NCBI GenBank assembly: GCA_018417955.1
Contig: JACTVC010000001.1
Location: 4,216,001 to 4,280,000, forward strand
Origin: Laccaria trichodermophora
Taxonomy: Eukaryota > Basidiomycota > Agaricomycetes > Agaricales > Hydnangiaceae
Direction: 5' to 3'
Length of the DNA stretch: 64,000 bases
This document shows positions 1 to 64,000 of the stretch, one piece after another (position 1 is the stretch's first letter; every line of letters begins with the position of its first letter). The notes beneath the pieces are model-generated. The model ran no database searches, was not told the origin of the DNA, and saw only the letters and a program-made list of their open reading frames with translations. A program made the position numbers and the translations under genes.

Positions 1-127
1 GAGCACTCTCACTGTGTCTTGCATGAGTCATGCAGGCATAATTCTGGGTGCTTGCACATGTTCCACACTTTTAGATGGAACTAGACAAATAACGTGAGTT
101 GGAAAATCACTCAGTTCTCATAATACA

Positions 128-273
128 ATGTACTTACCCAGTGTTTCTCACACACCTTGTTTGCATATGAGAATTTGATGAGGATACACAGCTACCACAA
201 TCTGGACAGATTGCAAAGCCCTCTGCATCAAGAACAGCTGGCTCCATCTCAATGGTGTGATACATAGAATGTG
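128..273 (-). pseudogene. Broken exon of an unrecognised gene flanking the KDZ element (downstream half)
   Basis: Read on the minus strand, an open frame contains a CPDCG motif followed by further cysteines and ends near 137 at a GTAAGT-like donor. I do not recognise the family. The KDZ element at 282-53355 sits immediately upstream. Removing it together with one copy of the 8-bp repeat joins this frame, without a stop, to an open frame at 53364-53410 on the far side. The transposon therefore appears to have landed in an exon. The CxxC-type cysteines suggest metal binding, which is inference. It could equally be part of an older transposon. Confidence 0.35.
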
Positions 274-399
274 TGAAACCAGGCTGGTGGTAACCACTTT
301 TATGATAAATCTATGCCATTGCCACATAAGCCACTGTGTATAATGCCACACCCTTCAATGAAAGGTCTCATTAGGTTATACATATCTTTCATTCATTAA

Positions 400-1060
400 A
401 ATGTCACATACTTTCATTTCATCTCAGTCCTCAGCCATTTCATTAACTGATTTCATTATATCTCATTACTGTTCCCTTTGTCATTTCATTGTTTATTTCA
501 TATGATTACTACTGCTTTCAGTGAATTTTTCATTACTGTAGCTTGGGAATTTCATTGTCAATTTCATATTCACTCCCTGGCCCTTCAATGAATTTTTTAT
601 TCCCATACCTCAGTAGATTGCATTGTGAATCTCATATCTATCCCCTGCCAATTTCAGTGAAATTTTCATTATTGTAGCTTGGGAATTTCATTGTCAATTT
701 CATATTCACTCCCTGACCCTTCAATAAATTTTTCATTCCCATACCTCAGCAGATTTCATTGGGAATTTCATAAATATTTCCTGGCCCTTTCAATCAATTT
801 TTCATTCCATACCTCTGTAGATTTCATTGTGAATTTCATATTCACTGCCCGACCCTTCAATAATTTTTTCATTCCCATACCTCAGCAGATTTCATTGGGA
901 ATTTCATAAATATCTCCTGGCCCTTTCAATCAATTTTTCATTCCATACCTCTGTAGATTTCATTGTGAATTTCATATTTATTCCCAGCTCCTTTCAATGA
1001 GATTTTCATTCATGTTGCTTGGAGGATTTCATTGGGATGGGTTTTTTTTTTTCCATGAAA
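400..1060. repeat. Left subterminal TTTCAT-rich tandem repeats of KDZ element C
   Basis: Degenerate tandem copies rich in TTTCATTGTGAATTTCAT and TTTTTCATTCCCATACCTC, with a longer period of roughly 125 bp in places. The same motif class occurs in inverted orientation at the other end (about 52800-53250) and in hairpin element F and MITE D. Subterminal arrays like this may serve as transposase-binding sites. No coding capacity is credible here. Confidence 0.7.
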
Positions 1061-4009
1061 GGAAGTGTAGGCAATTTAATAGAAATCTATTCAAAGTGCT
1101 ATTCTGAATGTGCCCTAATCAAAGTCTACTATATCATTTATATCCAAGTCACCTGTATCAGACCTGTTGTCATCCTTATCTAATTCTGCGTCATCCTCCT
1201 GCTCATCCTCAGATGCTGAAGCATCATGTGTTGGATTTTTTGGGCAGACTTCATACTTACTACTCCATGTTGGTGTGATCCCATGTTTCTTCATAATTGG
1301 GAGCCAATAGACCACACACCAAGCTGCCATACACAGGCAGAGACATGCCTGTTTGTGAGCATACGCCCCAACACCACTCTGGAGTGAAGGCTCAAGACCT
1401 TGCCTTTGACTAGCTTGTTCCAACCACCATGCAGATCTCCACTCAAAAAAGCGAGCACCTGCCACATCTCCTCTTGAATTATCTGGAGTTCCTCCCTCCA
1501 CCGACACATGCGTGCACATGTTTGAGCCCATTCTGCTTGCATACTATGGTTGAACTCATCCTCCATCTGATTATCATCCTTCTCTTGACTGGAACGCTGT
1601 GGCACCAGCCAGATCCACAACATTTCAAAGTGGCCCCTCAAAGTCCTAGTATCTTCTATGTTGTCTATGTCTCTACCTGGACCCTGCACGTTGTTGTCCT
1701 TCAGCTCCAAGTTTAGTCACTCTCTCCAAGACCCATTTGGATCGAGAGCCATTAGAGCATTGCAAGCAACATGATAATGGTTTACTGAATACTGTAGTTT
1801 TTGCTGCATCCGATTATAATTGTCAAGCATCTGTGTATTTGGCCGGTTTCCAGTTCCTGAAACATTAAGCTTCTTGAACTCCCAAAAGCCTTGAATGATT
1901 TGACGTAAGCAGCAAACATCGGCAAGGGCATTGTCAGCCTGCGCTTTGTGCAAATGGTGCTCAGCATCATGTACTTCTTTGAGCTCCAGGTGCTCGCGAA
2001 TGTCGGGAGGAAGTGAAGAAGGAAAATAAAGAGGTGTTGACTCAGGATTTGAATAAAGATCAATGTTGGCTTCATCACCTGCATCAGCCTGCACCAAAGG
2101 TAGTAAGGCTGCAACGTGAGGAGTATACACAATTTGAATGGGTCTCCAAATCATAATTTGTTGAATAAGACTACTTCTTTTCTCCTCGAGATCAGCTAGC
2201 TGCTTGCTGGTCTTCTTTCCCTTCGGTCATGAGAGTTCATGCTTGAATGCAAACCTGCTGAGATGTTAGGTTGCGATGCACACTGAATGAAAGAAGGACT
2301 TACTGCTGATCCTCAATATCAAAGCCCATCCCAAAGAATCCCATCAAAGTGACTTTATGTCGAGGTGTGCACCCAGCTGCCAATTGTTGTGTTTCATTCC
2401 ACGCCAATTCGAGACAAACATCCTGCAGGGTGGTGGCTGCAGTTGCATCAGACTCGATCTCATATGCATGACATGATGGACTTACTTTTCCCTGGTTCTT
2501 TGTATGGATTGGGAGCCTTTGGATCAGCTTCCCAGCGCTCAACCATCCGCTTCCATCTCAAGACAATTTCTGCCAGGAATGTGGCAGAGAACTTCTTGAA
2601 GATCTCAGTATGCTTTTGATCCATCAGTACTGCCTCTTGAAAATGCTTCACAAATAGGGTACCTTTTTGATAGTATTAGAACTGACACATCACAATGAAA
2701 TGAAACAAACATACAGAAACCGACAATTTTGTGGAAATTCCACCTGTTCCAGTGGTTATTGAGCATGTCATGTCTGGCTGCTGGCGCCATCTCTCTCACA
2801 CTGGGCAAAAGCGGATTGGTATGAGACCAACTAGTCTCAACTTCCTCTCCACACGTCCTTCCAGCCCCTTTGTATATCCCAAGCAGAAATCTTTCCTGCA
2901 CCCCTCCCTGTGTCCGTTGATATGCCAGCTTGGAATGGCCACTCCGACTTTTGTTTCCAGAGCAATCTGCATATGCTCAGGGAAATCAGTCATGTGATGG
3001 TGAAAGTTTTTCAACCATTGACAGCCGATGTTGTAGGTTATGATGATCCATGGAAGTAGAACCCCCATAAGTGCCGAAAAGATAATAAAATCCATATTAC
3101 AATATCTGAGAGACAAATAGTTAGCCATAGAATCATTTTATAGATGAAAGAAACTTTACTTTTCACCCTTCTGAAGGTTGCCAGCTCCATTCCTTCGTAC
3201 AAGAGCATGTCTTGAACAAATCATGATCCTGGTGCCAGAGACAGCATAGCCCAGTGTGCACCGTATCTGAGCCCTGACAATGGCATCATGCTCAGACTCA
3301 CACATATTGATCTAAGGGAGAACAAATCAGACTTCAACTTCAGATGGAAAGAGAAAGTACCCACTTCTGGCTGATCAACGTAGTTTGCGATGAAATCTTG
3401 ATACACCGATTCCTTGATGAAAGGACCCCACCCAGGCATCAACTTGACATCCTCTAATCCTTGCTCCTTTCCCTTCAGCTTGAAGTTGGCGTCAACTGAG
3501 ATATACAGAATATAAAGGAACCTGAGTGGCAACCATCAGAATGTAGAGAGAGAAAAAATAAGAAATCCTGTGTACATAAGAGGGCCAGCGTCCTTCCAAT
3601 TCTCTGGAAGGTTATGGCCTGGGTGTGGACATGCAGGACACTCGACTGTCAAGCCAATACTTATCACTCCCCCACCTATTCCTACTGGACTCCGGGACTC
3701 CAGTAGGATTCCTACTGGATTCCTACCAGATTTTAACAAAATTTCCAAAAAGGCATTTTCACATATTTCTCCATTCCCCCTCCTACTGGACTCCAACTGG
3801 ACTCCAACTGGACTCCAACTGAACTTAAACAAATTAGATGAAATGCTCCACACATTGAAGTCCTACTGGATTCCTACTGGATTCCCACTGGAATATCAAC
3901 TTCAATGTATTACCAAGTCAGAACTTCAAAATTCTATTCAAAATTCACATTTAAACAAATGTTGTATTGTGAAATGACAACTAAATACAGAAAGATATTT
4001 TACTAATGT

Positions 4010-4312
4010 AATGAGGGAGGGGGAGGGAGTGATGGAGTGATGGAGGGAGTGGTGGAGGGAGAGAGCTATGGAAGGAGGGGAAGTGAGTGAAGTGAAATGA
4101 TGGAGGGGGGAGGGGGTGAGAGAGGTGGAGAGAGGAAGAGAGGGAGGGAGGGAGGAAGAGAGGGAGGAAGAGAGGGAGGAAGAGAGGGAGGAAGAGAGGG
4201 AGGAAGAGAGGGAGGAAGAGAGGGAGGAAGAGAGGGAGGAAGAGAGGGAGGGAGAGAAGGATGGCGGGAGAGAGAGAGGGAGGGAGGGAGGGAGGGAGGG
4301 AGGGAGGGGGAC
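4010..4312. repeat. Purine-rich microsatellite (GGGAGGGA / GAAGAGAGGGAG)
   Basis: Nearly uninterrupted purines. A 12-bp unit GAAGAGAGGGAG is repeated about nine times and is followed by GGGA repeats. Similar polypurine or polypyrimidine tracts occur in the related mosaic at 58620-58910 and 60450-60600, so the tract seems to be part of the element architecture. Confidence 0.9.
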
Positions 4313-4970
4313 AGAGACACATAGGCGGGGTGTTTTTCAAGGGCGGCGGATGTCATTTGTGGGTGGTGGGTGTTTTTCGTGGGCGGCGGTTGTCGTTTGC
4401 ATGGGCGGTGGATGTTGTTTGTGGGTGGTGGGCGTTTTTTGTGGGCGGCAGATGTCGTTTGGGTGTGCTGGGTGTTTTTCGTGGGTGGCGCTTGTCGTTT
4501 GCATGGGCGGTGGCTGTCGTTCATGGGCACTGGGCGTTTTTTGTGGGTGGCAGTTGTCGTTTTTGTGGGTGGCGGGTGTCGTTTGTGGTGGTGGGTGTTA
4601 TGGTCGTCGTTGGCAGGTGGGAGCGGGTCGTCGCTGTCCCTCGTCTTTCTTGTTTGTCGTTCGGTGGGCGCTCGTGGTTCGTGGGTGATTGTTGTGTCCG
4701 TGAGTGGGGTTGTCATTGCGTGCCGTGGTCGTTTGTTGTTGTTGTCTGTTGTGGCCGTCATTGTTGTCGTGGTTGTGTGTTGTCGTCGTCCGTTGTGGTC
4801 GTGGTGGGCAACGTGTTTGTGGTGGGTGAGCAAGAGGGTGGTGATGGTGGTGTTGTCGAGTGTTGTTGGGTTTGGGCAAAATTCCCACTCGCGGAATTCG
4901 CCGACGTCCTTTCTAGGAAGGAGGTCAGTACGTTGGTATATAGAGCATATAATAATGACCTATAATAATG

Positions 4971-5064
4971 CCTTCCTAGTGTAACTGGTAAAGTGCTTGT
5001 CTCTATAGTATTGTCCCTATGTCCATAAGGTCAAGAGTTCAATTCTGTCAGGTTGTGCTTTTTT
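4971..5064 (+). ncRNA. tRNA-like segment with A-box, B-box and T-run inside element A
   Basis: The segment has a TAACTGGTAAAGTGC stretch resembling a Pol III A-box. It is followed about 50 bp later by GAGTTCAATTC, resembling a B-box, and then a T6 run. A complete cloverleaf does not fold by eye: the acceptor and T stems pair poorly. It is probably a degenerate tRNA, or a tRNA-derived (SINE-like) Pol III promoter, rather than a functional tRNA. A comparable segment lies on the minus strand of element I at about 40900-40993. Confidence 0.4.
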
Positions 5065-6665
5065 ATATATTATATAATAACAACAACAGTGACAAACTGC
5101 TGGTCCTACTGGGCTCCCTGTCCCTGGAAATTCCTACTGGACTCCTACTGGACTCATTCCTTAAAAATCCAGTAGAATTCCACAATTCCTGGTGATTTGG
5201 GATCATTCCAGTAGGAGTTTACTAGGACTCCACTAGGACTAGGATACAAAATTTGTATGGTGATCAGCCAACATAAAATGTGTCCCAGTCCTAGTCCAGT
5301 CCGGTAGGATTCCGGGAATCCAGTAGGAGTCCAGTAGGAATAGGTGGGGGAGAGTAAAGAGCTCTGTCAAGCTGCCAGGCGGCGTATTGCCAATACCCTT
5401 TGAGTCATGTCCACATCCCACATGTTTGAGTGTCATAAGGTTTCTCCAAATTCTGAAGACACGATGGAATTCTTTGTAGCGATACTGAGGAGTAATTTAT
5501 GAGCTCGATAAATAGAGGTAACAAATTAACTTACAATAGTGTCAGAAACATTCGCGTTGTCAGTTTTCCGCAGTAGGAGGTGATAGAAGTCATAAAGATT
5601 CCCTTTCCCTTGAAGGGTGTGTTCATGAAAGGTATCAAGGCAATCGAAGGTGAAGGCAGTATTTGGTCTGATGAATGTTGCAGGAAACCAACTTTGCCTC
5701 AATAGTTGTGTTCTACAGTCAAGTACATCATCTTTCGGGCACTCGCAATAATCTATATTTACAGCATGGATACCAGAGGTATCGAAAACCATAAATCCTG
5801 GTGGTCCAGGAGAGGGACAGGGGCAAGCGCATCCCCCATGTCTGAGATGAATCTGGAGTCCTAAGTTTTTGAGAGAATCTTTGTCAAAAAACTGGCCTGT
5901 CCATCACTAAGTCATAGGTACAGATTAGTCTTGATAGAATCTGTTGTATATTCAATATTACTTACTTCAATACAATGCAGTGGAGTATCCCGATGCACCT
6001 TAATGTTGCAAGCCTGACAGCAAAGGCAACCTCCACCGAAACAATCTTTGCATTTGAAGATTCCAGGCTCAGTATGGCACCCAACGCATTGTTGTTGTTG
6101 TTCCAGGTAATCACTGAGTCCATCGTGGCATAGGATCTCGTCAAGCGTTGTATCACGAAGTGACAGCCACTTGTGCAGTTTTGACTTCAAAGTAGATTGG
6201 AGTCAGTCAAGATGTGAGGGTTATGACACAATCACATACCTGAGTTTTGTTGTCCCTCCTTTGCTTAGGTTTTGCAACAATTGAAGCCTCAGGTGACTGG
6301 ACACTGTATTCAGCCACATCAGCTAATCCATCTTCAAGCACATTGCCAGTGTTGGGTATAACGTCTCCCAAGGGACCCACGTTGCCAGTGTTGGGTATAA
6401 TGTCTCCCAAGGGACCATTGGAGATGGCCCTAGTGACACGCTGGAATGGCATGAATGCAAAAGCATGCTCGTGGGTCGATGATTGCCTTGATGTGTGTAC
6501 AAACTCTCTGTATCTACCTCCAAAGCCCTTGTCAAACATGACCAAACAACCTCCTCAGCGTATTGGAGTGTCGATGGTTGATACTCCATGTGCCCCCCCT
6601 TTTGTATGGCAACGTCTGCGTTGCCCTGCAAACTTGCAAACACCACCCTTGTCATCCTTCACGTC

Positions 6666-9034
6666 CTAGTCTTCATCGTCAGACAACCTTTCTTCTTCGG
6701 TGCCCCTGTCCTCTTCAACCACTTCTTCGTCGACCACGTCTTCATCGTCATCCTCACCACCTTTTGCCCCCTGCGACTCCCCCCCCAGGTCCTGTGCATC
6801 CGCCATGGCAGAGTCTCGCTCTTCTTCGGCCTCCTCCCTTCCCCGCTCTGCCTCGATCGTCACGTGTTCTGCCTTCCCTTGCTCCTCCTCCTCCTTACAG
6901 CATCTCTCCTCGATGACTTTCTGCGCATTCGCCAACTGTGTCCCCTCCTGTGGCCAAAACCTTCGTAACCACCATGCGCTGAGGCGACCTTTGATCTCTG
7001 CACCTGCCAACGTCTCCAGGGTGTATGAATTGAGTTCTCTGGCCACCATGCGATATGGGATTGACCACTTGGGGAGGATTTTGCGCTCAGTCTTGAAGGT
7101 GTCATCTAGATTGCTACGGTAGACTTGTACTAGTTGACCTTTAGAAAATGTAACTTCACCTGGTTTTTGAGCTAAGACCTTCTTGTCAAACGTGGACTTC
7201 CTTTTGACGGCATGTACCACCACCTCTGCATACCCATCCAACCGCTGTTGGGCCACATATGCCATCTGCATTGTGACGTCCTCGCTAGTGATGGGGAGCA
7301 CGCTTTGGTCCACGTTAGTTGGCTTTGTGTTGACCACCAGCCCGAGCAACAACTCCTTGGGTGCAAACTTCAATGCCGGTAAGAGCCGCCAGTTCATAAT
7401 TCAGATGGCCTCGTTGAAGTGCTTGGGCCACGACGCTGGTATGTTTTCCCAATCCATGGCGTTGTAGTCGTCCTCACCCAGATTGGGTGCGCACAGTCTC
7501 TTCAAGACGTGCAACAAAATCTTGTTTGCTCCCTCAACCAACCCATTCACCCATGGTGAATATGCAGAAATGACGTGAGTTTCAGTGCCCCACTCAGCAC
7601 AAAAATCACGTACTGCTTTGTTGTCGAAATGTGGACTGCCATCAGTCATGAACGTCTCAGGTGGCATGAACTTGTGAAATATCTTCGCAAGTGCGTCTTC
7701 CGTGGTCTTACCACTACCCGGCACCTTGTGCTTGAAGCCCCATACGTGCTGTGAATACGTGTCTAAATACAGTCCCACTGTCTTGAAACCACCAACCCCT
7801 TTCGGTAGAGACAGATAGTCTCCCACCAAAAGCTCGAATGGGTGTTGACGCGTAATCGGGTCCAACAGCGTGTGTAGGTGGGTCCCACCAAAGTTCTTGC
7901 ATTGTGGGCAGTCCTTGATGCCTGTGACGATGGAGCCGTCAAGTCCTGGGCTCCATATGCGGTCCAGCAGTGCCTTCTTGACTGAATCCCTTTGCCAATG
8001 TCTGTTCTTGGCATGCTCGCTTCATACTAGCTTCACTGCTTCCTTGGGTGAAACACACTCCACCTGAGCACAAGCCCTGGTGCGGTGCCCAGCTGCGACC
8101 CTCCACAGTTTGCCTTCTGTGATCATGTACTCGGAGGCCCTGTGACACGCTCGCTTTCACTTTCGTAGGCTGACACCCTGATCCAGCTCCAGGAGAGCAT
8201 CAACGACCTCCAACAGCATGGGTACGTCCTTAAACCGTTCTCTTAGTGTTGTTACCTCTTCTGAGTCCACGCTCGCAACATGGAACAGGTCATGTGTCAG
8301 TCCTGTCGTTGCCTCCCAGTCTTCAGACACCGTCCATTCGCTACCGTCACCCTCCTCACAGGGGGTTCCTTTGGCTGCTCTGCTTAAACCATCCGCCACC
8401 ACGTTGATGCATCCTGGGACATGACGAACATCTACAATTTGGTGAGCTAGGATTCTGTCACACCATCGAGCGTGGGTGGCACTTAGCTTGTCATTCATGA
8501 GGTGGTCCCTCAACGCCTGGCAATCAGTTTCCACCTTGACTGGAAAACCCCATATGACATCTGAGAACTTGTCTAGCACAAACTTGAGCCCTGCGAACTC
8601 AAGCAAGAATGGCTTGTATTTCTCTTCTGTTCTTGAGGTCCTTTTTGACGCAAACACGATAGGGTGTAGTCTTGTAACCGTCTTACCGCTTGTCAATACC
8701 GTGGTGGACCTCTGTGCTAACATTGCACCAAATCCTTCCTTGGACCCGTCACTGGTGACGATGAATGGCGTCCCATCCCACTTGGGTCCTCGCAGCACTG
8801 GTTCCAAAGTCATTAGCACCTTCAGCGTGAGGAAGGCCTTCATGTGCTTCTCCTTCCAGTGTTCCTTCAAAAGGTGATTAGCCATGACACGTTGATATAC
8901 CGCCTTTGAATACTTCTCAGGCAGCTCGACTTCCCTGATTAAGTCTCTCAACAGCATCTCAATCTTCGCATAATCCTTGATGAGGTCCCTGAACCACCCT
9001 GTTAACCCTAGGAACGATGTGAGGTTGAGTGCGG
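6666..9034 (-). pseudogene. Gypsy 2 pol, C-terminal part: RT connection, RNase H, integrase
   Basis: From 9034 downward the frame encodes the connection domain (FLGLTGWFRDL) and an RNase H with a TSDGSKEGFGAML motif and the distal motif HVPGCINVVADGLSR. The integrase zinc finger follows (SEHAKNRHW, CPQCKNFGG). The catalytic core has ELLVGDYLSLP, TFMTDGSPHF and NGLVEGANK, which supply the D, D and E residues. It ends in an acidic tail at 6666. TGA stops occur at 8157-8159, 8022-8024 and 7401-7403. At the last two, the homologous Gypsy 1 residue is Arg, so CGA-to-TGA decay is likely. No chromodomain is visible. Confidence 0.85.
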
Positions 9035-9178
9035 TGGAAAGGGCACAAGTGCCTCCGACAATGCAGATGCGTGGTGAAGTCCTCCTGATTGCTGTCTCTG
9101 CCTGCCCTTCTACTCTACTAGCTGACTAAGCTACTGCTCACGTGCCTCTCCGGGGGGAATGCCCCACTCCCTATTCCA
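9035..9178 (-). repeat. 3' LTR of Gypsy 1
   Basis: 144 bp, starting TGGAAAGGGC and ending CTATTCCA on the plus strand. Preceded on the coding strand by the purine tract GGAGGGGGGCAGA, which overlaps the last pol codons, and followed by the TSD GCGG. Confidence 0.92.
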
Positions 9179-12100
9179 TCTGCCCCCCTCCGCTATGGAG
9201 GCGTCCTCGCCTCCTTGCCGCCACTCTAGCTCCAATCCCCATGTCCGAATCTTCCTGCTCCTCCTCCTCTTCGTCCTCGTAGAAAAACCCCGCCCTTTCT
9301 CCCCCATCTTCGTCATCCAGTTCCTCCATGTCTGAGTCCTCCAACTCTGCGTCCTCCAACGGCGACTCCCTTGGTTCTTCTTCGGCTGTCCCTTCTCCGC
9401 TGCCACTCGCCGTTCCCACAACCTCAGCGTCACCCGATACCTCTGTGTTTGGCTCCTGTGCCACGAGCCTGTCCTCAAACTCCTTCTGCCGCACCGCCAA
9501 CTCCGTGCCCTCTCTTGGCGTAAAGCCTCGAAGGCGTCTTGCGCTGAATTCACCATCCAGCGGGGTTCCGTCCAATGTTTTGAGCTGATATGAGTTCAAG
9601 AGGCGCGCCGTTACTCGATAGGGCGGCGACCACATAGGCGCCAGCTTGCGTTCCGTGCTGAGGGTCTGAGCTAGCTTAGTTTTGTATACCTGTACCAATT
9701 GCCCCTTTTTGAATTCCACAACCCCTGCCCTTGACTTGATGACCTTGCGATCGAATGCGGTCTTTCTCCGTATAGCGTGATGAACCGCTTCCGCATATCC
9801 ATCGAGCCGTTGTTGCGCCGTGTATGCCATATGCGTGTCAATGTCTGATGGGGGTAAGAATGAACTGCTAACTTCCATGGGCGTTTTGGACGTGTTGACT
9901 ACCAAGCCCAACAGAATCTCCTTCGGACAGAACTTGAGCACTGGAAGAATCCGCCAATTCAGAATGCGGATGGCCTTATCGAAGTTGTCCGGCCAGGTTG
10001 TTGACAGCTTGTCCCACGTAGTCGCCTGCCATCCATCCTCTCCGACTTCAGGAGCACATAGCCTTGCCAGGACGTAGAGCAGAAGTTTGTTGGTCCCTTC
10101 GACGAGTCCGTTAACCCATGGTGAGTATGCTGCCACAGTGTGTAACTTGGTTCCCCAACGTTCGCAGTTTGCGGCCACGTCTCGATTCTTGAAGTGTTTA
10201 CCCCCGTCGGCCATGAACGTTTCTGGAGGAGCGAAATTGTGGAAGATGTCGTCGAGGGACTTGTTAGTTGTTGTGGCGGTTCTGTGAGTTTTGAACTTGT
10301 ATCCCCAGACATGCTGCGAGCACGTATCCAGGTAAATTCCTGCTGTGTGGTACCCGCCTTTCCCTACCGGCAGGGATAGATAATCGCCCACCAGCAGCTC
10401 GAAAGGGTGGCGCCTGGTTATCGGCTGCAGTAGTGAGTACAAATGCGTACCTCCAAAGTTTTTACAGCGAGCACATTCCAAGACGGCCTTGACAATCGAT
10501 TCGTCCAGCTTGGGGCTATGATACCGGTCCAGGAGAGCCATTTTTATCAAATCACGATGCCAATGCCCACCCTGCTCGTGCTCAACTCTCGCCAATTCAA
10601 CCGCCTCCACTCTCGAGACGCATTCTCGCCTAGCCCTTGCCCTCGTACCGTTGCCACCCCCTACGAACCAGAGTTTCCCATCTTCAAGCATGAACTGTGA
10701 TTTCCGGTGCTGGGCTCGTTTCTTCTCGCGTACTGTTGCATCCCGGGATGAAAGGCCGATGATCGCATCCAAGACGTCCAGATAAAGGGGCTCGTCCTTG
10801 AACCTGCTCTTCAAAACTGTTAGATCCAGAAGTTCTGCTATGTGGTAGAGGTCGTGGACCAGGCCCGTTACTTCCTCCCAATCCGGCGTCACTGTCCACT
10901 CACTGCCATCCCCTGGGACCTTGTCCGTGCCTTCGTATTGCCTACTGACGCCGTCCGCGATGTTGATTTTGCCTGGGATGTGACGAACATCAACGATGTT
11001 ATGTGCCAATACCCCATCCCTCCATCGTGCATGGGTGGCACTTAGCTTGTCACTAAGCAATATATCGCGCAATGCTTGACAGTCTGTCTCAACCTCCACA
11101 GGGTATCCGTATACGATGTCAGAGAATTTGTCAAAGGAATACTTCAACACCGCGAACTCCAAGAGGAACGGTTTGTATTTTTCTTCAGATGAGGACGTTC
11201 GTTTGGACGCAAATCCGATGGGGTGTAGTCGAGTCACCTCCTTGCCTCCTGGTAACGTCGTCTTAATTTTTTGTGATAGAATACCCGCGAATGCGTCCTG
11301 GCATGCATCTGTTGTGAGGATGAAGTTCGTTCCATCAAATCGAGGAGCAGTTAGAACGGGTTCTGACACCAGACGTGCTTTTAGGTTTATGAAGGTCGCC
11401 GTGTGCTCCTCCTTCCAATGTGGCTGGAGCTTGTAAGCTTTCATGATTTGCTGGTATGCTGACTTTTTGGTGCCATTAGGAATGTCGACCGCACGTAACA
11501 GATCTCGAAGAGGTTTTTCAAGGGCTGCGTATCCCTTCACCAAGTCCCTGAAATATGCCGTGAGACCCAGGAAGCCTTCTAAATGTGACGCATCTTCGGG
11601 TATCTTCCAATTTACGACCGCCATGAGCTTGCTGGAGTCTGGGCTAACACCTCCAGGTCCAACACGTGCTCCAGCGAAGACCGCCTCTGTCATGAAAACT
11701 TGCAACTTGCTGGGGGAGAGAGATAATTTCTCCCTGCGTACACGCTCCAGTATCCGCCGAAGTTTCGCCATGCCTTCATCAAAGGAATCCGCTGCTGAAC
11801 CACCATCATCCACAAAGTTCTCGCAAGTGCCATCTGCGATGAGATCGTGCAAACGCTGACCCACTACGTACCCAAACTCAGAGGGTCCCCCCGTAACACC
11901 AAAAGGCATTCATTCGTATCCGAAATGACCGCGTCCCTCAAGATAAAACGCGATGTATGGCTGTGAGTCCGGATGAATTGCAATACCATAGAAGCCTGCT
12001 GCGAAGTCGAAGATGTGGATATACCTGTGGCCCGACAGCCGGAGCTGTTTAGCGCGAATGTCGCCTTGGGGAACTGGGGCGATGGGTGTAGCTTTGTTAA

Positions 12101-13262
12101 TTTCTCCGAAATCCTGGCATAAGCGCCACTTCTTGGGTGATGTGAACGTATGGTCGCCTTCAGATGGGGGCGGGCGTGGAGGGAGGTCGAATGACGGAGG
12201 TAAGCCATGCTTTACGCATTCATCGTTTACTTTGTGCTTGAGTTCATCAGTGGATAGACCCGTGTTTCCATGTGCTTTCTGCGCCAGCACCGATGGTGCC
12301 ACACATTTGACTTCTCCTGGGTGCATGGGGCGTATAATGCCACCTTTCAACATTTCATTGACCTGTGCTTCAATAAAGGCCCGCTGATCCGGGTTGAACG
12401 AGCGTTGGGGTATTTTCGTGCGGAATGTGGCATCCTCTGGTATGTTGAGCTTGTGCACTGCGCCTGGAATGAGGTTGACCTCGCTGAGCGACAGCGCGAA
12501 ACAATCTGCAAATTCTGTAATGAGTGACTTCACGGCTTCACGCTCAGCCGGCGTAATGTCCTCGCCAATTTGCACGACCTCCAAGATCTTTGCAATGCGC
12601 GCTGGTAGAAAGGGATCTGTGTGACACGTGAAAATCGTCTCTTCCTCTGACGCTTCTGGGGCCTTGACAACTGGCACAACAGAACATGGCGTGTTAGCTT
12701 GGGTGGTCTCAACATAATCAATGGGGTGGCTTGGTACTCCCCTCGAGGGGGGTTCACTATTCCCCCCACTAAGGTCTCCTTGCTCCACCCTTGGCAGTTC
12801 ATTTTGGCCTACATGAGCATTCTCCGTTGATCGAAGGGTCTCCGGTACTTCACTTCTGCATTCCGGCACTACAAGATGGAAATCGTCAGCTCCTTTCGCT
12901 TCCTCCGAAGCGGGGGTATCATTTAGTACTTCCCTCGAGGGGGGTGTGTTACCTCCCCCCTGGTTTGTACCCTGCTTCTCTCCTTGTTCCCCTTCTTCCT
13001 GCTCCATGGTGTCATCTTCGCTACATGTTGTCGCCTGTGCAACGTCTTCACTTTCCCCTCCAACATCGCCTTCTGTCTCCTCTGGTGTAATGTCAACACA
13101 ATCTAGAATATAACCGGACTTGTCACTCTGAACTGATGGATCTGAAACGTCTGTATATAAGACTTGCCTCGAAGGGGGATTCACGCCCGAAGAGCCCCCT
13201 ACAGAGTTTTCCTGCTGTTCCACATCACATGTGAGGCTAATGCCTATCGGGGTGCGCTTTAC
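9171..13262 (-). pseudogene. Gypsy 1 pol: RT, RNase H, integrase (one in-frame TGA)
   Basis: The frame continues the protease ORF on the far side of Gypsy 3. It contains a long acidic linker, the conserved TEFADCFALS block, and RT blocks up to GHFGYE. A TGA follows at 11910-11912, where the related element has Arg (YKRMPFG). It then continues with MPFGVTGGP and the RT catalytic FVDDGG. RNase H (TTDACQDAFAG, VETDCQALRD, HIPGKINIADG) and an HHCC integrase (EHEQGGHWH, CARCKNFGG) with D, D and E residues (LLVGDYLSLP, TFMADGGKHF, NGLVEGTNK) complete it. The C-terminus is acidic with no recognisable chromodomain. The stop overlaps the 3' LTR. A single C-to-T change explains the stop at 11910. Confidence 0.9.
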
Positions 13263-13266
13263 GAGT

Positions 13267-14854
13267 TGATACGGAGTGTAACAATACACCCGTAAAAATG
13301 CGAATTTTAGCAAATTCTCTTATAAAACCTTCTATAGTAGAAATACAGTCACGTTGATCATAAGGATCGTTAGACACAACCCGGTCTAGTCGATTAAAGT
13401 TTACATCCGAGAAATGTGCACGCCTTAGGCAGTAGGAATTGCGGTCGGTTCGTGACCGAATCACTTCAATATACTCGAAGTCTAATAAAAGGCTACGCTA
13501 CCATGAAATAGTACACTGCCGAGTGTTCTAGAGTAAAGACACCCCTGCACAGGGTGTTGGAGTTTACACCAAACCAGGGTCTCACTTTATTATGGATTAA
13601 AAGATATTAATTCTAAAGATAAACGCGCGAGCGTAGAAACTCGACGTGTACCTGACGCGAGAAGTCATTCAGTCACGTGCTACGAAGTATGATCCAAGAA
13701 GTCATGTGGAGAAACGCATCACGCGCATCAACGCATCACGCATCATGGCATCATTGACCCAAGAAAACTTAGCTTCGTGAAATATTCAGACGTCTGCCAA
13801 AAGAGAAAAACTATGAACGATTTGCCGTGCGGTCCGAAACCCGGGCATAGTATCTAATAATAGAGAGAAAAATCACTAAGCGGACCGTTCGTCTCGGCTG
13901 AACCGATCGTGAAAACCGTTTACGGCGATTCCCGCGTACGCATCAATACTGATGCGTCGCGTCGTCACAATAGAGAAAACACTACGAAAACTTAAAAGAA
14001 GTCAGCTCAGTTGTGCCACACACAACCGAGCCACTTCAAACCTTTACTAAAAATCAGTATTAATTCGTCCGACCTCTCGGACAACGCATGGACATGTAAA
14101 TATAAATAGAAAACATAGAATAGTATAAAAAGGAGGACGCGCGCAGGCTGAAACGCAAGGAATTATCCCCCGCATTGACCAGCTGTTGCACTCCCAGTAG
14201 CATCTGAGGTAGTGGATAAGTTTGTAATCAATTTAAGGACTTTTCTTCACAGACATAAGTAACGTGTGCCCGGAACCAGCGTGTTAAGTGGGGATCACAA
14301 AGCTTTTGTAAGGTTGTCTCGTCAATTAGTAAGAGAGCTCTCTACTATTACCGAGGAATCCAAGTGAGCGTGCTTGAAGAGTCTTTAAGACTAGTTTGGA
14401 CCGCATCAGAGGCATAATAAAAGCTCCAGGGAGTTATAAAAGTCTACAAAGCACAATTCCTTGTCATTTCTTCGCATACAGTTAGAACGCGATCCCAGAA
14501 CGCCGAGACAGTCCCAATAAAAGCAGTTTCCCTTCGAAGACTACTAAGTTTCGAAATTCTATACTTGTGCCCGCACGTAAAAATAATACCTTCGTCACCA
14601 AAAAGGTCTACTAGACTTAGACAAGTGATATAAAATATACAAAACCGTTTCCACGAACTTCTGCTTAAGTTCTAACAAAACAAGTGTGGTAATTCTATTT
14701 ACCGTACGAACCCGAACTCGAAGTACCGAGCACGTACCAGTGGTGATAAGTGTTTAAGGTGTTTGTGTGTGTGTGTGTGTTGTTTAGGTGTTCACGCATC
14801 TTGTCAGCACGTCCGATTGCACTATTCACACTCCCGCGTGACACGGACTTCTCA
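13267..14854 (+). repeat. 5' LTR of Gypsy 3
   Basis: 1588 bp, beginning TGATACGGAGTG and ending ACGGACTTCTCA. This is much longer than the Gypsy 1 LTR. It contains a TATA-like TATAAAAAG at 14124-14132, followed by an untranslated leader region and a (GT)n run near 14765. The only differences from the 3' LTR that I see are the GT-run length and G versus A in CCCGCGTG/CCCACGTG. Confidence 0.95.
14124..14132 (+). promoter_or_regulatory. TATA-like box in 5' LTR of Gypsy 3
   Basis: TATAAAAAG in a GC-poor upstream context, followed by a GC-rich stretch (GGACGCGCGCAGG). This is a plausible core promoter for the genomic RNA. The identical motif is at 31654-31662 in the 3' LTR. Confidence 0.55.
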
Positions 14855-14856
14855 TC

Positions 14857-14874
14857 TGGAGCCCACCGCGAGGG
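14857..14874 (+). other. Primer-binding-site candidate of Gypsy 3
   Basis: TGGAGCCCACCGCGAGG starts two bases after the 5' LTR. A TGG start is expected for a site complementary to the CCA end of a tRNA. I do not assign the tRNA. Gypsy 1 has the same two-base TC spacer before its own site. Confidence 0.6.
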
Positions 14875-15348
14875 TTTTCATTTGTTTTGTTTTTCAATTA
14901 TACTTGAAAAAGTCGTTTGAAAGCGGTTTTCGAATTATTTAAAACATCTGTTTGAATCAACCAAAGACCATAAAAACCAAGCCTAGTTTCTAATACCAAG
15001 AACTAGCATCAAAAGTCGTTTACAACGGCAGCCATAAAAATCAGAGAAACAGCCACATCTAAAAGAGCTAGAGAAGGTCCACAAGTACCCTTACCTCCTA
15101 CACGGAAACTCAAACGCGCTGCTGAGCCAGTCGTACAATGTTACCCGTTAAGAAAAGAAGTACCTCCAAAACCTATACCTAGTCGACCTGCGAAAGCTGT
15201 TTGTCAATCTGAACCAAAATCTTCGAACTCAAAAGCCAGATTAACTGGACTAAGAGCCGTATGTAGAGAAAACAGTCGGCTAGCAGAAAAGAACTTGACA
15301 GAGTTGAAAATTTTAACTCGAAGTTTTAGGGCACAACAAAAATTACTC

Positions 15349-16353
15349 ATGGCGCCGCCAGTATTGGTGAGCAACCGAGAGTTAGTTGACATGTTCTTAG
15401 GCTGTCTGACAGATTCCTTTGCTGATCAAGTTAAGGCCAGTTTGAATATTGAACAAACTAGAGACCGAAAACAGAAAGGCAACGAGGATGAGACCACTGC
15501 TAGAAGAACTGAAGATCCATACGATATCATAGACATCATAGACATGGCAGAAACCATCGCTGGACGTCTTACTGGAGACTCCCGAGACCACCCAAGCAAC
15601 GCAAGAGCTGTATCGACTGGTAGATCAGTTCAAGCGCGCGAACGAGAAATTAAAACAGAGCATGACGAATTCGAAGAATTGCGAAGTATTACTGCAACGT
15701 TCCTTGATCAAATTAAAGTAGATCAAAAACAGAATTCAGAACTTCGTAATATGGTACAAAACACGCAGATCGAAATGAAGAAACTCTTAGAGACTTTAGT
15801 TCACCAACAGCCAAATATCAGTAACCCACAAAGCAAAGTGGCGAGTTATAAAATGACGTCAGATGGCTGTTGGTACTGTGATGAACCAGGCCATTTTACT
15901 TCGAATTGTCCACATAGAGAAGCACACGTAGCCCAGAAGAAAATCAAGCTTCTTGGGAACCGAATGTATTTTACGCATAATAATACTGCAGTACCTAGAG
16001 GGAATGGCGAAAAATCCGTTCGACAAATTGTTGAGGAGGCTAGTAGGCAAAATTCGACTCTACAAAATAATATGTTTGCAGAGCCTGGAGAAGTCTTTAG
16101 TCAAGAAACTGTTGTCCCAGGTATAATCAGGCTACCAGATAATAATAATGGAAATGAAATTTCCGTTTTTACAAACCAGATGCGAGATACAAGAGACGAT
16201 GTGATTCTCAACATGAATAACCAAGTGTTAAAACTTACCGACATGCTTGCGAACCTTGTTACAAACCCCAATAAAACAAGGGACGTAGACGCGTCGCAGT
16301 TTGCCGTCACCCGTAGATCTCAAACCGAGACTCAGGGACAGTCGGGAAACTAA
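15349..16353 (+). CDS. Gypsy 3 gag-like protein with zinc knuckle
   Basis: The frame is open from about 15006, but the first ATG is at 15349. The protein contains RELVDMFLGCLTDSFADQV, which looks like the C-terminal end of a capsid domain, then a charged and probably coiled-coil region. A CCHC zinc knuckle (CWYCDEPGHFTSNC, about 15884) would bind the genomic RNA. It is short for a Gypsy gag: most of the capsid region expected before RELVDMF is missing or reached by splicing or non-ATG initiation. The next ORF follows nine bases after the stop. Confidence is high in gag identity and low in the exact start. Confidence 0.75.
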   Translation: MAPPVLVSNRELVDMFLGCLTDSFADQVKASLNIEQTRDRKQKGNEDETTARRTEDPYDIIDIIDMAETIAGRLTGDSRDHPSNARAVSTGRSVQAREREIKTEHDEFEELRSITATFLDQIKVDQKQNSELRNMVQNTQIEMKKLLETLVHQQPNISNPQSKVASYKMTSDGCWYCDEPGHFTSNCPHREAHVAQKKIKLLGNRMYFTHNNTAVPRGNGEKSVRQIVEEASRQNSTLQNNMFAEPGEVFSQETVVPGIIRLPDNNNGNEISVFTNQMRDTRDDVILNMNNQVLKLTDMLANLVTNPNKTRDVDASQFAVTRRSQTETQGQSGN

Positions 16354-16361
16354 AGAGTCCG

Positions 16362-17591
16362 ATGAAGGGGCCTTCCAGTAAGACTAAACCCAATGCTGGA
16401 GAACCAAAGGCACCGGAGGACGCACCAAAGAAAAGGGGTAGGAAAGTTGTGATTATCGAAGAATCAGAGGAAGAAGAAACTCCTCCCGAGAAACCAGAAA
16501 ATCTCAATGGACCAAAGAAAACTTTGAAAAATTATCAAAAATTACTTGAAAGAAATGATGATGTCGAGGATCCTAATCCAAGGCACAAACAATTACCGTA
16601 TCTCGGTATCCCAGACTTAAATAGTAACGAGAAAGAATCAGTGGAAGAGTATGACCCAGTGCCTTTCTATGAGAAGCGCCCGATAGCATACAAGCATTTA
16701 GCTCCAATAGAAAATGTTAAAAATGAGGAACAAGCGTTGAACAGTCTGTTAAAAGCACCTGTTACTCTGAGCGCGGAAGTACTTATGAGCATTTCTCCTG
16801 GAGTAAGGCAAGAATTGTTTAAGGCCTTAGCTAAAAAGAAGGTACCAATTCAGACTGCTCACAATCGGAAAGTAACTATAGTCGAGGAGGTTGATAAAGA
16901 CGCACCTCCAATTAAAAAGCAAGAAGATAAATTTAATTTCGGAAAAATCAATATAAATGACTTGGACATCAAAGCCACTTTTATGTGCACGACAGAGGAT
17001 GATGGAGTAATACCAAAGGGTTCTATAGTCCTAACAGATCCTGTTGAGCAATATTTGCAAGGCCTAGGCTCATCGGAAACTCCGAAGGAGATTTACGTAT
17101 CTAAAGAGTCCCATGCTTTAAAATCGATATATCCAGTAATTAATAAGTTTGGTCAAGTAGAGAGCTTGTTGGATGGTGGCTCACAAATTGTATCAATGGA
17201 TGCGGAGGTTGCTAAGAAATTAGCAGTCCCTTGGGATCCTGATATAACCATCCAAATGCAAAGTGCGAATAGAACTGTGGAAAAGACCCTTGGTCTCGCC
17301 AAAAATGTTCCATTTAACTTCGGAGGAATTACGATTTACCTGCAAGTACATGTAATACGGGACCCAGCCTATAAAGTACTATTGGGCAGGCCCTTTGACG
17401 TGTTAACAGGGAGCGTGGTCGTAAACTCTACGGACGGCGGACAGACGGTAACCATAACGGATCCAAACTCTGGCAGAAGAGCAATGTTACCCACTTTTGA
17501 CAGAGGAAAACCACCAGTAATGATGAAAATGCACACTGAAGAGGATCTTCAACCGAAAACTGAGAAAGTTTTTCAACCCTCGATGATTTGA
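16362..17591 (+). CDS. Gypsy 3 protease ORF (retropepsin-like)
   Basis: A 409-residue ORF. The N-terminal half is lysine- and glutamate-rich. The C-terminal half is a retropepsin-like domain with LLDGGSQIVSM, where Asp is the predicted catalytic residue, then MQSANRTVEKTLGLA and VLLGRPFDVL. The active site is Asp-Gly-Gly rather than the usual Asp-Ser/Thr-Gly. The ORF ends ATGATTTGA. The pol frame is shifted by -1 and overlaps it over about 17564-17591, so pol is probably made by -1 frameshifting. I see no perfect slippery heptamer. The role would be processing of the gag-pol polyprotein. Confidence 0.8.
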   Translation: MKGPSSKTKPNAGEPKAPEDAPKKRGRKVVIIEESEEEETPPEKPENLNGPKKTLKNYQKLLERNDDVEDPNPRHKQLPYLGIPDLNSNEKESVEEYDPVPFYEKRPIAYKHLAPIENVKNEEQALNSLLKAPVTLSAEVLMSISPGVRQELFKALAKKKVPIQTAHNRKVTIVEEVDKDAPPIKKQEDKFNFGKININDLDIKATFMCTTEDDGVIPKGSIVLTDPVEQYLQGLGSSETPKEIYVSKESHALKSIYPVINKFGQVESLLDGGSQIVSMDAEVAKKLAVPWDPDITIQMQSANRTVEKTLGLAKNVPFNFGGITIYLQVHVIRDPAYKVLLGRPFDVLTGSVVVNSTDGGQTVTITDPNSGRRAMLPTFDRGKPPVMMKMHTEEDLQPKTEKVFQPSMI

Positions 17592-20500
17592 TTGAAAAAG
17601 ATCAAGGAGAAATCGTGATAGCTTTCGAAGAAGATGGTGAGGGAGGATATAAAGTCCTATCGTACGCCTTACCAATGGACGATCAATTCTCTGAAGAAGA
17701 GACTAGGAATTTGTATCTTACAAAATACTTAAAACGGGAAAAAGAAAAGATGACAGACAAGGCGGCTAGTACGGTTCTGGTAAACTACTTAGAAAAATAT
17801 TATTCTAAGCAAAGTCGAGAATCGGGCACCGCGTCTACAGTGGAAACCATGATGAATACGATATATAACCATGACGGTAAAGCGCAACCGAGCGGAGTGG
17901 AGGGTGAACATCCTGCGACAAGGGAGGTTCTGGTAGCTAAAAAGTATAAACCAGTCGCACAGAAAATCCGACCTGTCTTTCAGGACCTGCCAGATAAATT
18001 TCGAATTATTCGGGATATAAAAGGCGATCCAATGGACACCTTGCCAAAGCTGAATAGAAACCCACCAGAATTCACACCCACGGGACGCTATACTGAAGAA
18101 CGAAGAGAGCAATTTGACAAAGTTCATAACGGCGATTTCTTGTGGCCAGAGGAGCGCAAACTATTACATCATTTTATGATGAAAAACAATGAAGCCTTTG
18201 CTTGGGATGATAGTGAGAGGGGGAGCTTCAAAACAGAATACTTCCCACCCGTAGACATTCCAGTAATTCCACATACGCCATGGGTTTTGAAAAATATTCC
18301 GATACCTCCTGGACTTTATCAAGAAGTGTGCAGAATTATTAAGACCAAATTGGATGCCGGGGTATATGAACCCTCAAATTCCTCTTATAGGTCAAGATGG
18401 TTTTGTGTATTAAAGAAAGATGGAAAAAGCCTGAGGTTAGTACATAGTCTGGAACCGTTAAATGCAGTGACTATAGCACATTCAGGATTACCACCTGCAA
18501 CCGATGCACTTGCTACGCATTTCGCTGGTCGAGCTTGCGGAGGAATGTTTGATTTATACGTTGGATACGATGAAAGGCTCTTGGCAGAGACCTCCAGGGA
18601 TCTGACTACATTTCAAACGCCTTTTGGAGCTTTAAGACTTGTCACTCTGCCCATGGGTTGGACAAATTCCGTTCCAATTTTCCATGATGACGTTACGTAT
18701 ATTTTACAAGAAGAAATTCCTGAAGTAACTGTACCATATATTGATGATGTGCCTGTCAGAGGGCCTGCAACAAGGTACGAGTTGCCAGATGGAAAATATG
18801 AGACTATACCTGAAAATCGCGGTATAAGAAGGTTCATAATGGAACACTTCGAAAATGCTAACAGGGTAGTTCATAGGATGAAATATGCTGGAGGAACCTT
18901 TTCGGGATTTAAGTCGGTAATTTGTGCGGCTGAAATAACAGTTGTAGGCCACCTATGCACTTATGAAGGCAGAAAACCGGAAACTGAAAGAATGAAAGTT
19001 ATAGATCTTTGGGGGCCTTGTAAAGACCTACATGATGTCAGGGCTTTTCTAGGAACTGTAGGGGTCTGCAGAATGTTTATTGAGAATTTTGCAAAGAAAG
19101 CAGAACCTCTCAACGATTTATGCAAAAAGGGGGCTCCTTTTGTATGGGGACCGGCACAAGAAAAGTCTATGGATGAATTGAAATCCTCACTTCGCGAAAG
19201 TAAAGCGCTCGTGCCGTTGGATTACGAAAATAATCCTAACCCAGTGGTACTAGCTGTAGACACCTCTTGGAAAGCGGTTGGGTTCTACATATATCAGGAT
19301 AACAATACGACTGGGCTTAGGCAGTATGCCAGGTTCGGTTCTATAACTTTGAATGATAGAGAAGCTCGATTTTCCCAACCAAAAAGAGAATTATTTGGTT
19401 TAATGCGGTCTTTACAGGCTGCATCATACTGGCTTCTGGGATGTCGAAAATTAATTGTGGAAACAGACGCGAAATACCTGTCAGGTATGCTTCGAAACCC
19501 TGAAATGGGACCGAATGCAACCATCAACAGATGGATTGACGCATGTCTAATGTTCCATTTTAAGTTACAACATGTCCAAGGAAAGACCTTTGGCGCAGAT
19601 GGATTATCACGCAGAGACGCTCAACCAGGTGACGATGTGTATCCACCTCCAGATGAACATCTCGACGAACCCGTTGGTGTCATTGAAGTGTTACCAGATC
19701 CAGATGGAGGGGAGCCCCCTTTGGATTTCGAAACCTTCAAAGATCAAATTGACTCGAGGGGGGGATATATCCAACAATTGGCTCTAGACATCTCAGATTT
19801 TCAGGATGAACTAGACAGGGAAATAGCAATGACACAGAAAATAGCTAAAGATGTGAAAACAAGAGTAGACAATGATCCAGATCATACAGAAAGCAGCCCA
19901 GAACAGAAGGAATTTCTTCGAACTTACATGATTTCGACTTTAACTTCACCAGGCCTGGAAGCCAGGTTTGACGAACTAGAAACAGAGCAACCTTACCCGG
20001 AAACTCATAGGTCATTTATTGGACAGTCACAGGATGAATTCCTTCTTATACTAAGAGACTGGCTGAAAAATCCTAAAAAGATCGAAGGATATTCTGATAA
20101 AAAGTACGGCGCTTTCGTAAGATTTGCAAAAAGCTTCTTCCTAGACAAAGAGGATAGATTATATCGTCGAAGCATTGAATCACGTCACAAGCTAGTGGTC
20201 GACAAATCTCACCGAATGTACATGATGAGATCTGCACACGATGCTATGGGACATAGGGGAGCGTATGCTACGCAGAATATGTTAACGGAGCGTTTTTGGT
20301 GGCCTGAAATCGAAAGAGACATACATTGGTATGTGAAAACATGCCAGCGTTGTCAGGAACGTACCAAACGTGTAGTGGAAATCCCACCCACCGTAACACA
20401 TACACCATCTATTTTCCAACGACTGCACGCTGATACCGTACATATGACTCCGAAATCCAATGGATGTAAATACATCGTCCATGGGAGATGTGCACTGTCA

Positions 20501-21487
20501 AGCTGGGTTGAAGGAAAACCCCTAAAAAGTGAAACTGCAAGAACTGTCGGCTTATGGCTTTTTGAAGAAGTCATCTGCAGATGGGGTTGTCTAGAAGTAA
20601 TAATAACTGACAATGGTTCGGTTTTCCTTGCTGCTGTAAAATGGCTCGAAGAAAAATACGGGATAAAGGGGATTAGGATATCACCGTATAATTCTAAGGC
20701 AAATGGCAGAATCGAAAGGCCCCATTGGGATATTATACAAATGCTCACAAAGTGCTGTGGACCCAAGAACCTTGCCAAGTGGTATTGGTTCTTTTGGCAA
20801 GTACTTTGGGCTGACAGGATCACAATTAGAAAAAGATTTGGTTGTTCGCCGTTCTTTATGGTAACAGGCGCACATCCAATATTACCTCTCGACGTACAGG
20901 AGGCTACCTGGTTAGTAAAATTACCAGATCGTATGTTGTCCACTGCAGAATTGATTGGCTATAGAGCCAAAGCATTAGCAAAACACAGGCAGCATGTGGC
21001 GGAAATGCGCGAGAGGGTCACCTTAGAAAAAATGAAAAGAGTGGCAAAATATGAACTGAGCCACCGCCACAAAATCAGTGGTCGAATTTATAAACCCGGA
21101 GACCTGGTGCTTATCAGAAATTCGCAGGTATCCTCGTCATTAAATAGTAAAATGCAACCAAGATACCTGGGACCTATGATTGTGGTGCGTCGAACAAAGG
21201 GAGGTTCATATATAGTTTGTGAACTAGACGGATCAGTCAATCACAATAAAATTGGAGCGTTCAGAGTCATCCCGTATTTCGCAAGAGAGAGGATCGACTT
21301 ACCTGAGCACTTCAGTACACTTATTGATGCAAGCAATGAGGAACTGGATGAAATCGAAAACACAGGCGTTGAAGAAAGACCTAACGCAAGAGATTACTAC
21401 TTTGAAGGAGTTAATCTTGATGGGTCTTCCGCAGATGAATCCGGGGACTTAGAAGAAATCGAAGATTTAAGTGAAGAAGAGGCTTAG
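17564..21487 (+). CDS. Gypsy 3 pol: reverse transcriptase, RNase H, integrase
   Basis: Open for about 1300 residues with no stop. The reverse transcriptase has the catalytic VPYIDDVPV (about residue 385 counted from 17588). RNase H has AVDTSWKAVGF, VETDAKYLSGML and HVQGKTFGADGLSRR. The integrase has an HHCC zinc finger (HDAMGHRGAYATQ...CQRCQERT) and a D, D, E core seen in LHADTVHM, IITDNGSVF and NGRIERPHW. The C-terminal part (LGPMIVVRRTKGGSYIV) resembles the SH3-like domain that follows the integrase core. There is no clear chromodomain. The frame is -1 relative to the protease ORF and lacks its own ATG at the boundary. With near-identical LTRs, the enzyme is probably still functional. Confidence 0.93.
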   Translation, partial: ESFSTLDDLIEKDQGEIVIAFEEDGEGGYKVLSYALPMDDQFSEEETRNLYLTKYLKREKEKMTDKAASTVLVNYLEKYYSKQSRESGTASTVETMMNTIYNHDGKAQPSGVEGEHPATREVLVAKKYKPVAQKIRPVFQDLPDKFRIIRDIKGDPMDTLPKLNRNPPEFTPTGRYTEERREQFDKVHNGDFLWPEERKLLHHFMMKNNEAFAWDDSERGSFKTEYFPPVDIPVIPHTPWVLKNIPIPPGLYQEVCRIIKTKLDAGVYEPSNSSYRSRWFCVLKKDGKSLRLVHSLEPLNAVTIAHSGLPPATDALATHFAGRACGGMFDLYVGYDERLLAETSRDLTTFQTPFGALRLVTLPMGWTNSVPIFHDDVTYILQEEIPEVTVPYIDDVPVRGPATRYELPDGKYETIPENRGIRRFIMEHFENANRVVHRMKYAGGTFSGFKSVICAAEITVVGHLCTYEGRKPETERMKVIDLWGPCKDLHDVRAFLGTVGVCRMFIENFAKKAEPLNDLCKKGAPFVWGPAQEKSMDELKSSLRESKALVPLDYENNPNPVVLAVDTSWKAVGFYIYQDNNTTGLRQYARFGSITLNDREARFSQPKRELFGLMRSLQAASYWLLGCRKLIVETDAKYLSGMLRNPEMGPNATINRWIDACLMFHFKLQHVQGKTFGADGLSRRDAQPGDDVYPPPDEHLDEPVGVIEVLPDPDGGEPPLDFETFKDQIDSRGGYIQQLALDISDFQDELDREIAMTQKIAKDVKTRVDNDPDHTESSPEQKEFLRTYMISTLTSPGLEARFDELETEQPYPETHRSFIGQSQDEFLLILRDWLKNPKKIEGYSDKKYGAFVRFAKSFFLDKEDRLYRRSIESRHKLVVDKSHRMYMMRSAHDAMGHRGAYATQNMLTERFWWPEIERDIHWYVKTCQRCQERTKRVVEIPPTVTHTPSIFQRLHADTVHMTPKSNGCKYIVHGRCALSSWVEGKPLKSETARTVGLWLFEEVICRWGCLEVIITDNGSVFLAAVKWLEEKYGIKGIRISPYNSKANGRIERPHWDIIQMLTKCCGPKNLAKWYWFFWQVLWADRITIRKRFGCSPFFMVTGAHPILPLDVQEATWLVKLPDRMLSTAELIGYRAKALAKHRQHVAEMRERVTLEKMKRVAKYELSHRHKISGRIYKPGDLVLIRNSQVSSSLNSKMQPRYLGPMIVVRRTKGGSYIVCELDGSVNHNKIGAFRVIPYFARERIDLPEHFSTLIDASNEELDEIENTGVEERPNARDYYFEGVNLDGSSADESGDLEEIEDLSEEEA

Positions 21488-21639
21488 TAGACTTATGCTT
21501 TAAAAATTGGCTAAAGTTTAATAAAACCTCCAGCAGTTTATAAACATAATGCGCAAGCGCCTTCTAGATTTTCCATGCGTAGTCAACTATACATGCGGGC
21601 TCTAGGTGTCCGTCTATGGAAAAAGTTCGGATAGTTCTA

Positions 21640-23071
21640 CTACTCCTTAGTTACTTCACGCTCAGCAATCTGGGCAAGGGCAATTTCGTAATCAGCGACA
21701 AGTACATCGCGAAGACGAAGCTCCAAGTCAAGGCGCTGCATACTGAGAAGAACGCGTTCACGAAGATCGACCTCTTGCTGCTTGAAATAAGCAAGGGTGG
21801 GATAAGCCGGCATGCGGTTGGTAACAGCAGCATGTGCGCGCGCTAAGATCTCCCTGTACAAAGGGTTGTCGATGAGCAAGGAGTTGGCAGACTCGTCTAT
21901 AACGAAGGACGAGCGCATTAGTTTACGATTTATGAAAATAAAGATAAAATACGAACTTTGACGAGACTGAAGGTCTGCTAAGCCACTGATAAAGGGCGGT
22001 TCAGTACGAGGGCGTTTGTCGCCGGCGCAACTGCCTTTGGCATGTTCAACGACAAGGGCCTTGTGAAATTCGCGACTGTTAGTGTCCATACCTGGAACAG
22101 CGTCGTAGGGAATGCTGACCGTTTCGGCACGTTTGGATTTGGCTGGGGTCTGTTATGTTCGAATAAAATATGAAGTTAACAACGTGGCAGTGGACTCACG
22201 CAATAATAGCAGCTTACCTTGGGACCAGAGGCAGCGCGCTTCTTGCCTTTCTCTTTGGGAGAGGAAGCGGCGTCCTTGACTTCTTCGTCACCAAAGAGGT
22301 TGTCCACAGCCATCTGAGCAAAACGGTACGCAATATTAAAATTGTGTTCTGCTCGAAAGAAAATAAAAATAACGCACGGTGTCAGCTGCAGTGATAGCGT
22401 TGGGGCCATCACACCCACCCATCATAACGTCGGTATCCGAGGGGCCGGGGACGATCTCGACCTCGTCGTCCTTGTCCTCGACGACAGCCTTGGACTTGAC
22501 AAGCTTGCGGGGACGCTGTTTCAAAATGTATCCACGCTGCGTTAATAAAATGAGAAAAGATGAACAAAATAAGTATAAACGTGCCTTGGCTTTGGCGGCG
22601 GCCATTACCTCTGCAATCTCAGCCTGAGCCTGAGCTTGAGCAGTAACAGGTGGTGGAACGACCTGCGCAGCGGCGCGCGCGGCGAGAACGGCGCGACAAT
22701 ATTCTTTGATAGTGTCGAAGTCGGCTGGGGGCGCGATGGCGTGAACTCCAGTGCTGCGGGTATTGTACTCGCCTCTAACAAGGAAAAGCACGTTGTGCAT
22801 TGGCTGGTGCGTAAGCAGACACGGATCTTTGGTGTCGATAAGCTGAACCTAGTCAAGTGCACGGTATTAGCCTTTGTTCGAAGAAATAGAGAATACGAAG
22901 TTTATGACAGAAAAATTCGCGACTTACACAGTAGTTAGCGGCTACGCCAAGAATGGTGGGAGCGGCAGCACTGTTCAGTCCCTCTTTCATGTCCTGATAA
23001 GTTTTGAAGGCAGTAAGAGCGGACTCGCGAAGCTTGACAGCGGCGGGAAGAGCGTTTTGTGGGATAGACAT
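21640..23071 (-). CDS. Antisense spliced gene 2 of Gypsy 3, function unknown
   Basis: Starts at ATG 23071 (MSIPQNALPAAVKLRESA) and runs through six exons separated by short GT-AG introns. Approximate exons are 23071-22930, 22850-22583, 22538-22381, 22312-22218, 22150-21978 and 21902-21640. Frames join without stops. The protein has an Ala/Gln-rich stretch, an acidic segment (VVEDKDDEVEIVPG), a Lys-rich segment (PKEKGKKRAASGPK) and a predicted helical C-terminal half rich in Leu, Arg and Glu. I do not recognise the family. It lies between pol and the 3' LTR on the strand opposite to gag-pol, so its introns cannot be spliced from the genomic RNA. Its codon use is GC-richer than that of the adjacent pol. 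Confidence 0.6.
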
Positions 23072-23720
23072 AATGAGCGAGTGGTAAAATGAGAGTGCTT
23101 GGTAGAAAGCAAAAAAACTGTTCTGTCCGAAAAATTTTCCCCACTACCTGCTTTTATATGTGTGTCTGAGACCAAGGCGTGCGCGTTCCGAAATTCCGCG
23201 TTGCAATTCACTTGAAGCGTAAAAATTTGGAGTTGCGCGTTCCAGCGCGATCACGTCTAAAAATAGAATAAACTTTCCGAGCCTTGGATTTCCCACGCCA
23301 TGTGACATATGAACTTAGTCGTTTTGACTGAGGACAGTCAATATTTAGTGAGGGGGAGGGATCAAGGCTACCTTGATAGATAAAAAATTCGATTTCATGA
23401 TTCACTAAAACCACCAGGGGGAAAAGAGTCATAAAAACGCGAACTAGAGACATAAAACCCTAAGGCAGAATGAATTTGATAGAAAAATGCGAAATAAAGT
23501 CGAAAATTCACAAGTTCACACTCTAGAAAGCATGCAAAAAGGCTCTCACTTAGGAACAAATCTCAAAAAGTTCAAGAAAGATAAAGTCAAGATTCTACTA
23601 TAAGGACAGCAGAATCTAACTACAAAAGATAATGACACAAAAAGGTTGATATAGAAAGTCCAAAAAAACTAAGATGTCCGAATGCATGCCAAGTAGAAGA
23701 GTCCGTAAAAACAAGCGCAC
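23072..23720. other. Intergenic stretch between the antisense genes, with an extra polypurine tract
   Basis: No ORF is credible here. At about 23325-23361 the sequence reads ACTGAGGACAGTCA, then an AT-rich bit, then GTGAGGGGGAGGGA. It closely resembles the 3' polypurine region at 30761-30796 (CCGAGGACGGTCA ... GTAAGGGGGAGA). The region must also hold the promoter of antisense gene 2 and the 3' end of antisense gene 1. Confidence 0.55.
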
Positions 23721-24746
23721 CTACTCCTCGTCAACAAGCTCGTCGATAACCTCCTCCTCCTCCTCCTGAGAATGGGCGGAAGGTGGAAGACCAGGCGAAG
23801 CAACGGCGATAGAGGGAATAAGGGACAGCGAGCGGACGCGGCGTTGACGAGGGGTCAGAGATGAAGGCCCAGCAATGGGAGGAGAATCGTCTCGCTGAAA
23901 AAGCGAGACGAGTCTCTCCAAATCGGCCGTCGTTGAACCTGCAGGCACTGGGACCCCCTGAGTATCTACAAAGTCTTGAACGAAGCTGTACCATGAGCCG
24001 AACTCCTCGCGGGTCTCGAAAACAGTGCCTAGAAGAGTTCCAGGCTCGGCGGTGAGACACAGGTCCGCGATGGCGTTTGCGAACTCTCGAAGATTGGCGT
24101 CTCGACGATGGCGAATGGCCTCAAGGACCGTGGATAGGGTGCGCATATGAAGCGCGTCTTCTTCGATGGACTCCATCAGCGCAGATATAGCTAGAAAAAT
24201 AAGTGAAAAGTCATTAAAAAGACTATAAAACAAATAGAAAAAGAAAAAAAATCATACCTGAAGGCGCATGAATAGCCAACCGGTTACGGATGACATCCCT
24301 GACGGCCCCTCGGCGTTCATCATTCAGATAGTACTCACACGAAGAAACATGCGCCGCGTCGCAAGGACCGCAGGGAGTGCCCCACCCACGAAAGGTGCAG
24401 TTCTTGACAGCGGAATCCTTGCGCGCGGAGCACTGAAGGCAAGGTTCGGGCATCTAATAAAACAAGTATCAGTACCTATGAGAAACTCAGACAAAGATGA
24501 GAGGAGGAGACATACGTGGATTTGTGTACCCTTAAGAACCGCGGGGAGCTCTTTAAGCCCAAATCTAGCGGTAGCACGTTCTAAAAAGAAAGTCAGCAGG
24601 GTAAACAAAATACTAGCGAAAGAACGACTTACTAAATCGCTTCTTGTCGAACACGATGGGCTCTTCAAAGATAACGGGAGCTGGAAAAAACACGAATTAT
24701 AAAGTTAAAAAAAACAAATTGAGAAAGAGAAAAAAAAAAAACTTAC

Positions 24747-24777
24747 ACTTCTTACGAGGGCGACCGCGACGCTTGGG
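24747..24777 (-). other. AT-hook-like motif in antisense gene 1
   Basis: Encodes PKRRGRPRK. The RGRP core is the signature of AT-hook minor-groove DNA binding. It sits at an exon end just before a GTAAGT donor. Confidence 0.6.
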
Positions 24778-25964
24778 TTGAACAGAAGTTTCCTTCTGCT
24801 TGACCACCGGTGGCTTAACGACAGTACGCTTGGCGGAACTACGAGTAGTAGGAGGAGTCCTCGCCCGAGCCTTTCCCTTGTCAACTCGAGATGGGCCTGC
24901 AACAGGCGGAGGCGTCTTGGCGCGACCCTTGCCCTTGTCTGCACGCAAAGGCCTAGCGAGAGGCACAGAGTCCGACGAGCTCGAACGAGAACGGTTGGGA
25001 TGTTGGATGGCCTCGTCGTCAGACGAGGGTTTCGCAATAATCTTGCGTCGTTTACCTGGCTAAGCAACCAAAAGAATTAGTAAAAATGTCTAAAAGAGAG
25101 AAAAACGAAGTAACTTACAGGGCCGATAGCCAGTTTCGAGGGCATTGTAGACGGAGGATCGATGATCTCGACCACGTCCGAATCTTCGTCCACGATCATA
25201 GCGCGGGTACGCTTCGATCTTCGAACAGGGGCAGGCGGCGTCGAGTCAGGCGAGGAAATTGGCGGAGACTCTGGGCCAGGGCTTGGTAGAAACAGCGGAT
25301 CGGATCCAGTAGGAGAAGGAGACTGAACGACACGAGCTCGACCTCGAGGAGCAATACTCTCCGAAGGTGACGAAGACTCGCGGTCGCTCGGCGCGTCCTC
25401 CTCTCCTATGTACCCCGTGGTAAAGCTGGAGTCTAGACATTCGCTCTAGAAAGATAAAAATCATTAGAAGAAAAATAAAAAGAAAGAACGGAAGAAAGTT
25501 ACTTACAGGGCTATAAAGCGCGCGACCATCCGATGGTTCTTGCAGCCATTCCTCCCAGGCAGTACTTCGGTTGCGTTCTTCAACGCGTTGGGCGGCATTG
25601 TAAACGGATGCCAGTAAACGAGACTCGTGTGGCGTAGGACCACCAGGACGAGCGAGGATGTCCGAAAACAATGCTAACTAAGGCAATAAAAAGTCGAAAA
25701 TCAGCAGAGAATAAAAGAAAAGAACAGAGACTCACCATGTAACTATGCAGGCGGTATAGCGTAGCCATAATCTCGGCCTCAGACATAGCGTTGAGGCGGG
25801 AACGCGAGAAGAGCACCAGTAGCTGTTACTTTCATATATGAATAATGGGAAGTTGTCCAAAAAGCATCTTATATCAGAATGGGTAGTTGCCTGCTGGACA
25901 GTTTACCAAGAGTCATGATGTGTCGTTAACGTAGGCTATAGAGGACGTGAGTGAGCTCAGTGGT

Positions 25965-26560
25965 TGTGCTCACTGTTGGTGACGACGTCGGGCACTGTTT
26001 TCAGGGTCCAGGGCGCATTTCCAAATAAGGAAATATGCGCATTTCCAAATGAAAAATAGCAATAAAATAGGGAAAAAATCAGAAAAAAATGGGGGATGGT
26101 GCTCACTGTTAGTGACGACGTTGGGGGCTGTTTTCAGGGTCCAGGGCACATTGCCAAATATGGTAATATAGCCAAAAATAGCCAGAAAATAGCCAAAAAA
26201 TCAGAAAAAAATGGGGAATGGTGCTCACTGTTAGTGACGATGTCAGGCACTGTTTTCAGGGTCCAGGGCACATTGCCAAATATGGTAATATATCCAAAAA
26301 TAGCCAGAAAATCAGAAAAAAATTGCAGGTGGTGCTCACTGTTAGTGATGACATTGGGGTCATTTGCAGGGTCCAGGGTGCATTGCCAAATATGGTAATG
26401 TATCCCAAAATAGCCAAAAAATCAGGAAAAAATGGCAGGGTGGTGTTCACTGTTGGTGATGACATTGGGGTTGTTTTCAGGGTCCAGTGTGCATTTCCAA
26501 ATATGGTAATATATCCAAAAATAGCCAGAAAATAGCGGAAAAATTGGAAAAACATATGAA
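25965..26560. repeat. About 120-bp tandem repeats in the left arm of E
   Basis: About five copies of a unit beginning GGTGCTCACTGTTAGTGACG and containing TTTTCAGGGTCCAGGG and CCAAATATGGTAATAT. The mirror array is at about 29570-30165. The open frames here repeat the unit and are not genes. Confidence 0.85.
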
Positions 26561-27109
26561 TGGTGTACAGAACATCAAGCACTGCCTTCAGGGTCCACTT
26601 CAGGGTCCATCCCAAAAGGGAAATATGACCTGGTGTGACTAAAAGTGAAGAAAAGCAAGATGAGAATGATTTTACCTATCAGGGTCCATGTAATGGGATG
26701 TTGGGATGTTGGTCACATGACCAATTACCAAAAATGGTCAAAAAAACGAAAGTTGTAGCCCTATGCTGTAGCTTTCTGAATCTGTTTGAATTATGTTCTG
26801 AAGTGCTCCCATTGTGGAGATATGAGGTAAAGGAATTTCAAAAGCGTCGCGTTTTTTTTTGTTTTTTGTGTTTTTCTCCATGAAAACAAAACCAAATAAC
26901 ATGATTTCAGTATATTTAGAAAGCTAAAAGAAAGGGCTACAAATATTGTATCGTGGGAAAATTGACCAAAAAAGGAAGGTGCATGCCCTACAGATATAGA
27001 CTACAAAAAAGTCGGACTTAGACTACAAAGTTTACTGACACATACAAAAGACTACAAAAGTTTATAGACTACCAAATTTACTGATAGACTATAAAAGTGA
27101 GATGCAGAC

Positions 27110-27700
27110 TACAAAAGCTTGGACTTAGACTACAAAGTTTGTAGTGTCCGCTTTTTCATAAGAAAGTCTGTATTGTCTGCTTTTTGAGACTACAAAAGTT
27201 TGTAGTGTGCGCTTTTTCATTAGAAAAGTTTGTAGTATCCGCTTTTTGAGACTACAAAAGTTGTAGTGTGCACTTTTTTATTAGAAACGTTTGTAGTATC
27301 CACATTTTGAGACTACAAAGTTTGTAGTGTGCGCTTTTTCATCAGAAAAGTTTGTAGTATTCACTGTTTGAGACTACAAAAGTTTGTAGTGTGCGCTTTT
27401 TCATCAGAAAAGTTTGTAGTGTCCGCTTTTTGAGACTACAAAAGTTGTAGTGTGCGCTTTTTCATCAGAAAAGTTTGTAGTATCCACTTTTTGAGACTAC
27501 AAAAGTTTGTAGTGTGCGCTTTTTCATTAGAAAAGTTAGTAGTGTGCGCTTTTTCATCAGAAAAGTTTGTAGTGTCCACTTTTTGAGACTACAAAAGTTA
27601 GTAGTGTGCGCTTTTTCATTAGAAAAGTTTGTAGTATCTACTTTTTGAGACTACAAAAGTTTGTAGTGTGTGCTTTTTCATCAGAAAAGTTGTCTGCTTT
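27110..27700. repeat. About 60-bp tandem repeats in the left arm of E
   Basis: About ten copies of a unit made of GACTACAAAAGTTTGTAGTG, GCGCTTTTTCAT and AGAAAAGTTTGTAGTG. Each unit contains the small palindrome CTACAAAnnTTTGTAG. The mirror array is at about 28530-29020, and related copies are in element F (49600-49900, 50640-50860). Confidence 0.85.
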
Positions 27701-30385
27701 TTCATTTAAAAAAGTAGGTAATTGACATGTAGTTTATGGTGTCCTTGGACCTATCTATGTTATGGGGATGAGGTTGAAGGATTGCCATCATATTGCCAGT
27801 GCTGCAGCATTAGTTTTTGACATCATGCACAAATTGTCTTGCACATCAGGAAAGGCCATCCTAAGCCTTTCATATTGATACATGCTGTCCTATCTGAAAA
27901 GATAATTGGAAGCTCATGTGGGGATATGACTAAAAAATTGACATGACATCATCAGTCTTTTGACATCATGACCAAGTTACCTTTCATCCTGTCTGCTTTC
28001 ACATTTACAGCTACTGGCCTGTATGAAACATAGTCAACTTTGATACATTCATGTGGGGGTATCACTGAAGGATTGACATAACATCACCAGTTTTTGACAT
28101 CATGACCAACTTGGCTTTTGATGATGGGCTGATCCATCCTTGGAGGTGTCTTCAAGTCAGGTCATGTTGTAAGTTGACCATGTACTGAGTAGATATCAAC
28201 ATGAATAGCCTCCTCTACCTGAAAGCCAACTTGGGCATGATGTGAGAAACTGCTGATGTGGCAATAGCAATATTTAAAGTCATGTCAATCCTTCATCATA
28301 TCCCCACATGAGCTTCCAATTATCTTTTCAGATAGGACAGCATGTATCAATATGAAAGGCTTAGGATGGCCTTTCCTGATGTGCAAGACAATTTGTGCAT
28401 GATGTCAAAAACTAATGCTGCAGCACTGGCAATATGATGGCAATCCTTCAACCTCATCCCCATAACATAGATAGGTCCAAGGACACCATAAACTACATGT
28501 CAATTACCTACTTTTTTAAATGAAAAAGCAGACAACTTTTCTGATGAAAAAGCACACACTACAAACTTTTGTAGTCTCAAAAAGTAGATACTACAAACTT
28601 TTCTAATGAAAAAGCGCACACTACTAACTTTTGTAGTCTCAAAAAGTGGACACTACAAACTTTTCTGATGAAAAAGCGCACACTACAACTTTTGTAGTCT
28701 CAAAAAGCGGACACTACAAACTTTTCTGATGAAAAAGCGCACACTACAAACTTTTGTAGTCTCAAACAGTGAATACTACAAACTTTTCTGATGAAAAAGC
28801 GCACACTACAAACTTTGTAGTCTCAAAATGTGGATACTACAAACGTTTCTAATAAAAAAGTGCACACTACAACTTTTGTAGTCTCAAAAAGCGGATACTA
28901 CAAACTTTTCTAATGAAAAAGCGCACACTACAAACTTTTGTAGTCTCAAAAAGCAGACAATACAGACTTTCTTATGAAAAAGCGGACACTACAAACTTTG
29001 TAGTCTAAGTCCAAGCTTTTGTAGTCTGCATCTCACTTTTATAGTCTATCAGTAAATTTGGTAGTCTATAAACTTTTGTAGTCTTTTGTATGTGTCAGTA
29101 AACTTTGTAGTCTAAGTCCGACTTTTTTGTAGTCTATATCTGTAGGGCATGCACCTTCCTTTTTTGGTCAATTTTCCCACGATACAATATTTGTAGCCCT
29201 TTCTTTTAGCTTTCTAAATATACTGAAATCATGTTATTTGGTTTTGTTTTCATGGAGAAAAACACAAAAAACAAAAAAAAACGCGACGCTTTTGAAATTC
29301 CTTTACCTCATATCTCCACAATGGGAGCACTTCAGAACATAATTCAAACAGATTCAGAAAGCTACAGCATAGGGCTACAACTTTCGTTTTTTTGACCATT
29401 TTTGGTAATTGGTCATGTGACCAACATCCCAACATCCCATTACATGGACCCTGATAGGTAAAATCATTCTCATCTTGCTTTTCTTCACTTTTAGTCACAC
29501 CAGGTCATATTTCCCTTTTGGGATGGACCCTGAAGTGGACCCTGAAGGCAGTGCTTGATGTTCTGTACACCATTCATATGTTTTTCCAATTTTTCCGCTA
29601 TTTTCTGGCTATTTTTGGATATATTACCATATTTGGAAATGCACACTGGACCCTGAAAACAACCCCAATGTCATCACCAACAGTGAACACCACCCTGCCA
29701 TTTTTTCCTGATTTTTTGGCTATTTTGGGATACATTACCATATTTGGCAATGCACCCTGGACCCTGCAAATGACCCCAATGTCATCACTAACAGTGAGCA
29801 CCACCTGCAATTTTTTTCTGATTTTCTGGCTATTTTTGGATATATTACCATATTTGGCAATGTGCCCTGGACCCTGAAAACAGTGCCTGACATCGTCACT
29901 AACAGTGAGCACCATTCCCCATTTTTTTCTGATTTTTTGGCTATTTTCTGGCTATTTTTGGCTATATTACCATATTTGGCAATGTGCCCTGGACCCTGAA
30001 AACAGCCCCCAACGTCGTCACTAACAGTGAGCACCATCCCCCATTTTTTTCTGATTTTTTCCCTATTTTATTGCTATTTTTCATTTGGAAATGCGCATAT
30101 TTCCTTATTTGGAAATGCGCCCTGGACCCTGAAAACAGTGCCCGACGTCGTCACCAACAGTGAGCACAACCACTGAGCTCACTCACGTCCTCTATAGCCT
30201 ACGTTAACGACACATCATGACTCTTGGTAAACTGTCCAGCAGGCAACTACCCATTCTGATATAAGATGCTTTTTGGACAACTTCCCATTCTGAAGGCTTC
30301 AGGTAACAGCACTGGCTGAGAAGAGGTCAATGCCGACTTCGAACGCTTGGACGGCGGCGCGACAACCAAGGAATGCGGTAGGCAT

Positions 30386-30796
30386 GGTGGGGAAAGTTAG
30401 AAAGAAATTGTGACAATCGCTCCCATAAAGCACGAAGTTTATAGGAACGACAGGCGGAACATACGGAATAGCGAGGCACTTTCCGAAGAATAGTCTACGG
30501 GAGAAGATCGCTGAGAATCCCTCGGTTCCGTCGACCCTGAAAATCTTAATGGACGCCAAAAACGTTAATCAACTGAGGCGTACCTAGGCAACAATAGGAA
30601 TATGATGTCATGTCTTCGAAGAATAACGTGCCTGCACTAGTAATAGCAATTGACGCCGAAAGATAAAAGACACGCTTGACAGACGGTGATCTTTTGAAGA
30701 CATATCAATATAAAATCCAGAAAAACACGAGGGGAACGTCCTCACACGGGGATCTAGTGATGACCGAGGACGGTCAGTATTATAGTAAGGGGGAGA
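30386..30796. other. Region upstream of antisense gene 1, ending in the polypurine tract
   Basis: About 410 bp between the start of antisense gene 1 and the 3' LTR. I see no second gene. It should contain the minus-strand promoter of antisense gene 1. It ends at 30785-30796 with AGTAAGGGGGAGA directly before the LTR, the expected primer for plus-strand DNA synthesis. Confidence 0.6.
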
Positions 30797-32382
30797 TGAT
30801 ACGGAGTGTAACAATACACCCGTAAAAATGCGAATTTTAGCAAATTCTCTTATAAAACCTTCTATAGTAGAAATACAGTCACGTTGATCATAAGGATCGT
30901 TAGACACAACCCGGTCTAGTCGATTAAAGTTTACATCCGAGAAATGTGCACGCCTTAGGCAGTAGGAATTGCGGTCGGTTCGTGACCGAATCACTTCAAT
31001 ATACTCGAAGTCTAATAAAAGGCTACGCTACCATGAAATAGTACACTGCCGAGTGTTCTAGAGTAAAGACACCCCTGCACAGGGTGTTGGAGTTTACACC
31101 AAACCAGGGTCTCACTTTATTATGGATTAAAAGATATTAATTCTAAAGATAAACGCGCGAGCGTAGAAACTCGACGTGTACCTGACGCGAGAAGTCATTC
31201 AGTCACGTGCTACGAAGTATGATCCAAGAAGTCATGTGGAGAAACGCATCACGCGCATCAACGCATCACGCATCATGGCATCATTGACCCAAGAAAACTT
31301 AGCTTCGTGAAATATTCAGACGTCTGCCAAAAGAGAAAAACTATGAACGATTTGCCGTGCGGTCCGAAACCCGGGCATAGTATCTAATAATAGAGAGAAA
31401 AATCACTAAGCGGACCGTTCGTCTCGGCTGAACCGATCGTGAAAACCGTTTACGGCGATTCCCGCGTACGCATCAATACTGATGCGTCGCGTCGTCACAA
31501 TAGAGAAAACACTACGAAAACTTAAAAGAAGTCAGCTCAGTTGTGCCACACACAACCGAGCCACTTCAAACCTTTACTAAAAATCAGTATTAATTCGTCC
31601 GACCTCTCGGACAACGCATGGACATGTAAATATAAATAGAAAACATAGAATAGTATAAAAAGGAGGACGCGCGCAGGCTGAAACGCAAGGAATTATCCCC
31701 CGCATTGACCAGCTGTTGCACTCCCAGTAGCATCTGAGGTAGTGGATAAGTTTGTAATCAATTTAAGGACTTTTCTTCACAGACATAAGTAACGTGTGCC
31801 CGGAACCAGCGTGTTAAGTGGGGATCACAAAGCTTTTGTAAGGTTGTCTCGTCAATTAGTAAGAGAGCTCTCTACTATTACCGAGGAATCCAAGTGAGCG
31901 TGCTTGAAGAGTCTTTAAGACTAGTTTGGACCGCATCAGAGGCATAATAAAAGCTCCAGGGAGTTATAAAAGTCTACAAAGCACAATTCCTTGTCATTTC
32001 TTCGCATACAGTTAGAACGCGATCCCAGAACGCCGAGACAGTCCCAATAAAAGCAGTTTCCCTTCGAAGACTACTAAGTTTCGAAATTCTATACTTGTGC
32101 CCGCACGTAAAAATAATACCTTCGTCACCAAAAAGGTCTACTAGACTTAGACAAGTGATATAAAATATACAAAACCGTTTCCACGAACTTCTGCTTAAGT
32201 TCTAACAAAACAAGTGTGGTAATTCTATTTACCGTACGAACCCGAACTCGAAGTACCGAGCACGTACCAGTGGTGATAAGTGTTTAAGGTGTTTGTGTGT
32301 GTGTGTGTTGTTTAGGTGTTCACGCATCTTGTCAGCACGTCCGATTGCACTATTCACACTCCCACGTGACACGGACTTCTCA
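30797..32382 (+). repeat. 3' LTR of Gypsy 3
   Basis: 1586 bp, near-identical to 13267-14854. TATA-like TATAAAAAG at 31654-31662. Followed by TSD GAGT (32383-32386). Confidence 0.95.
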
Positions 32383-33087
32383 GAGTCCCGCATTGTTGCC
32401 TAGGATTACTGACCCTTGTGCCGTTCGGATAGTTACGGTGTCGGCGTCAAAGTCGTGTATTGCCTTGAAGCAACGTAACAGTGGCTTCCCAAACAGGAAC
32501 TCCCAGCCACCGCCACTATCGAAAACTTCGAATTCCCCCTCTGCGTAAAGCCCTTCTAGCTCCAGCCGTCCCTTCCATGCACCCTGTGAGGGAATGATAA
32601 CCCCATTTGCCATTCGTAAGCGTCGCTCTGATGGCTTGGTTTGACCGCAAAGTCGGTGTTGTATTTTCTTGAAGAATGACGTGCACATGGCACCCACCAT
32701 TGCTCCTCCGTCGAATAGTGCTTTGACTCTCACTATCTCGCCTTGTGGCCCATGTATAAGTAGCCAGTGCATGAACGGTGTCTCCTTCTGCTCTAAAGTT
32801 TCCCATGTCTTATCCGTATCCCCAACAGAGTACAGGTCAATGATCGTTGAATTAATGCACGTGGTATGTACAACATTGAAACTGTCTGAACTGCTGGGGC
32901 GGTCGACTCCTGCATGCTCTACCGAAATCGGGGCCGCCCACTCGTTACTTACGCAGGCGGCCCTTCCCCATTTCCCGGGCTTGGCGCAGGCCTGAAGGCT
33001 TGATAGTTGAGCCAGCTGAATTCGTCGTCCGCATCGTTGACGAAGTTGACTTGAGAGGTAGGCGCAGCGCGAAGGATGCGGCCGCAT
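32383..33087 (-). pseudogene. Gypsy 1 protease region (start of pol), cut by Gypsy 3
   Basis: Minus-strand frame overlapping gag by about 140 bases in the -1 frame, suggesting -1 frameshift expression. It contains LFDGGAMVGAM, the predicted retropepsin active site (Asp-Gly-Gly), then RRLRMANG and EFLFGKPLL. The frame runs up to the Gypsy 3 LTR (NNAGL) and resumes at 13262 (VKRTPIG). Removing Gypsy 3 and one GAGT restores continuity exactly. Confidence 0.85.
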
Positions 33088-34256
33088 ATCGTGCGGAACG
33101 TGCGCTCCTTGTTGTTGATTTGGTCAGTTGTGCAACGCATGTCAATTCGGCGATGTCCTCCCCTTCCACATCTGTAGCACTCTCCTGAACCAGGGGCTAC
33201 ACCCCCAGGTTGTAGTGGAAACCCGGTGTTTACTGTAACCTCGGCGGTTTCACCATTCTTTGCTTTCCATTCCCTGAGTTGGGCGTGCCACGCTGCAATG
33301 CCCGCTTCGGTGTTGGGTTGCATGGGGTAGAGGGCCAGGCTGCGGATTAACGCGCCTCGATCAGCTTCAGTGATTGGCGAGGGAGCTGGGCGGGGCAGGT
33401 TGCCTTGGCCGCCTGATGGGCTTGTGTATGCGTTCGTGTTGGTTGAATTGGATTGTGGGGTGTTGTTACGTTGAAATCCCAGGTTTGATGACTGCTGGGT
33501 TTGACTGGCGTTCGATACTGAGGGCGTGGGTGCAGCTGGTAGGCGACGTTGCCCCTGCAGGTGTAAGCGCTGTAGGCTTGCTATGGCCGCCTCTGTCTTC
33601 TCCTTCTCCTCCTTCTCCTTCTGATGCTTCTTCACCCCATCCCGTATATGGGCCATTTCCACCGCCTTGATAGCCGTGCAGAACTCGGTCCAGGATGGGT
33701 ACGTCTCCTTGACCTTCTGCCGAATGATGTCGGGTAGTTCGTCTCAGACTTTCCAAATTGAGTTCGAGCTGGTGTTGATCTTCGCCTGTTTTGCAAGGTT
33801 GAGGGCCTTCTCTGCAAAAATGACATGAGTGTACACATCCTCCCCTGTGTACTTCTCTTTCTTTCCCAGATCTTCTACTTTCAACCTCAACTCGCATAAC
33901 TCCCTCTCCAGCTCGGTTTCTGTCCTCTTCGCTTTTGCTACTGGTGGAAAGCACTCTAAGAACGCTTTTTCGACATCCTTCCACGTGGATGTCGAGGTAT
34001 TGAATTCGGTGAACCATTCGTCTGCAGGTGAGCCGTACTTGAGGTGGTCACTGAAGGAGTCGACGATGCTGCTGTTCTCGGTGATGCGGGCATATGTTAT
34101 AAAACGGCGGAATGTCTTCAGGAATTCCCCTGGTTGGACATCGTCGTCGGGATCACCACTGAAACTGTGGACGGTGACAGGGACCGACATGATCGGTACG
34201 ACGGGTTTGGCTTGGGTGAGGTGTTGTGTAGAAGCTGGCTGAGGGTTTGATGGCAA
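32949..34256 (-). pseudogene. Gypsy 1 gag with one in-frame TGA
   Basis: From ATG 34256 the frame encodes SFSGDPDDDVQPGEFLKTF and a capsid-like region. It meets TGA at 33744-33746 and continues in the same frame through a coiled-coil-like segment to a CCHC zinc knuckle (CYRCGRGGHRRIDMRC). It stops at 32949. The open frame extends upstream of 34256 without another ATG, so the true start is uncertain. The protein would form the particle and bind RNA. Gypsy 2 gag has a TGA at the equivalent position. Confidence 0.8.
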
Positions 34257-34699
34257 TTCGGAGGGATCTTCGAATGGGGAATTAGGGTCTGCTATTGAGA
34301 GTGTGAGGGAGCTTTCAGTGGAGGGCGTTGACGTGCCCGAGGATGGTGTACTGGATGAGGGCGTGATGGTTGCTGCACGGTCTCGGGGGACAAACCGTCT
34401 GTTGACTCTTGGTTGGCTTTGCCACGCCAGGATGTGTTTCCTGGAGGTTGGGAACGATGGGCAAGATTAAAATGGCGAGAACACGCCTGTTGCACGAGCT
34501 GATTTCGGACGAGATAACCATTAGACGCTGGACTTCGGACGTAGTGGCGTTGGACGGTGTGATGTTGAACGGTATGACGTTTGGACGGATGGACGTGTGA
34601 CGTTGACGTGGGACGGTGGGTTTAAGACGGTGATACGGAAGTGTTTTCGGACGGAAGCAGAGTGCGTGTTAAAGTACGAACCACGCTCTCATCACCAGA
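34257..34699 (-). other. Gypsy 1 leader and primer-binding-site candidate
   Basis: Between the 5' LTR and gag. On the minus strand, two bases (TC) after the LTR, lies TGGTGATGAGAGCGTGG (34697-34681), a candidate tRNA primer site. The rest is an untranslated leader. ORFs in other frames here are not supported. Confidence 0.55.
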
Positions 34700-34843
34700 T
34701 GGAAAGGGCACAAGTGCCTCCGATGATGCAGATGCGTGGTGAAGTCCTCCTGATTGCTGTCTCTGCCTGCCCTTCTACTCTACTAGCTGACTAAGCTACT
34801 GCTCACGTGCCTCTCCGGGGGGAATGCCCCACTCCCTATTCCA
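34700..34843 (-). repeat. 5' LTR of Gypsy 1
   Basis: 144 bp. It differs from 9035-9178 only at CCGATGATG versus CCGACAATG. Followed on the plus strand by TSD GCGG (34844-34847). Confidence 0.92.
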
Positions 34844-35751
34844 GCGGTTTCAGGAGTTTTCCAATTGACAATGGCAGTCAACTTGCTCAGGTTGGGTTGT
34901 ACGCCGTTAGGTCCTACAGTCGCACCAGCAAATACCACTGTTGTCCTGAAAAGCTTGGACTTACTTGCTGACAGCGATAAACCCCGTTCATGGATTCTTG
35001 TGAATATACGCTGCAGTTTATCCATCATTTCTGAAAATGTGTCAGCTGCTGTACCACCGTCATCCACGAACAGCTCCATGACCTCTTCGACAAGAAGGTT
35101 GTAGAGGTGCTGGCCCATCATGTGTGCAAATGTCGAAGGTGCTCCAGTAAGCCCAAAAGGCATTCTCTTGTACCAGAAATACCCCCATCCCTCCACATAA
35201 AACACCGTGTATGGTCGAGACTCTGGGTCCACCAAAACCGCATAGAACCCCGTGGCGAAGTCAAACATTGAAACCCATCTGTGACCACTAAGCTGTTGCT
35301 GCTTGCCACGTATATCGCCTTGAGGCATGGGTGCTACCTGTGTGACCTTGTTAATCTGTGAAAAGTTCTGACAAATTCTCCATTTAGGCTCATCGTCCTT
35401 TGCCTCTGGCTCGTTGGCAGTTGGTTGCGGCCTTGGCGGTAATGGGAAATGTGGCTCCAGCCCGTTACGGATGCACTCTTCATTGACACGGTATTGTAGT
35501 TCATCGAGCATGAGTCCAGTCCCCTGATGTGTTTTCTGCACTAACGTTGTCGGTGATACACATTTCACCTGTCCAGGCTCGCATGGCTCTATAATGTCAG
35601 CGTCCAGCATGCCTTGTAACTTTTCATGTAAGTAACAGTGTTGTGGTGGTGTGAGTGGTTTCTGGTGGACTTTGGTTGAGAACTTTGCATCCAGCTCAAT
35701 GTTGAGCCAGTGCACTGCTCCTTCGACCTGTTTCACTTCGCTTACTGACAG
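34844..35751 (-). pseudogene. Gypsy 2 pol, RT part
   Basis: Minus-strand reverse transcriptase between element H and Gypsy 1. Motifs visible are CQNFSQINKVT, MFDFATGFYAV, YKRMPFGLTGAPS and the catalytic FVDDGG. It ends NPNLSKLTAIVNWKTPETA at the Gypsy 1 junction. The last residues of the apparent ORF below 34844 come from the Gypsy 1 LTR and are not native. Confidence 0.85.
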
Positions 35752-36070
35752 TGTGATATAGGATTGGAAGGGAATGCCCAGAGGCCATAGTCAAACAGTG
35801 GTATATAGCTAGATTTGGATATCTTACATAATATATTGATCTTTTGTCTTGAACCACCACCTTGTCAGCAGTCTTGCCATCCTCTTGCACTACATGTAGT
35901 GCTTTGTATAACTGTACTTCCTACAGTATGCATAATCATGTTGGGCCAGCTGAGTATCTTGTAACTGCTCATTGCTCACTCATGGGTGTTGATCCCAGAT
36001 CCACCCATTCTTGCCTCCTCCTTCCCTCTTGGCTTCAGCTATGCGAGAAGTTCAGAGTGAACGCTTCACA
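35752..36070 (+). repeat. 5' LTR of element H
   Basis: 319 bp, starting TGTGATATAGGATTGG and ending GAACGCTTCACA. Confidence 0.92.
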
Positions 36071-36799
36071 ATGGTGGGGGCACCGCGGACTTCACCAAAG
36101 CATGGTTGAAGTCTGCATTTCTTGGTAGAGGGAGAGCTGGAGAGTTGTGGGAATGCGCCAGCTCATCACAGGAGGAACCTTAGCATGGATGGTAGCTGCT
36201 GCTCGCGCTCTTCGCGGCGGGCTTACTACTTCATGTGAAAGGGCTCATCCATCCTTCAGTTGGATGAACCATTGACTTTAGCTTGTGCTTGCACAGCAGG
36301 TTGAGGTTTGTTCAATTGGGGTGCTGCGCTGACTCTGAGCAGCTGGGCTTTGGGATTTCGCGACTACGCGGCCTGAAGTCTACTGTGAGGAGAGTTCCTC
36401 TCACCTATGTCTGGATTTCACGACTACGCGGCCATTGACTTGGTGAGGAGGTCGCCTGCAACCAGTGTCGCCTGCTGCTTTGCACTGCTTCACTGTCTCT
36501 CAGACTCCACCTGTTCCTCAACCATCTCCCTTGTCTTTTAGCATCTAGGCCTCTCAAGAACAGCCAGATGTTCATTGACATCCCTCCAGTTCAGTCTACT
36601 GCTCTGGAAATTATGTGCTATGCCCTACTATGCTTCTCTCCCAATCATTGCTGTTTTCTTGCTTGAGGACTGAGTATTCTCATCCTCCTTACTTCTCTAT
36701 GAACTCTCTGGAATGGCTCTTCTTGGTTTCTGAATGGTTAGAAGGGTTTGGAGTGGTTTTGGGTTGGATGGGGTTGATGGAACATCAACATGGGACTTA

Positions 36800-37760
36800 T
36801 TCATGCCATATCTCGCCAACCGACACCCCGATTGCTCTCGTCTTTTTTGCGCTGGGAAGCCCTCGTTCATACCTTTCTTTGGACCCCTTGAACTCGCCAA
36901 ACGGTCGCGTATTGGCTGCGCTTCACCTACTTCAGCCTGGTATGACCAAAATTAACATATCTCGTCCGTTCTCGGCGAGAACCTCGTCGTTCCTTTTGTT
37001 CTTTGGCTCGTTTTGAAGCCACGGTCAATGCGCTTCTGGGAAGCCCTCATACGCGTCAAACGGACGAGCGGTTCCTGTGTTACAGCACCATCCCTCCAAC
37101 ATCCACTTACATGTGACTTGTTCATGTCATATCTCGCCAACCGATGCCCCGATTGCTTTCGTCTCTTTTGCGTTGGAAAGCCCTCATTCACACCTTTCTG
37201 TGGACTCCCTGAACTCGCCAAACGGTCACCTATTGGCGGCGCTTCGCCTAGTTCAGCTTGGTATGACCAAGATGAGCATGTTTCATCCATTCTCGGCGAG
37301 ATGTTCGTCGTTCCTTTCGTTCTTTGGTTTGTTTTAAAGCCATGGTCAATGCGCTTCTGGGAAGCCCTCATACGCGTCAAACGGACGAGCGGTTCTCGTG
37401 TTATAGCACCATCCCTCCAACAACCATTTACACAGGACTTATTCATGTCATATCTCGCCGACCGACGCCCGGATCGCGCTCATCTTTTTTGCGTTGGAAA
37501 GCCCTGATCCACACCTTCCTTTGAACTCCCTGAACTCGCCAAACGGTCACCTGTTGGCGGCGCTTCGCCTAGTTCAGTCTGGTATGACCAAGATGAACAT
37601 ATTTCGTCCGTTCTCGGCGAGATCTCGGTCGCCTCTTTCGTTCTCTGGTTCGTTTTGAAGCCACGGTCAATGCGCTTCTGGGAAGCCCTCATACGTATCA
37701 AATGGACGAGCGGTCCTTGTGTTACAGTGCCATCTCTTCAACAACCATTTCCCCATTCCT
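36800..37760. repeat. About 320-bp tandem repeats inside element H
   Basis: Three copies of a unit marked by CATATCTCGCCAACCGA (about 36809, 37130, 37449), followed by ACTCGCCAAACGGTC and GGGAAGCCCTCATACG. The apparent ORFs on both strands repeat with this unit and are not credible genes. Confidence 0.85.
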
Positions 37761-38136
37761 ATTGTCATAACCCGCTCGCATCGGACGTTCTATGGCCCGT
37801 TTTGAACGTTGGATTCGTACCTTTCCGACGCACCTATTTACGTTGATAACGGACAACAGCCTGGTCTGCAGTATGCATTTACTCCAGAACTGCAGTTTCT
37901 GGGTACTTCCTCTCTATCTCAACGACCACGGCTCGTCACGATACGCGAATTATACCGTTGGAAAGGTGTCGTTCGTAGCTTTCGAACGGGTATTTGATCT
38001 CCAGGAACGGGCCAGAAATCACTACGCTATGCTCAAACACATTTTTGGCTACCTCAGGATCTCCCCTCTATTTGGGGCATTAAGACTTGATTGGAGGACT
38101 CTTATGGGCAGGGGAGACACCTCAACTGGTTGAGAG

Positions 38137-38525
38137 TTGCTGCTCGCGCATTACGCGGCGGACTCTTCTTCAGTCATGGTAACCTTCTGGCTCTCTCAGA
38201 AGGCTGATTGCTGCTCGCGCATTTCGCGGCGGATCGGTGTGGAGGAGTTGCAGCTCGCGCATTACGCGGCGGACTCTTCTTCAATCATGGTAACCTTCTG
38301 AGTCCCTCAGAAGTACTGATTGCTGCTCGCGAGTTACGCGGTGGATCAGTGTTGAGGAGTTGCTGCTCGCGCATTACGCGGCAGACTCTTCTTCAATCAT
38401 GGTAACCTTCTGGCTCCTGATTGCAGCTCGCATGTTTTGCGGCGGATCAGTGTTGAGGAGTTGCTGCTCGCACATTATGCGGCGGACTCTTCTTCAATCA
38501 TGGTAACCTTATAGATTGCTGCTTG
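38137..38525. repeat. GCTCGCGCATTACGCGGC repeats inside element H
   Basis: About eight copies of a short unit, TTGCTGCTCGCGCATTACGCGGCGGA, in alternating spacer contexts with CAATCATGGTAACCTTCTG. The unit contains an imperfect palindrome. Two related copies occur earlier (about 36200-36440). Confidence 0.75.
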
Positions 38526-38779
38526 TGTGTTGCATGGCCTGTGTCCACTCTGGGGGGCAAGATTTATGACAACATTTTTTTTTCTCTCCCCCTTTCCTTC
38601 AACCTCTCATCATTCCTACCCAACTGGCACCACCTCTACCTACTCTAACACCAACTTAGGATCACGGCTTGTAATTTTCCACTGCACGATCTCTTCGCCT
38701 CTATCCTCCCTGGCTTGATTCTTGAGATTCGCACACTGGAAAAGTGGGGGGCTGTAGGGGAGTATAGGTGGAAGATGGG

Positions 38780-38990
38780 AGGAGAGGCGCAAGCCTCTAT
38801 CCCATTACACGCTCCCCACGTCCAGACAACACACCACAATGGAAGCAAGCTACATCATCTTGATGGGTAGAGGGAGTTGAGTTGGGATCAACGATCTGAG
38901 TGGAGAGGCGCAAGCCTCTATCACACTATACATGTCTTATGCCCAGACCACAAGTATGATGGAAGCATGCTACACCATCTTGATGGGGAA
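38780..38990. repeat. Two-copy direct repeat near the 3' end of element H
   Basis: GGAGAGGCGCAAGCCTCTAT followed by ATGGAAGCA..GCTACA..ATCTTGATGGG occurs twice, about 125 bp apart. Such bipartite direct repeats in front of the 3' LTR are the only structured sequence in this stretch. Confidence 0.6.
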
Positions 38991-39310
38991 AGGCAATGGA
39001 GTTGGGATGGATGACCTGGAAGCCATCCACTGCATGGTTTCCCAGTACTCATGGTTATACATCACTGAAGAGAGAATGGGAGGATCATATGGGTATTTCT
39101 GGGTTAAGCTGGGAGCTTACAGTGACCAGCTTTCCAGATAGCAAATTATTTGGGGCCAAATTTTTTCTTTCTTTTATTCATCTTCTTTGCTTTGCTACCC
39201 TTTGGTCTCATTTTATCCTGATATTCACTCTGGGGGGCAAGAGGATTTCTATTCTATTATTCTTCCCCACCATTGTTTTCCTTACATGCCCTCTGGACAT
39301 TGGGGGGCTT

Positions 39311-39629
39311 TGTGATATAGGATTGGAAGGGAATGCCCAGAGGCCATAGTCAAACAGTGGTATATAGCTAGATTTGGATATCTTACATAATATATTGATC
39401 TTTTGTCTTGAACCACCACCTTGTCAGCAGTCTTGCCATCCTCTTGCACTACATGTAGTGCTTTGTATAACTGTACTTCCTACAGTATGCATAATCATGT
39501 TGGGCCAGCTGAGTATCTTGTAACTGCTCATTGCTCACTCATGGGTGTTGATCCCAGATCCACCCATTCTTGCCTCCTCCTTCCCTCTTGGCTTCAGCTA
39601 TGCGAGAAGTTCAGAGTGAACGCTTCACA
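39311..39629 (+). repeat. 3' LTR of element H
   Basis: 319 bp, identical by eye to 35752-36070. Confidence 0.92.
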
Positions 39630-40557
39630 GACAGAGCGAACACATCAGCGAACTCCGTGATTAGTGCTTGCACTTGGGCGCTCTCCACATCTGTCAGGTT
39701 GTCACCGACTTTGACTTGGCATTGGATTTCCTTGACACGTGTGGGTTTGAAGGGCTCTGTTGCTTGCATGAAGATGTTGTCTGGGTCCTGGGTGAATTTG
39801 TCAATAGGTATCTCTGCTATGTGGTTGTTGTCTGTCTCTGCCATATCCTCTGTGATGACACACATGGGTGTAGTACCAGGTTGTTCGTGCACCTCGCTCA
39901 CGGGGGGCTTGTCTGTACCCCCCATTGAGCTCCTTTGCTTCGCCCTTGCAATGCTTATGTTCCGTGTCTTCCACCTGTGATGGTGCCATTGTGCTGGTCC
40001 TTTCCATGCCTTCCACATTCTTCTCGCCCTCTCCTTTCTCTGGGCCTTGGCGTATTGTTGGTCATCCTCTTTGTTCTCGTCAGCTGCTGGTTTATCCTCT
40101 GCAGGCGATACTGTTGGTACTTCCCTCGAGGGGGATGTCACTCTGTCCCCCACCAGTTCTTCTTGCTTTTCTCCTTCTGGCGTGTTGATCGCCTTCTGTT
40201 GCTCCTGAGGTGCTGCATCCGTGTGTTGTGGTTCTATAGCTGATGGACATGTGTTAACGGCCCGGATCTCTGGAGTGATGTGATTTGTGAATACTCCCCT
40301 CACGGGGGACTGCACATTGTCCCCCTTTTTGTTCTCGCACTCTATATCTCTGTGTTGCGCTGTGGGCTCGTGGTGTGCCTGGTGTGGCTGTTGCATCGTG
40401 AGGTCGTATTGGTTCTTCAAGGTGAGCCGGTTGCTTGGTATGAGGACTTCGTCTACAGCGTAATCGTGGACAATCACAAACATGGTCTTCAGTCTTTTCC
40501 CAAACAGAAAGTACCATCTGCCATCGCTGTCAAACACCTCAAATGACCCTTCAAGGG
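39630..40557 (-). pseudogene. Gypsy 2 protease C-terminus and protease-RT linker
   Basis: The minus-strand frame begins at the element I junction with GSFEVFDSDGRWYFLFGKRL, the end of the protease domain as in Gypsy 1. It continues through a long Gln- and charge-rich linker with three copies of a PP/SPxREV-like motif. It ends in ITEFADVFALS at the element H junction. It has no enzymatic motif of its own. Confidence 0.75.
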
Positions 40558-40574
40558 GAGGTCTTGTCTCTCCC

Positions 40575-40870
40575 CCACATGTTCTGATCAGCGCTGATCA
40601 GCGCTGATCGGCAAGAGGATTTTTCTGATCAGCGCTGATCAGAATTAGAATTCCTTCTTCCCCAGCCATTTTGGCTGGAAACCAGCTCAGCAATGGCCCC
40701 ACTTGGCATTACTCAGCGCTGATCAGCACTGATCAGCAAGCTCAGCGCTGAATGAACTGATCAGTGCTGAGTCACTGAAAGCTGAACAGAACTGAGCAAT
40801 GCTGAACAGAGCTGAGCAATGCTGAACAGAACTGAGCAATGCTGAACAGAACTGAGCAATGCTGAACAGT
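40575..40870. repeat. Left subterminal repeats of element I
   Basis: Copies of the palindrome CTGATCAGCGCTGATCAG, then about five tandem copies of a 21-bp unit GCTGAACAGAACTGAGCAAT. The right end (46675-46890) carries many CTGATCAGnnCTGATCAG units. These are likely transposase-binding arrays (inference). Confidence 0.75.
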
Positions 40871-40899
40871 AGAGCACAACAATGGGGTCTTTACTAATT

Positions 40900-40993
40900 A
40901 AAAAAGAATACACCCACAAGGAATTGAACTCTCAGCCTCCTGGGAAGAAGTCACATGACCCAAAACTCGCAATATCCAACTGCACCATGCTGC
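40900..40993 (-). ncRNA. tRNA-like segment with A-box, B-box and T-run inside element I
   Basis: On the minus strand, ATGGTGCAGTTGGATATTGC resembles an A-box. GAGAGTTCAATTCC resembles a B-box, and a T6 run follows at about 40906-40901. A full cloverleaf is not evident. Element A carries a comparable segment, so a Pol III-type promoter may be an old part of this element group. Confidence 0.4.
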
Positions 40994-41488
40994 TGTATTA
41001 TGCACATGAAAGTTAGTACACTATATAGGTCACATTTTCCTGGATTTTAAACATCTCTGATCACTGAAAATATTATAAACCCACAATATTGCTTTTAGTT
41101 GGCTTGTGAGGATAATTAGAGCATAAATAGTCAAATCTGGTTACAAGATATGTTGATTTACTTGAGTAAAAGCCATTGGAAGCGCATTTTGGACGGTTTA
41201 AATTTACTATCTTGCAATAAAATTTATATGGCTGTGTTCTACTCATTAAATCGATTCTAACGGGCTATAGAGCGTCGTGATTGGTTGAGTTTTGAGCTCA
41301 CAATCGATGTTCGGGCATTTCCCAGCGCTCGCCGCACCGTCCGGCAATTGCCGATCACGCGTCTTCTGTGACACGTCTCACGTCTCACGGCTTTCCTTTC
41401 AACCACCACCATCCCCACAGCGCTTATCGCCCACACATCGCCACCACCTTATCGCCCGCCCATCGCAACGTCGAACCACGCACCCAGC
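40994..41488. other. Element I region upstream of the accessory gene
   Basis: About 500 bp with no credible ORF until ATG 41489. It becomes C-rich and A-poor from about 41330 and presumably holds the accessory-gene promoter. Confidence 0.4.
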
Positions 41489-44307
41489 ATGCCAGCAACC
41501 CGATCCACCATCCCAACTACGCGCAGCGGCCACACCCGCCACTCTCCGCCTCCAAAATCGCGCAAGAGGGCGAACACGGGCGCCAGCAACAAATCCCCCA
41601 AGCGTCCCAAGCCCAACGTAGACGACGACGAGACCGAACTAAACAAGACCAAGGGGGGAAGGGATGGAAAGAAAGGCGGGGAAAAAGAGAAAAAGAAAGG
41701 CCGGAAGGGGAAGAAGGCCAGGTGAGCCGTGAACCAACCCCTTCCGCCGTCCCTACTCACCCATTCCCTAGGAAAACGAGTGCCATGAAGGCAGACGAGG
41801 ACGCGGCTGCCCGTGAAGTGGCAGCCACCATGAAGTACGTACCCCCCTCCCCATATATTTTCATTTAACAACATTTTTTTACAGGAAAAGCGAACTCGCC
41901 ATGGCCGCGAGTGGGCTGTCCGTCGCCCCACCACCCCATGCTCACCCTACCCAAGCCACGAAGCCCAACGAACGACAGGGGCTCACCCACGACGACAGGA
42001 CGAGTGACAGCCAGCCCACCAATGCCGACGGCAGCAGCAGCAACGACGGCAGCAGCAACAACGACGGCAGCAGCAGCAACGACGGCAGCAGCAGCAACGA
42101 CAGCAGCAGCAACAACAAGTCCGGAACCACCAGCAGCAACGACAGCCACAACGACGACAGCCAAGACGAGAGCAACAAGGACGACGAGAGCAACGAGGAC
42201 AACAACACCAACGAGGACAACGACAGCGACGCCCCCATGAGTGTCGACGACACACCCGCAAAATCGAAGACCAAACGAGGCGACAACGACCGCGACCACG
42301 ACCACAACAAACGCGACGACAGCGACAGCGACGCGCCTATGAGTGTCGACGAAGCGCCCACGAAGAAGACCCAACGCGCGAGCAAGACAAAGAAGAGCAA
42401 GGACGACAGCCGAGACGGGGGTGACCACGACCACGACAGCCCAGACAGGGGCAACAGCAACACCCCCATGCACGTCGACAAAGCGCACGCCAAAAAGAAC
42501 AACACCCCCACGCGTGTCGACGAAGCGCCCGCCAACAAGAAGACCCAGCAGATGAAGAACAACAGCGACAACGACCACGATGGCAACAACGACCACGACG
42601 GCAACAACGACCACAACCACAACGCCCCCGTTTACGTCGACAAAGCGCCCGCCGTCAAGACCAAGCACACGAGCAAGGGGAAGAAGGGTGATGCCCCCAT
42701 GAGTGTCGAAGCAGCGCAAGGCGACAACGACAACCACCCAGCCCCCCTCTCGAAGGATGCTACGTACAAGGATGCCACTGACCCCACCTCCTTCTCCAAT
42801 GCCATCAACGACACTATGAGTAGCACCACCACCATCACCACCAACGTCCCCACTCCCATGTCTACTGTAGAGACCTGTGGTGGGGCTGCAGGTGATACCC
42901 ACCCTGTTAGCCTCACTGCTGGTCCTAAAGACTGGGTTGCACCTGATCAAGGTACCTTACAGTTTTTAGATATTATGTCACGTAGTATTAATTTAAAAGC
43001 TTTAGACTCAGTTATGCACAGTCCACCTCCACTCAGTCGCCTTGAGTTGGAGGGTGCATCTAGGACACATGGTGGCATATTCCGAGGTCGTGCTCTTGGC
43101 AATCGGCCCAACCTTGCAGATATGGACTCCACCAGTGATACCAAGATCCCCTACCCAAGCAAGATTCACCTTTATGTCACCAGCAGCACCAATCCTGCAG
43201 ATTGGGCCTTAAAGTCAATGTCTCGCCAGGTCTTAAAGCACCCTGTCACAACATCCCTCAAGGTCATCCTGCAACATATTGCTGAAAGACATTCCCCAGT
43301 TCAAAGTGAGTTAAGCCAGATACATACATCATATTGAAATATTAATTTATTGATTAGAACATAACTATCGTATCTATACGTTTGAAGAGCCTGAAGACTG
43401 GTCTCCTCATGGCCGCTATGAGGTTGCGCTGCGTGATGAAGAAGAACTTACATGGCTTTTGATTGAAAATGAGTATATTTTACGACTTCTTGTGGTAAGT
43501 TCTCAATATTTTAAGTTACTCTCACTGTAAAATCCAATTTTATATTAGGTCACTGGTGACTCTGATACTAAGCCATCATCTCGTTTTCCATCTATTCCTC
43601 TTAGTGTTGTTTCTGGTTCTGTGTCTGCCTCTGCCTCTGCTTCTCGTCGCCCTTCTACTGTTCCTGAGACCCCTGACCTGGATGATCTGGGTAAAGAGTT
43701 TCTGTATGATAAAGATATTTTGAACAACCCTCTCTGGTATAATGCTGCTGTTCAACTGGGTGTTGATCCTGCCTTGACTCATAGAAAGAAAGATACCAGT
43801 CTCCAGATGCATTATCGAAAGTATAATGCATATCAATCAGCTTGGAATCAGATTCAGCACCTTACTAAAAAGCATCAATGGCCCTATCCCCAGTTTCTGA
43901 AAACTGAGTTGATTAATCTCTTTGGACGTCGTGGGATGTGGAACTCCCATACAGTTAAGGGAATGCAGGATATCTCACAGTTTCCAAAGATGCAGAAGTG
44001 GTTGGAACGTGGAGATGATGAGGTTGAACCAACAGATGAGGACGTGTGGGGCATAGCCAAGTCTCAGTATACCTTTGTTGACTTGGCACTTTGGAAGAAG
44101 CAGGGAACGTTAAGGGATCCAAAAGGGACACAGAAGAAGAAGCTGGAGAAGGAAAAAACTAAAGGGCGTGAAAAGGAACGGAAGCAGAAGAGTAAGAAGG
44201 ATGATTCAGATGATGAAGAAGGGGGGAGTTCAAAGAAAGGGAAATCTACTGGACAGTCAAAGGAAAAGTCTTCTGGGTCTGGATCTAAGTCACATAAGCG
44301 AAAGTAG
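41489..44307 (+). CDS. Accessory protein of KDZ element I, function unknown
   Basis: Five exons: 41489-41721, 41772-41834, 41885-43305, 43358-43494 and 43549-44307, all with GT-AG introns of about 50 bp and open joints. The N-terminus is basic (PPPKSRKRANTG, Lys-rich). A long Asn/Ser/Asp-rich stretch follows, then about six degenerate repeats of the type APMSVDEAPxKK. A globular region (IHLYVTSSTNPADWALKSMS, YTFEEPEDW) and a second one (LGKEFLYDKDILNNPLWYN) come next. It ends in a Lys/Ser-rich tail. I do not recognise the family. Its position beside the transposase suggests a partner in transposition or chromatin targeting, which is inference only. Confidence 0.75.
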
Positions 44308-44356
44308 GTTAATGTAAATATGCTGCAATGTATTTTGGAATCTGACATCTTGTAAT

Positions 44357-46564
44357 ATGGTTAGTATGCTTCTAGAATTTGTTTGGACTATTCTAGCCTG
44401 GACTTGGTCTATTCTGACTTCTAGCTTGGGATTTTGCATGATTATTCTGCTAAATCTGCCAACTGTTGTTGCATCTTCAGAAAATCAGCCTTTTCCTGAT
44501 ATTACATTTAAAGTCTTCAATGACTTCATATCCCAACACTTTAGTTCTCGTGTATCTTTGGCAACAGTTCTTTTAGTGCTTTTTAGCTTAACAGAAAACC
44601 CAGATCTTCTTAATTTGCATAGCCGCCAGAAAACATCTCTGCTTCGAGGAGAAAACAAGCAAAGCACTTCTGGCTGGATTAAAGCACTATCCCGAGCTCT
44701 AACAGAGCAATTGGGCAAAGACACCAAAACACTTTTCAAACACAACACTCTGCCAAAAGATTGGAATGTTGATACTGTGACAGATCCTATTGCATCAAAA
44801 TTGGATCTTATGGCTGAAGTTTTGGAGCTTGTTCCTGTTTATTCTAAATCATCAACAAGAGTGAAGCACAAACTGATGACAGTTTCACATCAGAAAATTG
44901 CAGCTATTCATGTCATCTGCCCATCCATCATGGAGTGTAATGAACCACATTGTAACCACTGGGCTTTACGACAGGATACCAGAACTCGAGATATTCCACA
45001 GGTTACTCTCATCAAAGGAACCACAATTTACAAGAAGGTTTATGTTCTATCTGGACTTTGCACTCATTGCAACACCAAGTACTATGCAGATCGTAAAGGC
45101 ATTGATCAGATATCAGCCAACAAAAAAGTGCAGTACTTGAACTCAGCAAAATACATGAAGATTGGCCAGTCAACATGGGTTGACCGCACCTTTGGAAATG
45201 CTGTGGTTAGTGGCATGTATAGCTTCCATGCATCTGCTTCTGCCTATACCGATTACTGGAATAATGCCTTTGGTGAAGTTAATTTGGATCATATGGCATC
45301 TTTATCTCGCAAACACATCTGGCAAACTTTCATTCAGGAGTCCACTAGGGTTATTGCTGCTAATCAGAATCACAATTTAACTCTTAGTGAGTCTTCACCA
45401 ATCGGTGCTGTAACACGTGCAGCTTTCAGTCTGTTGGGACAACAAGGAGTCATTAGTGCATCTCAAGGACATGCATGTTCTGAATGTACCCATCCTTTCA
45501 GATCATCTAATGATCCTAATGACATGGATGTTGGGCAAGGATTTATCACAATGCATGTTGTTGATGGGATTGTTATAGGTCCAACTCACTGTGCATATCA
45601 GAATTGTGAAAATGAACTTCTCAATGCAAGAGGTGGGGCATTTTGTGCTATTCATGAACATGAGTATGGAAATCAGTGCCGGATTATTGGTTGCAACCAA
45701 GATAGAGTTCCTTTGACTATGGCTTGCCAACAACACCAACATGAATGGCAGAAGCATATTCAGAGTCGTAGCCCTAGCGCTTTAGCTGGTGTTCGTAGAA
45801 TGCTTTGGCGACCTGGAGAAAACCTACCTTGGCTTCCAAACCCAATCCAACATGGTCAGCATTCACATGATGGTCCACCTCTTGCAGATCGGATTGTAAA
45901 AAACTACTTTAGTCCAAATCGCTTTTACTGTGTTGAAACATTATGTGCACCATGTGGAACAGTTATTGGTTGGGCAAAGTTTGCTCGATCTGAATCTCCT
46001 ACCAACATTGTTGCTTTTCTCAACTCAATGTACTCCTCAGGAGTTCCTCGCCCTGCTTATATCTGCATTGATAAAGCTTGTGTTGTGCTCAGACATATTC
46101 AGGCCTCTGGACAACTTGAAGACTGGTTTGAGACATCTCGTTTTCTAGTGGATTCCTATCATTATACCACCCACAAGGCAACTGATGAACTTTGTCGTAC
46201 TTGGTGCAATCCTGCACCAACTGATGGATCAGCACCAAATCTTGTAATTCCTGCAGTTGATAAATTTGGAAATGACTGCTTTCAACGAGCATTCAACACA
46301 CAGGTATGTTTTTATTGATGCCATATAATAATCTTTGTTTAATTCAAGTGATAGGCTTGTGAACAGTTAAACTCATGGCTTGGTGGTTTCGAATCAATTT
46401 TAAAACGCATGACTCCAGCCAACTTTGATTGGTTTTTACATTCTATGCTGTTCTACCACTCAGTGTTTGTTCTCAAAAAACAGGATATAAAACAAAGAAG
46501 GGCAGAAAACAGAGTGGTTGATGAAGAGAGTGAAGATGATGATGGTGTTGAATTTGAGGACTAG
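44357..46564 (+). CDS. KDZ transposase with CxC5/CxC6-like cysteine clusters
   Basis: Two exons (44357-46303, 46355-46564) give a protein of about 720 residues. After a hydrophobic N-terminal stretch there is a first cysteine region (IMECNEPHCNHW, GLCTHCNTKYY), matching the CxC5 type. A second region follows (HCAYQNCENELLN, GGAFCAIHEHEYG, CRIIGCN, CQQHQHEW), matching the CxC6 type. The core has YICIDKACVV, FLVDSYHY and CEQLNSWLGGFESILKRM. The two Asp and the Glu are my candidates for the catalytic triad. The C-terminus is acidic. It starts 49 bp after the accessory gene on the same strand. No stop or frameshift is seen, unlike the transposase of element C. Confidence 0.88.
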
Positions 46565-46915
46565 GTATTTTGAGGTTATCTAATCAGTGTAAAATAGCTC
46601 CAGAAGAGAATATTATGTGACAAAAAAAATAGCAGTTGTCTTGCAACAAGTTGAAATCCATCCTGTTAGTAGAAACTCTGATCAGAACTGATCAGCACTG
46701 ATCAGAACTGATCGGTACTGGTCAGAACTGCTCAGCACTGATCAGCTATCCTGACACTGATCAGCGCTGATCAGTGCTGATCAGAAAAAAAACCATCAAG
46801 ATAGTTGCAATCCATCCTGATTTGTAGAAAATCTGATCAGAACTGATCAGCACTGATCAGAAATCCTAACGCTGATCAGCGCTGATCAGAACCTGTGGGG
46901 GAGAGAGAAGTACTG

Positions 46916-47416
46916 CTTCAAGGGTGGCGCCATCTAATTCCACTGTTCCTTCCCAACACCTTAAAGGGCTCACTATGTTGCCGTTTGCCATCCGTAAATG
47001 TTGTGTGGACCTGCCTAATGGTGACAGCCTGTGCCTGATATGGTTATAGGTGTCTGTGGACATGGCGTCCACCATCGCCCCTTCGTCGAATAGGCATACC
47101 CTCACTATTTCCCCTCCTGGCCCGTGTAGTTTTACTTGATGAATAAACGGTTTCGCCCCTCTTTCTTGTGGTTCGTTTGACTCAGTTTGGACTGTGTACA
47201 AGTCGACAACCTCTAATTCACTGTACTCCTCATGTACATTGCAAATGGTAAGCTGATCTGACAAGTCCACAGGTCAAGGTGATGAGTCCTCGTGCCCTAC
47301 CCGTATGCACATGAGGACTTGTGCTCCTTCATCTCTGCCTTGGGGTTGGGCCATCCAGTTGGCATCTAGTTTCCAGACGGCCCTTGCCCATTTCCCTGGT
47401 TCTGCTCTGCGAGGTA
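46916..47416 (-). pseudogene. Gypsy 2 protease N-terminal part
   Basis: The minus-strand frame starts in the -1 frame relative to gag with EPGKWARAVWKLDANW. It meets TGA at 47274-47276 and continues to the active site LFDEGAMVDAM (Asp-Glu-Gly) and HLRMANGN. It ends at the element I junction with DGATLE. The homologous part of Gypsy 1 is at 32383-33087. Confidence 0.75.
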
Positions 47417-48202
47417 TCATGCGATGACTGCTGCATCATAATCCTCCCTTGACACGAGAACATCGTCTTCCCCCACGAAGTTGACATTGGGGTTAGCGTT
47501 CCTGGAAGCCACGTTCACCCCTGCCCTGATTGAGTTGGCCTTCTGGCGCCATATCCTCTCTACCTCCAGTATCCTCATGTTCGTCATGCACGCCACTGAT
47601 GTATGTCCCTCGTTTCCGCATCTGAAACACTCCTCGCTTGCCACTGGGCTCGTACCTGGTGTAAGTGGGTATGGTCTAGTCTCATAGACAGCTCTCCTGT
47701 AGTTGTTTCGATTCCAGTCCGCAATTTCTGTATTGTAAGCTGCCCACCCGGTTACTGTGTTCGGGTGTGGAGGTGGGATACGCCTTATGATGGCGAGCTT
47801 CTCTGCATCCATACGCTGTGGTCCCCTCGGTTGCTGCTGTGGTCCCTGGCTGTTGGTAGTGACTGGCTGGAAGCATGGTTGAGTGATGGGTCCCACTGAG
47901 AAGTTGCGAAAGGCCTGGCCTAACGCTGAGCTTGGGGACTGTGGTGGCTGTCGCTGCCATTGTTGTCGTATGCGCTGTAACTCCCCTTCTATCCTGGTTT
48001 GCTTATCCTGATGTTCCTTCTCCTCCTCTATGTCCACCTGTCTGACAGCGCGAACTGCCGTGCAGAATGTCGCCCAAGTGTCATGTGCGCTGCTCACAAG
48101 GGCCTTCAGCGTGGGGGGTAGCTGTCATCTGCAGCCAACAACCAGCAGGTTGTTGTTGTTGGGGATTGCCTTCACTAGTTTCTCCACCTTGTTCGCCCAT
48201 GG
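47417..48202 (-). pseudogene. Gypsy 2 gag, 5' end missing
   Basis: The minus-strand frame begins at the hairpin F boundary, has a TGA at 48125-48127, and continues with AHDTWATFCTAVRAV, which resembles YPSWTEFCTAIKAV of Gypsy 1. A Gln-rich region and a CCHC zinc knuckle (CFRCGNEGHTSVAC) follow. The capsid N-terminus and the 5' LTR are not present on the other side of F, so this end was lost. Confidence 0.75.
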
Positions 48203-51200
48203 ACTGGTGGCTACCACTTTTATCATAATACCAAGGCATATGCCTAGAGCTAAATATCTATATCTCAAGCATAATTATGAAAGGCCTTTCATTTGACTTG
48301 CCTATGTCTCTCATTCATTTAAATGCTGGGCTTCACTCATAAGTTGTAGGAGAATTGCCCTTGTGAATTTCATAAAGGTGGCTGGCAATTTTATTGCAGA
48401 TTTTCATACTTATCTCTCAGTATTTCATTCTGAATTTCATATTTATCCCCACTGCTTTCATTGCGACTTTTCATTACTCAGCTCTCAATATTTCATTCTG
48501 AATTGCATATTTATTCCCACTACTTTCATTGCGACTTTTCATTATTCAGCTGACAGAATTTCATTCTGAATTTCATATTTATCCCCACTGCTTTCATTGC
48601 GACTTTTCATTATTCAGCTCTCAATATTTCATTCTGAATTTCATATTTATCCCCACTGTTTTCATTGTGACTTTTCATTATTCAGCTCTCAGTATTTCAT
48701 TCTGAATTTCACATTTATTCCCATTGCTTTCATTGCGACTTTTCATTATTCAGCTGACAGAATTTCATTCTGAATTTCATTCTGAATTTCATATTTATCC
48801 CCCTGCTTTCATTGTGACTTTTTATTATTCAGCTCTCAATATTTCATTCTGAATTTCATACTTATCCCCACTGCTTTCATTTCGACTTTCATTCCAACTT
48901 TTCATTATTCAGCTCTCAGTATTTCATTCTGAATTTCATATTTATTCCCACTGCTTTCATTGCGACTTTTCATTATTCAGCTCTCAGTATTCCATTCTGA
49001 ATTTCATATTTACCCCCACTGCTTTCATTACGACTTTTCATTATTCAGCTCTCAGTATTTCATTCTGAATTTCATATTTATCCCCACTGTTTTCATTGCA
49101 ACTTTTCATATTTACCCCCAATATTTTCATTGGGATTTTTCAGATGTATCCCACATGTCAGGGTCCATGCAATGGGCTTCCATGGAAGTGGTCACATGAC
49201 CAGTTACCAAAAATGGTCAAAAAACAAAAGTTGTAGCCCTACAGTGTAGCTTCCCAAATCTGTTTGAATTGTATTCTGAAGTGCTCCCATTGTGGAGATA
49301 TGAGGTAAAGGAATGTCAAAAGTGTCGCGTTTTTTTTTGTATTTTGTGTTTTTCTCTATGAAAACAAAACCAAATAACATGATTTCAGTATATTTAGAAA
49401 GCTAAAAGAAAGGGCTACAATTATTGTATCATGGGAAAAATGACCAAAAAAGGAAGGTGCATGCCCTACCATAACAATCAGATAGATGACAACAAAAAAG
49501 TCAGACTTATACTACACAGTTTACTGATGCACTATAAAAGACTACAAAAGTTGCACTTAGACTACAAAGTTAGGGTTAGGGCCAAAAGGTTATGTTGACT
49601 ACAAAGTTTGTAGTGTTGAGCCTTGTCATTAGAAAAGTTTGTAGTGTCCGCTTTTTGAGACTACAAAAGTTTGTAGTGTGCGCTTTTTCATTAGAAAAGT
49701 TTGTAGTGTCTGCTTTTTAAGACTACAAAAGTTTGTAGTGTGCGCTTTTTTATTATAAAAGTTTGTAGTGTCCGCTTTTTAAGACTACAAAAGTTTGTAG
49801 TGTGCGCTTTTTCATTATAAAAGTTTGTAGTGTCTGCTTTTTGAGACTACAAAAGTTTGTAGTGTGCACTTTTTTATCAGAAGAGTTTGTAGTGTCCTCC
49901 TTTTCATTTAAAAAATTTTGTAGTTGACATGTAGTTTAGGGTGTCTTTGGCCCTATCTATGTTATGGGATGAGGTTGAAGGATTGCCAGTGCTGCAGCAT
50001 TAGTATTTGACATCATGCACTGTGGCTGAAGGATTGACATGATATCATGAGTTTTTGACATGATGCCCAAGTGGGCTTTTACACTGTCTGCTTTCACATT
50101 GATAGCTACTGGCCTGTCCCAAACATAGTCAACTTTGATACAGCTCTTTGAGAGCTGTAGGATGATGGGCTGATTCATCCTTTGAGGTGTTCTAGGTCAT
50201 GTTCTAAGTTGACCATGTATTGAGTAGATATCAACATAAATAGCCTTCTCTAGCTTCAAAGCCAACTTGGGCAAGATGTGATATATAATGGGCTGATTCA
50301 TCCTTTGAGGTGTCTTTAAGTCAGGTCATGTTGCAAGCTGACCACGTCTTGGGTAGATATCAACATGAATAGCCTTCTCTAGCTTGAAAGACACCTTGAG
50401 CATGATGTCAGAAACTGATGATATATACAGTGATGTCAATCGTTCAGCCATATTTCCATATGAACTCACAATTATGTTTTCAGATAGCACAGCAGGTATC
50501 AATGGCCTTTCCTACTGTGAAAGACAACTTGTGCATGATGTCAAATACCAATGCTGCACCACTGGCAATCCTTCAACCTCATCCCATGACATAGATAGGG
50601 CCAAAGACACCATAAACTACATGTCAACTTCAAACTTTTTTAAATGAAAAGGCAGACACTACAAACTCTTCTAATGAAAAAGCGCACACTACAAACTTTT
50701 GTAGTCTTAAAAAGTGGACACTACAAACTTTTCTAATGAAAAAGCGCACAGTACAAACTTTTCTAATGAAAAAGCGCACACTACAAACTTTTGTAGTCTC
50801 AAAAAGCGGACACTACAAACTTTTCTAATGACAAGGCTCAACACTACAAACTTTGTAGTCAACATAACCTTTTGGCCCTAACCCTAACTTTGTAGTCTAA
50901 GTGCAACTTTTGTAGTCTTTTATAGTGCATCAGTAAACTGTGTAGTATAAGTCTGACTTTTTTGTTGTCATCTATCTGATTGTTATGGTAGGGCATGCAC
51001 CTTCCTTTTTTGGTCATTTTTCCCATGATACAATAATTGTAGCCCTTTCTTTTAGCTTTCTAAATATACTGAAATCATGTTATTTGGTTTTGTTTTCATA
51101 GAGAAAAACACAAAATACAAAAAAAAACGCAACACTTTTGACATTCCTTTACCTCATATCTCCACAATGGGAGCACTTCAGAATACAATTCAAACAGATT

Positions 51201-52187
51201 TGGGAAGCTACACTGTAGGGCTACAACTTTTGTTTTTTGACCATTTTTGGTAACTGGTCATGTGACCACTTCCATGGAAGCCCATTGCATGGACCCTGAC
51301 ATGTGGGATACATCTGAAAAATCCCAATGAAAATATTGGGGGTAAATATGAAAAGTTGCAATGAAAACAGTGGGGATAAATATGAAATTCAGAATGAAAT
51401 ACTGAGAGCTGAATAATGAAAAGTCGTAATGAAAGCAGTGGGGGTAAATATGAAATTCAGAATGGAATACTGAGAGCTGAATAATGAAAAGTCGCAATGA
51501 AAGCAGTGGGAATAAATATGAAATTCAGAATGAAATACTGAGAGCTGAATAATGAAAAGTTGGAATGAAAGTCGAAATGAAAGCAGTGGGGATAAGTATG
51601 AAATTCAGAATGAAATATTGAGAGCTGAATAATAAAAAGTCACAATGAAGGCAGGGGGATAAATATGAAATTCAGAATGAAATTCAGAATGAAATTCTGT
51701 CAGCTGAATAATGAAAAGTCGCAATGAAAGCAATGGGAATAAATATGAAATTCAGAATGAAATACTGAGAGCTGAATAATGAAAAGTCACAATGAAAACA
51801 GTGGGGATAAATATGAAATTCAGAATGAAATATTGAGAGCTGAATAATGAAAAGTCGCAATGAAAGTAGTGGGAATAAATATGCAATTCAGAATGAAATT
51901 CTGTCAGCTGAATAATGAAAAGTCGCAATGAAAGCAGTGGGGATAAATATGAAATTCAGAATGAAATACTGAGAGATAAGTATGAAAATCTGCAATAAAA
52001 TTGCCAGCCACCTTTATGAAATTCACAAGGGCAATTCTCCTACAACTTATGAGTGAAGCCCAGCATTTAAATGAATGAGAGACATAGGCAAGTCAAATGA
52101 AAGGCCTTTCATAATTATGCTTGAGATATAGATATTTAGCTCTAGGCATATGCCTTGGTATTATGATAAAAGTGGTAGCCACCAGTC
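48203..52187. mobile_element. Hairpin (foldback) element F, 4 kb, no TSD
   Basis: Both ends read (GA)CTGGTGGCTACCACTTTTA as inverted repeats, followed by mirror-image arms around a centre near 50200. Flanks are unrelated (CGCCCATG left, TCAGAATT right), so no TSD is present. Each arm has a terminal unique part, a 68-bp ATGAAA/TTTCAT array, a block shared with element E and the TTTGTAGTG array. No credible protein. The left flank is Gypsy 2 gag and the right flank is a KDZ C accessory ORF, which suggests a deletion or recombination at this element. Confidence 0.8.
48370..49140. repeat. About 68-bp tandem repeats in the left arm of F
   Basis: About eleven copies of TTTCATTCTGAATTTCATAT, TTATCCCCACTG, TTTCATTGCGACTTTTCATT, ATTCAGCTCTCAGTA. 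Mirror copies are at 51330-51985. Low-complexity ORFs across it are not genes. Confidence 0.88.
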
Positions 52188-52602
52188 TCAGAATTTACTG
52201 ACTACTATGCGTCCTGAGGAGGTCGCATCATGGATCAAAAGCAAGAAGAAGACTTTGCCACCTGAGGTCAATGTCGATACTTATGGGTCTTCGTTCATGG
52301 CATGGTGGATCACCCTCCAACCTGTTTGGAGGGTTGCCGATGATGGCTCATTCAACTACATGGCCCCTAGCCATGAAGATTGGTGTGTCCTTCAGAAGGG
52401 TGGATCGGCAGGCCTGTACACAGTTGTGGTTGCCCTGTTGTGGTGGGTAAGAGTGTTAACTCTGGAGAGTTCATCGTTCCGTGCTTGGACAGCAGTACAT
52501 GGTGTCTACTGGGTCATTGACCAGATGTCCAAGAAGCTTGCCCCAACTGGGAAAAAACGCGCACCTGAGGGTTCTGTCTTGTCTGGAAAGTCCAAAAGGT
52601 AA
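52188..52602 (+). CDS. Partial accessory ORF of KDZ element C, function unknown
   Basis: Open from the hairpin F boundary (SQNLLTTMRPEEVASWIK) to the stop after SVLSGKSKR. The twelve residues before SQN come from F and are not native, so the 5' part of the gene is lost. Visible motifs are WWITLQPVWR, LQKGGSAGLYTVVVALLWW and AVHGVYWVIDQM, which look like a compact Trp-rich domain. I believe similar proteins recur beside KDZ-type elements in mushroom genomes, but I cannot confirm this here. It lies inside element C, with the C right end 750 bp downstream. Confidence 0.55.
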
Positions 52603-52799
52603 CGTTTGATGCCTTAATTGGAGCACAGACCATGTATTCATCTACCTACAGAAGTTGTCTTCGCTAGTGTAGCCCATTCCTTCACTAATATGAGTACCAT
52701 ATAGTAGCTTAGTAGTCATTTAGCTGCTGTCCGCATCGATGCTGGTCGTCATTCTTTTTGATGCACTGTTTTTTGCTGTGCAGATTCCCATGTGCCAAA

Positions 52800-53260
52800 A
52801 TAAGAATAGAGCAGTGAAATTCACAATGAAATCAACAGCTATAAGAATGAAAGATCTATTGAAAGTAGCACGGAATAGCTATGAAATCCCAATGAAATGT
52901 CCCATAGAATGACAATGAAAAATCCATTGAAAGTATCAGGAAATGAATATGAAAAATCTGAAAACCACCAGGAATAAATATGAAATTCCCAATGAAATCC
53001 CACATGATATAAGTATGAAAAATCCATCGAAACAAGCCAGGGTATCTAATGAAATATCACAATGAAATCCCAACAGGTATAAGAATGAAAAATCCATTGA
53101 AACAAGCCAGGGTATCTAATGAAAAATCTCATTGAAATTCATCAGGATATGTATTGAGATTGGTCAATGAAATAGGCAGGCATTAAAATGAAATGATACA
53201 CAGCCTTACTGATATTTATGAAAGAAATACAGGGCATTTTAATGAATGCAAGATATGTGA
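52800..53260. repeat. Right subterminal ATGAAA-rich repeats of KDZ element C
   Basis: Degenerate copies of AATGAAATCCCA / AAGAATGAAAAATCCATTGAAA, the inverted counterpart of the array at 400-1060. Confidence 0.7.
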
Positions 53261-53363
53261 CCCTAATGAAACCTTTCATTGAAGGGTGTGGCATTATACA
53301 CAATGGCTTATGTGGCAATGGCTTAGGTTTATCAAAAGGAGTGGTTACCACTAGTGGAAACCA

Positions 53364-53596
53364 ATGTTAGACATCTTGTAGATTTTAGGATATTGTTGGT
53401 CAACGGTAATTCAAGTAATGTCAAAAAAATGCCCAAATATGGCAGGAATTAATGAATATCTTATATCACAGTGCTTGATGACCTCTATTGGAGCTGTATT
53501 CCTCCTGGTACATTCTGTAGTTACTATATTATGCTGCAAAGTACTCAACTTAATGATTGAAGGCCCTCTGTGCAAGGTGTCCTTTTTTTTTTTCAT
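53364..53596 (-). pseudogene. Broken ORF flanking the KDZ element (upstream half)
   Basis: Minus-strand frame with RRNTAPIEVIKHCDIRYSLI, then AIFGHFFDIT, a TGA at 53411-53413, and in the same frame ITVDQQYPKIYKMSNIGF. The frame continues into the piece at 128-273 once element C and one TSD copy are removed. I do not recognise it. It may be a host gene or an older element. The internal TGA indicates it was already decaying or has decayed since. Confidence 0.35.
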
Positions 53597-53963
53597 AGCC
53601 TGTGGCTGGACTAACTAACCAGACCCCAATACAGGATTCCTGGGCCAGCACCCCCTTGGTAACCTGTGACTGTGTCATGGAATGGTGTTGACACTGTTTC
53701 AACTGAAAAATACAGTCCTCAAAAAGTTGGCAAGATAGCAAGTTTTTAAGTACTAAATTGTGTAGTGTAAATACTTCATCAGATTCTGTACAATTCAGTT
53801 TTTGAGAAGTCGATGTGTGAGTGTGTGAGGGATGTGATTCAGTCAATAAAAATGTTTGTGTCATTGACCAGTTGATGACTGTATACAAGATATATCATAG
53901 ACAAACATCATGCTCTGGTAACCCTCTGGTCATGTTACTATCATGACCCTAGTGTTGCAAACT
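53597..53963. other. No credible gene
   Basis: AT-rich sequence with a T-run near 53585. ORFs are short and lack recognisable motifs. Nothing else seen. Confidence 0.5.
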
Positions 53964-54457
53964 CACCTAGTGTTGCAAATCACCGTCTCACACCTCAAAA
54001 AACAGGACTGAGCCTCTGAAAATATTTGAGAGAACGTAAACCAATATGCTTAACATGACTCTATTTTTTATTTGAGGAAAATCCCTCAGGAAAGAAGCTT
54101 AGGAGGGAAGTTATAGTGAAATTCAGTGGTTTGACAGCATGTTGCCCACCTAGGATAATCAAAACTGGGCAAAGAGTCATAAAACTTTGTTCTAACAGAG
54201 ATACATACTTATGCTAAATACTGAAGATAAATTTGAGCCTATCTGTTGAGTAGCTCTATGAAAAGGATGTTCGAATGGGCGAGTGTGACAATTCACGATG
54301 ACCCAAAGCTGCCCATTCAAACTCTGATGAAGGGTGGGTGTGCTGACATCAAAACATGAACAGAGCAGAGATTGTAATCTCACCTCATTGTTTCTGATTT
54401 GGCCTGATCTAACATGACTACACTGTGACAAAATTTGCAACACTAGGTGATTTTCTC
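53964..54457. mobile_element. Putative MITE with CACCTAGTGTTGCAAAT ends
   Basis: TCACCTAGTGTTGCAAATCA at the left is repeated inverted at the right (AAATTTGCAACACTAGGTGA). A TA dinucleotide lies within each end, so the termini could be GTGTTGCAAA with TA as the TSD, as in Tc1/mariner-type elements. Additional half-copies occur at 53947 and 54585. No coding sequence. Confidence 0.5.
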
Positions 54458-54589
54458 TTTTGCTTTGGCACCTACCTCACCCGCCTCAGAAAAACATGTT
54501 ATGAAAGCCTAGAACTAAGGCCTTCCAATGGTTAAAGAATTTTAAAAAATTGGTTTAGTTCTGGAGGCACTATATTGGTTTGATTGGAA

Positions 54590-55565
54590 TATTTGCAACA
54601 CCCTGTCAATGATAGTACTGTGGTATTTTGACCAACTGTTCAGCCAATGTGACATGTGATGGCCTTGAACAGTCAGGAGGTGTGTTCGAAATTGGGATCA
54701 CTGTGTGACATAGCAATGAAAGTGTTTGGCTAGTGACAAGTGTTCACTGAGTGGTTGATATGGCAGCAACCTTCTTGCCTCCTCCACAACCTCTCATCCA
54801 GCACAATTCTCTCCTAATTGTGGCCAAAAAAGTTCTAATCAACATATTCTTGCAGAAGTGTGACAGGGTCAGTGACTTCCTGTTGTGAGAATAAGATGTC
54901 AGTACCACAGTAACATGGGTCTCCCTTGTGATAAGGGAGGTGATACTGAGCTCACCCTTGAGCAAATGTTAGGGAAGAGTGCTTGATGATCTTCCTCCAG
55001 TTGAAAAGTTCTTTTGAATTCTTTTGCACCAATTCCCCTGAATGGTGGCAAGCATAGAAGAGACAAGAGAGGATAGTGGCAAAGAGGAGGTCATCATAAG
55101 ACCCAGAGCCATGGGCAATAAGTAGAAAGGTTTGTAGGTGTGTGGGATGCAGTGGTAATTTGTGGCAGACTGGGTTGGCACAGATTTTCTTGGATCCTCA
55201 AATAGTTGTGGTGATGAGTGGGTGAGCATGGTTAGCATCAAAGTTAGGATATAGATCAGATAGAAAGTGTCTGACCCCTGATAAATATTTTGGACCAGAG
55301 GTGATGAATTGAGAGGTGTATGTGATGTAACAAGCTAAATTTTCAGGAGTGGGTTCAATGGAGAGGTGATGAGCCATGCAGAAAGAAATGTAGTCACAAG
55401 CTCCTGTAGTGTGGCCTTTTACTGTTGACTTTTTGATGGCATTGATCTGCAAATGAAGCATGCTATTGTCAAGATTGGATAGCTTTGTTGTTGGGTGAGT
55501 CTGGCATGATGGCCTAGACCTGCCCAGGGTGCTCAAAAGCACCCCCTCCATCATGCTGGCAGGAG
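54590..55565 (-). pseudogene. DIRS-like element: tyrosine recombinase remnant
   Basis: Minus strand. The N-terminal core-binding-like region has GHTTGACDYISFC and GPKYLSGVRHFLSDLYP. After a stop and frameshift there is SYDDLLFATILSCLFYACHHSGELVQ and DPVTLLQEYVD. This order and wording fit the tyrosine recombinase of DIRS-type retroelements, which replaces the integrase. The catalytic His-X-X-Arg and Tyr region is not recognisable. It lies downstream of the RT/RNase H part at 57169-58150, separated by element J. Confidence 0.6.
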
Positions 55566-55570
55566 GTTCC

Positions 55571-55788
55571 TGTTGAAATATTCAGGTTGTTGTGAACACT
55601 TGGGTAGAATAGGGACCCTCACAAATGTGCGAGATCTTCAGATTACAGCTGACTACCTAAATACATACTACAATTTGAAATAAATGTGGTCACCTGAAGG
55701 GCAAAATGATGTATGGAATGATGAAGGGGAAACTATGGAACAATGCAATCATTGCTCCCATGAGCATGATGCACTTGAAATACCAACA
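55571..55788 (-). repeat. 3' LTR of element J
   Basis: 218 bp, TGTTGAAATATTCAGG ... GAAATACCAACA on the plus strand. Confidence 0.9.
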
Positions 55789-55973
55789 CACCCCCACAAG
55801 CACAACACACTGTCAAAACAGAAGAAAAAAGAAATGCACCCCTGGAAACTAAACAAAACAACATTCCCACAACACTCCACATGCCTTCAAAACACGACAT
55901 CATCTTCAAAATCTGAATCACAACAAACTGCTGCTGCTGCCTCACCCTTTGACTTCTTTGACTTCTCCCAAGC

Positions 55974-56715
55974 TCACTTCTCTGGGCAATCAGACTTGAA
56001 GTGCCCCTTTTCACCACAGAAAAAACATGTGACATCAGCTCCTGCATTGTTCTGCACTCCATGACCACCATTGCTGCCGCCTGTGACCACCATTGCTTCA
56101 TCCTCTGGGTCCTTTGCAACATTGGAGTCACCAGATTGTTGCACTTCCTCATTCAGCAGGCACGCGATAACATTGTTCAGCATGAGCAACTTGGAAGGGG
56201 TTGCATCGAAGTTGACGATGACAGGGTCGTACAAGGGGGGAAGTCCCATGGTGAGTGCAAGGATCTTGTCTTGGTCGCTAATGTTGACTCCAGACTGTTC
56301 CATGCAAAACATGAGGCCCTGGATATGACTGATCCAGGCCTGCATTGACTGTCCAGCTGCCTTCTTCACAGTCAAGAAGCAGCATTGAAGGGGCAAACTC
56401 ATTGCAAAGCCAGCTGCTCAGTGGATGTGCTCCAAGGTCTCCCAGATCTTGAGTGGGTCTCAGGAGTGCATGTGTGACAACTGACCATTGTCAACACACA
56501 AAATCATCTCTGCATGAGCTTCATCCATCTTTCCAGCATCTCGTTTCTTCATTGCACTCTCCAGCTCAGCTGCAATTGTTGATATGGCTTTTACCTCCCC
56601 ATCTGCATCTACCCCTGAAATGGGAATCTTGACCATGCCAGACAAGGATGGCCTCCATCTGAATGGACCACTTGGCATAGTTGGAGTCATTGAGATTTGG
56701 GAAACAAACAGTTGT
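55974..56715 (-). pseudogene. Copia-type gag of element J, decayed
   Basis: Minus strand. The start has NLNDSNYAKWSIQMEAILV, typical of Copia gag N-termini. After frameshifts and TGA stops it continues with DPLKIWETLEHIH, then LTMGLPPLYDPVIVNFDA. A CCHC zinc knuckle (CFFCGEKGHFKSDC) follows and the frame ends at 55974. No protease, integrase or RT follows before the LTR. It would have formed particles that package RNA. Confidence 0.8.
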
Positions 56716-56945
56716 GTCAGTCATGACAGGAAGTGGGGATTATCGTAGCAAGGGCAAAGGTGAGTTGATCTTCAAGTTCTTCAATATCTTCAGTTCTTCT
56801 GCAGTGATATTGGGCTGCAGCCATCTTCTGCAGATATGTAGGTTCTGCAACCTTGGGGTGATAGCTTGGTCCACGGCACATGAACAAGCGTGTTGAGTAG
56901 GAGATGGGATATTGGGATAAGCGGTGAGGGTATAATGTGTGTTTG

Positions 56946-57163
56946 TGTTGAAATATTCAGGTCATTGTGAACACTTAGGTAGAATAGGGACCCTCACAAA
57001 TGTGTGAGGTCTTCAGATTACAGCTGACTACCTAAATACATACTACAATTTGAAATAAACATGGTCACCTGAAGGGCAAAATGATGTATGGAATGATGAA
57101 GGGGAAACTATGGAACAACACAATCATTGCTCCCATGAGCGTGATGTGCTTGAAATTCCAACA
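56946..57163 (-). repeat. 5' LTR of element J
   Basis: 218 bp, counterpart of 55571-55788 with 13 differences. Confidence 0.9.
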
Positions 57164-57168
57164 GTTCC

Positions 57169-58150
57169 ATGGTGGGGAGAAAAGGCAGATGTGGTCAAGT
57201 GGGAATTTGCACAATATTTGCTGAGAAAAAGGAATGAGAGGAAGTTGGGTTGAATGTTTTGATTTCCAGGGATGTGTTGAATGTGGAGGTTGATTCCTGA
57301 TTTAATGATGGTGCCTGTTATTGCCATCAGTGGACCATTGTGCAATGCTTTGGAAACATGTAAGCTGTTGAAGATGGCAACTGAGTCCAAGCTATCAGTA
57401 TGAATGAGAAGACAGCAAGGAGGTAAAGGAAACAAGGTGACATAGTGAATGGCAGACATGATAGCCACCATTTCAAGGAAGAAAATGTCAATTTTCAGAC
57501 CAGGAGGACACTCCTTGTTTCTGTACATAAAGCCCTGAATCCCAAATACAAAAGACATCCCAAGAGTGAGATTAGTGTCAGTCCAAACTTCCAAATCTGC
57601 TGTGGCATCATCCCAGATACTGTCATCCAGGAAGTGAACACCAACTGCTTTTGGGATGATACTGACAAGCCAGGTGAGATCAGAGATGACTTCTGCATTC
57701 AGGTGTATAGTACTGAGAGGGTGAGATTTACCACTGGTCTTGTGGACAATGCTGAGAGAGCAGGGCAAGCCCACAGTAGGACATTTAGAGCTAGTTGAGG
57801 TGACCAGTGAGCCATTGCCATTCATGAAGGAGGGGTTTGTGGTTAGGTGTAGATAAGAAGACATTAATTTTCTCAATAATTTCAATGAGGGAGCTTGGAG
57901 GAAGAGAGAGAGTGCCATGATTAGTGTTGACCCAGAAGCCAATCATTTTCAAGACACTTCCATGTTCTTGCTTCTTATCCTTGAAAGGGCATTGGATTGC
58001 CTCCCAAAATAAGAGTAGTTGGACTTGTTGGCATAGTTGAAGCTTCCCATGGTACATGATCAGGTTGTCTTTGGAATCCCAGCCAAAAAATTCATCCATG
58101 TAGATGTGAAGGCTAAAGATGCCCAGCTTCTGGATACCCAGCCAGCATAA
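57169..58150 (-). pseudogene. DIRS-like element: reverse transcriptase and RNase H remnant
   Basis: Minus strand. At the 5' side is HIYMDEFFGWD, where YMDE replaces the usual catalytic YxDD. Then come KKQEHGSVLKMIGFWVN, HEWQWLTGHLNWLL and a run of RT/RNase H motifs: LEVWTDTNLTLGMSF, LLIHTDSLDSVAIF, LHIQHIPGNQNIQPN. The order fits DIRS-type retroelements. A frame shift lies near 57800-57870. The N-terminal half of the RT is cut off by the mosaic starting at 58151. A tyrosine recombinase remnant follows after element J. Confidence 0.75.
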
Positions 58151-60918
58151 AGTGTACTTTACCCTCCCCCATGGATTCCATCTGGAACAGATCTCAACCT
58201 ACAATTTCATCTAAAATCCATCTGGAGGCCACATGGAGTCCATGTGGACTCCACCCAGAATCCATGTGGAGCCAGATGGAGTTCATTGTCAAGGCAGAAG
58301 GTTATTGTTTTCAAGTTTAAGGATGTTTTCAAGTGTTACCATGATAAGAATGTTACTTATATAATTACCAAAAACTATCAGTCTTTCTGATGGTATTGCT
58401 TTGTTGCCTACTTGCATCAGCACACACATTTGATACATTATATAAGACACTTAAGTTCTTCAGTCATCTTCCTCAACAGCCCAATGTCTCACTTCTACAC
58501 CTTCCTCCACATCTTCTCCTTCATCATCCTCAATTTCAATAATTTGATGAGGCTCTTCCTGCTGTGCTTGTTGTCAGATAACATGCTCATAAAATCTACT
58601 TTACTAAATACAGTGTATATCAAAAGGAACAAGGAAATGGGGAGGGACAGGGAAAGGGGTGCAAAGAAATGGTGATGGACAGGGTAGGGAGAGGGAAAAG
58701 GAAGGGGAGGGACAATGAAATGTAGAAGGGGGAAGGGGCAAGGATGGGGAGGGACAGGAAGGGAAGGGACAGGAAGGGAAGGGGGGAGGGAAAAGGAAGG
58801 GGGTACATAGAAATGGGAAGGGACAGGAAGGGTGGAGGGAAAGGGAAGGGGGGGGAGGGGAAACCAAGGGGAGCAGGGAAAGGCAGAGGGAGGGACAGGG
58901 AAGTGGGAGGTTGTTATCATCTGTTGACGTGGTGGTGGTCCATTGACATGGTGGTGCATGTCGTTGTGGGCATGTCATCTGTCGGTGTGGCCCTCTGTTG
59001 ACGTGGTGGGGCATGTCATCATCCGTGGGCATGGTTGTGTCATCATGTGTTGACGTGGTCTTGCAATGACATGGTCGTGCACTCATCTGTTGTCCCTTGT
59101 TGTGTGCCTGGTTTTAGCAAGCTGGGTTGCCACGAGCTTGGGATGGGGGGTGCTCACCTATGGTGATGAATGACAAGTCATCATTCATCATCTCATTGCC
59201 CTGCTTGTTTACCAGCTGGGGCTGGTGATGGTGTCATTTCCTGCATTGTGGCCATGGTGGTGTGTTGTAGTGTGGGGGTCATGGTGGGATGACCAACGTC
59301 ATTGTTCGGTCATTGTTCTCGTTGTCATTAGTGTTTAAAGGTTCAGTCCATAGGACCACAAAAAACCGGTGGACCGAACTGAACTGGACCCTGGTTCGGT
59401 CTTTTTTTCGGTTGCAGTTGCCCCAAATTGGGGTTGGTCCAGTTGCCAGTTGCCTCATTTCGAAAATCTTTTAAAACCGTTCAAAGACCGGTTTTAATCG
59501 GTTGCAACCGGTTAAACGGTCACGTGCGTTACATACCTTTGTAACCACGTTTATTACCTTTTTTTGGGTTTTTGTTTCATCAAAAACGGTTAAAATTTGA
59601 GAGAGATATAAGCAAATCCATATTTTACATGAGTCTCTAGGAGATGTAATTCAGTTTCAGTCATAGCTATGTCAAATCTTCATTAAATCTCTTAAAAATT
59701 GGTAGAATGACGGGTATTTACATGCGTTACTGTTTTATATAACCCATTTATTTTTTAGAGTAATAATAATTGAGATTCAAATGGTTTATATTGGTATAAT
59801 TAATTATATGCAAAAAAACCGGTCTGGACCGGTCTGAAACGGTTCCATAGACCGCAAAAAACCGGTCCTAGGTGGTTCGGTTCGGTTCCCTCAATATTTG
59901 GGTCGGTCCTGGACCGGTTGCGGTCCACGGTTGCGCGTTTTCGGGGCAAAAAACCGGACCGAACCGAACTTTTAAACACTAGTTGTCATGTCACAACATG
60001 TTGTTGTGGGCATTCATTTACTGGTGATGGGGCATTGAGGTGTCATCCTTGCTGAGGTTAGGGTGTGGTGTGCTTGTTGTGGATAGGTGGCTGGTGTGTG
60101 TGGTGGTGGCCATTGGTGACATGGTGTCACAAGGTGGGTGGGCATCGTGGATGATGGTGGTGGTTGAGAGAGAGCAGTGGTTGTTTGTTGATGACACCCA
60201 AATCAAGCATTGGCAAATGCCAGCACTTGATTTGGGCATCAGGAATTCCATTCTGTGTTGTTCCAGGACCATTCCTTCTGGGTGATTCCTGGAACCATTC
60301 TGACAGAATTTGTATTCCATCAAAATTCCGCTGGAATGGTTTGATAAATTTGGCAGGGCCCTCTGCCAAATTTGATTCCTCCAGAATTCCAGGAATGGCC
60401 TGGATTCTGCCGGATTCTGGCAGGAATCAGTGGAGGACAATAAAGACCTCATCTCTCCCCTCCCTCCCCCTCCATCACTCCCACCTCCCTTCCCTCCCTT
60501 CCCCTCCCTCTCCTTCCCCCTGCCTCCCCCTGCCTTCCCCTGCCTTCCCCTGCCTTCCCCTGCCTTCCCCTGCCTTCCCCCTCCCTCACTCTCCCCCCCT
60601 TCACCATTCCCCACCAGTTCCTCCCTCCACCTCCCTGACCACATTATATTATTCAATACTTTTGTATATATTTGTGTATATAGTTATCAATATAATATCT
60701 ATGTTTAAATGGAAGTTTGGTATGGAATTTTGAGGTGTTAAAAGGTCTGACTGACTTAATCAAAAATTGATGGAATGCATGATACTCCAGTACATAGGAG
60801 TCCAGTAGGAGTCCAATAGGTGGAAAATGCCTTTTTTGGAAGAATTGTTGAAATCCAGTGGGAATTCTACTGGAGTCCTGGAGTCCAGTAGGAATAGGTG
60901 GGGGAGTGATAAGTACTG
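58151..60918. mobile_element. Mosaic of element A-like TIR elements
   Basis: The left end, AGTGTACTTTACCCTCCCCC, and the right end, reverse complement CAGTACTTATCACTCCCCCA, match the terminal consensus of elements A and I. A third similar end occurs at about 60432-60450. Interior: short CATGGATTCCATCTGG-type repeats, a purine tract (58620-58910), a GTGG-rich tract (58910-59300), a hAT-type MITE (59329-59981), a palindrome (60197-60238), a pyrimidine tract with a CCTTCCCCTG unit (60450-60600), and CCAGTAGGAGTCC repeats. Flanks differ (DIRS RT left, mariner right) and no TSD is seen. It is best read as two or three nested or recombined elements. No credible genes. Confidence 0.6.
59329..59981. 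mobile_element. hAT-type MITE, 653 bp, 8-bp TSD
   Basis: Flanked by perfect GTTGTCAT (59321-59328 and 59982-59989). Ends are TAGTGTTTAAAGGTTC and, reverse complemented, TAGTGTTTAAAAGTTC. Inside are many ACCGGT/GGACCG motifs and an AT-rich centre. The 8-bp TSD and TA(G)TG-type termini fit the hAT superfamily. No coding capacity. Confidence 0.85.
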
Positions 60919-61690
60919 GACTCCAGTAAAATAGCTGTAGGGCATATGACAGAGTGCTCCAAACATGCCAGAAACATTGCCCTTATCATAGACTCCTCAA
61001 TGACCATGTTTGAAACCATTCCATCCACTGTTAGTAACCCCTCTGCAGAAAACCTTCTTTCTCTCACAAAAACCCCCTTTTGAACAGCACAAGTTCTCTT
61101 CTTCAATCAGCCATGACACCTTCCTGCAGTGTGCTTGTCCTTTGATATCTCATCCAGAAAGCTGAGCTGTTCAGGGCTGTTTGGAGCCATGCACTGAATA
61201 AAGTCTGTGCAAATGTTTTCATTGTGTGCCAAAGTGACCTTCTTGAGTTTCTTTGCTGTGATTCCTGCCCTGAGAAGCTCCTGATGGATAGTTGTGTAAT
61301 GAGCAGCAATAAAGCAGTTTGTGCATAAAAGGAAGTCAAGCTCATTGAGGAACCAATCTGGTCAGTGGCGAATGACACAACAAAGATATTCAATGTCTTT
61401 ATACTCATGCCCAAAAAAAGTAATGGGCAACATTGAAATAGCTTGTTCTCACTCAAATCAGCACCAAATGACTCCAAATAAGTTGTAGACATAGAAATCA
61501 GGTCCACTGGGTCTTGAATCTGAGGGTAGAAATTTACCAAATAAGGAAATATCATAGATATTGTCTCTACAGTAGCTGCAGAACACAAGCATGCTAGGAG
61601 ATTTTTTGTAGCAAAATTTATGTGCACCACTCAAAAGGGGTTGAGAAATAGAGTAGAATCCATCTTTGGTTCATGCAACTTGGTCAAGAT
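60919..61690 (-). pseudogene. Tc1/mariner-type transposase remnant, copy 1
   Basis: Minus strand. Starting from ACAATTGTAAGCTTAAATC, the element continues to a transposase fragment: WFLNELDFLL, ELLRAGITAKKLKKVTLAHN, QLSFLDEISKDKHTAG, then RRFSAEGLLTVDGMV. The Asp in FLDE corresponds to the first catalytic Asp of the DDE family. Stops and frame changes are present. The fragment is cut off at 60918 by the neighbouring mosaic, so the rest of the catalytic domain is absent. Confidence 0.65.
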
Positions 61691-61734
61691 TTAAGCTTAC
61701 AATTGTCAGGCAATCTTCCTAGATTTTCACAGGT

Positions 61735-62042
61735 TTGAGGAGACAATTGTAAGCTCAAATCTTGACCAAATTGCATGAACCAAAGATGGATTCTACTCTA
61801 ATTTTCAACCCTGTTTGAGTGGTGTACACAAATTTTGCTACAAAAAATCTCCTAGCATGCTTGTATTTGCAGCATCTACTGTAGAGACAATATCTATGAT
61901 ATTTCCTTATTTGGTAAATTTCTACCCTCAGATTCAGGACCCAGTGGACCTGATTTCTATGTCTACAACTTATTTGGAGTCATTTGGTGCTGATTTGAGT
62001 GAGAACAAGCTATTTCAATGTTGCCCATTACTTTTTTTGGGC
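61735..62042 (+). pseudogene. Tc1/mariner-type 5' end, copy 2 (head-to-head with copy 1)
   Basis: An inverted copy of 61430-61690, starting ACAATTGTAAGCTCAAATC and staying similar up to CTTTTTTTGGGCA at 62042, where it joins unrelated sequence. It shares the apparent reading SMSTTYLESFGADLSENKLF with copy 1 but has no transposase domain. The roughly 50-bp spacer between the copies is not part of either. Confidence 0.65.
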
Positions 62043-62400
62043 ACAAGTAAGCAAAAATTGAGGTTGTCCACATGCACTGATGTTACTGTTGACAATGTCA
62101 CTAGTCTCATTCCAAAGCTTCCAGATTCTAAAGAAAGTCCTCCAAGAAATTATCAAGCAATCCAAGATGTCATGAAGCTCAACAATGTTGCCCTGTATGG
62201 TCTGATGGCAGTGAGCTTGAGGTCCCTGGATATTTTGCAGTACAACATGATGGGAAGCAAAGGAAAGCACAGGATGCATGTATTCAAATGCTCAGAAATA
62301 GCTGTGGAAAAATAAACCACATGCTAGTGTTATGCTAAAATGAAATTTTGATCTACTTACATATGTTTCATTAGTGCCAACCTTTATGCAAAGTGCTGTA
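62043..62400. other. No credible gene
   Basis: A plus-strand frame is open to 62315, but its first third belongs to the mariner copy and the rest shows no motif I recognise. Confidence 0.4.
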
Positions 62401-62469
62401 GAAGGCACCGAATCACACAGAATAATATACTTCAGCTCTCATGGAGAAAATGACAATTTATTCCATGAT

Positions 62470-62960
62470 TTCTTCCATGGTTTTGGTGATGCTGTCTATG
62501 CTAACACTGACAATTACAAGTCTACAGCAGGCTATGTCTTTATCACAGCAGGGGAGCAATAACATGGTGATCTAACAGACAAATGTTCACTGCTCTATAC
62601 ACAACCGAAGCTGAATACATCACTTTATCTGAAGCTGCTTGAGAAGCTTACTGGCTCAGAAATCTCTACAGAGAACTTGGATTTGCACAAAAATCACCAA
62701 CTATGATTAAAGGTGACAATAACAGATCAATCTCAATGGCCAGGAATCCCCAATTCCACAACCACACCAAGCACATTGCTATTTGATACCACAGAGTATG
62801 AAATGCATGCAAGAGGGCATTATCAAAATTGATTCTGTCCATGATCCTGAGCAAAGAGCCAATGTACTTATGAAGGCTTTGAATTGCTTCAAATATAAAA
62901 AACACATCACAGAAATGGGAATGAAGTCAATACTGGAAGGAACTTAGAACAAGTGGAAGC
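62470..62960 (+). pseudogene. Copia-type RNase H fragment, decayed
   Basis: Plus strand. GFGDAVYANTDNYKSTAGYVF, then after a stop TALYTTEAEYITLSEAA, LRNLYRELGF and NNRSISMARNPQFHNHTKHI. A terminal piece, ANVLMKALNCFKYKKHI, follows. These are the RNase H motifs at the end of Copia pol. Several stops and frame shifts are present. No LTR is recognised after it, and the upstream part of pol is absent. Confidence 0.7.
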
Positions 62961-63035
62961 TTTTCCCTACCCTTGCAGGGAGGTTTTTTAATGCACCCAC
63001 AGTTCATATCCAATGAATATACAAGTCATGTGTAC

Positions 63036-63768
63036 CTGGTAGCTACCAATTACATCATGAAAGCATGGCAGTTACTACAGGCTATCTTGATCAGCTACCA
63101 TGTTGGAATGAAACAGTTTTTCATTCCTGTTTCATTTCTTCCAGAAAAGATGTATTTCATTTATTTGTGATGATTTTTTCATTTTTTGTTCCATTCTTTT
63201 CCAGGGAGAATGAAACACCTTTTGCCTCATTCTGTTTCATTCTCACTTCTGTTTCATTCTTTGTTTCATTCTTGCCAGAAGATTGAATATTTCATTCATT
63301 TTCAATTATCATTTCATTCTTTCTCAACAGTTATTACAATGATGTAGTACATATACAAATAAGGAAATAATATATAAATGATGCCTGATATGGGTTGTGC
63401 CCTTCTGCAGTGGATTGAGGGGCCATATGGGGGTATTTTTGGATTTGAGGCAGATATATACAAAGAGCTAGCAGTGGTGTTGCCAAATAGAGCACTTACA
63501 ATTTGTTCCCATCAATTACATAATCACCTCCCATCTCACAATGGAATGGAACACATGCATCAAAATGAAGGAAACAAAAATGAGGCAGCTCAATGACATG
63601 AATGAAGCCAAAATGAAAGAAATTGCAGTTTGTTGCAAGTAGTTCTAGTTCATTGCTATGGACAGGAATGAAACAGGAATGAAAAACTGTTTCATTCCAA
63701 CATGATAGCTGATCAAGATAGCCTGTGGTAACTGCCATGTTTTCATGATGTAGATGGTAGCTACCAGT
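63036..63768. mobile_element. KDZ-type MITE D, about 730 bp
   Basis: Inverted ends of about 90 bp: CTGGTAGCTACC ... CATCATGAAA..ATGGCAGTTACTACAGG at the left and the same, imperfectly, at the right. The interior is rich in TTTCATTC/GAATGAAA. Flanking TGTACC occurs on both sides (63031-63036, 63771-63776), possibly part of a decayed 8-bp TSD. The termini match elements C, E and F. No coding capacity. Confidence 0.65.
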
Positions 63769-63776
63769 CCTGTACC

Positions 63777-64000
63777 ATACTCCTATACTATGTAGTCTAA
63801 CACCTATGTACTGAGTCACTCTGTGTCTAACACACTCCTGCTTCCTACTCTCATCCATCTACACTCTTCTGCAAGCTGCATCCAATTATTTCCAACATCA
63901 GATTTAAAAAAGGGATACCATTGCAAAAACTTCAATTAAGTTACAAAACTTCATTCCAACATTTGTTCACACAAAATGTACTAAATATGTATGATTGTAC
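63777..64000. other. No feature seen
   Basis: AT-rich sequence without an ORF, repeat or recognisable motif. Confidence 0.4.

Follow-up and report, generated by a model that had tools for sequence, protein, structure and literature searches.

Two conserved, spliced antisense genes in a Ty3/Gypsy retrotransposon lineage of Laccaria

Can a fungal Gypsy retrotransposon carry spliced genes on the strand opposite to pol, and what would such genes do for the element? The question is raised by a 64,000-nucleotide stretch of the Laccaria trichodermophora genome (contig JACTVC010000001.1; hereafter the window), in which an original prediction placed two multi-exon minus-strand genes between the integrase and the 3' LTR of a Gypsy element. 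The element is young and occupies 13267-32382, with the target site duplication GAGT. Self-BLAST paired its LTRs at 13263-14854 and 30793-32382 (99.75% identity), and the TG..CA ends give the exact borders: 13267..14854 for the 5' LTR (TGATACGG...TTCTCA), preceded by GAGT at 13263-13266, and 30797..32382 for the 3' LTR, followed by GAGT at 32383-32386; both are on the plus strand. The sense genes are a gag-like ORF (15007..16353) with a weak CCHC zinc knuckle (Pfam zf-CCHC, E 0.0032, 17.9 bits, under the Pfam cut-off of 20.8), an aspartic protease ORF (16317..17591; gag-asp_proteas, E 2.2e-6) and a pol ORF (17564..21487) with RT/RNase H and integrase parts (RT_RNaseH_2, RT_RNaseH and Integrase_H2C2), in which RVT_1 and the integrase core gave no Pfam call at E 0.01. 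Two near-identical TG..CA LTRs with a 4-bp duplication, and the order of protease ORF, RT_RNaseH domains and integrase zinc-binding domain, identify the element as Ty3/Gypsy. LTR matches elsewhere in the genome are many, and Rfam gave no match across 21487-32400.

Both predicted genes, here called g1 and g2, are present on the minus strand between integrase and 3' LTR, with GT-AG introns and all joints open in the chosen models. The gene nearer to pol, g1, encodes 355 aa in six exons, as had been predicted: exon 1 (22928..23071; 48 codons, phase 0), exon 2 (22609..22848), exon 3 (22378..22515; with an acidic/hydrophobic SIM-like DDEVEIV, a motif found by eye), exon 4 (22218..22313), exon 5 (21957..22149; with KRAETVxIPYxAVxGMDT, kept between families) and exon 6 with the stop (21640..21896). 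Its five introns measure 60-93 nt; the exon 2/3 boundary, and with it the 3' end of exon 2, is ambiguous between a 93-nt GT-AG intron, a shorter intron implied by the Laccaria bicolor models, which have other ends here, and no intron. For g2, the nine exons predicted become eight, with seven introns of 52-67 nt: exon 1, whose 5' part runs from the ATG (MPTAFLGCRAAVQAFEVGIDLFS) at 30318..30385 and whose 3' part lies at 25736..25813, exon 2 (25507..25677), exon 3 (25119..25445; SIM-like DVVEII, by eye), exon 4 (24747..25059; ending in an AT-hook-like KRRGRPRKK, by eye), exon 5 (24633..24680), exon 6 (24516..24580), exon 7 (24258..24453; six-cysteine cluster CX2CX10CX8CX2CX7C) and exon 8 with the stop (23721..24190; acidic C-terminus). 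What splits exon 1 is a 4.5-kb foldback transposon (25814..30317) with two arms of about 2 kb each, which the original prediction missed when it took 21640..30796 as the gene-bearing part of the element; it is flanked by the 8-bp target site duplication GAGAAGAG at 25806 and 30318, one copy in each part of the exon. The N-terminus encoded by the 5' part is that of the L. bicolor proteins P0001-P0003. CTATAAA lies 59 bp upstream of the g2 ATG and TATAAA 87 bp upstream of the g1 ATG, both on the minus strand; in the copy C4 (family A), the 300 bp next to the g1 ATG hold no TATA-like box. In both genes the first exon has 46-49 codons and is in phase 0. That g1 and g2 are paralogues was considered and rejected, as profile comparison gave a probability of only 1.3%.

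In the same genome, 15 loci have an integrase at least 79% identical; 12 hold both genes, one has g1 only, one a 17-aa g1 stub and one neither, in searches that scored only the best candidates, and the genes run opposite to pol wherever they are present. The genome search proposed in the original prediction recovered the pair in other Gypsy copies, and homology searches outside Laccaria found no homologue. Family A comprises 7 loci, and the pair in the window's own version occurs, in this genome, only at the window's locus. Compared with the window, family A keeps all seven g2 introns in order and phase, six of them at clearly aligned places, and likewise all five g1 introns, the ambiguous one included. 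The exon structure of the L. bicolor g2 models P0001 and P0002 matches that of the window, and the L. bicolor g1 models agree except at one junction. In family A, a full-length frame is open in 6 of 7 copies for g1 and in 5 of 7 for g2, with a stop in both g2 pieces of C8 and a large g2 deletion in C1a. Introns had been expected to survive retrotransposition, and they are indeed retained in many copies; the reason offered, that the reverse-transcribed template is the sense genomic RNA, where these introns could not be spliced, is a plausible one. Pieces resembling g2 were also seen at C67:1255k and C21:346k, the latter beside an LTR.

Our preferred reading, to which we assign a probability of about 60%, is that the two are true accessory genes of a Laccaria Ty3/Gypsy lineage, probably encoding nuclear DNA-binding regulators of the element. 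The host would transcribe each gene from its own minus-strand promoter, marked by the TATA-like boxes, and the products would enter the nucleus. There, g2, with its six-cysteine cluster, AT-hook-like motif and basic and acidic tracts, may bind DNA, and g1, with helical ends and a SIM-like motif, may act as its partner. Together they would adjust how the element is transcribed or packaged in chromatin, most likely helping its expression against silencing by the host; the nuclear, DNA-binding look of g2 fits a role in controlling the element or host silencing. The same look also speaks for proteins that repress transcription of their own element or limit its copy number, and the loci are few (7 in family A; one with both genes of the window's type), though LTR matches are many. 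Such a brake should easily be lost from selfish copies, yet both genes are kept in 12 of 15 loci, and we consider self-limiting repression possible but rather unlikely. The core of the AT-hook-like motif is preserved in the window, C4, C75, P0001 and P0004 and altered in P0002, P0005, P0006, P0008 and C19, and thus varies among g2 proteins. With the window and C4 versions of g1 and g2 as queries, Pfam returned no family up to an E of 1, a PDB profile search found no relative, and the AlphaFold models are poor (mean pLDDT 46 and 34); the single PDB hit of the C12 protein (designed PPR, E 0.1) was taken as chance. Fungal Zn(II)2Cys6 transcription factors have six cysteines arranged as CX2C...C...CX2C...C with a first loop of 6. 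The g2-type cluster resembles them in its six cysteines, CX2C pairs and final loop of 6-7, but its first loop has 9-11 residues. Membership was rejected, as 0 of 9 sequences showed the PS00463-type spacing and Pfam Zn_clus (PF00172) gave no match.

If the antisense transcript itself were functional, pairing with genomic RNA to give dsRNA/siRNA or interfering with transcription, the reading frames would be incidental or decaying. Pol and g1 run towards each other, their stops 152 nt apart, and such roles are among those that PMC7264820 describes as proposed for plant and other elements. However, dN/dS among related copies, the measure suggested in the original prediction, is well below 1: it is 0.05-0.21 in 13 of 15 comparisons, and the remaining two both concern g2 (C4/C7, 0.40; C4/C8, 0.28). 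Between families A and B (C4/C75), dN/dS is 0.17 for g1, 0.15 for g2 and 0.14-0.17 for the integrase, and between A and C it is 0.16 for g1; Fisher p values for the g1/g2 tests range from 5e-8 to 6e-56. The C4/C75 values of 0.15-0.17 are found while the introns diverge by 8% (g1) and 36% (g2), and the six cysteines are kept in all seven g2-type sequences compared and invariant in all 6 rows of the database alignment. As judged from codon substitutions, g1 and g2 are under purifying, protein-level selection about as strong as that on the integrase, and a function of the antisense RNA alone is improbable.

The codon use of the genes is, as predicted, GC-richer than that of pol: GC3 is 0.56 in g1 and 0.54 in g2 (0.54-0.57 for g1/g2), and the values for gag, protease and pol are 0.35-0.38. 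Such a difference might be expected of host genes recently captured as passengers. Against this, the integrases of families carrying g1/g2 differ by 15-19% from the window's (300-aa query), and the g1/g2 proteins of these families, encoded at the same site between pol and 3' LTR, are only 30-40% identical to the window's; moreover, complete pairs were found in this genome only beside related integrases. Recent capture is therefore disfavoured and very unlikely. At the sequence level, the antisense position, the short introns of spliceosomal type and the recurrence at the same place in diverged families are established. In one element each of C34, C24, C76 and C13 (integrase 29-43%; about 4 kb checked), no convincing antisense gene was found, C24 being uninformative because its antisense frame reads, by eye, like a Copia polymerase. 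The best spliced-gene score was 235 for g1, compared with at most 54 in 30 dinucleotide shuffles and 62 on the opposite strand, and 310 for g2 (minus the 5' portion of exon 1), compared with at most 63 in 30 shuffles and 106 on the opposite strand, these window scores being circular because the scorer was trained on the window's g1 and g2. Four other regions, free of this circularity, each scored above all 30 shuffles and their own opposite strand. Spliced-gene scores alone can mislead, because a stretch downstream of the unrelated family C13 reached 110 with 17 mostly short exons. While that stretch favours a gene-finding artefact of chance minus-strand frames, the comparison with shuffles, the homology, the agreement of intron plans and the selection at codon level across families refute it.

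The element also contains a repeated plus-strand module. The terminal hairpin TGACCG-AGGA-CGGTCA with its polypurine tract, PPT (GGGGGAGATGA; 30761..30796), stands directly before the 3' LTR, and an internal hairpin TGACTG-AGGA-CAGTCA followed by the purine tract AGTGAGGGGGAGGG (23325..23363) sits in the gap from g1 to g2, roughly 255 bp before the ATG of g1. The hairpin covaries, hairpin and purine tract together are almost confined to these elements, and the internal tract, a candidate cPPT, is present in the window and in families A, B and C. The conserved hairpin next to the PPT may be a target or a reverse-transcription signal. In the C14 family, the layout is pol-[hairpin PPT]-gene-[hairpin PPT]-LTR, and in the window's group it is pol-g1-[hairpin PPT]-g2-[hairpin PPT]-LTR. 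More distant sister families (integrase about 45%) have a single antisense gene, which has three exons and encodes a six-cysteine cluster, and the C21 sister family has the hairpin box and no antisense gene. We tentatively suggest, as a speculative reading with the odds against it, that the elements were built of units of antisense gene, promoter and hairpin-PPT added between pol and LTR; the hairpin would serve both as a symmetrical recognition site for the six-cysteine protein that the element itself encodes and as a signal for plus-strand priming; one short module would thereby couple antisense-gene control to reverse transcription and mark the place of gene capture. Because dS between families A and B differs between g2 (0.94) and g1 (0.12), recombination at the internal hairpin was considered; a breakpoint exactly there was rejected, as the switch in sliding identity falls near position 2272 (C4 orientation) and the hairpin, at 2494, is about 220 bp away.

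In conclusion, elements of this fungal lineage retain one or two spliced genes in antisense orientation, accompanied by a covarying hairpin-PPT module specific to the lineage. For L. bicolor S238N, models of these genes are publicly available, which opens transcription, localisation and DNA binding to direct test; no literature mention of six L. bicolor locus tags was found. Such element genes sit among the 'uncharacterized proteins' of fungal proteomes, a warning for annotation. Antisense accessory ORFs of LTR retrotransposons have been described mainly in plants. The Laccaria genes resemble the plant aORF-3R (Grande gene23, RIRE2 and Retand with its TRP28 domain) in that the coding region is antisense between pol and 3' LTR and kept in most copies and in related families. 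An own promoter and a nuclear protein are reported for gene23 in PMC7264820, and PMC11963269 gives DNA binding as predicted for TRP28. Neither g1 nor g2 matched TRP28 (Pfam Transposase_28, PF04195), which separates them from the Retand type, and here there are two genes, with five and seven introns, whereas the word "intron" is absent from the main text of both plant papers (PMC7264820, PMC11963269). Deltaretroviruses also have an antisense-encoded nuclear regulator (HTLV-1 HBZ; noted in PMC11963269), as the Laccaria genes may; they are vertebrate viruses whose antisense promoter, according to PMC7264820, lies inside the 3' LTR, and the likeness is one of description. A multi-exon antisense pair in a fungal Gypsy element had been proposed as a possibly undescribed system, but antisense genes in fungal Gypsy elements were already known: the Boty-like Gypsy element of Botrytis cinerea has an additional antisense gene, brtn, between pol and 3' LTR (Zhao et al. 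2011, as cited in PMC7264820 and PMC8365987). As described there, it is a single gene in an ascomycete, compared here by its position. Relative to these known Gypsy antisense ORFs, what is new in Laccaria, as read from its DNA, is that the antisense genes are two, each multi-exon and under selection, that one product has a cysteine cluster and that the hairpin-PPT is duplicated.

The two genes lie inside a plus-strand Ty3/Gypsy element at 13267-32382, which has LTRs of ~1.59 kb (99.75% identical) and the TSD GAGT. Inside the LTRs, a single substitution and one 2-bp indel were the only differences seen, and the insertion is therefore young. The plus strand carries three overlapping ORFs for a gag-like protein, protease and RT/RNase H-integrase. 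On the minus strand, g1, the gene nearer pol (23071-21640), has six exons as originally predicted, and g2, the gene nearer the 3' LTR (30385-23721, carrying an insert), has eight rather than about nine; the introns are GT-AG, also as predicted. Models made by hand served to train a small dynamic-programming gene finder, and the two agreed for g1 and for g2 as far as the g2 stop, past which the prediction continued into g1. The g1 exon 2/3 junction is uncertain, and the Laccaria bicolor models disagree among themselves on its place. The codon use of g1 and g2 is indeed GC-richer than that of pol, with GC3 of 0.54-0.56 against 0.35-0.38 in gag-pol. TATAAA is found 87 bp upstream of the g1 ATG and CTATAAA 59 bp upstream of the g2 ATG; in the related copy C4, the same pattern gave CTATAAA 91 bp upstream of the g2 ATG and no TATA-like match within 300 bp of the g1 ATG.

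The insert in g2 is a foldback element of 4504 bp (25814-30317) with two arms of ~2 kb, flanked by the TSD GAGAAGAG and sitting within exon 1. Intact g2 copies exist elsewhere, since the same N-terminus is uninterrupted in the related L. bicolor proteins P0001-P0003. A second foldback element lies at 48202-52187; both have long inverted arms and internal tandem repeats, and they have common pieces of several hundred bases with 83-88% identity. Two other repeats were seen in the window: a 319-bp direct repeat (35752-36070 and 39311-39629, 100% identical, 3.6 kb apart), which resembles the two LTRs of a further young element, and a 144-bp stretch (9035-9178 and 34700-34843, far apart and 98.6% identical).

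The gene pair is not confined to this copy. First, when the 59-Mb genome (77 contigs, the window being C1:4216001-4280000) was searched in six frames with the spliced g1 and g2 proteins, both genes were found together at 11 or more further places, along with g1 without g2 at C14:562k, a g2-like piece at C67:1255k and, at C21:346k, a g2 exon adjacent to LTR matches. Second, a 300-aa integrase query gave at least 15 loci with 79% identity or more, and at least 12 of the 15 hold both genes (in C8 with ~14 kb between the two). As for the others, C14:563k has g1 only, C17:108k has a 17-residue g1 stub within the 4.5 kb read, and neither gene was found at C1:5235k. The searches score best candidates only, so these counts are lower bounds. 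Wherever an integrase locus holds a gene, its orientation is opposite to pol. The loci were grouped into family A (7), family B (3), family C (C19) and the window's own. At 10 loci, the integrase C-termini share 75.7-81.7% identity with the window along the main stretch (C19 has an additional 52% piece), whereas identity is 30% for g2 and 40% for g1; thus, the accessory genes change much faster than integrase, yet they are kept.

The intron plan is also retained. The order and phase of all seven g2 introns are the same in the window and C4; six of them fall at clearly aligned positions, and the third falls in a low-complexity stretch. Those of C75 likewise agree, with exon 6 of its model placed by hand. 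For g1, 5/5 introns agree in order and phase with C4 (the ambiguous junction one codon apart) and 4/5 agree with C19. In family A, six of the seven g1 copies are full-length and open, one of them with a GC donor at the last intron, as are five of the seven g2 copies; the exceptions are C8, with one stop in each gene, and C1a, with a large in-frame deletion in g2. Alignment-derived g2 models of family B and C19 contain stops, and the directly predicted, partly hand-set C75 model is open.

Across copies, dN/dS (Nei-Gojobori, 20 pairs that share sequences and are not independent; g2 of C23b, C76 and C19 and g1 of C76 excluded) was well below 1, at 0.05-0.21 in 13 of the 15 pairs without the window sequence. 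For example, g1 gave 0.17 (C4/C75), 0.15 (C4/C1b) and 0.16 (C4/C19), and g2 gave 0.15 (C4/C75) and 0.05 (C4/C1b); higher g2 values were obtained for C4/C8 (0.28) and C4/C7 (0.40). Among the five pairs with the window, three gave 0.29-0.35 near saturation and two had infinite dS. Fisher p for eight retested g1/g2 pairs ranged from 1e-2 (C4/C7 g2) to 6e-56, and integrase dN/dS was 0.04-0.17 in four pairs among families A and B. Between C4 and C75, intron divergence (7.7% in g1, 36% in g2) is close to the synonymous-site level. Families A and B, represented by C4 and C75, are mosaics: dS is 0.94 for g2 against 0.12 for g1 and 0.07 for integrase, changing over in the 3' flank of g2, and therefore recombination occurred within the pol-3'LTR region.

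Chance exon chains are unlikely to account for the genes. With a spliced-gene scorer trained on the two window genes, the best antisense score in each of six regions was higher than that of the opposite strand and than those of all 30 dinucleotide shuffles. A score of 110 was also reached in the flank of an unrelated family (C13), from a chain of 17 exons, most of them short, so scores of ~110-140 need outside support.

Sister families were found at C14:672k and C12:1062k/1071k, with integrases that are 44-45% identical. In the copies read (C14 and the first of C12), one three-exon antisense gene lies between pol and LTR, encoding 337 aa (C14) or 357 aa (C12) with six cysteines each, spaced CX2CX11CX18CX2CX6C and CX2CX9CX9CX2CX6C; the g2 spacing is CX2CX10CX8CX2CX7C. 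Their homology with g2 is suggested by their position, their cysteines and a comparable exon plan, and there is no significant sequence match. Diverged relatives of the C12 protein occur at C19:880k (46%) and C17:570k (44%). The one at C17:570k runs antisense to an integrase fragment at C17:567k, and C30:242k matches both sister proteins weakly (E 1e-4 and 2e-3). No antisense gene was found from pol to the hairpin box at C21:608k, and no convincing one in the C34, C24, C76 and C13 flanks. Two integrase matches, C12:1062034 and 1070879, are 8845 bp apart, and after each comes a stretch matching the antisense gene at 99%; they are possibly a tandem pair of elements with a common LTR. At C34:1636500-1641000 (L063), WD40-like repeats were seen by eye on the sense strand, downstream of a Gypsy integrase (43% identical) in a 2193-aa frame.

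The region also carries a hairpin box. The terminal copy (30761), TGACCG-AGGA-CGGTCA followed by a purine tract, is directly 5' of the 3' LTR, and an internal copy (23325) lies between g1 and g2; C14 has two boxes, one on either side of its antisense gene. Within the window, the 14-base core with 2 mismatches gave three matches (two exact), a number not beyond chance (11/100 shuffles had as many). Across the genome, a box pattern gave 16 matches and its reversed control none; by coordinates, 15 fall within the pol-3'LTR region of one of these elements, 14 of them in copies that have an antisense gene and one in the C21 element. The other, a lone exact box at C67:1408534 apart from the elements examined, is perhaps a remnant. 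A second pattern (up to 2 mismatches) gave eight internal boxes, each in the interval separating g1 from g2 in families A, B and C, and no control match. In a comparison of eight boxes, all 48 stem cells pair, and 3/6 pairs change on both sides; the covariation score was reached by 1/500 shuffles, with few independent lineages among the boxes, and the number of pair types was not above shuffles. Four boxes folded as RNA at -7.6 to -8.2 kcal/mol (z -1.6 to -2.1). The same symmetry would be expected from a dimeric protein site.

For g1 and g2, no Pfam family was matched, a PDB search gave no relative, and three protein searches, two covering the best 7992 and 7999 candidates, gave none outside Laccaria. 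The nearest database proteins are from L. bicolor S238N-H82; these match the full length of g2 (as queried) at up to 94% identity and that of g1 at 92%. Several R-to-C/H/Q changes separate P0002, P0003 and P0004 from P0001, for which CpG deamination could be a source. By eye, RGRPRK was picked out as AT-hook-like and other motifs as SIM-like; the AT-hook-like one is altered in P0002, P0005, P0006, P0008 and C19. AlphaFold suggests, at low confidence, that the ends of g1 are helical, and its model of g2 gave nothing usable.

In conclusion, the original prediction of spliced antisense genes was right, and the case is stronger than the sequence alone could tell. The main text of an L. bicolor TE survey has no occurrence of 'antisense' or 'ORF' (PMC3411680). 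In titles and abstract openings among the matches listed, no paper was found on fungal Gypsy elements with spliced antisense genes or with a hairpin-PPT pair. The closest kind of system is already known, and the new part is the two-gene spliced form, the selection on that form and the hairpin module.
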